A stretch of DNA of 64,000 nucleotides, taken from contig WFMF01000340.1 of NCBI GenBank assembly GCA_011033025.1, positions 124,001 to 188,000 on the forward strand. The letters are read 5' to 3'. The translations under genes were made by a program, and so were the position numbers. Positions 1 to 64,000 of the stretch are shown piece by piece. Below the pieces are notes generated by a model. That model saw only the letters and a list, made by a program, of their open reading frames with translations. It made no database searches and had not been told where the DNA came from. The stretch is from Beroe forskalii. Its lineage: Eukaryota; Ctenophora; Nuda; Beroida; Beroidae. The stretch's first letter is position 1. Every line of letters starts with the position of its first letter.

Positions 1-1
1 A

Positions 2-142
2 TCATTAAGGACTGAAAGTGACTATTTCCTGCTGGATGTTCCGAAGGTTCCACAACTCAATAGGACTGAAAGAGCTTTTAGTTTTGCTGCTCCCATTGTG
101 TGGAATAGATGCCATATAGTCTCAGAACATGTGAAAATGTAG
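2..142 (+). pseudogene. C-terminal remnant of a non-LTR reverse transcriptase
   Basis: The window opens inside an open frame that ends at a TAG at 140-142. It reads LRTESDYFLLDVP, then RTERAFSFAAPIVWN. The pattern of RAFS-AAP-WN close to the C terminus is typical of the extreme C-terminal region of CR1/L2/Jockey-like non-LTR reverse transcriptases. Nothing upstream is visible because the window starts here, so the element may be longer. The next 60 bp are AT-rich and show no tail repeat. Confidence 0.6.
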
Positions 143-928
143 ATGTCTTTAAGAAAAGCTTAAGACACATTATTTTGATATTGCCTTTGGATCCGTTTGA
201 ATATGATTAAGAAGTAATTGACTAAAACATTTAAGAGTTGCTTTAGATGACTGGATTCTGTTTAAACACCCTGCGCACGTGGGGTGGACACCTTTGCTAG
301 TACTTTGTGCGCAGGTAGCGACGAGTCGCCAATTAGAACAACGTTCCTGTTCGAAAAACGACAAAAGGGTCAGAAATTTCTCTTAAAACTTGCATGAATC
401 AATAGAGGAAAGTCTCAGCTATCCAGAGATATAAGGATCATCTGGAACTCCAATCACAACGTTCGCAATGTCTCATTGTACAAATGTTGAAAACGTCGGG
501 TTCCATTGCTGATTGATTGACAGGCTTGTGAGGCCTAATTCAAAAAAGATGGACTTGGTTTTGTCCTACCATCGAATATATCATTGTCTTATCAGTTACT
601 TTGTGCTACATTGTCATTGTTCATTCCACAATGTATGCAAAAAGGAATTTTCAGTGCAATCTGTCTTGGAAATGGAACATGAAAAGGAGATTTCCCTTCG
701 AAGGATTGTTAAAATTACTAAGCTTGGAGACCTGGGGAGGGGAAAAATTTCTTCAAGAATCAAGACATCAATCTGCAAGACTTCTCTCCAAATCTGCACT
801 TGAACATCAATGCGATTTAAAAGTTTCTATTATATCACCACAAATATTTCGCTCCCCTAAACTAGTTAGTTTCATGATTTCCAGCCATTTGGTGGAGAGT
901 CACATGACAATGCCATTGTAAAACAATG
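143..928. other. No gene recognised
   Basis: This is AT-rich sequence. The longest open frame (513-803, plus) has no recognisable motif and is matched by overlapping frames on the other strand, so I do not call it coding. Confidence 0.5.
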
Positions 929-2452
929 CTGAATAATAATAATAATAATAATAAAAGGGTAATGGTATTTAACCATCACAATTAACATAAACAATATATA
1001 AATAACAATGGTAACTTTCTTACGCACCATTTAACTCAGGTGCCCATTAAACATAATTTAAAAATCATTCATAAATATCTAATAAATAAAATAAGGTGAT
1101 AAATGATCAACTGTGATAAATAAGTTACTGTGATAATGTGGTTTACTTGTTAATAGTTTAATAAGTTAGATTTATGAAACCGACATGAAAAATAAAATGT
1201 AAGAATTATCTGATTAAAAATACCAACATACTGGCACCAATTCAACAGCAAAAACAACAAAGTTTAAATATAAAAACGTATTGGAATTAAGAATAAATGT
1301 TGATTCCTTTCTTCTTGGCTATGAAAGGGTTATCTCTCAAAAAATCATTGAACTTTAACTTATTTTCTGAATAGTTGCAACCTTCAATCTTCTCAAGTAC
1401 AACTGATGATACATACCAAAAATTACCAGGGTTAAACAATTTAGCATTATTTTTATAGTGTTCTAGAGACCCTTTAAACATGTCAACATTTGATGCTTCC
1501 CTTACATATTTAGGTAAATCATTCCAGTAAGGTCTAACTCTTTCTGAAATAAAGCTATCATTAACCTTAGCAACTTCCTTCGACAATGAATTACAAAGTT
1601 TTTTATGTGTTAAAAGATTTCTTCTACTTCTACCCATTTTAAACAAATGTTGGCCATAGTCAACTTTTTATCATTCAAAATCTTAAATGTTTCTATTAGA
1701 TCACCCCTAATTCTTCTTTCAGCTAGTGGTAAGTTGTAGCCTGTCTAACCGCTCACTGTAAGGAAGAGTGCCTATGCCATTGATTAACCTGGTGAAACGA
1801 CGCTGGACCCCTTCCAGCTCCAAGATGGTAGCCCAATTCCCATGGCGAGCAGCAGGACACCAAAGCTGAACACAGTACTCAAGCTTTGGCCTAACAAGAG
1901 CTTTGTAGATACTTAACATAACATCAATACTTTTTAGAGATAACATTTCTACTTATCCATGCTATTGTTCTATTAGCATCTTTGATACATTTATTAATAT
2001 TCAGGTCCCATTTCAATGTATCATTCATAATTACACCTAAGTCTGTCTCTGAACAGGACTCATTAAGAACTCTACCATTTAAAAAATATTCATTCTTTGG
2101 ATTATCATTCATATCTATATGCATAACCTTGCATTTATCTAAATTGAATTTTAACAACCAAGTTTCCTCCCAAATTTCAAGTGATCTTAAGTCAATAGTA
2201 TTATCATGGTAATTTGCTGCATTAACAATAATCTTGAGGTCATCAGCAAAGATTTTAGAAACATTTTTAATCCCACTTGGCAAATCGTTAATATAAAGAA
2301 CAAATAACAGTGGTCCTAAGACAGATCCTTGAGGAACACCTGATTTAACATCCTTGGAATCAGATTTTACACCTCTAACGACAGTTCTCATTTTTCTATT
2401 AGACAAGAAATCCTGAATTATGGCTAATGTTTTACCACAAATACCAAAATTG
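929..2452 (-). mobile_element. 5'-truncated non-LTR retrotransposon, 3' half of reverse transcriptase
   Basis: Reading on the minus strand, the coding remnant starts near 2452 and contains the reverse transcriptase block SGVPQGSVLGPLLFVLYIND, then the FADDLKI catalytic motif (the YADD equivalent) and LDKCKVMHID. After a frameshift near 1935 it continues as IYKALVRPKLEYC-QLWCP and, further on, SFISERVRPYWNDLPKYVREA. This order (palm motifs, thumb, C-terminal WN-LP block) is that of CR1/L2/Jockey-like elements. At least three frameshifts and a stop show it is dead. The endonuclease and the first part of the RT are missing, as expected from 5' truncation. The 3' end is marked by a TTA/TAA trinucleotide run at about 930-955, like the microsatellite tails of such elements. 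No flanking duplication could be assigned. Confidence 0.8.
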
Positions 2453-2664
2453 TCTCAAAACAATGACCAGTAAAACAATGACCAGTTACCATGGCACATA
2501 TATACCACTTAGCTTTCCCTTGTGATGAAACATCAAATTGAATGGGGTACAATGATGTGGTGGGAGTATAAGTAAGTGGGACTATAAGTAAGTGTAAGTA
2601 ATGTCTGGAGATGAATAGAAAACAATAGTGCTGAAACAAGTCAACTGATCAACTGGTCCTTATA

Positions 2665-3465
2665 GCCTACATTTGCTAAACACGTATATACCCCTGTCTG
2701 CGTTGCGCGGCACGCATACGCACACCTATGCAGGCTTAGGAAAGCCTACATAAGAATGCAAGCAAGAGAATATAATTATAATGAAAGCTCAAACTATCAG
2801 AAAGTCTCAGTACTACCATCGTAGATAACCCGCAGCCCTTAAACTTTGCACATGCACACATTAATTCCAACAGGCAGTTGAAAATGAACTTATAATTTGG
2901 GGCAACAACTGTGAATTATGTCTGAATCTTAAAAAATTATGCAAAATTGGTCGTGTAAACAGTAAATTTCCGCGCGGCGCATGCGTGATATCATGTAATG
3001 TTTTCAACAACGATATGAGTTCACTTGATTATATCTAATCACTTATTTCAAATAACCTCACCTCAAGCTCTGTCAAAAATGGTCTCCCCAGGACCTTGGT
3101 TCCGCGTCCGCACACGGTTTGCTAAACACCACCGCGTATACCCATTACCCCTGTTTGCATTACGTGGCGCGGGCGTGCTTCCCTACGTGTCCCGTATGGG
3201 AGCGCAAAGTGTGTATATATGCATACACAATACATTGCATACACACCTATGTGGGCTTAGGAAGCATACGGCGTGCGCGGCGACGTGCGGCAAGCGACAC
3301 CCCTGGTTGGGAGCAGTGAAAATACATCAATCTAGATGCTTACGCGCGCGCGGCCTTTTACTGTATGGTAAAATTGCTAAACACGTATACCCTTGTTATC
3401 GTCGCGCGCGCGCGGCCGCGCGCACACACAGTACACACACACCTCTGCGGGCTAAGGAATTGCCC
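2665..3465 (+). repeat. Cluster of a short CG-rich repeat (GCTAAACACGTATACCC ... GGGCTTAGGAA)
   Basis: Three successive copies start with TTGCTAAACAC (2671, 3117, 3370), pass through alternating CG-rich DNA (for example CGCGCGCGCGGCCGCG near 3403-3420), and end with variants of CCTATGCGGGCTTAGGAA (2724, 3245, 3441). Related copies of the end motif occur at 21967-21989, 38482-38505 (reverse), 58497-58519 and 60331-60352. The last copy here sits exactly at the edge of the inverted UAP1 duplication. The 158-codon frame over this block reflects its composition and is not called as a gene. Confidence 0.6.
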
Positions 3466-6400
3466 AGTAACCCATTTGTGATTGAAAATTTGTTCGTATG
3501 ATGTTATCCTACCCTCGCGCGCGGCGCAACGTTCCACATTTGGACGTTACTTTGCAACCATCCAGTCAGAAGAAATAGATTGGAATAAGATTCTTTTTAA
3601 TTAAATTTACAAGTGCTTCATTCTGAAATTGTCGTTACTCTGTCTATTCAGTATATTATTTTATTTAATCTGATCTGTGTTGGATTAGATTTTATGCATT
3701 TTGTGGCATAAGAAAATTTGCCAATAGTCTTTTGATGTTCTTTTCATTATTTGAATTTAGATCAAATGCCATTCATATTTACTGATGTAACACCTACCTC
3801 ATGAACATGGTATTTTATGCTCCACATTGTGCTGTGTAAGTCTAGGTATTATGTCTGCAAAATGTCCTATCAAAAGTTAATAGTAGTAGAGTAAGTGATG
3901 TTTGTATACCATTCATTTTCATTTGTTAATATTCATTTTGTTTTAAATTGATATTATTGTTATTACTTGATATCAAGAAAAGTTTGATATTATTTTTTGA
4001 TTTAACTGTGCTTCTTTCAAAGTTTCAATATTCATTATGACCTGATTATCCAGTTTTTGTTTATCTATCAATTCTTTCATTATTCGCTTGCTAGCATTGT
4101 ATAATAAATAATCAATGTTCAGGTTGAAAATGACATGTAGCATATGTCGAAATATTCCTAAAATGACGGCTTTTTTATTTTGTTTTCAAGTTTATTTTAC
4201 TGCTCCGCTTCCTGCCCAATCTTTCATTTCCTTCTCTTTAGAGTAAGGTTAGAAATTGTGCCGTTTTTTGTAGATACTGTGCTTATAGAATACAGGGCAA
4301 GAAATTTATCATGATTAAACCTAACCTATAGTAGTTCAATTGAAAGAAATTAAATTGCAAAACTATTGAGGAACCTTCCTGGGATGGCCTTTTCTGAAAG
4401 TGATATGGCAGACCTACGGTCATCCTTGGCCTTGCATGGACAAGATCATCTACTAGCATTCTGGAATGAACTATCTGGTGCTCAAAAGAGGCATCTCTAT
4501 AAAGACATTAAATCTATAGACTTTGATAGTCACCTTGCTTGTTTTGACAGATGCATGCAAAAGGAATCCTCAATGCCAGGAGTAGAGGAGGACTTAAAGC
4601 CCCTTCCTTCTGATGCATTTGAAAGTGTCCTAGATTCAGATATAAACAATGAAAGATGGAAGAAATTGGGACTGAAGGAGATAAGTGATGGCAGGGTTGC
4701 TCTTCTCCTGATGGCTGGTGGCCAGGGCACTAGATTAGGTGTTAGCTACCCAAAAGGAATGTATAAAGTAGGCTTACAAAGTGGGAAGTCATTGTATCAG
4801 TTGCAAGCAGAGCGAGTTCGCCAGCAAGAAAAACTGGCTGCTGAGATGTATGGGACATCAAAAGCAATAAGATGGTATATCATGACCAGTGAGCATACTA
4901 AAAGTGGTACCACTGATTATTTCAAAGCTAATAACTGGTTTGGATTATGCAAAGAAAACATCATATTCTTTGAACAGGAAATGATTCCATGTATATTCTG
5001 GGTGGAAAATAATCATGGATAGTGACCATTCAATTGTTAGGCACCTGGTGGTAATGGTGATTTGTATAGAGCAATGGGTAATGAAGGAATACTGAAGGAC
5101 ATGCTAGATCATAATATAAGAAGTGTCCATTGCTATTGTGTAGATAATATACTTGTCAAAATACCTGATCCACTCTTCATTGGATGTTGCTTAGAAAGAA
5201 ATTCAGATTGTGGAGCTAAAGTTGTGAGTAAGTCACACCCTACTGAAGCTGTTGGTGTGATTTGCAAGAGCAATGGAAACTGGAAGGTTGTTGAATATAG
5301 TGAAATATCATCAGAAACTGCCCACATGACTGGTCCAAATGGCAAATTACTTTTCTCACAAGGGAATATTTGTAATCATTACTTCACAACAGATTTCCTT
5401 AGCCAAGTTATAAATGAAAATGAGAAAGAACTCATCCACCATAAGTTGTTAAGAAAAAGATCCCCACTATTTCTAGTTCAGGAGAAAAATTATCCCAGAA
5501 TCTATCAATGGCATCAAATGGAAAAGTTTGTGGGTTTGATGTATTCCAATTCTCAAAAAGTTTACAGTTCTTGAAGTTGCAAGGTATGATGAATTTTCCT
5601 CTGAAAATGGCCCTGGTGCAGATAAATGTTCACCAAAGACATGTCTTGAAGATTTGTCTAATTTGCATAAGCGTTGGATCAGAAATGTTAGTGGAAGCCT
5701 TGAAAATGAAAATGAAATACTTTGAAATATCACCACTTGGTGAGTGCTGATGGGAAAACCTTGAAGACATTGCTGCAAACAAAACAATCATACTGCCGCA
5801 GCACATTGATGTTCCAGTCAAAAATGGTTATCACAATGGTCATAGCAATGGATTGTATAGTAAGCTCTAAAAGTAAACTGTGATGCATCACATTGTAGTT
5901 GTCAGATATAATCCTCATACAGAATCCTGATGAGGTAATTTTTTTTAGAAGATAAAGTTCTAAATTATTATAGAAATGGTGTCATTAGATGTGATAACGC
6001 CACACTTTGGCATGACTGAGTAGCAGATTGCAAAGGTTTTAGAATGTATACCTATTAGATCCAGTGGCTAACAATAAACTTGTAAAGTTGTAAAGTAAAA
6101 CTTTTTCGAGGCAGATTCACGCTGAAGTATGTAACATTGCAACCTAGCTGTTTATTAAATATGCCACCAAATTTTGCCAATGTGTGATATTAGCAGACAG
6201 ATGAAACATGAATTATGAAAGTAATGAAGATTATATAGGTACTTGATTGATTTAACCAGACAAGCATTGTGATTATTCAACTGCCCATGACCTGGGTACT
6301 CATTTATGCTTTAGAACTCAATATACTGAGTAGGAACAATTCCTTCCTCTGCAGCTAACCTCTTAATGCATGGAGAGTTTGTGTTAGCTGGGCCTTACTG

Positions 6401-6533
6401 CAATTCTAATCTTGCTGATATTAATAAACAAAATGGACATTATCGTTTTTTGCTATAAGTTGCATATCATAGCATGTTGTTATGCTGGATTATGATACAA
6501 AAATATTATATTCTTCTAGAAGCGTTTGATATG
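3430..6533 (+). repeat. Inverted segmental duplication, arm A (contains UAP1 copy 1)
   Basis: This block is the reverse complement of about 35345-38505. Homology starts at the GGGCTAAGGAATTGCCCAG sequence (about 3447) and ends at GAAGCGTTTGATATGA near 6533. It covers about 0.9 kb upstream of UAP1, the gene, and about 0.65 kb downstream. Coding sequence is almost identical between arms. The flanks differ more: 4080-4240 is replaced by unrelated sequence, about 80 bp near 3500-3580 is unique to this arm, and arm B carries an extra 234-bp inverted-repeat element. Because non-transcribed flanks are shared, this is a DNA-level duplication, not a retrocopy. Confidence 0.85.
4384..5870 (+). pseudogene. 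UAP1: UAP1 copy 1, UDP-N-acetylglucosamine pyrophosphorylase, frame-disrupted
   Basis: This copy matches the intact gene at 37490-36000. The first 200 or so codons are open and include the LLLMAGGQGTRLG nucleotide-sugar pyrophosphorylase loop and YPKGMY. Relative to the intact copy it has three one-base deletions between about 4999 and 5045, which create an in-frame TAG at 5020-5022 and then restore the frame. A second cluster of small insertions and deletions lies at 5440-5760. Between the clusters (5060-5435) the frame is clean. The end still encodes LYSKL and a TAA. The indels mostly fall at homopolymers or doubled bases, and synonymous changes are scarce. It may therefore be a very young pseudogene, or a poorly sequenced second copy or haplotype. 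An AATAAA lies at 6072-6077. Confidence 0.85.
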
Positions 6534-7140
6534 AGAAACAACGTTTAATAGAGAAACAACGTTTAATAAATTTTTCGGCACTTTTAAAAAATCAAAAAAA
6601 AAATTTATTTAAATTTTAATGATAGGCTACCCTTCAGTGTAAAGATTTGTTTGACAAGATTACATTTTCATGTTCAGAAATGTCATATTGAGTTGGTGTG
6701 CTCAAATCAGCTAATTTTATAACAGACTGTTTTTGAATATCAATTTCAAGCCAAGTAGGTGATACCGCAAGGGTATACTATGCAGGAAGCCAGCTCTAGT
6801 AAGCAAAATACCCACTGCCAGCATATGGGCCGACGGACATTCCCTGTCTTTAACTTGAAAATGACCATTCCAAATGCAAACAGTAGCTACCATACCAACT
6901 CATACTGACTCCTACATTCTAGCGAAGAATTTGTGTTCATGTTTTGACTAGTAAAGTTTCTATAGATAATATTATTTTAGATGATTCATTTATCAATCTG
7001 TCTAGGGCACATCCAACCATTATCATTCTAAAACCTATTGATAGTCTGTTGGTTAATCAAATGGGCCTTTAGGCAATCTAATAAATTAAAGTGAAATGGA
7101 AAAATTTCATTAAATAAATCACATCGAAGGTATATAGCAT
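6534..7140. other. No gene recognised
   Basis: AT-rich non-coding sequence lies between the end of the UAP1 duplication and the inverted-repeat element at 7.1 kb. I see no long open frame, hairpin or tandem repeat. Confidence 0.5.
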
Positions 7141-7144
7141 TTTT

Positions 7145-8215
7145 TTTCAACATTTTCCCCGGTGATTTTATGTGATCAAATATGATTGTTGATGGCCATT
7201 AGATACTGCTCCAACCATCTTGAGGCCTCTATTCCCACGAAAAACGGTGACGCGGTGACACCAAAATGACACCCTGACACCCATTTCAAAACTTCTCCAA
7301 ATTTGTTCGGAATCACTTTTAAACCGTTCAGAAAGTCAAGGTAAGTCGCAAAAACATGATTTTGAATCAAAATAATCCGTTTTGTTTACCAAATATTCGA
7401 TCTTGACTTAGCCTGAAAATACAGTGTCACATCAGCTGAAAATCAAAAAAGGGCCATAACATTTTAAAACCATCAAAACAATCATAAATTTGGCCATCGG
7501 TAGTCATATTTGATCATATAAAATCACCAGAACATGTTGAAACACCCAGAAACACGCATTTCAATTTTGTCACATTTTGTTACAAGTGCCGGTAATTTGG
7601 CGGATACTCTCAGGTCATGAAAATGGTGACAAGTGCCATATCTCGACTTCTGCAATAGATAGCCACACCAAATTTGCAGGCATGTCAAATCTGTGGTAAC
7701 TAAAGATATAAAACAGCAAATATTCAAAATTACATTTTCAGGTCTTTTATGGCCCTTGATTTTCAGCTGATGTGACACTGTATTTTCAGGCTAAGTCAAG
7801 ATCGAAAATTTGGGTAAACAAAAACCGATTATTCCATTCAAAGTCATATTTTTTTGACTAAGTTTGACTTTCTGAACTGGGTTTAAAGTGATTCCGAACA
7901 GATTTGGAGAATTTTGAAATGGGTGTCATTTTGGTGTCACCGCGTCAGCCCGTTTTCTAGGAATAGAGGCCTCAAGATGGTTGGCAGTATTCTAATGTAT
8001 CCAGCAATCTATATTTGACTACATAAATCCTTGAACATGTTGAAACACCCAGAAACACGCATTTCAATTTTGTCACATTTTTGTTACAAGTTACGGTAAT
8101 TTGGCGGATACTCTCAGGTCATGAAATGGTGACAAGTGCCATATCTCTTGACTTCTGCAATGAATAGCCACACCAAATTTTGTAGGCATGTCAATTTCAT
8201 AGTAACTAGAAGATA
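7145..8215. mobile_element. Inverted-repeat (foldback-like) element with an internal direct duplication
   Basis: Two arms of about 300 bp are inverted copies: about 7148-7460 (through CCAACCATCTTGAGGCCTCT) and about 7745-8045 (AGAGGCCTCAAGATGGTTGG near 7965). A separate segment beginning GTTGAAACACCCAGAAACAC occurs at about 7535-7700 and again, in the same direction, at about 8038-8215, so part of the centre has been duplicated on the right. A shorter related piece (TTTTGTCACAAGTGCCGGTAATTC) is seen at 10551-10571. No transposase frame is present, so it would be non-autonomous. The class is unknown. Confidence 0.7.
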
Positions 8216-8640
8216 TAAATCGCCAGCTTTACAAAATAGTCGTTTTCGTCTAAAATGACCGATTTTTTCGTTTCGCTGTTTTCCGGCTATGTCAATATCG
8301 CAATATTACCTGACAAAAATCGAAAATTATGAGACAAAATAAAGGTCTTATGACTTTTGTGACCAATAAAACGGTTTTTCAAGTCATTTTCGAACAAATT
8401 TGAAATTTTTTGAAAATTTATTTTTTTGAGTCATCATGATGTCATTATGTCATCACTGTGTCATCTGATCTAAAATGATTCAGACAGTGTCATTTTAAAA
8501 ACTCGGATACGTGCTTGAAGAAAAAGAACCCCATGTCACGCACAATCCCAAATCTAACTGGAAGAAGTAAATCTCCTAAAAGCAACATCCAGGCAGAAAT
8601 AATGAATACCTGAGTCGTAAGGAAGAAAGGCAAGAAAACC
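8216..8640. other. No gene recognised
   Basis: AT-rich sequence with TGATGTCATTATGTCATCA-like runs around 8440-8460. No coding signal is seen. Confidence 0.4.
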
Positions 8641-9523
8641 ATCAGAATCAAATACTTCTTTTCGTTAAAAACGGGTTTTTAAAAAGGGGAAATTTCGATT
8701 CCTTTTCTTTAACCCTGCAAAAGGGAAATTTAAAGTGCCCCCAAAAGAAAGGGGAAAAATTTTCCAAAAAAATACCAAAAATTTTTTCGACCCAAAAAAA
8801 GACATCAATTTTCATGCCCCAGGTGGCCCAAGGAAATTTTAGCACCCCTTTTTGAAATTTAGTTTTTAAAAAAAGACATCATATCAAATTCAAATGAATT
8901 TTACCTTTTTTTTTAAACCCGATGGGGCCCCGCCAGAATTTCCATTTATGCAAAACAATTAGCAAATTTCCCCTACATTTAAATTTTCGTTCCCCCCAAG
9001 ATTCATTCCCCCTGTTCTTAAAGGGTCAGTTCATACACCCTTTACAAAAAAAAAAAAAAAAATTTCTGATCCGCCAATTTAAAGGGCCCGGGAAACCCCG
9101 ACTTCTCCCCCTCATCTGGAATTCCCTTTGGGGGTTAAAGAGACAAAAGGGGTGGAAATTTTCGAGGAATAAACTTATAAACAACCCAAAATGGGTTCAA
9201 AGGGAAAAACCCGGGTTTCTTGACCCCCCAACATCGAGTTATAACCCTAAAAAGGGTGGATTTAATGATGTGGTTTACCTCCCATTATTCAGGGTTTTAA
9301 AAGTTCCCTCAATCTGTTGGAAAAAAACTCAAAACATGGCATCGGGGGAAAATTTTTCCCGGATTAAAAAGGGGTTTCCCCAAAACCCAACCCAAACTGG
9401 TTTCCCGGTGGAAGGGGGTTTTTTACCCGCCCAACCTGTGGTGGGGGGGAGTCCCGGTGGTCCTTGGGCCCCTACTTTTCCTTTTTTAAAAAAACGACCT
9501 ACTTCCGACACTCAAAAATTGCA
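8640..9523. other. Stretch resembling low-quality base calls
   Basis: Runs of A, C, G and T are strongly over-represented here (AAAAAGGGGAAA, CCCCAAAAG, a run of 17 or so A residues near 9048-9064, GGGGGGG near 9445). Dinucleotide alternation is almost absent, unlike the DNA on either side. The pattern resembles the compressed, over-called tail of a Sanger read. The open frames here (for example 8922-9614) follow this composition and are not credible genes. Confidence 0.6.
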
Positions 9524-10440
9524 GGGACTATGTTTTGCAGACGACACCAAATTGATATCAAGGTGCTTGGCGGGAATGTACTGCAAAAAATACAGGAAGA
9601 TCTGTGTAGGGTAATACAATGGTCAACCATGAATAACATGGAGCTACATGAAGACAAATTCAACTGCTGAGCTATCCTCTTAACAGTTCCCTACCTTCTA
9701 AGGCACTACCTTTCTATCCGGAGAATGTAGAATACAAAACTCCCAAGGACACGTTATCGAAGTTATGGACACTGCTAAAGATTTGGGGTCCTTGTTTCAA
9801 GTGATAGATCGCCGCTTCATATTGAACAAACTGTTCAAGGAGCTAGGAAAATGTCCTCTTGGGTTCTAGCGCCTTCTGTGATCGTTCTCCCTCGTGATGC
9901 TCACTCTCTACAAGTCAATGGTCCGCTCCAGGCTTGAATACTGCTGTCCGGTTGGAACCCTACCAAGATAACTGACGTAAAGTAGAGAACATCCAACGCT
10001 GCTTCGTACGAGGTAACTGGACTCAAAGATTTGAGTTATTGGAGCCTCAAAGCTGAAACTTATGTCACTTCAACGCCGGGGAGAAAGATACCATCATTCA
10101 AGTTTAAGATAATCCAGCCACGCTCCCAAACGATGTCGAAATGCAGTTTAAGCACCATCCTCGGCCGGGATCAAGGCACTCATCCCTCAGATAAACACCA
10201 AAGCCCAACTATCTGTGCGTAGTGACTACGACAGTTCATTTGGTGTTAGAGCAGCTCAGCTTTGGAATATCTTTTGCCATCTGATGTCTCTCCAACTGAT
10301 CTCACTAGAAAGCTTCAAGATCGGTTTGGGCAAGTTCCTTGAGCAGTTCCGGATACACCTCCTGTTCCGGGGGTACACAGCTGTGAACAACAACTCATTG
10401 CTGAGCTGGAAGGAGACGCGCACGACGCAGATGTCCTGAG
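9524..10440 (+). mobile_element. Truncated second-family non-LTR retrotransposon, RT C-terminal half
   Basis: The stretch opens with LCFADDTKLIS (reverse transcriptase catalytic ADD block) at 9530-9560 and continues, with several frameshifts, through YKSMVRSRLEYC (about 9910-9945). It ends with YDSSFGVRAAQLWNIF, ESFKIGLGKFL and GYTAVNNNSLLSW (10215-10410), followed by a TGA at 10437-10439. This C-terminal signature differs from the elements at 1 kb and 20 kb, so it is a separate lineage. The 5' side merges into the low-quality stretch, so the true 5' limit is unknown. It is inactive. Confidence 0.7.
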
Positions 10441-10559
10441 CACGCCCAGTCAAACTAACCAAAACGTACCAAAACGTACGTACGTATCTAATCTGGTTGT
10501 TTGGAACCAACAAAACAGGTTAAATGACCCAAAAACACAACTTTCTATTTTGTCACAAG

Positions 10560-12000
10560 TGCCGGTAATTCGGGGGATTCATCTACTGTCGAGTAAGGCG
10601 CGCAAACCTCATCACGTAAAAAGGACCCCGCACGCTGTCACATTCTGGCTCGTACGCAGATTTTAGGAAATATCCGTGTTTTGAAAGGTCAACAACTGTG
10701 CGCGAAAAGATCGGGGAAATTGTGTGCTGACTGCCTGGGAGGCGGCTCCCTCTGCTAATCTCGTCCATCCCTCTGATGGCTTGCATCCTGCCCCATGAGA
10801 CTCATCCTCCGACTGCCCCTGGTGCATCCCAATCGGACTCACCCTGTCAACATCAATCATGGAAGTTACTAACCCTGAACACGAAAACTTAATTAAGAGA
10901 CTCAGACATCGTTGCTCACAAAATTTATAATTGGAAAAAAGCACCCAAACCCGGACACCACTCGACGGCAATCACTTGAGCCAACCGAGGCTACGTCTGG
11001 ACGTAGTCCCCTCGTGGGACAGCGCATGACGTGTCCAGTTTAGAGACGTCACTTATGGGGCCTTGGGGACTGCCCCTTTTTAAACCCAAAAAACCCAAAA
11101 AATTTTGGGGTTAAAGAAATTTTTTGGAGAACCAAACGGAAATTTTCCCACAAAAGGGAACTACTAAAAAAGGGTTTTTGGTTTGGGGCCGCCTTTTGAA
11201 GTTGGAAACCTTTTTCCTTAACGCTTGAAAAAGTTTCACAAGGGAACCCAAGTTTGAAACCCCCAGAAAACCTCCAAAAACGTTCCCGAAATCTTTCCCC
11301 CCCAATCGGTTGGGAAACCAAAAAACTTAAATCCCAAAAACCCCAACTTTTTTTTGCCAGTGCCTAGCGGGGTTCATTTGGGTGGAAGAAGGGGCGCGGG
11401 AAAATTTTCCACCCAAAAAAGGCCCCAAACCCCGGGGAATTCTCTCTAGAAATTTTAAAACCCGGTTTTTTGGGCAACCTTTGGGCCCAAAGGGGGGAAA
11501 TGTTCCGGGGACGGTTTGCAACCCCCATTCTGAGGGGAAGGGGAGACCCCCCGACCCCCCGGTGCCCCCTGGACCCCCGCCCAAAATCAACCAACCAAAC
11601 TTCCCAAAACTTAGAAAGGACTAAACTCCTTTTTGGCCAAAAAAAGGTTAAAAGGTTTCCAAAAACAACTTTTCCCAAGGGGACAAGGGGGAATTTGGGG
11701 TTTCACTACGGGTCGAGTTAAGGTGCAAAACTTCACCCCTAAAAAAGGACCCGAAACGCTGCTTTCAAAAAACCGGGCTGAAAGGGATTTTGGGGAAAAC
11801 CGTTTTGAAAAGGGGTCCTTTTGGCGGAAAATCGGGGAAATTGGGGGTTCCCTTGACCCCCCTTGGGAGGCCCCCTCAACCCCCCTTCCACCCTCTGTTT
11901 GTGTAACATTCCCTGGGGCCCCCAGGCCCAAACCCCCCGGACTGCCCCCCTTGGGGTAACCCCTTTGGGCCCCCAACCTTAACCGTAACCAGGTCACACT
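10560..12000. other. Two related segments, the second apparently a degraded reading of the first
   Basis: Sequence from 10588 (GTCGAGTAAGGCGCGCAAAC) to about 10760 aligns step by step with 11712 to about 11880 (GTCGAGTTAAGGTGCAAAAC). The second version has extra and missing bases at nearly every homopolymer and a large excess of CCCC, GGGG, AAAA and TTTT. The tract 11050-12000 as a whole has this composition. The overlapping open frames on both strands in this tract are not supported as genes. Confidence 0.55.
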
Positions 12001-12830
12001 TCACAGGATTACGCACGGGGCGTCCCTTTCGCGCAATTTGTGCTCTGGTGGGGTTATGCCCGGGGGGGAAGGTTCGGGGGGGTTTTACCGCCCCTTTGGG
12101 ACCATGGACCCCAGCCTGGCCCGTTGCCTTGTGCCCTTTACCCGGGGGAATGCTCAGGTAAAACCCCACCAGGACAATGAAAGGGTCATTAAACCAGCGG
12201 CACCCAATCTGGCAATGTTTTAATTGGGTGCTTCGAGATCCATGGACTTCACGTTTCTAATTAGCAGTGCCCGATCATCAACGGAGTTAACAAAATCTTT
12301 TTGGGGTCATGTCTCGTGGGTGCCAGAGAAACCGGGAGACAGGGGGGTGTCTAGAACAGAAAAGGTTAAAGGGGCTACCAGGTGGTGTCTCTCTTTCAGG
12401 AGGCTTCCCATCTGACCCAGAGGAACCCAGGTCAGGGGGCGAACAGCACCCGGGGCCCACCTATTGCCACACCAGCCCCGAAAAGGTGACACCAAACAGC
12501 CCCCAGTAGGATCCCCCAATAGCCAGACGGGCCATGTCCCTGCCTTCTCCAGGACTAATGGCAGGAGCCAGGTGGTTTCGATGCCCAGAGGTCCCCGAGC
12601 ACCGGGATCTTTGGGGGATTCCCTGACTGCGGCATCAACATCCCCAACTGCCTCCCCCATCCCAGAGGAGGAGGAGAGATACCTGACATCATCCCGATGC
12701 CCGGGAAAACCGGGACGACTTCGCAGTCTCAGAGTACTGCGGGCGAATCAAGTCGGTGACGGTATGTGTAGGTATAATGACCTCAGTGACTAAACCTATC
12801 GCAGCTTAAGATCATGAGCGAATATAATAA
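12001..12830. other. GC-rich unresolved segment
   Basis: GC-rich sequence with overlapping open frames on both strands. The plus-strand frame 12464-12793 is rich in Pro, Ser and Gly and has no motif I recognise. An adjacent plus-strand frame that reads SQSQSTAGESS just before 12760 could be an exon of the same transcript as 13277-13398, but the donor is weak. The first part may share the base-quality problem of 11-12 kb. Confidence 0.3.
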
Positions 12831-13276
12831 GACTTATTAATGAGCTTTTTGAAATTGTTCCTAATGCACGCATCCTTGATCTTCAATGTTCCCCTAGAAT
12901 TTGCCAAGGTTCAATCACCTAGTCAGAATTCATGCGATCTTTCCAACTAACTTTCTGTTTGATTTAGAAATTTTCAAGGGTAAGGATTAATTGTCGTCTT
13001 TGCAATATGCAGCCTAATGGCTAAATTTAGATTTAAGTTTCTTCGTTGAGACAGGTTGCACATGAATAGAGCGTGGTAAGAAACTGATGAAGGAACACAT
13101 AAGTAGGCATCAGGCAGAACCCTGTGGATATCGACCATTTTTAAATGGGCATTAAATTTTTAAATTATTAAAAGTTTTCTCTTTAATCTATGATGTTGGT
13201 GGTAGGGTGTTTTCGGACTTGGCTACTATCTTCGGTGGTAAATCTTAAAATAAACTAAATTGCTTTTAATACTCAG

Positions 13277-13398
13277 GTAATCCTGCCCCTTCATTATCAA
13301 CTGGCTCAACCATCATGGGAGTTTCAGCACAACATCACAGGCAGGTGACAGGTTTATTCGGAGGAGGGACAGGCCAAAGGAGGAAAACGCAGGATCCT
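13277..13398 (+). CDS. Possible internal coding exon of an unidentified gene
   Basis: A 122-bp segment is bounded by a 3' splice site (TTTTAATACTCAG at 13264-13276) and a strong 5' splice site (GTAAGTAC from 13399). It has one open frame of 40 codons that starts in phase 2 and ends in phase 0. The translation contains LSTGSTIMGVSAQHH and GLFGGGTGQRRKTQDP, a low-complexity Gly/Ser then basic composition. I do not recognise the protein. The exon stands alone: no neighbouring exon is convincing on either side, and repeats begin at 13.6 kb. It could be the surviving piece of a gene disrupted by repeats, or chance. Confidence 0.35.
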
Positions 13399-13608
13399 GT
13401 AAGTACTTTTTTTATCTTACTCTACAATTTTGCAATGTATTAGCCTCTCTGCGATTATTAGGCTCATGGAAGATAATGAAAAGCAAGAAAATTGTCTTAG
13501 CGAAAATTTGATCTCGGGAGGTGTTTAAGTCTATTTTTACTCCTACTGAGCTTTACCATTCTAACAGTCAATACCAGCGACTACCCAAACCGATTTATCA
13601 AACAAGTT

Positions 13609-15601
13609 GTGTTTAAAGCGGTCGATAGTCAACTATATCTTCTTAATTCGGAAACTAGGATCCTGGTGAACTGGGCTGTCTTAACGACTGTTCTATCAAA
13701 TAGACTATTTTGTAATTTACTGCCGTTTCTAGTTAACAAATCGTCGTCCTACTACCTTAATATATACCAGTATCCACTGTTATATCGACTTCGTCTGATG
13801 CGTGTGAAACTTAGCTCTAAGAATCTAAATATTTCATCATATTTCATCAACACATGCTCGTATTATCTGACGCTCTTAAACTTGACCTTGATAGTTGTTG
13901 TAAATCCAAGTATACTTAATCCTGGCCCAATGAGTAAAGACCTCTCTGTTGCATACTGCAATGCACAGGGCTTTATATTGATGTCTAGCATGCGCGGAAA
14001 ACAACCAATCTTCCAGACTCATAAATTACTTGACTTTCAAAATTTTGTGCACATGAATAAACCAGATATTGTTATTGTCAATGAATCATGGATTAATGAA
14101 CATATACATAACAACGAAATTATCGAAGAAGAATTTTATAAAATGTGGCGAAATGATAGATCTAAGATAGATAAGAAAAAGTATAACAAGGTGGGGGAGG
14201 TGGCGTTTTTTTATTCTTGCTAAACAAGGACTCGATATCGAAACTAAGGAAGTTAATGTCAAAAATCCAAATGGCTTACCTGTTCTTTCGATTGAGATAA
14301 AATTTAATGATTCTTCCAAATTATGTGTCAGTACATTTTATAGATACGACTACTCTAAAAGGACACTCTGAACTCCATTGAAAATATTATAGGAATTATG
14401 TAAGAAGTACTCTAAAATTGTCATCATAGGTGATCTTAACTTAAGCTCGGTTAAGGACTGGTCCTGCCCTATCTCTACTAACGAGCTTCACAACGATTAT
14501 ATCAAACTTTTCTTTGAGTTAGGATTTCAAAACCTTATAAACGAACCTACTCATAAAGATGGAAATATCCTAGACTTACTACTTACGAACCAGCCTGGTC
14601 TCATTAAAGATATTTGCATTACCCCAGATCTAATTTGCCCTTCAGATCATTACTCTATTAAATTCAAAATAAAGAAAAACGTTAATAGGAGGAAAGTCAA
14701 GAAGCGTAGAGTGTTTAACTATAATGAAGCGAATTGGCCTGAACTTGAAAATGAACTTTATGCCTACGACTGGTCAAGCATGTTTAGAACCCTAGAATCT
14801 CACAAGCATGGAACCTTTTCAAATCTAAATTGGACATTGCTATGAGGAACCATATTCCGATGAAGTCCGTTAAATTTCGCATAAAGCCACCGTGGTTCGA
14901 CTCCGAAATTTTATGATGTCTAAAAGAAACATAAGCTTAGAAAAATTTATAAAAAATCTGGATTAGATAGTGATAAAGAAGCATTTGATGAATTTAAAAT
15001 CAAATTCAAAAATCGAGTCCTTGAAAAGAAAAGTGATTTTATTTTAGCTGATCCGTGTAATTCTGAACATGTAGGTAGCAACCAGGTCAACAAAAAATTT
15101 TGGTCATTCATCAAATCTAGTACAAAATGTGGACGCATTCCTGAATCTGTACAATATAAAGGCAGATACCGTTCTGAAACCCAGGACCAATGCGATATTT
15201 TTAACAAATTTTTCTGTGATCAATTTTCCCAGGCAAGCAAATATGATATTAACCTACAAGACTTCCTTGCCCCTGAGGAATTCTCTCCTGCGGAAATTTT
15301 TAGCTATCTCAAAAATGTCAAGCCTAGCAAAGCCCCAGGACCGGATGGAATTAGTGGGCACATTTTGAAAAAATGTGCCGGCTCTCTGTGCTTGCCACTT
15401 GCACTACTGTTTAATAAATCTTACCAGCTTGGAGAGCTGCCACAGGATTGGAAAAATGCTAACGTAGTACCTATTCATAAAAAAGGAAGGAAGGATGACG
15501 TTGAAAATTACAGGCCCATTTCTCTCACTAGCTTAGTAATGAAAATATTTGAAAAAAGTTTGCACAATATCCTCCATGAAAAATGTAAAGACAAAATAAC
15601 T
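13609..15601 (+). pseudogene. Non-LTR retrotransposon, endonuclease and first RT half (part 1 of 2)
   Basis: This part carries an APE-type endonuclease: NPGPMSKDLSVAYCNAQG at about 13915, PDIVIVNESWIN at about 14065, then in other frames IIGDLNLSS at about 14425 and SDHYSIKFKIK at about 14645. After a linker, the RT begins: EIFSYLKNVKPSKAPGPDGI (about 15295), LFNKSYQLGELPQDWKNANV and IHKKGRKDDVENYRPISLTS (about 15475-15535). At least four frameshifts are present in the endonuclease part (for example near 14175-14215), so the copy is inactive. The frame stops at 15601 only because a foldback element is inserted there. The reading continues at 19966. Confidence 0.8.
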
Positions 15602-18600
15602 GGCAGATGTTGACTTTGCAATCGGCGCCGATCAGCGCTGATCAGCGCCGATCCACCGCCGATCAGCGCTGATCAGCGCTGATCGGCGCTGATCAGCGCT
15701 GATCAGCGCTGATCGGGCCCGATCAGCGCTGATCAGCGACACCGCCGATCAGCGCTGATCAGCGCTGATCAGCGCCGATCAGAAAATTTAAAAATCTCAT
15801 CGGCGGTCGTCGGCGCTGATCAGCGCCGATCAGCGCTGATCGGCGATCAATCAGCGCTGATCAGCGCCGATCAGCGCTGATGGTCTAAAATCAGCGCTGA
15901 TCAGCGCTGATCAGCGCCGACCAAAACACCTGCATAAGAGCCTTTGTAAACGCCATTTTTCCTCATCGGCGCTGATCAGCGCCGATCAGCGCCGATCAGC
16001 GCTGATCGCTAATTTGTTAAATTTGAACTGATATGGACATTTGGGCGTGTTTCCCCCAAAAATATAATTCCTGCTGGCCGTGCAGGAGACATTTTACGGT
16101 AATACCTCGCACAGGGCTGTAACATTAACATCAACAATCACATCAACCAGTTTTACGATACAGTTATGCATTGACGTGACATGAGTTGAACCGTTACAAC
16201 ACAGTTTCGTCTCTACGACACAGTAACACCGTTACGACACAGTAAGTGTAACATCGTTACGGCACAGTAACACCGTTAATACGACACAGTAACATCGTTA
16301 CGGCACAGTAACACCGTTAATACGACACAGTATTACAGTAACACCTTAACAGCACAGTAAATTAATGTCGTTACGACACAATAGCACCGTTACGACACAG
16401 TTACGTAGTTAATACACAGTAACGCAGTTACGACGAAGTCACGCAGTTACGATACAATAACGCCGTTATACGACAAAGTAACATCGTGACGACACAGTTT
16501 CATTGTAACCGCACAGTAGCTCACTTACAACACAGAAAGGACGTTATGACAAAGCTGTAACACCATTACGACGCAGTTACGACACAGTCTGTACGCACTA
16601 CGCAGTTCCAACACAGTAACACAGTTACGAAAAAGTCACGCAGTTACGACACAGTAACACCGTCACAACACCGTAAGGACGTTACGACACACCACGGCTG
16701 TTATACGACACATTCAGGCCGTAATTAAGTGCTAAAGAAGCGCTGTTAAGACACCGTAAGTGTAATGCCGTTACGACAAAGTAACACTGTTATACGGCAC
16801 AGTAACGTTGCTACCCCAGAGTAACGCAGTTACGATACAATAACACTGTTACAAGTACAACACAGTAACACCGTTTCAACACAGTTATTGTAAGGACGTT
16901 ACGACACACTACACAGTTACACTGTTACGACACATTTAACGTTGTTTCCCCAGAGTAACGCAGTTACAATACAAGTATACAATAACACTGTTACGACTAG
17001 CGAACGACCGGTTTAACCGTATCTCAATAAATCCGGTCACGGAATTTCGGTTGGCTGAAAACGCCCAGTCAACCGATATTTCTGTTCTGCTTTAATCTGA
17101 AATGGTTGATTGCGAGATCAAAATATTCGGTTACGGTTTCGGTTAGCTAAAACACCTGGTTAAGCAGTATTCGGTTTCCGTTCGGTTAACCGGTCCTATC
17201 CTAGTCACGCTGTCGTCTAAATCCTATTTATGCAAATCGCCGATTCGGCGCCGGAAAGCGCCTATGGGCGCCCATAGGCGCCTATAATTTTTTAAGTGCC
17301 TATACGGCGCCTATAGGCGGTACCGCTTTTCGGCGCCTATAAAGGCGCCGATAGTTTTCGATCATCGAATTATCAGCGGTCATCGGCGCCGAAAAGCGCC
17401 TATACACCGCTTTTCGGCGACATCGGCGGTTTTCGACCACCTATAGGCGCCTGTACGGCCATCACCGCCTATAAGCGCCTATAGGCGCCTATCGTACGAG
17501 CGCCGATATTGATCTCTAGCAATCTGTTCTTCCTTATTTTTCGGCGCCATAGGCGCCGATGAATTAAGGCAGTGCAGAATTAGCAAGGACGAGTTTTATT
17601 AGCTGAGCCTCGAGTCAATTATCAGCCAAACTACTGAATTCATCGTCTATAGGCGCCTATAGGCGCCAATGAATTAAAGCAGTCCTAAACTCCTAAATTG
17701 GGCTAGAGTTAGGGTTAAGGTTAGGGTTTGGGTTAGGGTTTGGGTTTGGGTTTGGGTTAGGGTTTGGGTTAGGGTTTGGGTTTGGGTTTGGGTTTGGGTT
17801 TGGGTTTGGGTTTGGGTTAGGGTTTGGGTTTGGGTTTGGGTTTGGGTTTTGGTTAGGGTTTGGGTTAGGGTTTGGGTTTGGGTTAGGGTTTGGGGGTTTG
17901 GGTTTGGGTTTTGGGTTTCAGGGGGTTAAGGTTTGGGTTAGGGTTTGGGTTAGGGGTTTGGGTTGGGTTTGGGTTGGAGCTGGGTTTGGGTTTGGGTTAG
18001 GGTTTGGGTTAGGGTTTGGGTTTGGGTTTGGGTTAGGGGGGTTTGGGTTTGGGTTTGGGTTAGGGTTTGGGTTTGGGTTTGGGTTTGGGTTTGGGTTTAG
18101 GTTTTGGGGTTTGGGTTAGGGTTTGGGTTTGGGTTTGGGCTTGGGTTTGGGTTAGGGTTTGGGTTAGGGTTAGGGTTAGGGTCAGGGTTTGGTTAAGGGT
18201 TTGGGTTAGGGTTTGGGTTAGGGTTTGGGTTGGGGTTTGGGTTGGAGTTTGGGTTTGGGTTTGGGTTAGGAATTGGGGTTTGGGTTAGGGTTAGGGTTTG
18301 GGTTAGGGGTAGGGTTTGGGTTAGGGTTTGGGTTTGGGTTAGGGTTTGGGTTTGGGTTTGGGTTTGGGTTTGGGTTAGGGTTTGGGTTAGGGTTAGGGTT
18401 TGGGTTCCAGTTTGGGTTCCGGTTTGGGTTTGGGTTTGGGTCACTGTTAGGCTTTGGATTAGGCTTTGGGTTAGGGTTTGGGTTGACCCAAACTCTAACC
18501 CAAACCCAAACCCTAACCCAAACCATAACTCAAACTCTAATCCAAACCCTAGCCCATACCATGACTCAAACCATAACTCTAGCCCGATTTAGGAGTTTAG

Positions 18601-19957
18601 GGCTGCCTTAATTCATCGGCGCCTATAGGCGCCGAAAAAATAGGGAAGAACACAGATAGCTAGAGATCAATATCGGCGCCTATAGGCGCCGATACTTCAG
18701 ACCCGTACCGGGCCGTGGATCATGAAAAATATCACGATAGGTGCCTATAGGCGCTTATAGGCGGTGATGGCCGTACAGGCGCCTTTAGGCGGTCGAAAAC
18801 CGCCGATGTCGCCGAAAAGCGGTGTATAGGCGCTTTTCGGCGCCGATAGGCGCCGATGACCGCCGATCGAAAACTATCGGCGCCTATAGGCGCCGATAGT
18901 TTTCGATCGGTGGCCTATAGGCGCCGAAAAGCGGTACCGCCGTCACTGCGTGACTGTGTCGTAAGGGTGTTACTGTGTCGTGATGGTGTTACTGCGTGTT
19001 GCAACAGTGTTACTGTCGTAAGAATGAACTGTGTTGTAACGGTATTAGTATTACTGTGTCATAACGATGTGACTGTGTCGTAGCTGCTTTACTGTGTCGT
19101 AATGGTGTTATTGTGTTGTAACGACGTTATTGTGCTGTAAAGGTGTAACTGTGTCGTAACGGTGTTACTGTATTGTAACAGTTCTACTGTGTCGTAACGG
19201 TGTTATTGTCAGACGTCGTCTGAACATTATTTCAGACGGCGCGCCCCCGTCGTAGCAAGAGGGGGTCAGACAATGGTTGACAACGGTGTTACACTTACTG
19301 TGTTGTAACGGTGTTACTGCGGTTACTGTGTCGTAACGGTGTTACTGTGTCGTAACGATGTTACTGTGTCGTTATAACGGTGTTACTGAGTCGTACTGTC
19401 GTAACGGTGTGACTTAATCGTAACGGTTCTACATTGTCGTAACGGTGTTACTGTGTCGTAGAAATGAAACTGTGTTGTACTTGTAACTGTTCTACTGGCA
19501 CGTCAAATTTAACAAGTTGATTATGATCAGCGCACGGCCAGCAGGATCAGCGCAAACACGATCCATAGCGTTGATTTAACAGCGCTGATCTGATCAGCGC
19601 CGATGAGGAAAAATGGCGTTTACAAAGGCTCTTATGCAGGTGTTTTGGTCGGCGCTGATCAGCGCTGATTTTAGGCCATCAGCGCTGATCGGCGCTGATC
19701 AGCGCTGATTGATCGCCGATCAGCGCTGATCAGCGCTGATCGGCGCTGATCAGCGCCGATCAGCGCCGACGACCGCCGATGAGAATTTTAAAATTTCTGA
19801 TCAGCGCTGATCGGCGGTGTCGCTGATCAGCGCTGATCGGGCCCGATCAGCGCTGATCAGCGCTGATCAGCGCCGATCAGCGCTGATCAGCGCCGATCGG
19901 CGGTGGATCGGCGCTGATCAGCGCTGATCGGCGCCGATTGCAAAGTCAACATATGCC
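15602..19957. mobile_element. 4.36-kb foldback element FB1 with concentric satellite arms
   Basis: The termini are inverted copies: GGCAGATGTTGACTTTGCAA on the left and GGCATATGTTGACTTTGCAA as the reverse complement of the right end. The element is flanked by AATAACT on both sides (15595-15601 and 19959-19965), or an 8-bp duplication with one mismatch. Paired layers run inward: GATCAGCGCTGATC repeats (15610-16020 with 19510-19950), TTACGACACAGTAACACCG repeats (16100-17000 with 18945-19500, reverse complement), GGCGCCTATAGGCGCC repeats (17240-17670 with 18610-18930), and a TTTGGG/TTAGGG core (17700-18590). A 215-bp CGGTTAACCGG-type segment (17000-17215) exists only in the left arm, and a 70-bp TTGTCAGACG hairpin (19206-19272) only in the right. 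There is no transposase frame. Confidence 0.9.
17700..18595. repeat. Telomere-like TTAGGG/TTTGGG core with inversion point
   Basis: About 780 bp of interspersed TTAGGG and TTTGGG hexamers (17700-18483) switch abruptly at GGGTTGACCC (about 18480-18489) to CCCTAACCCAAACC-type repeats (18484-18590). The inverted part is only about 110 bp, so the core is asymmetric. It lies at the centre of foldback element FB1, not at a chromosome end, since ordered sequence continues on both sides. Long frames encoding Val-Trp-Val or Phe-Gly runs are by-products of the hexamer. Confidence 0.9.
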
Positions 19958-19965
19958 GAATAACT

Positions 19966-21186
19966 ACCCTACAGCACGGATTTTTGCCTAATCGTTCATG
20001 CACAACACAAATGATAAACACGGATGTTATATATTTCGATTTTGCAAAAGCATTTGATAGTGTAAATCATGACATAATTTTAGAGAAACTGAAATTTTCT
20101 TATGGCATTGATGGGTACCTACTGAGATTCATTAAAGAATATCTTAAAGGAAGGCAACAGTGCGTATCCATTGATGGTTCTCTCTCAGGCATGTCCCCAG
20201 TTCTGTCTGGGGTACCCCAAGGATCTATTTTAGGTCCATTGCTCTTTGTATTGTTTATCAACGATATAACTGAGGTTATTGACATCTCAACCAAGATTCT
20301 TCTTTATGCTGATGATATGAAAATCTTTAGGCAAATTAACAATGAACACGATCGTGTAATCTTGCAACAAGATATCAGCTCTCTCCAAAAGTGGGCTGAA
20401 CGTAATAAAATGCGCTTCCACCTTGATAAATGTAAAGTTCTCAATTGTAAATTAAGTAATAAGGCAAGCAGTAATTTCGAATACTATCTCTATGATACGA
20501 AACTTGACTACACGGATAACGAAAAAGATTTAGGAGTGCAAGTTGTCCCGTCTCTAAAATGGAATGCCCAGCACAAAAAATTACTAAATAAGGCCAGTCA
20601 AAAAATTGGCCTTCTTAGAAGAAATTGCTCCTTCAATAGAAACACAAATCAACGAAAAATTTTATTTTTAGCTATAATTCGGTCACAGTTTGAGCACTGT
20701 TCACAAATCTGGAGGCCAGTGCACAAAACAAACATTGATAAGTTTGAAGCCATGCAGAAAAGAGCCGTTAAGTGGGTTTTCAGTGAAGATTTTTGCAGCT
20801 ATACCAAATCAGAATACCACCTTAAATTAAAGAAACTAGATGTCCTGCCAATGAAATACAAGTTTGATTATAACGACTTAGTCTTGTTCTATAAGATGTT
20901 TAATCATCCTAGCCCATTTTCAAGTATCCCTGAATATCTTAGGAAGAAGCACCTCCCTGACCCAAAATTAACTCGATATACTAGGAGTATGTCATCATCT
21001 GATGAACTTCAATTAGAATGCTCCATAAAACCTAGAATAGATGTTTTTAAAAATTCATACTTCTACCGTACACATTTACTTTGGAATGAAGTTCCAGTAA
21101 ATATAAGATCTGAAAATTGCTTAGCAACCTTTAAGACTAAACTCAAGGAATATCTCTGGATGAAAGCGGACAGTGAATTTGACTAA
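19966..21186 (+). pseudogene. Non-LTR retrotransposon, second RT half (part 2 of 2)
   Basis: About 400 codons are open. QHGFLPNRSCTTQ is followed by DVIYFDFAKAFDSVNHDI (RT motif A), SGVPQGSILGPLLFVLFIND (motif B), LLYADDMKIFR (motif C, the catalytic ADD) and LDKCKVLNCKL, then a C-terminal region with FEHCSQIWRPV, RAVKWVFSEDF and THLLWNEVPVNIRSENCLATFKTKLKEYL before a TAA. About 15-20 residues usually present between the TTQ and DVIY blocks seem to be missing. When the foldback insertion and one AATAACT copy are removed, the frame joins part 1 exactly and reads DKITTLQHGF. The 3' UTR appears to run to about 21450. Comparison with part 1 shows that decay is confined to the 5' half. Confidence 0.85.
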
Positions 21187-21966
21187 TTTTAGTTATTATA
21201 TTAATATGAATAATAAAGAATGTGCTTTCCTTTGATAAGGGTAAGGGACAGGAAAATAGGTAAGGAACAGGAAGAAAGGAAAAAGGGTATAAAAGGGATT
21301 CATAGGGATGTTCATAGGGATCACCAGGTTCAGGTTCACCACCCACAACATCATACATCTTTTTGAATATTTCAGAGATTTATATCATTCAAGCAATCAG
21401 AGTAATAAAAGTAATTTATCATTATTTTATTATATTTTTAAGATGAATTTTACCATCTACTTGTAATGCAATTTTACAAACTATGTAACTACCAATCTGT
21501 GTGATTTAAGATTTTTGAGGGCGTAATTGTGCAGCATAGAGTAGTTCGACTACTCTGCACGTGCCCCACTCATAGCATATGCAACAAGTTAGACTCTTCT
21601 ATGTTTATCTTTTATTGAACTATGATTATTCAAATCTTTGGTTGGGGCATCGTCATGTTTCATGATTTATTTTATATAGGGCAAGTGACAATGTATAATT
21701 TGTTGTGTATCCTATTTGTGATTTTAAGGGCAAACGAAAAGTATTTTTTCGGCTTTTAGCAACGTTTTTACCTTATTTCATTCTCTGGAGTAATTGGAAA
21801 AACGATAGTGAGTATATCTCAAGAGCATTTCGGATCGTTTGCCCCAAAAATTTTATTTTGGTGTTGGCGCAAATCCTAATGCTTTTTGAACAAACGTGAA
21901 ATTTTGGTTTTGATCAGAGATAAAGTTGTCGTACCTCTTTTTGAATTTTGATGTAAATGTTGCTAA

Positions 21967-22395
21967 ACACACCTATGCGGGCTTAGGAAATGTAAATGGG
22001 GATAATTAAATTACTACCAAGTTGATTACCTCAAAGAAGTTGCTATCATGAGACGTGACGTGACACACGGCGCGCGGCGGCCTAATGCGCGGTCGCGCGC
22101 GCTGCATAATAACGGAATGTAACTCGCGCGTTACATTAAGAACTTCACAATAACAAATAATTGCTGTTTTCAGATTAACAGGTGCAATAAATTAATGAAT
22201 ATTAGTTAAAGCGGTACACGTTACGTTCGATAAAAGTACATACCATCTGTCATTCATGTTTTTTACTGAAAATTTTCTATTTTTTTATTGAAGGATACGT
22301 GACTCACCTACAATCACACGCGGATCTCTCTGATCTGACTCTAACCATAACCCTAACCTTACCCAAAGCATTGACTCTAACCCATACCCCAAGCC
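21967..22395 (+). repeat. GGGCTTAGGAA repeat copy, CG-rich tract and telomere-like scrap
   Basis: TTGCTAAACAC is fused directly to CCTATGCGGGCTTAGGAA (21960-21989). This is followed by CGCGCGGCGGCCTAATGCGCGGTCGCGCGCG-type DNA (22070-22110) and, at 22335-22395, degenerate CCCTAACC/CCCATACCCC repeats. The same combination of end motif, CG-rich DNA and TTAGGG-like repeats occurs inside the foldback element at 58.4 kb. Confidence 0.55.
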
Positions 22396-22489
22396 TTGCT
22401 CAAAGGTGAACTGGTGAATTAGTTTGTCTAAAGTGTCGTGAGGAGAATTGCCGTAGGTATAATGTCCGTTCTCTATATAATAATGATGT

Positions 22490-22723
22490 TCAAGTTAACC
22501 AAATAGTTAAATTGGACGTTAATTTCACCGGCCCTTTGGATAGAAATTTATAAATCGCCTTTGTCTTCAAGGATCGGTCAAATAGGGTCCAATAAGGTAA
22601 GCTGTCACACCCCAATTGATAATTCTCAACATAATCTAAATCATTTTCTTTAAATTCTGCAAGGAAGAGACCCTTTGAAGTAAATATGAAAGCGTCAGGT
22701 GTAACAAATCTTCCCTGAATCAT
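22490..22723 (-). CDS. Hypothetical short ORF, 77 codons
   Basis: The minus-strand frame begins with ATG and contains PDAFIFTSKGLFLAEFKEN, in which a PD pair is followed after 13 residues by an E-x-K. That spacing is reminiscent of PD-(D/E)XK nuclease cores, but the match is weak and the frame is short. I do not recognise a family. It could be a small exon, an old transposon fragment or chance. The surrounding DNA is non-coding. Confidence 0.2.
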   Translation of the reverse strand: MIQGRFVTPDAFIFTSKGLFLAEFKENDLDYVENYQLGCDSLPYWTLFDRSLKTKAIYKFLSKGPVKLTSNLTIWLT

Positions 22724-22734
22724 TTAGGTCCTAC

Positions 22735-22875
22735 ACACACACAGTATTTCTCATGAGGGCGGCTCTCATCTGGACTAGAAGTTCTCTACACTGACATGGC
22801 CCGATGAGGGCAGTACACCCATGTGTGTGTGTGTCTGTGTGTACGTGTGTGTCTGTTAGTGTGTGTAAGTGTGTA
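22735..22875. repeat. GT-rich microsatellite
   Basis: Interrupted (GT)n, best at 22823-22872, preceded by a short (CA)n at 22734-22742. Confidence 0.8.
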
Positions 22876-23427
22876 TAATGGTGTTTGACACGTATTCAGT
22901 TGATGTGTTTAAACTTCAATGCATTCAAGCGGTATAATTGTGATATACCTATTGTAAAGTTGTAATTCTATGCTTGATGATGGAAATACAGCGGTATTAT
23001 TGACGTACAATGTACATACACGGACAAAGTATTGACGTTGAAGATGAGGATCTGAGCATAGAAATAGATATTATGAAATTGTACAATATTCATAGTTCAA
23101 CAATATGCGCAATAAATCCGTCCAGTTAATAAATGTTAAATCAACCCTAGTAAAAAGTTTTAAAATCTTGACAAAGACATTGATATATAGCAAAATGATT
23201 ATCTGACCCAATCCAATACTACCAAAATTCAGATCAAAATTAACTACAATCGTGGATATCAAAGAAAGTAACATTCATGTTCCATTTAAGTATTTAATAA
23301 ATACAGTAATAGAACAAAGTTCAATTTTAATGCTATTAAAACTGATGTCAAGCAAAATTACAATGAATGTAGGTATTGAATCTATATCCTAATTGTATAG
23401 TATAAGTCCTACGAGCCACCCCACCGC

Positions 23428-26400
23428 TCAGAGTTTGGAGTGGAGTGACTCAGTGAACTGCAGGACCATCTCAGCCACTTTAGCCGCCAGTTCGTCAGCC
23501 AGCTCCTGAGTGGCGCACTCCGCGTGCACGCGCACACAGTTCTCAGTGCCACTTGGCCGCACGAAGCACCGCCCCTCACCACCCGCCACCGCGCTGATCA
23601 GGGTGTCTATCTGCTCCTGCAGGCCTGGGGGCGCTGAGACCTTCCTCTCTGCGTCACAGGTCTCAATCACATTCCGGTCCTTGATAGCCACCTTCAGTTG
23701 CCTGCGGAGGTAACAGGTTGGGGGAGGGGTAACTTGTAAATATTGTATCCTTATCTAATGGGGGAGGGGTGACTTGTAAACCTTGTACTCATGTCTAATG
23801 ATCAATGAAGATATCATGCGAAAGTAGTTATGTTTGTGTAAGGTCGGACAATATCATCCCAGAAATCCGTAAACCGCATTCACTCAATGAAGCAACGGAA
23901 ATCAAGATAAACCATATATGAAGATATGGAGTTATTTAAGTAATTATTTCTATTTCCATGGAGTTATTTACAAAGTTACTGACCTGTAAGGGAGGTCTCT
24001 GTAGATGGCGTCCCAGCTCTCAGCAGTCATTGACTGCAGCGAGAGAATGGTTTCAATGGCGAGAATATTGGTGATAGCATCACCCACAGCTGTGTTGATG
24101 AGTTTGGTGAAGGAGTAGAGTTGTCTGGCGGCAGCGTCTTGCTGGGTCTCTGGAGAAGTTAAATGTGGAGGAATTAAGTGAGTTGGACTAACACTCAATA
24201 TTTTATAATGTTTTGAGGTGTTTAGTAAGTAACCAACCACAATAAATTAAAAGAATAAGCGCAGCCAGGTAGTCTATTATTCAGGAGCTTATTATTTAGG
24301 AGAAGAATTTTGATAATTTATTTACTTATTTTAATCATTCCAGCTCTGCTCATGTATTTCTACCTCATAAGTTATTAAGCTTTTATTATTTGGACCTTTC
24401 GGTGACTTTAATTGCAAATGACATGACTTATACAGCAGTTTAAAACATTGAATAAAAGGATGTTTGACTTATGCTACTCTCAAGGCATAGCAAATTATCC
24501 TTCACAGTGTGACAAAGCTCCAACGATTCTCAGAATTTCGTGCATTAAATCTCTATATTATATGCTCATATTATGGTTGGTCTTCTAGAACTTTGCATAT
24601 TCTTTACCAGTGGAGCATGGGAAAACTATCAAATTTCAAAATAAATGTCGGCCAAGTGTGTGATGTAATTAGCATAGTTCATTAAGCTTATTAACGGCAC
24701 TCCATACCTATCCAAAGTTCCAGTTTGAAAGAAGAAACCAACTATTAACATGAAAAGTGAAAATACAGTGAATCTGTGCAACCCGACGCCCACTACCCTG
24801 GTTACCTGCAGCCTGGTGTATGGCCTCCATAGCTCGCTCACTGAACAGCACAGTCCCGTGCCCATTAGCCTCGAAGTAGACCCCGACATCGAACTCCTCC
24901 GCCTTTTTGTGGAGGTGTTTCACCCCGGTGGGCACACAAGAGGTGGGGATGCCTTGCCCAGAGAGGTAGGAGGTGGCGCTGCCATTAGCATACGCAGTCT
25001 GTACCACCTGGGGAGAAATGGGTTTAGGGGGGCTCAATAGAAGGAGTGAGGGGTGCTCAAGAGCTCAAGTGAGGGGTGAGGGAGGGAAGCTTAAAAAAGG
25101 GAGACATGATATGGGGAAGGTTAATGATATATTATTATTTTGTTTATTGCTGTACCGAGGTTATTAAAGTAGGTATTTGGCAACTTGAATTGTTATGAAA
25201 CTTGATGACACTTTATTATCAAGTACCCAAACTCTGCTAGTACAATACTGTAAAATACTAGGAATACATAATTAAGGAATTAAGGCACCTGCACGATGCA
25301 CATTGCACAAGTAGCGCTGAATTACACTGATAAAATTTTCAGAAAATAATGTGAATACCTTAGGAGGTGTAAAGTTTTAAACTTGACAACACTACTTTAT
25401 ACTTTTATACAATCAACGCTACTTGAACAAAATCATATCATAGCTTCAACTCACCCCAATGTTTAGGTCTAGCTTTGCATCCTTAAGCAGCTTGTTGATA
25501 AAACCCGCATACAGGCACGCTATCTTGTCCCCATCCAGGAGAGAAAACTTACCATCCTGAAGAGTAAGCTGGGGTTAGAAATACTCAGTGATTCAGTGTC
25601 TTGTACTTACCATCCTGAAGAGTAAGCTGGGCTTAGAAATACTCAGTGATTAGTGATTCCAGAAAAATAGTGTTAGAAAGAACTGGTGTTAGAAATACTC
25701 AGTGTCTTGTACTTACCATCCTGAAGAATAAACTGGTTTTAGAACTTTAGAAATACTCAATGATTTGTTCTGGGATGGAAGTACCAACTAGGTCAACTAT
25801 CTAACTTCACAACTATGTTAACAGCATCATCGCACTGTACAGAAACTACGTAACTAGGTACTCCAACTTAACAGTCAAACTCACTAACTCACTAACTCAA
25901 TAACTGTAACATTATCTTAAATCATGGAATATATGAGCTCAAGCAACTCCTTGGAATTTAAATGCTTCCTCAATTATTAATTTAGATTCTTTAAAAGCCC
26001 CCCATGCTAGGTACTTAGAAATACGTTCTACTTGCGTCACTAGATCATGGTAACTAGGTAACTACATTTCCTGGCAACTGAACTGATGAATATTATATGC
26101 GTGTTACAACTCCAGTGGAGGACTCAGCAGCTATTGTGTCAAATGTTGGTTTTATTGTATAAAGAGTATCATAAACAAAGTTTGTTTCTCAACAGAAATC
26201 CAGATTGCCTCAGCCTGGTGCATTAATCCCATTGTCAGTATTATTGAGAATTTTACATTTATTTCTGAAGTAAGGATAAAAACAACCTCACAATTATTCA
26301 CAATGTGGCATAGTACAATGCATATTGTATTTTGTAATTTAAAACCATAACAAAACAAGTTTCTCGAATTCTAGATCACTCATTTAGTTACGTGTAGTAG

Positions 26401-29400
26401 GAATTACTTTCTTCTTTACTACAAAGGATTACAAAAGATCCCTAATCCCTTTAGTAAATGGCAAGCATGTAAAACATGCATTTTTGGAGGTCGAAAAATC
26501 GTGTGTAAGTAGGTACACATTGTGCCCCTGGAGGCCAAACGGCCATCAGTGAGCTCGAAATGCAAACTGATTATTTTCATTAATTGTACAATTTGCTGTA
26601 GCCTATTTTTCTGAGAAAAGTTGTCCGATCACTCGGCAACCCATTGGTTAAATTATTGACATGGATCAATATCATATTTGATAGGATCAATATAATATTT
26701 GAATATTCCCATATCATTCGTTCATACACACTTTTCTTTTGGTTGTGCGTCTGTTATCAGCAGTAATTATCTGTGCACGATAAGATTGCAGCAGTGCCCT
26801 TACTTTGTGTAAATTCACCGAATACATTGAGGAATGCCAACAGTAGCTGAGAAATACAAGTTTTCAGAAGTGGAGAGTGATGGGAAGAGTTTCATTACCG
26901 AGATACTAGAGCAGAGTAAAGTGTACCGTGTAGAGAACGTGAAACTGGACAATGTGATGCGAGCTGGAAACAAGGACTTGATTGCGAATCAGCTAATGCG
27001 TGCTCTGGTGCTCATTGAGAGGCAGCAGAACATGATCATTAATCAGCGTGTCCGTATTCATGCGTTTCAGGAGGACGTTATGAAACTTCAGACTGACTTG
27101 CTCAGCGCTAGAGAGACGCAGAAACAGACTGAGTTGAGTGCTTCAGCTAGGAGAATGTGTAAGGAGGTTACAGAGAATATTGGGGGTGTTAAAAAAAAGG
27201 AATATGCAAGGAGGTTTCAGAAACTGTGGATGGGGCTATCAAGAAAGGAATAAATTCAGACGTTTCGAAAAGTTTTGAGGGGTTTGTGAAAGAGGGCATG
27301 AAGTCCTACAGTGATGTAGCACAGTCCGTTAAAGATAGCATCAAGTCTTACAGCGAGGTTGCACAATCTAGTGTGAATATGAGTACTGGTACTGTGGAGA
27401 CGCTGAGGAATGTGGTGAAACAAGTGGCTGTCGAGGAAGAACTCAGCAAGAATATCATGGTGTTTGGCCTCCCGGAAGCAGAGAGTGAAGAACTGGAAGA
27501 TTCAGTCAGTACGATGTTTCAGCACTTGGGAGAGAAACCGCGGTTTGAAGCTGCCCGTCTTGGCAGGAAGAAAGATTCAGTGGTACGTCCCATCAGAGTT
27601 GTTCTTTCTACTGCGCACGGAGCTCAGGCTATTCTTGCCAGGTCCAGGAATCTGCGCCACACGGACAAATTCAAGAAGGTTTTCCTCTCTCCAGATCGGA
27701 CTGTTGATGAGAGAGTAAGGCAGCGGGAGCTAGTCCTTCAACTGAAGACAAAGATGGAACAGGAGCCAGAATATAAGCACTTTATCAAAAGTGGACAGAT
27801 TGTTAGTGTAAACAAAACTAGCGATACGACCTGAATATTTGTGTTAGCAGAGTTCTTTTGTTGCATATGTCACGGGAAGATATTTTGCCTTTTTGTGCTG
27901 TTAACTTCATCATGATCATCTACACAAAACTTAATTGTTTTCACGTTTTCATTTTGATTGTTGATTAAGAGGGGATTTTGTTATACTTTGCGGTATATGC
28001 TTTGGGTAATACTGAAGCCCGTGACTTAAGTGTTGAGCTTTTTATCTATAACTCATGTATTATATTATTTTAAGGCGTTAGTGCCACTCCGGTTAGGAGT
28101 TCAAAAAACAAAAAGCCGCGAACCTGCAAACCTGGTTCGGGGGAAATTTTGAGCCGGGGGAAATTTTAGGGAAATTGGAGGAAATTTTAGGTGGAAGCCA
28201 AGTACAGAAAATTTGATTTAACACCAAAAATCACTATGTTTCACCCGAATTATATTGAAATAAATTTTAAAAATTCGAATTCAAATCGTTCTTGTACTAA
28301 CTAACAGTTTTCAGTGATAGGATGTAATTAGTGAAATTATGTACAACAAAAGGGATGGAGCTGTTGAGATGAAAACAATGCAAAAACTCTATTGAGGTGA
28401 CATTTCTTGACGCTCCACACCTCTGGCTTCTGGGGGCTGCCGCCCCCAGACCCCTGCTTTTCTTTCTCTTCATTTTGAATATATTTAGTGAAATTACAGT
28501 ATGTACAACTAAAGGGATTGAGCTGTTGAGATGAAAACAATGCAAAAACCCTATTGAGGTGACAATTCTTGACGCCCCACACCTCTGAGCTATGGGGGCT
28601 GCAGCCCCAGACCCCTGCTTTTCTTTCTCTTCATTTTAATTAAATATATTTAGTAGAAATTATGTACAACTAAAGGGATGGAGCTGTTGAGATGAAAACA
28701 ATGCAAAAACCCTATTGAGGTGACAATTCTTGACACTCCACACTTCTGGCTTCTGGGGCTGCGGCCCCAGACCCATGCTGTTCTTCTTTTGATTTTTGAT
28801 ATATTTAGTGAAATTATGTGCAGCAAAAAGATGGAGCTTTTGAGATAAAAACAGTGCAAGATCTTACTGAGGACATTTCTTTACACTCCAGGCTCTGGCT
28901 TCTGGGGCTGCCGCCCCAGACCCCTACTAACGTTAATACATACTTGAATTATTTCTACATTCAGAAAACGTCATTTTGCAAATGAAGCGCCAGAGGGCTA
29001 AAAAATTTGCACGCCCCAAAAATTCTGGGCTGGATCCTTGCCTGTTAATAAGCAATGAATAATTCCCTGTTCTAGATCAGCTTCTAATGAGAGCCTTTTA
29101 ACTTCTAATATATTAGAATAATAACTTTAGTTTTTAAGAAATAAAAAAAAGCAAATCTTGCTAACTGCTTGCTTTGCTTACAAAATATAGTCAATTTCGA
29201 GAGCGAAGCGAGCGGGCTGCAAAATGGGCAAAAATTTCTGGTTCGGGGGAAATTTTTTATTTTTTGGATATGGGTGAATATTATTTGATAGGCAAATTAT
29301 GCGAATCATGTCCTCCTGCTCTTGCATCCTGGTCCCAGCAGTAATTCTTCGCAAATATCATTGTTGCAATGATTCGATCAACTCCTGTCACTGTTTTTTT

Positions 29401-32400
29401 GAATGATTTATTTTGAAAAAACACCATTGAATCTTTTTATTCAATTATAATAGTCTCACGCACATTTAACATAGCTCCTCTGCGAATTACATCCCTTGAT
29501 ATCTAGCGTCTCTCACATACACTTTATAAGGATGCTAAATGAAAAACCCATCTATTACATGAGCTCTATTTGATAAATCCGACACCGCATCAATGTTATA
29601 TCTTCTCTACATCAACATCATATAAAATAGATCTTTGCTAATTCACATGTCAAGATATCATGCGTCTTCTTTGTATCCTCATGTAATTTATAGCCCCAAG
29701 ATGAATATTATTCACAGTCATCCCCAAACCACAGCTACATATAACCTACGTGTTACAAATATGCGAAACACGTTCGACTATTATATTACTTTAGCGAAAG
29801 CCATTCATAACATATCTAAATTTATCACGGCTCCACTCTTCGAGTGTCGCGTGATAAATTAGATATAAATATTTCGTAGCAAGCTACTCAATATTTATAT
29901 CCTATTACATACTCATTTCATTCGTATGTAATAGAGATATGTTAATTCCTGGTCTTTCGCTAAAGTACATATAATCATTCGATTACGACACTTGCATAAT
30001 ATGTCTATGAGCAAGTTATGATCATGATAATATTATGAGCATGATATTGAATTATCCCTTCCTTCATCATTATTATTTTTTGCCTACCTAAATTATATAG
30101 ACACTAGCAGGCCCGTTGGACCTGCTAACACACAGCTAACCCGGCGCTACTATGCAGGACCTCTTTCGCAAATTTTACACACTACCATTCAAATTGATTG
30201 GATAGTTTTTACCGCATCAAAATATTCTTATCAGATCAAATAAATCAAATATTAAATTTTATGAAGGAGCAGGTTGGAAAATAGAACTTCGTCGGTAACT
30301 CTTAGTGGTGCTAAACCGTGTGAATTTTGTTCCGTTTTTGATTGCAAGATGATATTAATTCTGACAACTGATTATCATACTGACATTGGACAATTTTGTT
30401 TCGTTGTTCCAGCCCAGGATCAATTCTTTGTTATCTGCTTCAGCTACATTCGACTCGATTAGATTAGACACTTTCGTAAACTTTGAATTGCTCTTAACGG
30501 TATATTTTAAACTGCAATTACTACTGTTATCATTATTGATCATCGAGAAAGATCTGCCACAATTTTATGAAAACAATTCATCTGAAATATCCTCTGTTAT
30601 TCAAATTATGACCTTTCTCCATCTTGAGATCTTGACTTCGAAGTATAAGCTTATAAGGAAAACGTCAAATTTTCAAAAACTACAGCACAGCATTTAAAAG
30701 TAGTAGCGTAATAGAAAGCTCGCATGGTACTGTTTGTAATCTGCACGTGCACCAAAATCGGTTTCCATAGCAACGGCGCCTCATTTCTCCCATTTGCATT
30801 CGTTTCTCTTGATATTTTCTTGGCAAGCTCAAATTTAATTGTGGACGGCGGCACATACAAACATTATTCACGTGTGACTTTACTTTATATATAAGATGGA
30901 TTGAGTAGATTACAGCACTTCTGTACGGTGTTTTGTAGATAAAAATACCATATTATGTCGAGTAAGATGAGCTAATATTATAGAATTGTTGTGTTTGGAG
31001 TTTATTATAAGAAATTAAGAGCTCCTCATGTTCAATGTTCATTAGCATTGTACACTGTTATAGTCATAGCCGGCTAACGAGTGGACAACGACACTACAGT
31101 CTGCTTACACCACTTTCCATCTTCTGTCTACAAACAAAATTTAGAAAATGAATTAAACAAAAACAACATAATTAAGTAATTATAATGAGGGATTTGGAGG
31201 AGTGTCATTGTCTGTTTTGTCTGTGTCTGCATCTGTTTTTACTTTTTTTTAATTTCTATACCGACAAGCAAACACAACAGACATGTCTTTTTGTCTATTT
31301 TTCAAAAACAGAGGGAAATGGATGCAAAAACGGGAAGAAAATGGGGCCTAAAATGGGGCATAAAAAATAAAAAGGTGTTCGCTACGGGCACGCTCGGGGC
31401 AAAAAAGGAGGCGTCGACGGAGCGGTCAATGACCTCAGTAGGTACACTGTACCGTGTAAAAACTGTACCAACTCACTGTCTGTGACCTGTACGAACACAC
31501 CGTAGATTTAAAGATTTAACACTATACACAATACACCGACATACACTGTACAGTAAACTGTACTGTACAGTAAACTGTACTGTACAGTAAACTGTACTGT
31601 ACACTGTACAGTACACTGCACTGTACGTCAGAACACTGCACAGACTGCGTCTGTACAGGCTCACTCACACACTGACTCACACAGTAGTAGAAGAAGAGAG
31701 ATCTATCAGCGTCCCCGTCAATAGAGTAGCAGTGTTCCCTGTCAGCACTCGAAACTCCGTGAGGCGCGCACTGCTTCAACTGAAGGAGGAGGAGGGTGAT
31801 GGGAACACACTTACTTGGGAGGATTCAGTCCACCGACAATGGTTCAAACTTTCAAAATGGTGTCGTCAGCTGTTGTTGATTATAAAAGGAAATAGGCTTT
31901 CCTCCTTTCTCTTATTAAAAGTGGGAAAAAGTTCTCAAATCCAGATTTGAGTGCAACACAACACTTCGGAAAATACAATAAAGATCAATCTCTACATTTT
32001 CTCATCATTTATCAGAGATTTGGCTATGATATTGTAACTAACCTTCACATAATCAGCACCACAACGTTCGTTGAGTTCCCCCTTACTACCATCATTGCAG
32101 ATCTGTATGTCTAGATACTGTGAGATAAGGGGAGAGAGGGCGGCTAGGGCACATGCCCCCACACCATTCGCACAGTCAACCTGCAACGAGATGGGAGTTA
32201 GAACTAGAGGCGTATACATCGCAACATTATTACCAGAAGGTGCAGAGCGAACCCTGTACGGAGCCCTACGGTTTCAGTTCCTTGTTTAACGACCCCTCAG
32301 GACTCCATTAACCCCTGATCCCGATGAACAAGACTTGATTATTTAACTTTATCACTCCGTTGCATTTACTCATTTATGAAGCTAAATAACAGAACTGCAG

Positions 32401-34135
32401 CTCTACAGGGTGACCAAGGCTTCTACCGCTTATATTATGTTCATATGCACAAATTATTCAAGTCGAGGATTTGCTTAAATTAGCTTTTTACTCTAGGATT
32501 ATGTGTATTATATGCAAGGAATACTTGAATACTCAAATGTCAGACAGTCTTATTGATACATACATACATAACTCAACAATGAGACAGTCAAGATCACTAA
32601 TTACATACTTTGATAGACTTGACTGTGTCGGGTATCCCGTATAAAGAGGTGAAGCTCTTTGAGAAGTTACCATAGTAATCTGCCATGGTGTGAGGGAGAG
32701 AGAGGTTTCCCTGTTTGACGATCCAATGAAGTTGTGGGGTCGTACAAACACCAACATCAGCCACCTGCAAACAATCACTTTAGTTTATTTCAAAATTAAT
32801 AAGTAATTTATTTATTCTCTATCGACTCAATCGTACAACTGTACAAGTACAAATGTAAACGAAGATTTCGTCGTTCTACGACATCTTCAGGTCTCAAGTA
32901 GTGTCGTAAAGTTTTGAACTTTAAACACTTTGGATCACTCTGCCAATGGTCCACCTGACCTACTCGAAAGACACCATCACTAAAATATTCTACAGAAAGC
33001 TGGCCCGACAATGGTGGAAGGATAGGAATTATTATACCAAAAAGAGACACTTCAAGCACAAAATGTTAAATATGAGATAATGCACATACAGCTAGAACAT
33101 AAATCACGTGGGCCATGCGAAATACAGCAAATTAACTCGATTGAAACTAAATCGCCGGAAAAACTCACACTACATTTTAAATTCTCTGCTCCGGCAGTAA
33201 CAGCAGCAACTATAGCTGGACCACTGGTCCGCGTATCACGTCCAATCACAACACCTCCCTCTGTGGAGTCAAGGTCTGTTCCTATCTTCTTAGCGAGGTC
33301 CTTCAACACCTTGGTAGAGTATTATTGGGGTTATTGTTTATCAATTATCAAAGGAGAATCATCTTATCTGTGTGTGGAGGCATTCAACACGCAGTAAGTA
33401 AACTAATTGCTGATAGGTACCCTCCCTCTTATATCGATGATACAGTTAACAACTAACCATGATATTCCAATATTCCCATCCTTGATAGTTTTATTTTATT
33501 TGTACGATCTCTATGTTTGTAAAAATGGCATTAAATTTAAATTACTTATTTTCTTCTGCTATTCTCACCTCTAAGACTGAGTTAGAAGGAGTGTTTGATA
33601 TGAGGGTAGCATACTCCTCCCACTCAGAAAGCAGCATCTCCCCCAGAGGCTCCACCACCTTCAGTCCGTTGTCAGGGGAAGGGTTATGCGATGCTGTCAC
33701 CATCACACCTACTCTACTTCCCACTGTCTTAGCCCTGGGATATATTGGTAGAGTTCACTCGAATTATACCACTTCTATTGACAAGTTACTAACTACTAAA
33801 AGGAGGACGGAGAGATCCTCCTCGCAGAGGCCAGTGTCTCAGTGTGTTCAGGATGGGAACTAGTCCCATTCCCATCAGGTCCCAGCAGACCCGTGAGGAA
33901 TTTGGTGAAACCGGCTTGAATTTCAAGATAAAGCATTATTCATTAAGCAAGGTGACATATTTTACATGACATTAAATACCCTCTCCAATTACCTCAACGC
34001 AGCCAGGAGTCCCATTCTATAGGCTGCTGGTTCGAGAACATCAGCTCTACACCTGAATCCAGCAGTTCCATAGGAGTACTTCAAGTTATCATGGAGAGGG
34101 TAATTACCAGCTGATTTCCTTATTTCATCATCCAT
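23428..34135 (-). CDS. PGM3: Phosphoacetylglucosamine mutase, ten coding exons, 528 aa, C-terminal SKL
   Basis: The enzyme converts GlcNAc-6-P to GlcNAc-1-P in UDP-GlcNAc synthesis. Exons, minus strand: 34135-33993, 33734-33569, 33309-33169, 32764-32609, 32180-32043, 31779-31681, 25556-25455, 25007-24806, 24149-23984 and 23701-23428. All introns are GT-AG, all phases join, and the total is 1,587 nt. Landmarks: YGTAGFR near the N terminus; catalytic Ser63 in TASHNP; VVIGRDTR (123-130); metal-binding DGDADR (269-274); sugar-binding EANGHG (361-366); phosphate-binding RPSGTEN (486-492). Length is close to the human enzyme (about 540). The start is chosen because upstream sequence is non-coding and the N terminus aligns. 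The last residues are LHSKL, a canonical PTS1, absent from the human protein as I recall it. Intron 6 (6.1 kb) holds a retrotransposon ORF1 and a satellite. UAP1 lies 1.9 kb upstream on the same strand. Confidence 0.95.
25549..25740 (-). repeat. Tandem copies of the exon 7 splice-acceptor region of PGM3
   Basis: On the minus strand, exon 7 starts after TTACTCTTCAG with GATGGTAAG. Two more copies of this junction lie just upstream in intron 6 (around 25605-25620 and 25711-25726). Each has the acceptor followed by GATG and then GTAAGTAC, a strong donor. The unit also contains AGAAATACTCAGTG on the plus strand. The copies could act as decoy acceptors or define a 4-nt micro-exon. Confidence 0.65.
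26834..27834 (+). mobile_element. ORF1-like protein of a non-LTR retrotransposon, in PGM3 intron 6 (antisense)
   Basis: The first frame (26834-27253) encodes an alpha-helical, probably coiled-coil N-terminal part (LIANQLMRALVLIERQQN). The second (27226-27834) holds a conserved domain with NIMVFGLPEAESEELE, RLGRKKDSVVRPIRVVLS, RNLRHTDKFKKVFLSPDRT and LVLQLKTKM, then G-x-IV. This order resembles the RNA-binding region of ORF1 proteins of invertebrate LINE-type elements. The two frames overlap by 28 nt. The join lies at a run of eight A residues (about 27191-27198), and reading across it with a -1 shift gives two similar copies of a CKEV-SE/TE-G--KKGI repeat. No endonuclease or RT follows, so it is either a 3'-deleted element or a lone ORF1. 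The sequence is inserted opposite to the host gene. Confidence 0.7.
28130..28935. repeat. Tandem satellite, about 160-bp unit, four copies, within PGM3 intron 6
   Basis: Units begin near 28338, 28500, 28661 and 28818 with AAATTATGTACAAC-AAAGG, followed by GATGGAGCTGTTGAGATGAA, a CCTATTGAGGTGACA block, and a short GC-rich inverted repeat of the type TGGGGGCTGCCGCCCCCA. Spacing is 157-162 bp. The overlapping minus-strand frames (28297-28859) repeat HCFHLNSSIP and exist only because of the unit. Confidence 0.8.
29788..29966. repeat. Multi-branched inverted-repeat element (cloverleaf-like)
   Basis: A 13-bp outer stem pairs ACTTTAGCGAAAG (29788-29800) with CTTTCGCTAAAGT (29954-29966). Inside it AACATATCT (29809-29817) pairs with AGATATGTT (29935-29943). 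Three hairpins are enclosed: 29812-29866 (about 16 bp plus an inner CACTC/GAGTG stem), 29865-29898 (ATAAATATT/AATATTTAT plus GTAG/CTAC) and 29902-29934 (an 11-bp perfect stem CTATTACATAC). It lies in PGM3 intron 6. A MITE is the simplest reading; a structured RNA is possible but untested. Confidence 0.65.
31540..31625. repeat. Short palindromic tandem repeat (ACTGTACAGTAA type)
   Basis: Alternating GTACAGTAAACTGTACT units, about five copies, lie just inside PGM3 intron 6, 55-140 bp downstream of exon 6 on the minus strand. Each unit is self-complementary. Confidence 0.8.
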
Positions 34136-34810
34136 TGATCTGTGGTTGAACATTCATTATACCTCTTCCAGACTCGTTTTACTGCACATTGGGTGCAACT
34201 ATTGAGCTTAAAACGAATAATTCAACCAAGTCAGGTGACTTTTGCAATTTTTCATCACTTCCATCCAATAAGAATTTCAATATCTAATTTCATTCGATTA
34301 ATTTGTCTCAATATTATGATCCTGTCCAGGGGGAAGAATACTGAGCGAAAAATTGAAATACTAAATTGAATGAATGCAATGAATCAAAACTGTATGAACA
34401 GGAAGTCAGTTTAGATATATTAATTGATCATTTACAATGAATGTGATAAAACTATTGCAACTTGCAGTTTATAATCTACTCAAATTGAAAGTATCTTTTC
34501 ACGGTACGATAGGAATATTTTGAATTTTGATGATCAACTGATCAAGAAACCCAGATGAAAAATAGTTAACATTTATTCATCATGGAGGTTAAAACATTTT
34601 TAAGGTGTCCACAAGAATTTTATACCAACCACTGTAAGTAACGGTAGTTTGTCAGCTGGCAGGAAATAAACCCATGTACTATGGCTAAAACAGGAGTAGG
34701 TACATCAAAAGAACTCAATATTTAAAAATCTAGAATTAATTCAACAGCAGCATTACACTCCATAAATCAGTTTTGCTAAAAATATTTCAGTTAAAATCAT
34801 CTCTATAATG

Positions 34811-35152
34811 TACGATTAACAAACGAATGGGAGTGTGATATCGAAAATTATCACACGAGGCGTCAGCCGAGTTTGACAATTTTCGATACCACACGATCCA
34901 TGAGTTTGTTAATTGTATTATTACCCGACAAAACAGTACTCCCTCCCACTCGGGTCTGACGACCCTCGTCTGAATTCAACGTTTTTATAGATTTTGAGTG
35001 CTCCTTCATAAAATCAACAATTTATTCAACGATATTCTGCTCTATTATTCCGCCACTGTACAGTAGTTCTATGAAGGAGTGATATATCGATAATTATCAC
35101 ACTGGAGTTTGAGCCACGGGAGGGTAATAATGTAATTTGTAAACATGCACAT
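34811..35152. repeat. Inverted-repeat element between PGM3 and UAP1
   Basis: ATTAACAAAC (34815) pairs with GTTTGTTAAT (34905), and inside it GTGTGATATCGAAAATT pairs with AATTTTCGATACCACAC. A competing short hairpin GTGTGATA/TATCACAC is also possible. A related GAGTGATATATCGATAATTATCACAC lies at 35070-35095, and the flank GGGTAATAAT-AATT-ACAAAC recurs inverted at 35127-35152. It looks like a MITE with a partial second copy in the 1.9-kb interval upstream of PGM3. Confidence 0.55.
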
Positions 35153-35795
35153 ATACAGTAGTACAGGATATGATAACCTAACTGTACTGATTTATGTATG
35201 CTTGAATTAAAAACACAAGATACTTGGAATTATCTTCATGATCATACAATAATTTAAATTGGATCATACAATAATTTAAATTTATCTATAAATTATGATT
35301 ATTGCCTGTTATTGGGCCATATCATTGCCTTCTTCAATCTTCATATCAAACGCTTCTAGAAGAATATAATATTTTGTATCATAATCCAGCATAACGACAT
35401 GCTATGATATGCAACTTAAAGCAAAAAACGATAATGTCCATTTTGTTTATTAATATCAGCAAGATTAGAATTGCAGTAAGGCTCAGCTAACACAAACTCT
35501 CCATGCATTAAGAGGTTAGCTGCAGAGGAAGGAATTGTCCCTAATCAGTATATTGAGTTCTAAAGCATAAATGAGTACCCAGGTCATGGGCAGTAGAATA
35601 ATCACAATGCTTGTCTGGTAAAATTAATCAAGTACCTATATAATCTTCATTACCTTCATAATTCATGTTTCATCTGTCTGCTAATATCACACATTGGCAA
35701 AATTTGGTGGCATATATAATAAACAGCTAGGTTGCAATGTTACATACTTCAGTGTGAATCTGCCTCGAAAACGTTTTACTTAACAACTTTACAAG

Positions 35796-35801
35796 TTTAT
35801 T
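35796..35801 (-). promoter_or_regulatory. Candidate polyadenylation signal of UAP1
   Basis: AATAAA on the minus strand, 199 bp downstream of the UAP1 stop codon. The hexamer is conserved in the other copy (6072-6077). Confidence 0.45.
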
Positions 35802-35999
35802 GTTAGCCACTGGATCTAATATACATTCTAAAACCTTTGCAATCTGCTACTCAGTCATGCCAAAGTGTGGCGTTATCACATCTAATGACACCATTTCTAT
35901 AATAATTTAGAACTTTATCTTCTAAAAAAATTTACCTCATCAGGATTCTGTATGAGGATTATATCTGACAACTACAATGTGATGCATCACAGTTTACTT

Positions 36000-37490
36000 T
36001 TAGAGCTTACTATACAATCCATTGCTATGACCATTGTGATAACCATTTTTGACTGGAACATCAATGTGCTGCGGCAGTATGATTGTTTTGTTTGCAGCAA
36101 TGTCTTCAAGGTTTTCCCCATCAGCACTCACTAGTGGTGATATTTCAAGTATTTCATTTTCATTTTCAAGGCTTCCACTAACATTTCTGATCCAACGCTT
36201 ATGCAAATTAGACAAATCTTCAAGACATGTCTTTGGTGAACATTTCTCTGCACCAGGGCCATTTTTCAGAGGAGAAAATTCATCATACCTTGCAACTTCA
36301 AGAACTGTGAAACTTTTTGAGAATTGGAATACATCAAACACAAACTTTTCCATTTTGATGCCATTGATAGATTCTGGGATAATTTTTTCTCCTGAACTAG
36401 AAATAGTGGGGATCTTTTTCTTAGCAACATGGTGGATGAGTTCTTTCTCATTTTCATTTATAACTTGGCTAAGGAAATCTGTTGTGAAGTAATGATTACA
36501 AATATTCCCTTGTGAGAAAAGTAATTTGCCATTTGGACCAGTCATGTGGGCAGTTTCTGATGATATTTCACTATATTCAACAACCTTCCAGTTTCCATTG
36601 CTCTTGCAAATCACACCAACAGCTTCAGTAGGGTGTGACTTACTCACAACTTTAGCTCCACAATCTGAATTTCTTTCTAAGCAACATCCAATGAAGAGTG
36701 GATCAGGTATTTTGACAAGTATATTATCTACACAATAGCAATGGACACTTCTTATATTATGATCTAGCATGTCCTTCAGTATTCCTTCATTACCCATTGC
36801 TCTATACAAATCACCATTCCCACCAGGTGCCCTAGCAATTGAATGGTCACTATCCATGATTATTTTTCCACCCAGAGATATACATGGAATCATTTCCTGT
36901 TCAAAGAATATGATGTTTTCTTTGCATAATCCAAACCAGTTATTAGCTTTGAAATAATCAGTGGTACCACTTTTAGTATGCTCACTGGTCATGATATACC
37001 ATCTTATTGCTTTTGATGTCCCATACATCTCAGCAGCCAGTTTTTCTTGCTGGCGAACTCGCTCTGCTTGTAACTGATACAATGACTTCCCACTCTGTAA
37101 GCCTACTTTATACATTCCTTTCGGGTAGCTAACACCCAATCTAGTGCCCTGGCCACCAGCCATCAGGAGAAGAGCAACCCTACCATCACTAATCTCCTTC
37201 AGTCCCAATTTTTTCCATCTTTCATTGTTTATATCTGAATCTAGGACACTTTCAAATGCATCAGAAGGAAGGGGCTTTAAGTCTTCCTCTACTCCTGGCA
37301 TTGAGGATTCCTTTTGCATGCATCTGTCAAAACAAGCAAGGTGACTATCAAAGTCTATAGATTTAATGTCTTTATAGAGATGCCTCTTTTGAGCACCAGA
37401 TAGTTCATTCCAGAATGCTAGTAGATGATCTTGTCCATGCAAGGCCAAGGATGACCGTAGGTCTGCCATATCACTTTCAGAAAAGGCCAT
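36000..37490 (-). CDS. UAP1: UDP-N-acetylglucosamine pyrophosphorylase, intronless, 496 aa, C-terminal SKL
   Basis: The enzyme makes UDP-GlcNAc from GlcNAc-1-P and UTP, the step after PGM3. The frame is a single exon. HGQDHLLAFWNEL near the N terminus matches the family (human GQEHLLRFWNEL). LLLMAGGQGTRLG (107-119) is the UTP-binding loop, followed by YPKGMY, WYIMTSEHT, KENIIFFEQEMIPCISLGGK, APGGNGDLYRA, SVHCYCVDNILVKIPDP, GAKVVSKSHPTEAVGV, VVEYSEIS, GNICNHYFTTDFL, NGIKMEKFVFDVFQ and EFSPLKN. Length is close to that of animal UAP1 (about 500-520). The first ATG (37490) is chosen; in-frame sequence extends 6 codons further without an ATG. The last residues are LYSKL, a canonical PTS1. The lack of introns, unlike neighbouring PGM3, suggests an ancient retroposition or intron loss. 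PGM3 begins 1.9 kb downstream. Confidence 0.96.
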   Translation of the reverse strand: MAFSESDMADLRSSLALHGQDHLLAFWNELSGAQKRHLYKDIKSIDFDSHLACFDRCMQKESSMPGVEEDLKPLPSDAFESVLDSDINNERWKKLGLKEISDGRVALLLMAGGQGTRLGVSYPKGMYKVGLQSGKSLYQLQAERVRQQEKLAAEMYGTSKAIRWYIMTSEHTKSGTTDYFKANNWFGLCKENIIFFEQEMIPCISLGGKIIMDSDHSIARAPGGNGDLYRAMGNEGILKDMLDHNIRSVHCYCVDNILVKIPDPLFIGCCLERNSDCGAKVVSKSHPTEAVGVICKSNGNWKVVEYSEISSETAHMTGPNGKLLFSQGNICNHYFTTDFLSQVINENEKELIHHVAKKKIPTISSSGEKIIPESINGIKMEKFVFDVFQFSKSFTVLEVARYDEFSPLKNGPGAEKCSPKTCLEDLSNLHKRWIRNVSGSLENENEILEISPLVSADGENLEDIAANKTIILPQHIDVPVKNGYHNGHSNGLYSKL

Positions 37491-37866
37491 CCCAGGAAGG
37501 TTCCTCAATAGTTATGAAATTTAATTTTTTCAATTGAACTTCTATAGGTAAGATTTTATCCTGATATATTGCTTGCCATGTATTCTATAAGCATAGTATG
37601 TACAAAAATCATCACTCAATTTCTAACCTAACCTAGGATTCTAATACTGCTGATATTCAAGGACACATTTCATAGGGTGTAGCTCGTTAATGACTCTAAC
37701 TTAATTAACCTAGAAAATGAATTAATAGATAAACAAAAACTGGATAATCAGGTCATAATGAATATTGAAACTTTGAAAGAAGCACAGTTAAAACAAAAAA
37801 TAATATCAAACTTTTCTTGATATCAAGTAATAACAATAATATCAATTTAAAACAAAATGAATATTA

Positions 37867-38100
37867 AGGCACCTGTAATGTTTGTCTGTCGATCGAATGG
37901 AATTGGTCGATTGATCAACTCCATTTGAACAAATGATGAGTTTTACTGGTCCATAGTGACTTGAATTATGTTTAAATGAGCAATATTTAGTTGTTTCCCT
38001 ACTAGCTGGAAGATTATCTACTTAAAACACATCAGTCAATCAAATTAATTTGATTGATTGGCCTATTCCATGCGATCGACCGACAAACATTACAGGCACC
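37867..38100. mobile_element. 234-bp MITE with TA target duplication
   Basis: The ends are imperfect inverted repeats (CCTGTAATGTTTGTC on the left; its complement GACAAACATTACAGG on the right). The element is flanked by TA (37865-37866 and 38101-38102). The other arm of the duplication provides the empty site: there the sequence reads through with a single TA (near 3927-3932). The TA target points to the Tc1/mariner group. It has no coding capacity. It inserted after the UAP1 block duplicated, or was lost from the other copy. Confidence 0.8.
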
Positions 38101-38638
38101 TAACAAATGAAAATGAATGGTATACAAACATCACTAACTCTACTACTATTAACTTTTAATAGGACATTTTGCAGACATAATACCTAGACTTACACAGCAC
38201 AAAATACCATGTTCATGAGGTAGGTGTTACATTAGTAAATATGAATGGCATTTGATCTAAATTCAAATAATGAAAAGAACATCAAAAGACTATTGGCAAA
38301 TTTACCTATGCCACAAAATGCATGAAATCTAATCCAACACACATCAGATTAAATCAAATAGAAATCTGAATAGAATAGACAGAGTACCGACAATTTCAGA
38401 ATGAAGCACTTGTAAATTTAATTACAAAGAATTTTTCCAATCAGGAAACAAATTATTAATCACTAATGGGTTACTGGGCAATTCCTTAGCCCGCATAGGT
38501 GTGTGTACACGCCGCAGAGGTGTGTGCTTGTCTGGCGTTGACAGACCCTCTCGAGATTTGCTCTAACCAGATCCCTACTTTTACGCGCGCGCGCCGCGCC
38601 TTGCTCCAAACCAGGGCTCTATTTCTGGCGAACAGTTA

Positions 38639-38676
38639 GGACATTTGGCACCAGTCTAGACTGGTGCCAAATGTCC
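38639..38676. repeat. Perfect 38-bp palindrome
   Basis: The two 19-bp halves are exact reverse complements, centred on TCTAGA (38655-38660), with no spacer. It lies between the CG-rich tract at 38.58 kb and the 12-bp tandem repeat at 38.78 kb. Confidence 0.9.
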
Positions 38677-38773
38677 GAAACGCCGCGCACTGCGAGTCCG
38701 ATTCAGTAAAAAACCTAACCCTGCGAAACCGCCAATTCTTCGGCACTGGATAAGCTTGAGTGTAAACTAATGT

Positions 38774-38848
38774 TATGTATTGTGCTGTGTATTGTGCTGT
38801 GTATTGTGCTGTGTATTGTGCTGTGTATTGTGCTGTGTATTGTGCATT
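38774..38848. repeat. 12-bp tandem repeat TGTATTGTGCTG
   Basis: About six exact copies and one degenerate copy. Open frames over it (CIVLCIVL on plus, IHSTIHST or TAQYTAQY on minus) follow from the 12-bp period. Confidence 0.9.
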
Positions 38849-39932
38849 TGTGCAGTGTATTGCTCCCAGTCCCTCTGTCTGCTGTCGAGCCATGTTTAAA
38901 CATTAAATTGCTTTGTGAAAAACATGTTTTCATCCTATCAATATCAGTTTGCTCTTTCCTTACTTCCTTACCTGTCATCAATCGAGATATCATTTTATCA
39001 TGCCATTTATGAGTCGTCGAGTAGCTGGGATTTTATTCAACTCTGACCTTCATTCGACAGTTTCATCCTGCAATTATTAATTGTGATATATCTTGCATGT
39101 TGATGCCTAACCCAAATTATAATGCTTCCAGTTCCTTGTCGAGCCATATTTACAGTGTTTTAATATTCAACTTACAACATTAAATTGCTTTGTGATATTC
39201 CTATTGTGATAAATAGTTCGTGTTTTCATCCTATCAATATCAGCTTGCTCTTTCCTTATTATACCTGTCATCAATCGAGGTATCATCGTTTTATGATCAG
39301 CGAACTGGCATTAAGTCAACCCTTAATTTCATTGCCATCGGGAAGTTTTATTGCTGTGAAATGTGTAACATTTCTTGATGCCTTCTATGCATAACCCAAA
39401 TTATTACACTTCCTCTGTCGAGCCATGTTTAAACTTTTAAAAATTGAATTGCATTAATGTGATGAATAACGTGTTTCATGCTATGAATATCAGTTTGCTC
39501 TTTTCTTACCTACCATCATTCGAGATTTAATTTTATCTGTCATGTGTGAGTTATGAGTAGCTTGGATTAATTCAACCCTCATGACTTTCATTCAACTGTT
39601 TTATCCTGTTATTATCTTTGATATCTTGCATGCACCAACCAAAATGTTTAAACAATAAATTGCTCTGTTAAATAGTTACTAAGTTATATTGTGATTAATA
39701 ACACAACTACACAATATGCATATTGCATATTAGTTTGCCCTCTCCCACTATCAATTGAGATATCATTTTATCATGCCTTAATGTGATTGTGAGTAGCTGG
39801 GATTAACTCAACTGTTTGTTATTTCTTGATGCCTTGTAGGCATAACTCAATTGATTATTACTCTATTTCACTTCCTCTGTCGAGCCATTGCTTTGTGATA
39901 TTCATAATTGTTATGTGATAAATAAAGTGCAT

Positions 39933-40678
39933 GAATTCTCGACAGATCATTTACAATTGTTGCTATTTTTCTGCTCTCGTCGTAATTTTGATAAACGAAT
40001 TAAAGTTCCAATGGATCACGGGAATACAGCGGGGTGCCTTCCTTTATAGAGAAGTATACAAGCAAGTATACAAGTGAAATCGACCATTTCTATATTTTAA
40101 ACTGTTTTTATAACTATTACCCTAACTGGTCTGTTCTGTAATGGTCTGTTCGGAATGCCTCAATTTCCCAAAGTCAGCATGCATACACGCAGGGATCAAC
40201 AAGGGGATGCTGATAACTACACTACACAATATTGGGGCAGACGTTTGTCTCTCGAATCTCGCAGCATTCGTGAAATTAAAACAAATGGTACCTCTCTATT
40301 CGACCATTAGATTTAAGCAATATAAGAGGGTAAAGCCTTGTGTGTCTGTATAATTCTAGTGCAAGTGTCAGCTTTTCAGTGTTGGTCCAGAACCAAAGTG
40401 TCTGTCCGTAAGCATCCGAACAAATGACCGAAACGAGAACTGATGACGCTTAAACCATACCCTTTCAGGTACCACCCGTAGCTATACTCCAATACAGGAG
40501 TCGGAGCACTGTCTGCGGGCACGGGGTGCTAAGTTTGCTCTAGCTCTAATCCGAGTCTGGACCTTGCTTGGTCCCGTGTCCCCTGGCACGGGTTGTTCGA
40601 TCTTTTCAGGACTCTAGTCCGAGTCCTGTTTTGATTTAGCGTATACAAAACAAAACAAAACAAAACAAAACAAAACAA
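39933..40678 (+). mobile_element. 746-bp retroposon (SINE or 5'-truncated LINE) with (AAAAC)n tail
   Basis: The insertion is flanked by a 12-bp target duplication AATAAAGTGCAT (39921-39932 and 40679-40690). Satellite sequence continues in register after it. The 3' end has the hairpin CAGGACTC-TAGTCC-GAGTCCTG (40607-40628) followed by (AAAAC)n (about 40646-40678). A 3' hairpin plus short tandem tail is typical of target-primed retroposition by stringent LINE machinery. A 70-codon frame at 40141-40353 has no recognised motif. I see no tRNA-like promoter at the 5' end, so it may be a truncated LINE 3' UTR. Confidence 0.8.
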
Positions 40679-40981
40679 AATAAAGTGCATTCATGCTATC
40701 CATATCATTGATATGGATAGCAAACTGTTATTAATAACAGTTTGCTCTTTCTTTACCATCCATCAATCGAGATATCATTTTATATGCCTTGTGGGCAACT
40801 AAGATTAATTCCACCCTTTCTTCCAGTTTCATTATTTCTTGATGCCTTGTATGCATAACCCAAATTATAACACTCCCTCTGTCGAGCTTAATTGTTTAAA
40901 CTTTTAAACATTTAATTGTGGTGAATAACTTGTTTTCATGCTATCAATATCAGTTTGCTCTTCGAGATGTAATTTTATCTG

Positions 40982-41167
40982 CCATGTGTGAGTAGCTGGG
41001 ATTAATTCAACCCTCATGAATTTCATTCAACTGTTTTATCCTGTAATTAGGCATTTGTGATATTTTGCTTGCACGTGCAAGCAAAATATAACAAATGCCT
41101 AATTACAGGATAAAACAGTTGAATGAAATTCATGAGGGTTGAATTAATCCCAGCTACTCACACATGG
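40982..41167. repeat. 186-bp near-perfect palindrome inside the satellite
   Basis: Two 93-bp arms meet without a spacer at GCACGTGC (41071-41078). I find one mismatch (GTGATATT against GTTATATT). The arms are one piece of satellite monomer copied in inverted orientation. Confidence 0.85.
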
Positions 41168-42349
41168 TACGACCCAAATTATGTTTAAACATTAAATTGC
41201 TCTGTTATATTGTGATGAATTAGTGTTTTCATGCAGCTTGCTAACATATCAGTTTTCTCTCTCCTATACCTACCATCAATCGAGATATTTTGTCATACCT
41301 AATTGTTATAACGGGTCTGGGATTGACACAACTCTTTTGATCGGATAATTTTATTTCTGTAGGTACTGTATTATTTCTTGATGCCTTGTACTTGTAGATA
41401 TGCATGGCCCTCTTTTGCACTTCCTCTGTCAAGCCATTGCTTTGTGATATTGTCATAAATATCGTTTTCATACTATCCATTATATAGGTACCTACTCATA
41501 TAATTTAAGCATATAAAATATATAAATAAATATATAAATTAGCAGTTTGCTCTTTCCTTTATACCAACAATCGTCAATCAATCGAGATATCATTTTATCA
41601 TGCCCTGTGGGTAGCTGGAAATTGGGATTAATCCAACTCCTCCTTTCAGTTTCATTGGATAATTTTATTGTTGTGAAGGTGTTATTTCTTGATGCCATTA
41701 TTAATGCATAACCCAAATTGTTACTTTTCCTCTGTCGAGCCATGTTTAAACATTTAAACATTGTACTACTAATGCGATATTGTGATAAATAACGTGTTCT
41801 AAGTTTCTATGCAATCAATGTCAGTTTGCTCTTTCCTTACAAACCATCATTCGTGTATAATTTTATCTGCCATGTCTTAGTAGCTAGGATTAATTGTACC
41901 CTGACTTTCACTCGATAGTTTTGACTCGATAGCATTATTTCGTGATACTTTGTACATACTACTGTACATACCTTTACCCAAAATATCACACTCGAGCCAT
42001 GTTTTTACATTGAATTGCTTTATGTGATAATATTGCGATCGATATCCATATCAGTTTGCTCTTTCTTACCTATCTACCATCAATATATTATCAATAATCG
42101 AGCTATCATTTTACCATGCCATATTGTACGATTAGCTGGGATTAATTCAACCCTGACTTTCAGTTAGCACTCAACAGTTTTGTCCTTTTTATCATTTGGT
42201 GTTATGGCTTTATGGTGTGCGTCAAACGAACTTGCAGAAAATATCACGCCGTGCGACAGCGCAGCTTGAGACATTTAAATGATTCATCGTGCGAGGCGAA
42301 GCTGAGCACTCTAAATCATTTCTGCAGTGAGGTTGAGCGTCTAAAATAT

Positions 42350-42800
42350 TACCCTTTTGGCTTTTATTTAACCGGCCCTTAAGGACAAAAATGACTTTGA
42401 GTTTTTTGTCCAAAGGGCCGATTAAAAAGGCCGGTTAAAAAGGCCAGTTAAAGTGGGGCCGGTCAAATTAAAGGCCAATTTAGGTCAAATTAAAGGCCAA
42501 TTTAGGTCAAATGAAACTTTTATGACTTGCCTTATACAGTTTTAAATTGTCTTGAATGGCATTATGTAACACCTAGAAAGCATCATATCAGACCGGGATT
42601 TGGGTCTTTTGGCACAATTTATTAAGTATAAATGGGTTTCAATGACCATTTTAGAGCATAAAATCCTTGATCTGACGACCACTTTGAAAAATTTGTCCAA
42701 GGGGCCGGCTAAAACGGTTCAAAAATGATTCAATTTTTGTCTATAGGGCCGGTTTAAAAGGGCCGGTTAAAAAAAGGCCGGCTAAATAAAGGCCAATAAG
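42350..42800. repeat. GGCCGGTTAAA dispersed repeat, two copies
   Basis: Blocks of GGGCCGATTAAAAAGGCCGG (42415-42480) and GGGCCGGTTTAAAAGGGCC (42715-42790) occur in similar surroundings (TTTTTGTCCAAAGGGCCG; TCAAAAATGATTCAATTTTTGTC). A third copy is at 63310-63420. No coding content is seen. Confidence 0.6.
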
Positions 42801-43028
42801 GTATAGTAAAACGGACCAAGAAAAACTTTCATTTTCGAGCTTTTAAACTTTTAAAGTAATCGTTTTTTTGCTTTGTTTATGACCAGAAACTCTTTTTTAT
42901 GACCAAAAACTGTTTTTGGTAATTTGGTCATTACTCCGCTTCTGGAGCTCAAGATCTAAACTTCACTTATATGAGATGTTGCTTTCATTAAGCTCTAAAT
43001 ATCCTGGTACCTACACAAACATTATCTA

Positions 43029-43164
43029 CACCAAAACCGTTGGACGGTTGGTCTAGTAACCCCCGCTGGTTTGGATGTGATCAACCCATTTGTCTCTTTT
43101 CAGGTTCCGTTGTCACATCCAAACCCGCGGGGGTTACTAGACCAACCGTCCAACGGTTTTGGTG
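43029..43164. repeat. Long hairpin, copy 1
   Basis: Arms of about 52 bp (CACCAAAACCGTTGGACGG ... and complement) are separated by a loop containing TTTCAGGTTCCG. The right arm has CCGCGGGGG where the left has CCCCCGCTGG. Confidence 0.9.
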
Positions 43165-43701
43165 GTGATATCTTGACAGATGTATGTTTGAACCCATGTT
43201 ACTTGCCCAAAGGCAGTTTGGACCCACGTAACTTGCCCTCACGTAGTCCGTACCCACGTTATAAGCTCACACGCAAGTCTAACCCACGTAACTCACCCTG
43301 ACGAAGTCCAAAACTACGTTATACTAACTTGGATTTACTAGAATTGATATATTTCTTAATTTCTACAAATCATCCATGTGAACTCACGTGCTGAAATATA
43401 GCAAACAGATCTAATTTCACGTGCATCAGTCGTATTTGAACTCATTTCAACGTCACCAAGTCGAAAATCCCATGTAAATATCAATTTCTTCAAATCCCCT
43501 AATTTCTACAAATCGTCCACGTGAACTCGCGTGCTGAAATATAGTAGCCAGTTCTAATTTCACGTGCAGTAGTCGTATTTAAACTCATTTAAACGTAATC
43601 AACTCGAAAATACCGTGTAAATATCAATTTCTTCAAATCCCCTAATTTCTACAAAACGTCCGCGTGAACTCACGTGCTTCACTAGTCCATCGTATATTTC
43701 T

Positions 43702-43958
43702 TCGTTATTCGGACCCCCGTTATTTGGACCCCAGTTATTGGGACCGCCATTATTCGGACCCCCGTTATTCGGACCCCCGTTATTCGGACTCCCGTTATTC
43801 GGACCCCCATTATTCAGACCCCCGTTATTCGGACCTCCGTTATTCGGACCCCTGTTATTCGGACCCCCGTTATTCGGACCCCTGTTATTCGGACCCCCGT
43901 TATTCAGAACCCCGTTATTCGGACCCCCTTTATTCGGACCCCCGTTATCCGGACCCCC
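43702..43958. repeat. 15-bp minisatellite GTTATTCGGACCCCC, block 1
   Basis: About 17 copies with scattered point changes. The period is a multiple of three, so every frame is open (RYSDP, LFGPP and so on); these are not genes. Confidence 0.9.
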
Positions 43959-44361
43959 AAATCCTATAATTTGGAAATTGATTTTTCACCGTACCTTAGA
44001 AAATCGCGTATATCTCGATGAAAAATCGAGATAGCCCAATGATCCATATGATTTTCTGAAAGCTCTTTAAATTTCCAACTAACGATTTTTCAAAATTTTG
44101 GAGCTATCGCCTTTCCTTCTTGGTGAAAAATGCGCTCAAAATGGCCTATTTTCGCTAAAAAGCAATAAAATTTCGCTAAGTTGATGACGTCATAATGACG
44201 TGAAAATGACGTCACCAGAACTTTTTCTTATAGCCTATAACATTTTCCCATCTTAGATCAACAAAACCTGACCTCGATCATGGCTCTACCATTTCCCGTT
44301 CTTGACATCTCGGCTTTCCAAATTTGCTCCCAATTATCATGCTATTATTATATATTATATA

Positions 44362-44508
44362 CACCACCAAAACCGTTGGACGGTTGGTCTAGTAACCCCC
44401 CGCTGGTTTGGATGTGATCAGCCTATTTTGTCTCTTTTCAGGTTCCGTTGTCACATCCAAACCCGCGGGGGGTTACTAGACCAACCGTCCAACGGTTTTG
44501 GTGGTGAT
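44362..44508. repeat. Long hairpin, copy 2
   Basis: Same arms as copy 1, with both sides extended to CACCACCAAAACC/GGTTTTGGTGGTG. Confidence 0.9.
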
Positions 44509-44539
44509 ATCTTGACAGATGTATGTAGTTTAAACCCAT

Positions 44540-44755
44540 GTTACTCGGACCCCCGTTATTCGGACCCCCGTTATTCGGACCCCCTTTTTTCGGACCCCCG
44601 TTATTCGGACCCCCGTTATTCGGACCCCCGTTATTCGGACTCCCGTCATTCGGGCCCCCGTTATGCGGACCCCTGTTATTCGGACCCCCGTTATTCGGAC
44701 CCCCGTCATTCGGACCCCCGTCATTCGGACCCCCGTTATTCAGACCCCCGTTAGT
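44540..44755. repeat. 15-bp minisatellite, block 2
   Basis: About 14 copies of GTTATTCGGACCCCC with GTCATTC variants. Confidence 0.9.
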
Positions 44756-45883
44756 CGTATTTAAACTCATTTCAACATAATCAAGTCGAAAATCCCGTGT
44801 AAACATAAATTTCTTCAAATCCCCTAATTTCTACAAAACGTCCGTGTGTACTCACGTGCTGAAATATGGCAACTAGATCTAATTTCACGTGCATTAGTCG
44901 TATTTAAACTCATTTCAACGTAATCAAGTCGAAAATCCCGTGTAAATATCAATTTCTTTAAATCCCTAATTTCTACAAAACGTCCGCGTCAACTCACGTG
45001 CTCCACTAGTTCATCGTATATTTCCCATCCCTATTCACTGCAAGACATGGAGAAACCATTATCAGTAGACCATCGTATCACAGAATAGGATTACAGTACA
45101 ATTTTTCGTCATAAACGTAATTTCAATCAATTTGCAGTTCAATTTTTAGAAGCCTCCCACGACAACAATCTTCGACCGATCGCCCTGAAACTCGTTTTAT
45201 AGCTGAATCTTAAGGTCTTAAAAGCAGCATATCAAAGTAAAACATAATCCGATGAAAACTATTTGAGTTAGAGATGTCCAAAGTAGCGCAAAATAGCGTT
45301 CTATCGCAAAATACGCTATTTTAGTGGTTTTACGCGATTTTGATGACGTCATCACAGCACCCAAATAGACTCAAACCAACTTCCCATATAGCCTATAAGA
45401 CAATTCCACCTTAGTACAACATACTTTGACCGGTCTCATCTCAAGATAAGTTGCAGTTCTTGACACCTCACTCATTTAACTTTTGTCCTATAATTTGGAA
45501 ATCGATTTTTCACCGTACCTTAGAAAATCGCGTATATCTCGATGAAAAATCGAGATAGCCCAATAATCCGTATGATTTTCTGAAAGCTCTTTAAATTTGC
45601 TAAAAATCTTTACGAAAAATTAAGGAGCTATCTCCTTTCCTTCTTGGTGAAAAATGCGCTCGAAAATGGCCTATTTTCGCTAAAAAAGAAACAAAATTTC
45701 GCTAAGTTGATGACGTCATAGTGACGTGAAAATGACGTCATCAGAACTTCTCTTATAGCCTATAACATTTTCCCATCTGAGATCAACAAAACCTGACCTC
45801 GATCATGGCTCTACCATTTCCCGTTCTTGACATCTCGGCTTTCCAAGTTTGCTCCCAATTATCATGATATTATATATTATATA

Positions 45884-46029
45884 CACCACCAAAACCGTTG
45901 GACGGTTGGTCTAGTAACCCCCCGCTGGTTTGGATGTGATCAGCCCATTTTGTCTCTTTTCAGGTTCCGTTGTCACATCCAAACCCGCGGGGGGTTACTA
46001 GACCAACCGTCCAACGGTTTTGGTGGTGA
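45884..46029. repeat. Long hairpin, copy 3
   Basis: Same arms and loop as copy 2. It is followed by ACCCACGTAACTTGCCC-type repeats instead of the minisatellite. Confidence 0.9.
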
Positions 46030-47506
46030 TATCTTGACAGATGTATGTAGTTTGAACCCATGTTACTTGCCCAAAGGCAGTTTGGACCCACGTAACTTGC
46101 CCTCACGTAGTCCGAACCCACGATACTAGCCCACACGCAAGTCTTACCCACACAACTTACCCAGACGAAGTCCAAACTACGTTATTCTAACTTGGAATTA
46201 CTAGAATTGATATATTTCTTAATTTCCACAAATCGTCTACGTGAACTCACGTGCTGAAATATAGCAACCAGATCTAATTTCACCTGCATTAGTCGTATTT
46301 GAACTCAATTCAACGTAACCAAGTCGAAAATCCCGTGTGAATATCAATTTCTTCAAATCCCTAATTTCTACAAATCGTCCGTGTGTACTCACGTGCTGAA
46401 ATATAGCAACTGGATCTAATTTCATGCGCATCAGTCGTATTTGAACTCATTTCAACGTAATCAAGTCGAAAATCCCGTGTAAATATCAATTTCTTCAAAT
46501 CCCTAATTTCTACAAACCGTCGCGTGAACTCACGTGATTCACTATTTCATCGTATATTTCCCACATTTAGTCACTGCGAGACATGAAGAAACCATTATTA
46601 ATTCACCATTGTATCACAGAATAGGGCTACAGTACAATTTTTCATCATAAACGCAATTTCAACCATTTTGCGGCTCAATTTTTAGAGGCTTCACATGACG
46701 ACATTTTTCGACCGATCATCTTGAAACTATTTTTATAGCTAAATCTCGAGGTCTAAAAGCAAAATATCGACGTAAAACATTATCCGATGAAAACTCTCTG
46801 AGTTAGAGATGTTCAAAGTAGTGCAAAATAACGTTTTATCGCAAAATACGTTATTTTAGTGGTTTTACGCGATTTTGATGACGTCATCACAGCTCCAAAA
46901 TAGGCTCAAACCAACTTCCCATATAGCCTATCAAGCAATTCTGCCTTAGTATAACATACTTTCACCGGTCTCATCTCAAGATACGTTGTACATCTCACTC
47001 GTTTAAGTTTTGACCTATAATTTGGAAATCGATTTTTCACCGTACCTTAGAAAATCGCATATATCTCGATGAAAAATCGAGATAGCCCGATGATCCGTAT
47101 GATTTTCTGAAAGCTCTTTAAATTTCCAACTAACGATTTTTCAACATTTTTTGAGCTATCTCCATTCCTTCTTGGTGAAAAATGCGCACAAAGATGACCT
47201 AAAAAGAAATAAAATTTCGCTAAGTTGATGACGTCATAGTGACGTGAAAATGACGTCACCAGAACTTCTCTTATAGCCTATAACATTTTCCCATCTTAGA
47301 TCAACAAAACCTGACCTCGATCATGGCTCTACCATTACCCGTTCTTGACATCTCATCGTTTCAAATTTGCTCCCAATTATCATGATACATCTTCTTATAT
47401 ATTATATATTATTATATCACCCTGTGACACTCAAATCTCTAACTTATACCCCTGGCCAGTTTTCTTTTTACCGCGGGGGGTTACCGCCCTGGCCAGGGCG
47501 GGAATT

Positions 47507-47650
47507 ACCACCAAAACCGTTGGACGGTTGGTCTAGTAACCCCCCGCTGGTTTGGATGTGGTCAGTCCATTTGTGACTTTTCAGGTTCCGTTGTCACATC
47601 CAAACCCGCGGGGGGTTACTAGACCAACCGTCCAACGGTTTTGGTGGTGA
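47507..47650. repeat. Long hairpin, copy 4
   Basis: Same arms, preceded directly by the CCCTGGCCAGGGCGGG hairpin (47455-47505). Confidence 0.9.
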
Positions 47651-48047
47651 TATCTTGACAGATGTATGTAGTTTGAACCCATGTTACTTGTCCATAGGCA
47701 GTTTGGACCCACGTTACTTGCCCTCACGTAGTCTGAACCCTCGTTACTAGCCCACACGCAAGTCTAACCCACATAAATCACCCTGAGGAAGTCCAAAACT
47801 AAGTTATTCTAACTTGGAATTACTAGAATTGATATATGTCTTAATTTCTACAAAACGTCCGTGTGTACTCACGTGCTGAAATATTTATATAGCAACCAGA
47901 TCTAATTTCATGTGCATTAGTCGTATTTAAACTCATTTCAACATAATCAAGTCGAAAATCCTGCGTAAATATCAATTTCTTCAAATCCCTTTATTTCTAC
48001 AAAACGTCCGCGTGAACTCACGTGCTTCACTAGTCCATCGAATATTT

Positions 48048-48258
48048 CCCCGTTATTCGGAACCCCGTTATTCGGACCCCAGTTATTCGGACCCCCGTTA
48101 CTCGGACCCCCGATATTCGGACCCCCGTTATTCGGACCCCCGTTATTCGGACCCACGTTATTCGGACCCCCGTTATTCGGACCCCCGTTATTCGGACCCC
48201 CGATATTCGGACCCCCGTTATTCGGACCCCCGTTATTCGGACCCCCGTTATTCGGACC
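48048..48258. repeat. 15-bp minisatellite, block 3
   Basis: About 14 copies of GTTATTCGGACCCCC with GATATTC and ACCCACG variants. Confidence 0.9.
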
Positions 48259-49010
48259 CACATAATCCGATGAAAACTCTATGAGTTGGAGATGTAAAAG
48301 TAGCGCAAAATAGCGTTCTATCACAAAATACGCTATTTTAGTGGTTTTACGCGATTTTGATGACGTCATCACAGCACCCAAATAAGCTCAAACCAACTTC
48401 CCATATAGCCTATAAGACAATTCCGCCTTAGTACAACATACTTTGACCGGTCTCATCTCAAGATAAGCTGCAGTTCTTGACATATCACTCGTTTAAGTTT
48501 TTCTCCTAAAATTTTGAAATTGATTTTTCACCGTACCTTAGAAAATCGCGTATATCTCGATGAAAAATCGAGATAGCCTGATGATCCATATGATTTTCTG
48601 AAAGCTCTTTAAATTTCCAACTAACGATTTTCAACATTTTGAGCTATCTCCATTCCTTCTTGGTGAAAAATGCGCTCGAAAATAGCCTATTTTCGCTAAA
48701 AACCAAATAAAATTTCGCTAAGTTGATGACGTCATAGTGACGTGAAAATGACGTCACCAGAACTTCTCTTATAGCCTATAACATTTTCCCATCTTAGATC
48801 AACAAAACCTGACCTCGATCATGGCTCTACCATTTCCCGTTCTTGACATCTCGGCTTTCCAAATTTGCTCCCAATTATCATGATATATATTATATATTAT
48901 ATATTATTATATATTATATCACCCTGTGACACTCAAATCTCTAACTTATACCCCTGGCCAGTTTTATTTTTACCGCGGGGGGTTACCGCCCTGGCCAGGG
49001 CGGGAATATT

Positions 49011-49830
49011 CGTCGGTGACATCGATACATTATATTACATGGCTCATCAGCCCTTATTCGCTACCATATACATCGGGGAATTTCATTAGTATAGGGTCGG
49101 TCGGATCCTGTAACCCCATGTTATGTGGTCGTTTTCGAACCTATAATACCATGTTATATGGTCGTTTCCGACCCTATAAGCCCGAGCTACAATGATGACT
49201 CCGACGTAGATTCAATATGAAAGTTTATGACGTGAGTCGCCTACATACCTTTTTAGGGTCGGGCGGATCCTGTAACCCCATGTTATAGGATTTTCCAAGA
49301 GTTTATAGCTTATTTAAAATGATGACATCGTCGTAGATTCAATAAGCAAGTTTATGACGTGAATTGGCTACATTTGTTTGCGGACCATTATACGAGTTAC
49401 GAGTAATGACCTGCCTCCTCAAGTGCCAATTCAATTTGAATAATTCGAATTCTGTGGTATTTGATTTTGAGACTCCAATAAACAATGTATTATTCAAATG
49501 ACGCCGATATCACGCTTTACTGTGGTAAATTGCTACATGGCATCACAATATGCATTCCACCGACACATATCTACAAGTATCTTGAGAGCGGACAAAATGC
49601 AATTACCGGTGAGAGCATCCTGCCCATAAAGCCATGACGCCTGATACAAGTACAACTATGAGACGTCATGTTTCATATTTCTCATGAATTTCCACCACAT
49701 AATTTATGTTATTTCGCCATGTAATATCACCATAGGTCTCAGGAGTACCTAATACCACATTGTTTTGAACTCGGCTTCGCCTCGTCCAAAACAAACCATT
49801 ATTGACCTCAGCTTCGCTTCGGCCAATAAT
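49011..49830. other. No gene recognised
   Basis: Contains a few copies of ACCCCATGTTAT-GG-CGTTTTCGAACC-like repeats (49110-49310). The frame at 48926-49195 covers these and is not supported as coding. Confidence 0.45.
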
Positions 49831-49831
49831 G

Positions 49832-50635
49832 GGCATAATAGGCCGCGAACTTTAGTTCGCCGCGAACCCGGGCGAACTCAGGCGAACCCGCGCAAACTCC
49901 GCGCGGGTTCGCAAGCGTTCGCCGACAGTTCGCCAATTTTTTTCCTTGGCGAACTCCGCTGAAGTTCGCCGAGTTCGCCAGACGTTCGCCGAACTCCGGG
50001 CGAACTCGAGCGAACTCAGGCGAACCCGCGCGGGAGTTCGCCGCAAACTGGCGAACTAGTTCGCCGCGAACTAGTTCGCAGCGAACTTAAAATTTTTGGT
50101 TGGCGAACGATTTTTGGAGTTCGCGGCGGACTCGTTCGCGGCGAACGAGTTCGCAGCGAACTAGTTCGCGGCGGACTAGTTCGCCGCGAACTACTTTTTT
50201 CTAAGTTCGCCGCGAACTAGTTCGCCGCGAACTAGTTCGCCGCGAACTAGTTCGCCGCGAACTTAGAAAAAAGTAGTTCGCGGCGAACTAGTCCGCCGCG
50301 AACTAGTTCGCTGCGAACTCGTTCGCCGCGAACGAGTCCGCCGCGAACTCCAAAAAATCGTTCGCCAACCAAAAATTTTAAGTTCGCTGCGAACTAGTTC
50401 GCGGCGAACTAGTTCGCTGTTTGCGGCGAACTCCGCGCGGGTTCGCCTGAGTTCGCTCGAGTTCGCCCGAGTTCGGCGAACGTCTGGCGAACTCTCGGCG
50501 AACTTCAGCGGAGTTCGCCAAGGAAAAAAATTGGCGAACTGTCGGCGAACGCTTGCGAACCCGCGCGGAGTTTGCGCGGGTTCGCCTGAGTTCGCCCGGG
50601 TTCGCGGCGAACTAAAGTTCGCGGCCTATTATGCC
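49832..50635. mobile_element. 804-bp foldback element FB3 (AGTTCGCCGCGAACT arms)
   Basis: Termini GGCATAATAGGCCGCGAACT and its exact inverted copy enclose two arms of about 400 bp made of GTTCGCCGCGAAC-type units. The units are themselves palindromic and the arms meet near 50235 without a spacer. There is no coding capacity. The flanks CAATAATG and GAATAAAT are only partly alike, so the target duplication is uncertain; the right flank is a tandem repeat that may have changed. The 64-89-codon frames here are by-products. Confidence 0.85.
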
Positions 50636-50636
50636 G

Positions 50637-50848
50637 AATAAATGATGACAAGTGAATATAAAGGATGATAGCGAATATATAAATGATGACAAGTGAATAT
50701 AAAGGATGATAGCGAATATATAAATGATGACAAGTGAATATAAAGGATGATAGCGAATATATAAATGATGACAAGTGAATATAAAGGATGATAGCGAATA
50801 TATAAATGATGACAAGTGGATATAAAGGATGATAGCGAATATATAAAT
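50637..50848. repeat. 41-bp tandem repeat, five copies
   Basis: The unit AAATGATGACAAGTGAATAT + AAAGGATGATAGCGAATATAT is repeated almost exactly, starting immediately at the end of FB3. Degenerate units trail to about 50950. Confidence 0.9.
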
Positions 50849-51607
50849 GATGTTACTTTAGTATATGATGATGATAGAGAAAATATATGATGATAGCGAA
50901 TGTATAATGTTGTAAATGAATATAGAAGATGAGAGTGAACATATGAAATGTTATTCTACACAAGGAAATATGTTAATTTCGAATCCGGAGTGTTAATTCC
51001 TATCTTCAATAACAGGTGTAATATAATTATCCTGATAATTATATAATTGGACACTGCTGGGTGTTCTGAAAAAGATCTCTTATATCTCGTACCTCGCGAC
51101 AGTGGGCTATTCCTACGTTATTCCTACGAGAATAAGGTGACGCCACTATAACGCCGCAATGGTGCGTTGGTGGCGACTTGATGATTTATTATATAGGAGT
51201 AAAACGTGAATAAAGATGATGTACATTAATTATATCATTATCTATTATGATATTATCTATACAGAAACCTACAAGTTTGAGGTTATGACTAGAGAAAAGA
51301 CTCTCCTCATGACCTTTCCAACTTGCTAATTGGCTCCTCTCCGCAGTAAAGGCAATTTTGCTGCATCCTCGCTCTAGTGAAATTAAGACACAGAGCATCT
51401 GTACATATTGTGTGTGGTGTGTACCATTCCGGTGACAGTAAGGGAAGACTGTCAATCTTCAATTGTCTGTAATTTCTCTACCTACCTTCTTTTTACAATC
51501 TTTTATTACCTTATTGATCCACTAACCGATGAAAATCAATGCAATCTGAATCTTTTCTATATGGTCGTGAGTGCCGCGGTGGCGGTGTCCTGTACGGAGC
51601 CACTCAC

Positions 51608-51661
51608 TTCGATTCCATGTTTAACGTGCCGTGCAGCGGGGGTCTGCGCTGAGTTCGCCAT
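51608..51661 (-). CDS. Possible first coding exon of an unidentified gene
   Basis: On the minus strand an ATG in good context (GACCATGGC) opens 18 codons (MANSAQTPAARHVKHGIE) that end at a strong donor GTGAGT. A TATATATA box lies 45 bp upstream. Local GC content is higher than the surroundings. A candidate acceptor (TTTCACTAG, about 51377-51385) would add about 15 codons before a stop, giving a very small protein. I do not recognise it. Confidence 0.3.
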
Positions 51662-51705
51662 GGTCAGGCACTTGGACGTACACAGTACTACAGCGACAGA
51701 TGTTG

Positions 51706-51713
51706 TATATATA
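51706..51713 (-). promoter_or_regulatory. TATA box candidate
   Basis: TATATATA on the minus strand, 45 bp before the ATG of the possible exon at 51661. Confidence 0.3.
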
Positions 51714-51714
51714 C

Positions 51715-52750
51715 CCTCTGTCTAATAGAGGTGTTTCCTTGCGTTTGGCAGTTGATGCTCACACAGTTCTATTTCATTTCCAATTAACTCTTAGAATTTC
51801 AATTATCTAAAATGTTGAAATTGAAACGTTGAGCAGTGAAACAAATATCCATATAATCCTGTGTTAGATACTAACATTTACATATGTGACGCTGCCAATC
51901 AACTAGTCCGTCCTCCTGATACCTTGAGTATCAGCTATCTGTTGTCCAAACACAGAGGTGTTAACCACCTCCAATGTCTTCTGGTGAGCATTAGCCACCT
52001 AATCAGTACCCTAACGATAATTGGCTCCCAATCGGTGCCGTGGATACTGGTACCGTCTTAGTCCCCAGCTACTTGGACAAAGTTACATGGTCAGAACGGT
52101 TTCAATTTAATATCAAACAACGTCAGATTTAATATTGCAATATATACCTATATTATGACACTTCATTTTACGAATATCTGACTTAAAAACATTTAAACTT
52201 ACATAATTTACTTTCTATTTTCGTTTGATGTGTATCGCATCTTTAAAGTGGCATATCGACATGTGTGAAGCCGCCTGTAGTTTTTTAAGCTATCCCTTCA
52301 TATAGCGCATAATCTTGAAATCATGTCCGTAGGAGACAACGCGTATTAGAGTGGTGAAGGTACACAATGGGAAGGACGGTAAAATTAGCATGGAATGCCC
52401 GCAGATCGCATTTCTGCACTCCCCTGTGTAATTATACATTAGATTATATTATATACATCGATACATTACATTTCAAAAGGACGAACTTTTTAGAATGAAA
52501 TAATGAATAAATGTTCTGGCATCAGTATAAGCTATGGAACTTTGCTTATTAGCTTATTCTAGGCTTTTTAGCTACTAGATAATTGCATTCTATAATTATT
52601 AATTACATGCATTATATAATAAGATGCATTTATTTGTGTATTTACTGTACGCAACCCATCAAATGATTACGCCACAATCACAAACATGTTTCCACGTGCA
52701 CTAATTAAGAAATGAGTATTATAAATCAATAAATAAATCTTATCTCTCCC
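51715..52750. other. No gene recognised
   Basis: AT-rich sequence without a convincing open frame, tandem repeat or hairpin. Confidence 0.45.
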
Positions 52751-53769
52751 GGGTGTCTTTCACGAACGCAAATCCTTGCACTTAGCAAAAACTTAAGTAT
52801 AAATTTAAGTACGGCTTGCCAATTGTTGTTCACGAAACTGAACTTAAGTACAACTTTTTACTTAACTTTTTTTACTTAAGTACAAGATGAAATATTTAAG
52901 TGCAACTCCTCCTCTCGCACTTAACCTGTACTAAACTCTGCGTGACACTCCTTATATGGTGCGTTATGCTCGCGTGATGTAATGGACACCACACTTAACT
53001 CCAGAAAAATACTTAAGTACGCACTAAACTAGGAGAGATTTAAGTAAAAAGTTAAGAGCGGTCTATACCGCTCTTAAACCGTACTTAACTTGCACTTAGC
53101 AAAAAATATGTGCAAATGTATCACAATTCAGAAAGCCTTGCTGCATACCTATAACAAACGCGGATGATTTCAAACAATTTAATTAAATACAAAAAAGTAC
53201 CTATACAGTAGTTTCATGATTAAATAATGGGAGAAATATTTTGTATCAAATTCGCGTCTGACCAATCCTTAAATAAGTAAATGATTAAATATTATGAATA
53301 AGTTATAAGATAATGAATTATCACTATGACCAATGTTCAGTTAAGACATGAAAGAATTTATGACGCTATCTCTGGCAAGCTGTCCCAGTTTGAGAGCCAC
53401 TCGTGTTTTCTTGTTGTTTACGAGCTGTTACCAAAACAAGCGAGAAGGTTACCGATATCTCGATGATAGGTAAAACCAGAAACATAATCAACGAGGTTTC
53501 CCAATTCCCGCTAACAACAACTTCCTATTTCGAGCTCTCTCATTGGTTAGTGTTTCGATCACGTGACCTACGTTACCATGATCACGTGTAAGTTAAGTGC
53601 GGTTAGTTGTGAGCGTTCGTGAACACCAATCTTTTGCAATCTTGTACTAAAGTACAAGTTTCCCCGATAGGATTTTGTTTCGTGAACAACAGAATTTAGT
53701 GCACTAACTTTAAGTGCGCACTTAACTTTTAAGTAAAAAAGTTAAGTACAAGTTTCGTGAAAGACACCC
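52751..53769. mobile_element. 1.0-kb foldback-like element FB4 (ACTTAAGTAC-rich ends)
   Basis: GGGTGTCTTTCACGAA on the left and TTCGTGAAAGACACCC on the right are exact inverted copies. The outer 150-200 bp on each side is rich in ACTTAAGTACAA/TTGTACTTAAGT units. The flanks CTCTCC(C) and GATCTCC are similar but not identical. The interior (52950-53600) holds no recognisable gene. The ends differ from the GGCA family, and an hAT-like origin is a guess. Confidence 0.7.
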
Positions 53770-55380
53770 AGATCTCCTCAAGATTGGCACATTTAGCCTC
53801 GTGATGGTTCATTACAAGTGACAACATTAGCACTGAGTCTCTGACATATTAATCCAATCTAACTAATAGCGGTCAGTCTCTTGATAGTGCGTGCACTGTC
53901 TGATGGTTACTCCCTGTAAGAGTACACAAATTGTGTTTTACCTTTTCCAATCTGTCCGGTCGGACATTTCCAGTCTGTTACTTATAGTCTCATTGACGAG
54001 TGTCACTCTAATACACAATATTATGTGCTTATCTTTTTATAAATGCTTAAATGGGCGTATCTTGTTACAAATGAGCCCTCTCAGTGTTCAGAGAATTGCA
54101 CTGCAATAAACGAAATGGAATGACACCAATAAATAAAAAGCTATTTTCTCTCTTCATCTCTTCAAGCTTGGCACCTTGGGGCCATCAGGATGACTCATCG
54201 CACGTAATGATTGTCTCATTAGCACATTGATAATGATAAAATCGAACGAAATTAGTCAGTTTCTTTATAGTCCTCAGTAGTACGCGCGGCACTGTTTAAG
54301 TATGCCTCTCTACAACAGTTTTATTCTAAATCCTCTTATCTGTCCGGTCGGACATTATGAAAGGGTTGCTTATCTTAGTACTATGTAAATTACAAAATTG
54401 ATAAAAGTAGGTACAGTATGTTATATTTCTCAAGCTCATCACTAATGGTACATCAATACCACCTTGATGACTCGTCTATACTGGAGTCAGAATTTTCATT
54501 ATTGGTTTTAACTCCAACTCAACGGGTTAGGACATACTTTCTCAATAGTCCTAGCTTTAGCACTCACTGTCACGGGGATACTCTCTTCACAGGTGACGTT
54601 CTGAACCTTAAAATCTGTTTGGTTGGCGTATCTCGGCGCCACGTCTTAAAATGAAATACAAACAATATAGGCTTCTTGTCTCATTTTGCACACGAGCAAT
54701 AGACGCGTGTGATGAGCCTTATTGATGATTCTAATTTTATCTACCTATATAATATGTCTTCTTTATATTTTTAGATATTGGTGATTTTCTTGCCCGAGAT
54801 GATAAAAGTTTATTAGAATCAAAATAATAATAGTAAATAAAAATAATTTATGATAAACGTAAGGATTTTAGCTTCAAAGTGATATCTCTCCCTAATCTGA
54901 GGAGCAGCATCTCTATGCATGCAACCTATAGCGTTGTCTTCAATCACATAATTAGACATTTAATAACGGAACGGGATTTTATTACAGTTTCACGATAATA
55001 AAGACCGAAATAATCCATCAGATTTAATGGTAGTGACATTGAAAAGCGGATCGCATTTCGGCCCTACCCTGTGCAGTAAGTTCTTTAAAGGTGACAGGTG
55101 GTATCCTGTCGATCCAGATTATTATCTATATCCGAACAATGAAACGTGCGCAGCTATTGTGCAGACTTCCTATCCTAGTTAAAGGCAAACATGTTTAGGT
55201 CTAGAATAATTTAAGTGTCTAACTACAATTAAACTATTACACTCCATTAGTCATGTCTCTAACATGAAGGGACAATGAGGCTATGATTCTTTTAGAAAAG
55301 CCGTTTATTTAATCTTTCTCTAGTAGGTACAATGGCAGTATTCATTCACCAAGACATTAGTGGTAATAATACTGGAAGGA
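53770..55380. other. No gene recognised
   Basis: AT-rich DNA. CTGTCCGGTCGGACA occurs twice (53952-53966 and 54342-54356) and is palindromic; nothing else stands out. Confidence 0.45.
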
Positions 55381-55385
55381 TAGCA

Positions 55386-55387
<2 letters not shown>

Positions 55388-55420
<33 letters not shown>

Positions 55421-55432
55421 TCTCTCTCCCGG
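55388..55432. repeat. (CT)n microsatellite
   Basis: About 14 consecutive CT units, followed by an interrupted tail. Confidence 0.95.
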
Positions 55433-55950
55433 CAATTTCCACCTCTTTCAGAATTAATTAGTGAATGAATTTAATAAGTAATTAGAAATTTATGTGACGG
55501 TACGCAGGCACAGTCTTTTATAATGTAATAATTGGGGATATCCTGGGCAAAAGATGCAGGAATTAATTTCCCAATTTCTGCATTCATGACTCAATGGATG
55601 CTCCCTCTGGTTGATAAGTTCACACAATTTACTCATTTAGCCTCGTGGAGTATAACATAGGGTCTGCATGCTCTATAAATGCCTTATGCAAACACCGCAG
55701 TAGTGCAAATCTCTGCTCTTTTGACATCCGCATATTAAATCTTTAATATTTTGTGGACCTCTTCTTTGTAGAACAAATACAGTCATCTTTGTAGTCAATA
55801 TTTTGTGGACTTTAGAAAATAGAACGTATGAATTAAGAGGTCACCTGTTTTACTCTCATTAATGATTTGAATAGTATATCAATATTAACTACCCCAAGCA
55901 GGATAATTTAGTTCTCTAAATAAATAAATCTTGTAGGAAATAAGACAAAC

Positions 55951-56154
55951 ATGGATCCAACAACAGCAAGTAATCAAGTCTATCGCTGCGAAGTCTGTGA
56001 TATCTTTGTCACTGGGGTGACACCGGGCCGCCTCCACATCAAGGGGAAAAAGCACATTGGAAAGGTTACCAAACTTAAGAAGGATATTGAAGAGGCCCAA
56101 CTAGATATTCTAGTTCTAGAAAGCTGTCAGATACTCTGTCATTTGAAGCCGTGA
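55951..56154 (+). CDS. U1-type C2H2 zinc-finger ORF, probably one exon of a larger gene
   Basis: The frame starts with ATG and contains YRCEVCDIFVTG followed by GRLHIKGKKHIGKV. Cysteines 13 and 16 and histidines 29 and 35 give C-x2-C-x12-H-x5-H, the spacing of U1-like/matrin-type fingers that bind RNA or DNA. A basic/acidic helix (KLKKDIEEAQ) follows. A possible 3' splice site (CTTGTAG) lies 15 bp upstream. After about 56110 another frame becomes the more protein-like (DTLSFEAVMEAELPITG, then SDLMEHLMTNQAPLD, to 56252), which suggests a frameshift or an intron. The function of the gene is unknown. Confidence 0.5.
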   Translation: MDPTTASNQVYRCEVCDIFVTGVTPGRLHIKGKKHIGKVTKLKKDIEEAQLDILVLESCQILCHLKP

Positions 56155-56269
56155 TGGAAGCGGAATTACCAATAACAGGCACCAGTGATCTAATGGAGCA
56201 TCTCATGACGAATCAAGCGCCTCTGGACCAAGCACGAAGTATGGGATGCAGTTGAGGCAATGATTGACA

Positions 56270-56866
56270 CGGAGGAAGATGAGGATCATAGCTGCCAATT
56301 TGCCCTTCTTTCGCAGGGTGCCCTGCTTTGCCCCGGTGCTTTTTGCCCTGCTTTGCAAACCGAGCCCTGCTTTAGCAGGGCAAATCAGTCCGAAAGGTAC
56401 CTATAATTTCCTGTAGGTATCATGGGAATAAGATATTCAAATCCATGAGTTAGAAAAATAAATACACACTTGATTATTACACCTGTAACCTGATTCAGTG
56501 ATTCGTCAATCATCATGGGGATTACAAGCATCTTCATTGATGGCTTTATTGAATTTATGCATTTTTTTTGCATTTTCGTTCAATTTTACATTCATATTAT
56601 CATAGCCATTTTAAATGAAAAAAAATCGTTTATTTTCGAAAAAAATTCAATTTGAACTCCAGTAAAAATCGCCTTAATATCTTGTCACCTTAATATCTTG
56701 CGCCTTAATTATTAGTCGCCTAAGTATATTTCTGGCCGTTTCTGGTACCTACTAAGGTAATCTGGCATGATTTTATTGTTATGCAACTTAAAATTTATAC
56801 ATTTAATATTTATAGAAAGTTTCTAATTTGTACATATCGAATATGAAATAAACAAAACAAGGCGGA
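56270..56866. other. No gene recognised
   Basis: Contains a short CCCTGCTTTGC repeat (56320-56382), then AT-rich sequence with CACCTTAATATCTTG repeats (56670-56720). Confidence 0.5.
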
Positions 56867-56874
56867 ACTGTACA

Positions 56875-59800
56875 GGCAAATGTAAAGTATAGCGCAAGGC
56901 TTAACTGAGCGCAAATGAGCACAATTGAGCACATATGATTGCTAACGAGCGCTAACGAGCGCAAAATTTTGCGCTCGTTAGCGCTCGTTAACGCTCGTTA
57001 GCGCCCATTAGCGCTCTAGAGCCTCGAAAATAACTGAGCGCAAATGAGCGCAAAATTTTGCGCTCTTATATGCTCGTTATCGCTCATATGTGCTCATTAA
57101 CGCTCGTTAGCGCCCATTTTGCGCCCACTTTGCGCCCATTTTGCGCTCAGAGCGCTAACGAGCGCAAAATTTACAGAATTTGAAAATGAGCGCTAACGAG
57201 CGCTAACGAGCGCAAATTTTTGCATTTTGCGCTCAGTTTTACTGAGCGCAAATTATTTTGCGCTCATTTGCGCTCATATGCGCTCAGAACAACTGAGCGC
57301 AAATTTTCAATTTTGCGCTCAGTTGTGCTGAGCGCAAATAATTTCAATTTTGCGCTCAGTTGCGCTCAATTCCGCTCAGCTGCGCTCAGTTGTAGCTATT
57401 TTACAAAAAATAAAACTTTCTTATACTCATTTGCGCTCAGTTGCGCTTAAGTGCGCTCATTAGCGCTCAATTGCGCTTAATTGCGCTCATTAGCGCTCAA
57501 TTGCGCTCATTAGCGCTTAATTGCGCTCATTAGCGCTCAATTACGCTCATTAGCTCTTAATTGCGCTCATTATCGCTCAATTGCGCTCATTAGCGCTCAA
57601 TTGCGCTCATTTGCGCCCAGTTATTAGAGACTTACGTTCTTGAGCCGGAATAGGTGTCAGGTGCTGGCATGGCAGCTGGCTTGCGGAGCGCACATGCCAC
57701 GAAGCATCGAATCAGGGATTCAGGGGTTTAAATTATACATTCACATTCTTTGCTTCCTCGAAACGTCAAAGAACTTATGCAATATTGCAAGAGGTTTAGA
57801 AAGCAGAGTTAGGCAATCACATTGACATAACGAATTGCGGCTCGCAGTGCCAAGTGCAGGCTATTCGTTTTCTGCAGTGGTTGCTATGAAATTTTTACAA
57901 TGTCGATTGATGCATGACACGTGACTATCCAGTGCTGATAACGGCAGTTGGGTATAGATTCATATTCATATTTACTATTTTTAATGCGCGGCACTAACTT
58001 CAAATATCCCAATTTGTCTGAATGTCTGGCGTTGCCTTCCCCTAACCAGGGGCGTCGCAAAACCAGGGTCCTGGTTAGCAGGTTACTGGTTAGGGCAAGG
58101 CGTTGCCAGTCCCCTTGTCGGCCGTAGACAGACCCTCGGCATCACGAGAATTCAGCGTCGGTCGCTGATTCTCATATCACCCTTACCCTAAACCTAACAA
58201 ATCATGGCCCTAATCATGATCCTAACCCTGGCCTTCCCCAAACCAGTAACCAGGGGCGTCGCTAAGTCGCTTGCCACGCACGCTGTGCGCAAAACCAGGG
58301 TCCTGGTTTTGGTAGGTCTCTCATATAAACGGGAGCCTTCATTATCTATGACAATGACGTCACTCAGAAAAATATAATTAAGCGCACCTAGCGCTTTAAG
58401 GACTAGGGTTAGGGTCAGGATTAGGGTCAAGATTTGTTAGGGTTAGGGTTAGGATTAAGGTTTTGGTTAGGGTGTGTCCCGTAGGGTAGCGCGTACGCAC
58501 ACCTATGCGGGCTTAGGAACCTAATTTGGTATGTCTCCCATATAAACGGCTCTGAGTGACGTCACAGATCTAAACGTCAATTTTTCTGTATCCTAAACCT
58601 AACCATTGCCCTTAGTCTTACCAAGACCCTAACCTTAATCCTTATCCTAAACCTAACAAATCCTGACCCTAACCAGAACTCTAACCTTACTGCTTAAAGC
58701 GCTAGATGCGCTTAATTATATTTTTCTGAGTGACGTCATTGTCATAGATAATGAAGGCTCCCGTTTATATGGGAGACTGACCCCTAATTTGGAGGCAAAA
58801 TTTGGAGGTTTGTGTTGTCAACGGACGTTATAGGACAAGGTCGTTGCCCATCTATTTATTCTGACTGGGTTGCCAACTGGTCAAATGGCGAAAGCGCAAA
58901 TGTGACCATCGGTCAAACTCAAATAGTGGAACGTTGCGGGTATCCGTATAAGATGCGATGCGCTTAATTTTAATTTTATTTTCTGGGTGACACGTGTTAC
59001 TCATGGAATTAGATAATGAAGGCTTCTGTTTCCCCAAAACCAGGGGCGTCACGCCGCGCACTCTTTGCACAAAACCAGGGTCATGGTCAGGGCAAGCTCC
59101 TGTTTATAATTTTATGGAGACTAGCCCATATTCAGTTTGGTCTAGTCTCCCATATAAACGGGAACCATCCAGTCAGAAGAAATGGACGGGCAACGTCCGT
59201 CGAGGCGCTTGCACTTGCAGTTGCCCTAACCATGACCTTGTGTCTATCTATCAGTATCGATGAAACACCCTTTTGTTGTCAGACGTTGTCTTCGTTGTTG
59301 TCAGACGTTGTCTTCGGCGGACGCGCGCGCCCGCCGAAGGCGTAGGGGTCAGACAATGCAACGTCTGACAACCCTTGCCTTCTGAGCGACGCGCCGCGCA
59401 CCGCTCAGTCAGCGGCTGCATCAGCGGGTCTGCACGTCTGGTATCACCTAGATGGGTTTCGCCCATCCCTAGCGCGCAACACTCGGAAATTTGGAGGGTC
59501 CGGGGTCGTGTTGCAGAAAAAAATGGCGCGCGGCGGAGGGTAGGGTAAAATCCTATCACCAGGCCAATACCATGACCCTGGTTTTGTGCAAAGAATGGGC
59601 GGCGCGACACCCCTGGTTAGAGAAAACGGAAGCTTTCATAATCTATGACGTCACCCAGAAAATGGTAGGTCTCCCATATAAACGGGAGCCTTCATTTTCT
59701 ATGACAATGACGTCACTCAGAAAAATATAATTAAGCGCACCTAGCGCTTTAAGGACTAGGGTTAGGGTCAGGATTAGGGTCAAGATTTGTTAGGGTTAGG

Positions 59801-61114
59801 GTTAGGATTAAGGTTAGGGTTTTGGTTAGGGTTATGGTTAGGTTTAGGATACAGAAAAATTGACGTTTAGATCTGTGACGTCACTCAGAGCCGTTTATAT
59901 GGGAGAGATACCCAGAAAATCGCATCTAGCGCTTTGAAGATAAGGGGGTCAGGGCTACCCTCCGCCGCACGCACATTTTTTGCAACACGACTCGTAGGAA
60001 ACTACTTCGAACCTGTGATCTACTTCAAACCTGTGGTCGGCACTGGATTAGTGTATAGTCACGTCACATGACATTTTTCATGTTGCCTAGCAACCACGGC
60101 AGGGAAGGGTAGTCTGCACTGTGAGCCGCGGCTTTTTATTGTGACACTGATTCAGATTGCCTTCAGCCTTGCTCAATAACAATGCTCGGCTTTCATATTT
60201 ATATGCCCATGCTTGCAAACATCTGTGACGTGTGCAGTTCTCTGTTCGCACGTGAAACAACAAGCAAGACCTATGTTTCGACGGTTCGTGGCTTGTGAGC
60301 TGCGCCCTTCACGCAATGTGCTAGTACAAGACACCTATGCCGGCTCAGAAACGTAAGCCTCTAATAACTGGGCGCAAAAGAGCGCTTCCGAGCGCAAATG
60401 AACGCTTTCGAGCGCAAATGAGCGCTTTCGAACGCAAATGAGCGCTACCGAGCGCAAATGAGCGCTTTCGAGCGCAAATGAGCGCTTCCGAGCGCAAATG
60501 AGCACTTACGAGCGCATATGAGCTCAAATGAGCGCAAAATTTTTGCGCTCGTTACCGCTCATTTGCGCTCAGAAAGGCTGAGCGCAAAATGGGCGCAAAA
60601 TGGGCGCAAAATGGGCGCAAAATTGCTGAGGTGTGGTGAAACTGAGCGCAATTGAGCGCATTTGGGCGCAAATCGGCAATAAGCGCAACTGAGCGCAACT
60701 GAGCGCTAACGGGCGCTTATGGGCACTAATGAGCGCTAATGAGCGCAAAATTGCGCTCAGTATGGCTGAGCGCAAATGAGCGTATCTGAGCGCAAAAAAA
60801 GACATTTTTCCAGGGATCATTTTGCGCTCGTTAGCGCTCTGAGCGCAAAATGGGCGCAAAGTGGGCGCAAAATGCACGCTAACGAGCGTTAATGAGCACA
60901 TATGAGCGATGACGAGCACGTATGAGCGCAAAATTTTGCGCTCATTTGCGCTCAGTCATTTTCGAGGCTCTGGAGCGCAAATGAGCGCTAACGAGCGCTA
61001 ACGAGCGCAAAATTTCCCTAATTTGAGCGCTAACGAGCGCTAACGAGCGCTAACGAGCGCAAATGAGCGCAAATTTGCGCTCAGTTAAGCCTTGCGCAGA
61101 ACTTTACATTTGCC
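56875..61114. mobile_element. 4.24-kb foldback element FB2 (GAGCGCAAATGAGCGC arms)
   Basis: Inverted ends GGCAAATGTAAAGTATAGCG (left) and GGCAAATGTAAAGTTCTGCG (reverse complement of right) are flanked by a perfect 8-bp direct repeat ACTGTACA (56867-56874 and 61115-61122). Arms of 650-750 bp (56900-57630 and 60350-61090) are made of GAGCGCTAACGAGCGCAAAT-type units. The 2.7-kb interior contains a nested palindrome with a TTAGGG-like core (58310-58780), a second direct copy of it (59660-59900), a TTGTCAGACGTTG hairpin (59275-59375) and two GGCTTAGGAA-type motifs. There is no transposase. Frames over the arms (RSYALRTTERK and similar) are by-products of the repeat. Confidence 0.9.
58310..58780. 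repeat. Nested palindrome with telomere-like TTAGGG/CCCTAA core inside FB2
   Basis: GGGAGCCTTCATTATCTATG, GACGTCACTCAGAAAAATAT and GCGCACCTAGCGCTTTAA on the left (58330-58400) recur inverted on the right (58680-58770). Between them are TTAGGGTTAGGG-like repeats (58400-58475), the motif CCTATGCGGGCTTAGGAA (58503-58519) and CCTAACC-like repeats (58590-58690). The left half is also repeated directly at 59660-59840. Confidence 0.8.
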
Positions 61115-61314
61115 ACTGTACAATCATGAACAAACAATGATGTCGCACACATGAAAATACATGATATAGCGTAGTGTTACACATTCCTCTTCCTGGCGCG
61201 TGGTCAATAGTGACGTAGCAGCGTGATCGAATTACGTACACTTAATATCGTTATAACTTAGTGTAGAAAGCAGATAGAGAGCTCGGGTTTTCACTAATCT
61301 TAATTATTTGAGGA

Positions 61315-61493
61315 AACAAAGGTGGTAGTAAAAATAAAATGGGGACTTTGGTGAACGAGTGTAATGGTGTTTCTTGAACGACCAGTTACACCGGTCGTTC
61401 GTAGGTACCCATTAACGTCGGTGTAACTGGTCGTTCAAGGACCATTACACTGTACTGAAGTCCCCCATTTTATTTTTACTACCACCTTTGTTC
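61315..61493. repeat. Inverted-repeat element with about 35-bp arms
   Basis: AACAAAGGTGGTAGTAAAAA (61315) pairs with TTTTTACTACCACCTTTGTT (61474-61493). An inner pair, GTGTAATGG---TTGAACGACCAGTTACACCG and its complement, surrounds TAGGTACCCATTAACG. Confidence 0.8.
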
Positions 61494-61722
61494 AGAAAGG
61501 TACCCATAATAGGGTGGTGTAACTGGTGGTTCAGAAAGGTACCCATAATAGGGTGGTGTAACTGGTGGTTCAGAATGGTAACCATAATAGGGTGGTGTAA
61601 CTGGTGGTTCAGAAAGGTACCCATAATAGGGTGGTGTACCGTGTAACTGGTCGTTCAGAAAGGTACCCATAATAGGGTGGTGTAACTGGTCGTTCAGAAA
61701 GGTACACATAATAGAGGCCTCC
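61491..61722. repeat. 39-bp tandem repeat, about six copies
   Basis: The unit TTCAGAAAGGTACCCATAAT + AGGGTGGTGTAACTGGTGG starts at the end of the inverted-repeat element and resembles its inner arm (GGTACCCATTAACG; GGTGTAACTGGTCG). One unit has an extra ACCGTGTA. The 39-bp period leaves open frames that are not genes. Confidence 0.9.
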
Positions 61723-61734
61723 TGACACACGGTA

Positions 61735-62085
61735 CCCCGTCCACTTTTGATGGACAGGTTGTTAACAGGCGAATGCCAGGTTCGAAAAAAATTGCAGACA
61801 GGTTCTGAACTGAATTAAAACAGGTTTCAATATTTTTTAAACAAATTCCGACGGGTTCTTGTTCTTCTTTGACAGGTTTTGGACAGGATTTGGACAAGTT
61901 CTTGACGGGTTTGGGACAGGTTCTCGACAGGGACTTGGACGGGTTCTAGACATATTTTAACCCAGTTTTAGACGGGTTTTGAAACGGGTTTTTCTGCAAG
62001 TTTTGACGGGTTTTGGACGGGTTTTGAGAGATTTTAAGACAGTTTTTGACAGGGTTTTGAACGGGTTTTGGATTTATTTTGGTTT
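61735..62085. repeat. Degenerate GACAGGTTTTGGACGGG repeat
   Basis: An irregular 12-16-bp unit of the type GACGGGTTTTGGACAGGTT is repeated about 20 times with high variation. There is no gene. Confidence 0.7.
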
Positions 62086-62089
62086 TTTT

Positions 62090-63300
62090 CATGTTAAATT
62101 AATTGAATGTAATTATATTAATTTTGTTACACACTGAGTTACATTCTCCATGCGCGACTTTTCTTTCTTCAATCCTGTGGAGTTGTGCAGGAGATTTTGT
62201 AGTCGTTTCATTCATTCACGACAACAAGCAATAATGAGAAAGAACAGGGATGACAGGACATATGTGTACATAAGCATATTGTATACGGGAAGAAACATAG
62301 AGAGGTACTGAAGATGAATTTTTTAAGATTGGAAATGGTTAAAAGCTCGGTAAGTAGGTCCCTAAATCTAAATGATTAATTTTTAAACTATGAACCTAAT
62401 AACTAATAACTATGTATAACAATATGAATATCAAGTAAAGAATTAAAGAATTAATCAGTCCTGTAGGTACCAATAAAAAATTATTGAGAAGAATTCTTGG
62501 GAGGTGGAATGCTGGGGGTAAATGGTGATGATAAATTTGACACCCATATAGAGGACTAAGAGGTTCAAGCAGGAAATAAGTTACTATTGCTTTATCATTG
62601 CTTTCAGCTTTATTGGATATTTCCAACTGCCAAAACGATCAGCAAGCTAAATAGTCGCAATAGTCAATACATTAGGTATATTTAAAAGCGTTGATCAGGA
62701 GTGTAATGATTCGGGTTGAAATGTAAACTTTCAGAGAAGCAGAGATACTGAGATAGCAGTCTAAAGTATAAATAAGGGATGTTGGTCCATATATTGCTCA
62801 TAGGGTTTCGAAAGTGGGGATTGGCACCCCTGCAGACAAAATTTTCCCTGTCCGTTTAAATTAAGTTTTGTCCGTTCATTCATAATTAACTGCAATTCAT
62901 ATTCGATTTGCTGATTTGTCTGTGTCCGTTTTTACTTTTCTTGAGTTACCAAACTACTTATTTACAGACAGTCATACCCACCCCACTCTCTTTGTGGGCT
63001 GTGGCAGTAGCTACCTATTTGATAGGTACCATTAGCTTAGTGGCATCTTCTCCTCATCTATTAACCGCAGCAGCATCCTTGCCTAACAAGTTATAATTAC
63101 ATACCAGAGAAGATTCTACCTTCTTACGTTTTAGGTTTCTATTTTCTCATTTGGCGAGAAATAAGGGCATTATACAGCATAGATTATGAAGTAATGACCT
63201 GAATCTTGATATACGACTTTGACTTTTGAGTTTTTTGCTGCCATAATTTACTTAAGTAAGTTCGTTTTCGTGGCTTTTCTTGAGTAAAAATTTCTCCGTG
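62090..63300. other. No gene recognised
   Basis: AT-rich DNA with only short open frames and no clear repeat. Confidence 0.45.
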
Positions 63301-63309
63301 TGACAACTG

Positions 63310-63420
63310 CTTTTTTGTCCAGGGCCGGTTAAATGGCTCAAAAAATTATTCGATTTTTGTCCGTTGAATGTTAAAAAAGCCGGCTAAATAAAGGCCAAAA
63401 CAACGGACCAATAAAAACTA
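63310..63420. repeat. GGCCGGTTAAA dispersed repeat, third copy
   Basis: GTCCAGGGCCGGTTAAATGG, then AAATTATTCGATTTTTGTCC and AAAGCCGGCTAAATAAAGGCC match the copy at 42700-42800. Confidence 0.65.
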
Positions 63421-63479
63421 TTCAACGTTTAATGAAAAATGGCCCTATGGGGTGCCGCATCCCCAATTGTCCCTAACTA

Positions 63480-63830
63480 AAAAAAAGTGGATTGGAACAG
63501 GAAGAAATGGGACATTTGGGACAAATGAGACATTTGGGACAAATGGGACAATTGGGACAGAGAGAAATGGGGCAAATTTGGACCAAAAAGTGACTTGCAA
63601 CTGGTAAAATGGACAAATGGGACAATTGGGGACACATGAAACAGAAAAATGGGTCTAGAAAAATGAATTTGGACAAAGGGAAAAGTGTGACATTTGGGAC
63701 AAATGTGACATTTGAATAAATGAGCATTTTAAGGACAAATGTGAAATTTATTTCAAATGTATGACACTTTTGGAATAAATGTGTGACATTTGGGAGAATA
63801 TGAAGCTTGGTGGGACTGAATAAATGGGAC
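63480..63830. repeat. Degenerate ACATTTGGGACAAATG repeat
   Basis: An irregular unit of 9-18 bp (GGGACAAATGGGACAATTGG) runs to near the window end. The minus-strand frame 63473-63727 (CPNCPICPK) is a by-product. Confidence 0.75.
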
Positions 63831-64000
63831 TCAAATGGTTGTGTTTGTGGAGCTTTTTAGCATTATTTTCCTCACAAAAAATATTTATGATATAGAAAGA
63901 TGGCAGTTCCAATGAAAACAACAGCTGTTAAATTTAAATATATTGAACTGACCTACTAACCCCTAGTATGGTAGAGTGAAATAGGGTTTTTTGGGAAAAT

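What the first reader, a model, noticed from the sequence alone, without database searches (positions are those of the whole stretch)
23428..37490. Adjacent UAP1 and PGM3 both end in SKL: a possible peroxisomal UDP-GlcNAc pathway
Seen: the UAP1 frame ends LYSKL-stop and the spliced PGM3 frame ends LHSKL-stop. The second UAP1 copy also keeps SKL. Known: C-terminal SKL is the canonical PTS1 bound by PEX5. The hexosamine pathway is usually cytosolic in animals, and the human proteins, as I recall them, end without a PTS1. In kinetoplastids sugar-nucleotide enzymes are placed in glycosomes, which are modified peroxisomes. Inference: in this organism the last two steps of UDP-GlcNAc synthesis are targeted, at least partly, to peroxisomes. 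One SKL by chance is possible; two on consecutive, neighbouring enzymes is hard to ascribe to chance.
Basis: partly seen in the sequence, partly recalled or inferred. Interest (0 to 1): 0.88.

Follow-up and report, generated by a model that had tools for sequence, protein, structure and literature searches.

The report
Peroxisome tags on comb-jelly UDP-GlcNAc enzymes
In comb jellies the enzymes for the last two steps of making UDP-GlcNAc, an activated sugar that cells use to build sugar chains, end in a peroxisome address tag that the other animal versions examined mostly lack, so part of this normally cytosolic pathway probably runs in peroxisomes.

Summary
UAP1 (36000-37490, minus) ends NGLYSKL; PGM3, rebuilt from ten exons (34135-23428, minus), ends ESLHSKL. 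The window is from a ctenophore. All 11 UAP1s in the clade holding the window and Bolinopsis end SKL although the tail before it varies; 0 of 110 other listed UAP1s do. The only other recognisable ctenophore PGM3 (Mnemiopsis, 65% identical) ends LHSRL, an equivalent PTS1; 0 of 119 other listed PGM3s match the motif. The genome search found one intact UAP1, one PGM3, and PEX5 and PEX12-type genes. Both tags lie on predicted exposed ends. GNA1, the step before, has no PTS1 in the likely ctenophores read, nor has UDP-glucose pyrophosphorylase: the signal is specific to the last two steps. The second UAP1 copy is a broken inverted duplicate, not independent support. Best reading: PGM3 and UAP1 shared between cytosol and peroxisome, fed by imported GlcNAc-6-P. 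Location, direction and export are untested; GFAT was not reached; none of three other proteins chosen as PTS1 controls showed a PTS1. Kinetoplastid glycosomes are the known parallel; my searches found nothing in print for animals.

The parts
36000..37490 (-). UAP1 (UDP-GlcNAc pyrophosphorylase), intronless CDS, 496 aa
   Evidence: PF01704; matches human AGX1/AGX2 structures
36003..36011 (-). UAP1 C-terminal SKL (PTS1), on a tail predicted disordered (residues 481-496)
23428..34135 (-). PGM3 (phosphoacetylglucosamine mutase), ten exons: 34135-33993, 33734-33569, 33309-33169, 32764-32609, 32180-32043, 31779-31681, 25556-25455, 25007-24806, 24149-23984, 23701-23428
23431..23439 (-). PGM3 C-terminal SKL (PTS1)
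   Evidence: Mnemiopsis equivalent SRL
4384..5870 (+). Broken inverted duplicate of UAP1; SKL codons at 5859-5867 retained as DNA only

Best explanation
In ctenophores PGM3 and UAP1 are PTS1 cargo of PEX5. Shown here: both C termini, conservation of the signal, one intact gene of each in the genome search, a PEX5 gene with conserved binding stretches, and no PTS1 on GNA1 or UDP-glucose pyrophosphorylase. Inferred: a share of each enzyme is imported into peroxisomes and the rest stays cytosolic. GNA1 makes GlcNAc-6-P in the cytosol; some of it enters peroxisomes, where PGM3 turns it into GlcNAc-1-P and UAP1 turns that into UDP-GlcNAc (or UDP-GalNAc). The product is used there or exported by an unknown route.
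For: SKL in 11 of 11 UAP1s of a 100/100-supported clade, invariant at the end of an otherwise variable tail. SKL to SRL in Mnemiopsis PGM3, a change inside the PTS1 consensus. 0 of 110 other listed UAP1s end SKL and 0 of 119 other listed PGM3s match [SAC][KRH][LM]. Tail of UAP1 predicted disordered; Mnemiopsis PGM3 end lies beyond the last helix. PEX5 exons and a Pex2/Pex12-family gene. One intact UAP1, one PGM3. OGT encoded, so UDP-GlcNAc is also needed in the cytosol.
Against: No localisation data. None of the other proteins chosen as PTS1 controls in this genome showed a canonical PTS1 at the stop I read: ACOX (two genes, EARVR and EDRVR), MLYCD-like (DLLGG), HSDL2-like (MREKL); these readings are of genomic frames, and alternative last exons are not excluded. 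GNA1 is not co-targeted, so substrate import is needed. 4 of 110 non-clade UAP1s match the loose motif (two AKL, two AHL), so such endings do turn up sporadically. PGM3 conservation rests on two species.
Confidence: 0.72

Rival explanations
1. The C-terminal S-[K/R]-L is a class I PDZ ligand or another docking motif and both enzymes stay cytosolic.
For: S-x-L at a free C terminus also fits the class I PDZ pattern (recalled); localisation is untested.
Against: A PDZ ligand leaves the middle position free (recalled), but it is K in 12 and R in 1 of the 13 ctenophore sequences read (11 UAP1, 2 PGM3); serine and leucine are invariant; PEX5 is present.
Confidence: 0.08
2. The enzymes enter peroxisomes but run in reverse, breaking down UDP-GlcNAc with pyrophosphate released by fatty-acid activation.
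For: Both reactions are reversible (recalled); GNA1 is not co-targeted, so forward flux inside depends on imported GlcNAc-6-P.
Against: No direct evidence; in T. brucei the organellar enzymes are treated as biosynthetic (PMC7909634, abstract passage and Introduction).
Confidence: 0.1
3. Both SKL endings are chance or inherited passively without function.
For: 4 of 110 non-clade UAP1s match the loose motif; only two PGM3s are known.
Against: Joint chance about 7.5e-6 by composition; the ctenophore UAP1 subtree sums to about 3.1 changes per column (my sum of branch lengths), yet SKL is unchanged in 11 of 11 while most of the tail varies; PGM3 changes only within the consensus.
Confidence: 0.07

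Closest known systems
Nucleotide-sugar synthesis in kinetoplastid glycosomes (T. brucei UAP, PAGM, GNA)
   Same: UAP carries a PTS1 and PAGM and UAP are found in a peroxisome-derived organelle (PMC7909634, Table 1).
   Different: There GNA and most other nucleotide-sugar enzymes are glycosomal too, GNA without a listed PTS, and T. brucei UAP has the atypical ending SNM (PMC7909634, Discussion passage). In ctenophores only the last two steps carry a PTS1 among the enzymes read, in an animal; independent origin is inferred.
Human and other animal UAP1 (AGX1/AGX2) and PGM3
   Same: Same families and folds.
   Different: Listed mammalian sequences end e.g. VKNGI (UAP1, P0041) and GERPQPGF (PGM3, e.g. 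P0161), without PTS1.
Dually localised animal enzymes LDHB and MDH1 (PTS1 by stop-codon readthrough)
   Same: A cytosolic metabolic enzyme gains a peroxisomal share through a C-terminal PTS1 (PMC4207609, passages).
   Different: Here the PTS1 is part of the normal reading frame, not a readthrough extension.

Membership tests
UDP-GlcNAc pyrophosphorylase (UAP1) | PF01704 domain and AGX-type fold | tested here: met
   PF01704 169 bits against cut-off 22; Foldseek best hits human AGX2/AGX1, TM about 0.9
UDP-GlcNAc pyrophosphorylase (UAP1) | Enzyme activity | not testable with these tools
   Nucleotide-binding LMAGGQGTRLG stretch is intact in the sequence; motif meaning recalled
Phosphoacetylglucosamine mutase (PGM3/AGM1) | AGM1-specific Pfam domains and fold | tested here: met
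   PF21404, PF21405, PF02878, PF00408 over cut-off; Mnemiopsis orthologue model matches fungal AGM1
Phosphoacetylglucosamine mutase (PGM3/AGM1) | Phosphoserine TASHNP and DGDADR metal loop | tested here: met
   Both strings present in the spliced protein; roles recalled
PTS1 peroxisomal matrix protein | C-terminal S/A/C-K/R/H-L/M | tested here: met
   SKL on both; conserved in 11 of 11 clade UAP1s and as SRL in Mnemiopsis PGM3
PTS1 peroxisomal matrix protein | Accessible C terminus | tested here: met
   UAP1 residues 481-496 pLDDT below 50; Mnemiopsis PGM3 ends beyond its last helix 516-534. Predictions only; window PGM3 itself not modelled
PTS1 peroxisomal matrix protein | PTS1 receptor in the genome | tested here: met
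   PEX5 exons on C691, best 61% identical to human TPR domain
PTS1 peroxisomal matrix protein | PTS1 seen on ordinary peroxisomal proteins of the same genome (positive control) | tested here: not met
   ACOX, MLYCD-like and HSDL2-like end otherwise at the stops read; last-exon alternatives not excluded
PTS1 peroxisomal matrix protein | Import into peroxisomes | not testable with these tools
   Needs microscopy or fractionation
Glycosome-type whole UDP-GlcNAc pathway | GNA1 in the organelle | tested here: inconclusive
   No PTS1 on GNA1 (window species, Bolinopsis, P0243) and no PTS2 seen by eye, but T. brucei GNA is glycosomal without a listed PTS (PMC7909634, Table 1)
Glycosome-type whole UDP-GlcNAc pathway | GFAT in the organelle | not tested
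   TIGR01135 search unanswered 12 times (last)

The most novel reading that the evidence does not exclude
Since the ctenophore ancestor, peroxisomes have been a main or obligatory site of the last two steps of UDP-GlcNAc synthesis: an animal counterpart of kinetoplastid glycosomal sugar-nucleotide synthesis, evolved independently, with single-copy PGM3 and UAP1 serving the organelle, GlcNAc-6-P entering it and an unknown carrier exporting the product.
Probability: 0.3. Interest if true: 0.88.

Novelty: new variant of a known kind. Interest (0 to 1): 0.73.

Why it matters
UDP-GlcNAc feeds N-glycans, GPI anchors, chitin and O-GlcNAc signalling (recalled), and eukaryotic nucleotide-sugar synthesis is generally known or assumed to be cytosolic (PMC7909634, Introduction). 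A conserved PTS1 on the last two enzymes across one of the earliest animal branches would be a new case of pathway relocation. It would imply GlcNAc-6-P entry into, and nucleotide-sugar export from, peroxisomes, and it can be tested with a simple tagged-tail assay.

Tried and rejected
Second UAP1 copy as support: rejected. It is an inverted duplicate with indels. Within the CDS 16 substitutions and 16 gap positions separate the copies; the first eight substitutions, at window 37071-37284, all fall at third codon positions and the protein there is unchanged, so it is a very recent duplicate or a second haplotype; which of the two was not settled.

Whole-pathway relocation by PTS1: not supported, GNA1 has none. 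A second, likely ctenophore-derived GNA1 record, P0261 (64% over half the query), runs into a different, probably mispredicted end and was not counted. Separate cytosolic UAP1 or PGM3 paralogue: none found. General SKL bias of nucleotide-sugar enzymes: not seen (UDP-glucose pyrophosphorylase ends RILDH).

Positive control for PTS1 in this genome: failed. Two ACOX genes end EARVR/EDRVR, the MLYCD-like frame DLLGG, the HSDL2-like exon MREKL; the only Lon gene found ends KVIAS and reads as the mitochondrial type. The names HSDL2, PEX12, MLYCD and Lon type are my readings of the sequences. NAGK: family PF01869 gave nothing, inconclusive for an intron-rich gene. GFAT: not completed. One search included a PGM3 row (P0125) in a UAP1 alignment by mistake and was replaced. 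One search had one exon boundary off by one, corrected. One search failed through a wrong file name.

Full report
What is there. UAP1 is a single open frame at 36000-37490 on the minus strand, 496 aa, ending NGLYSKL. PGM3 lies downstream on the same strand. I assembled ten exons between 34135 and 23428; all nine introns are GT-AG and the 528-aa protein ends ESLHSKL. Pfam places both in the right families. The UAP1 model (mean pLDDT 90) matches human AGX1 and AGX2; the model of the Mnemiopsis PGM3 (mean pLDDT 92) matches fungal AGM1. The UAP1 stop and the PGM3 start are about 1.9 kb apart.

Organism. The best named UAP1 match is Bolinopsis microptera, 73% identical; an unnamed protein is 86% identical. 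The best PGM3 match is Mnemiopsis leidyi, 65%. I conclude that the window is from a ctenophore, species unknown. Its assembly has 216 Mb in 1134 contigs.

Conservation of the UAP1 signal. I read the C termini of all 120 listed homologues, the best of 4220 with E up to 0.001. P0002-P0011, ten proteins at 58-86% identity, all end SKL: LYSKL, LHSKL, FHSKL, YHSKL or FNSKL. With the window they form one group with 100/100 support in a 35-row tree. Only P0004 carries a species name; that the other nine are ctenophores is inferred from the tree. In an alignment of the 11, the tail varies in length and sequence; from residue 474 on only two NG pairs and SKL are invariant. Of the 110 other listed UAP1s none ends SKL; four match the loose motif [SAC][KRH][LM] (P0050 and P0074 AKL, P0068 and P0096 AHL). 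A divergent ctenophore UAP1 below the best 120 would not have been seen, but the search of the window's own genome found none.

Conservation of the PGM3 signal. Of the 120 listed homologues, the best of 6268, only P0122 (Mnemiopsis) is named as a ctenophore, and no other listed protein exceeds 51% identity. It ends EALHSRL against ESLHSKL here. SRL is an accepted PTS1 (recalled), so the change stays inside the consensus. None of the other 119 matches the motif; a few of those are truncated or alternative-isoform predictions. PGM3 conservation thus rests on two species.

Accessibility and receptor. The last 16 UAP1 residues have pLDDT below 50. The Mnemiopsis PGM3 end lies beyond its last helix, 516-534. 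The genome encodes PEX5: three exon matches on contig C691 at 61, 40 and 38% identity to the human TPR domain, keeping LWNxLGATLAN and GYIRxRYNLG, stretches that hold PTS1-contacting residues in human PEX5 (recalled). A Pex2/Pex12-family gene is present; its sequence reads as PEX12.

Specificity within the pathway. GNA1, the acetylating step before PGM3, was read from four exons of the same genome and ends KFFD. Bolinopsis GNA1 ends KFFD and an unnamed close relative, P0243, KNFD; a further likely ctenophore record, P0261, has an aberrant, probably mispredicted end without PTS1. None of the 41 GNA1s found matches the motif, several of them partial. UDP-glucose pyrophosphorylase ends RILDH. Among the enzymes read, the signal marks the last two steps only. 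Absence of a PTS1 does not prove a cytosolic place: T. brucei GNA is glycosomal without a listed PTS (PMC7909634, Table 1). GFAT was not reached.

Copy number. The genome search found one intact UAP1 plus its broken inverted duplicate, and PGM3 domain III only in the window gene. OGT, which uses UDP-GlcNAc in cytosol and nucleus (recalled), is encoded. A single UAP1 with a PTS1 therefore has to serve the cytosol too, by incomplete import, or its product has to leave the organelle.

Controls against the reading. I looked for ordinary peroxisomal proteins with a PTS1 in this genome and found none: two ACOX genes, an MLYCD-like and an HSDL2-like gene end otherwise at the stops I read, and the one Lon gene found reads as mitochondrial. 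Alternative last exons were not excluded. SKL endings are thus not common among the few proteins read, but the PTS1 route in this species lacks a demonstrated ordinary cargo.

Literature. In T. brucei nucleotide-sugar synthesis sits in glycosomes: Table 1 of PMC7909634 lists UAP with a PTS1, PAGM in glycosome and, in procyclic forms, cytosol as well, and GNA glycosomal without a listed PTS (Introduction read; Discussion and abstract in passages). PMC9512073 (passages) describes the same for kinetoplastids. PMC4207609 (passages) shows dual targeting of animal LDHB and MDH1 by readthrough. Nine searches of open-access full text listed nothing on peroxisomal UAP1 or PGM3 in ctenophores or other animals: searches listed every paper found (9, 19, 3 and 1); some searches listed 20 of 30, 12 of 39, 12 of 1344, 10 of 26 and 12 of 53. 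I saw titles and abstract starts only. Preprints and most subscription papers were not searched.

Judgement. Import is likely, flux direction and importance are open, and the claim should be limited to the last two steps.

Noticed in passing
window 3435-6534 (+) and 35341-38507 (-): A roughly 3 kb inverted duplication about 29 kb apart carries a second, broken UAP1; 97% identity over the longest block, eight early coding substitutions all synonymous. Second haplotype, assembly effect or very recent duplicate.
   Followed up: partly
window 36000-37490; P0002, P0010, P0011: UAP1 is intronless here, and intact single-frame copies sit on database contigs of 22.7, 42 and 458 kb, so UAP1 may be intronless across ctenophores, as after an old retroposition. 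That those contigs are genomic is inferred from their length.
   Followed up: no
P0050, P0074 (Glandiceps talaboti), P0068, P0096 (Musca), P0040, P0111, P0118: Some non-ctenophore UAP1s end AKL or AHL, and three (P0040 is Culicoides, the others unnamed) end HKL: possible sporadic PTS1-like endings, several after an NG-rich tail.
   Followed up: no
window 23428-37490: Two consecutive enzymes of one pathway are same-strand neighbours, about 1.9 kb apart, unusual for an animal; conservation of the order in other ctenophores could not be checked.
   Followed up: no
L009, L010 (contig C181): Two near-identical ACOX-type genes about 24 kb apart, ending EARVR/EDRVR without a PTS1 at the stop read.
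   Followed up: partly
window 1927-2454 (-) and 19918-21183 (+): Reverse transcriptase domains (PF00078) of retroelements.
   Followed up: no
window about 43040-43165, 43700-43960, 44370-44510, 44540-44750: Short palindromic elements with long matching arms beside arrays of a TTATTCGGACCCCCG unit (seen by eye).
   Followed up: no
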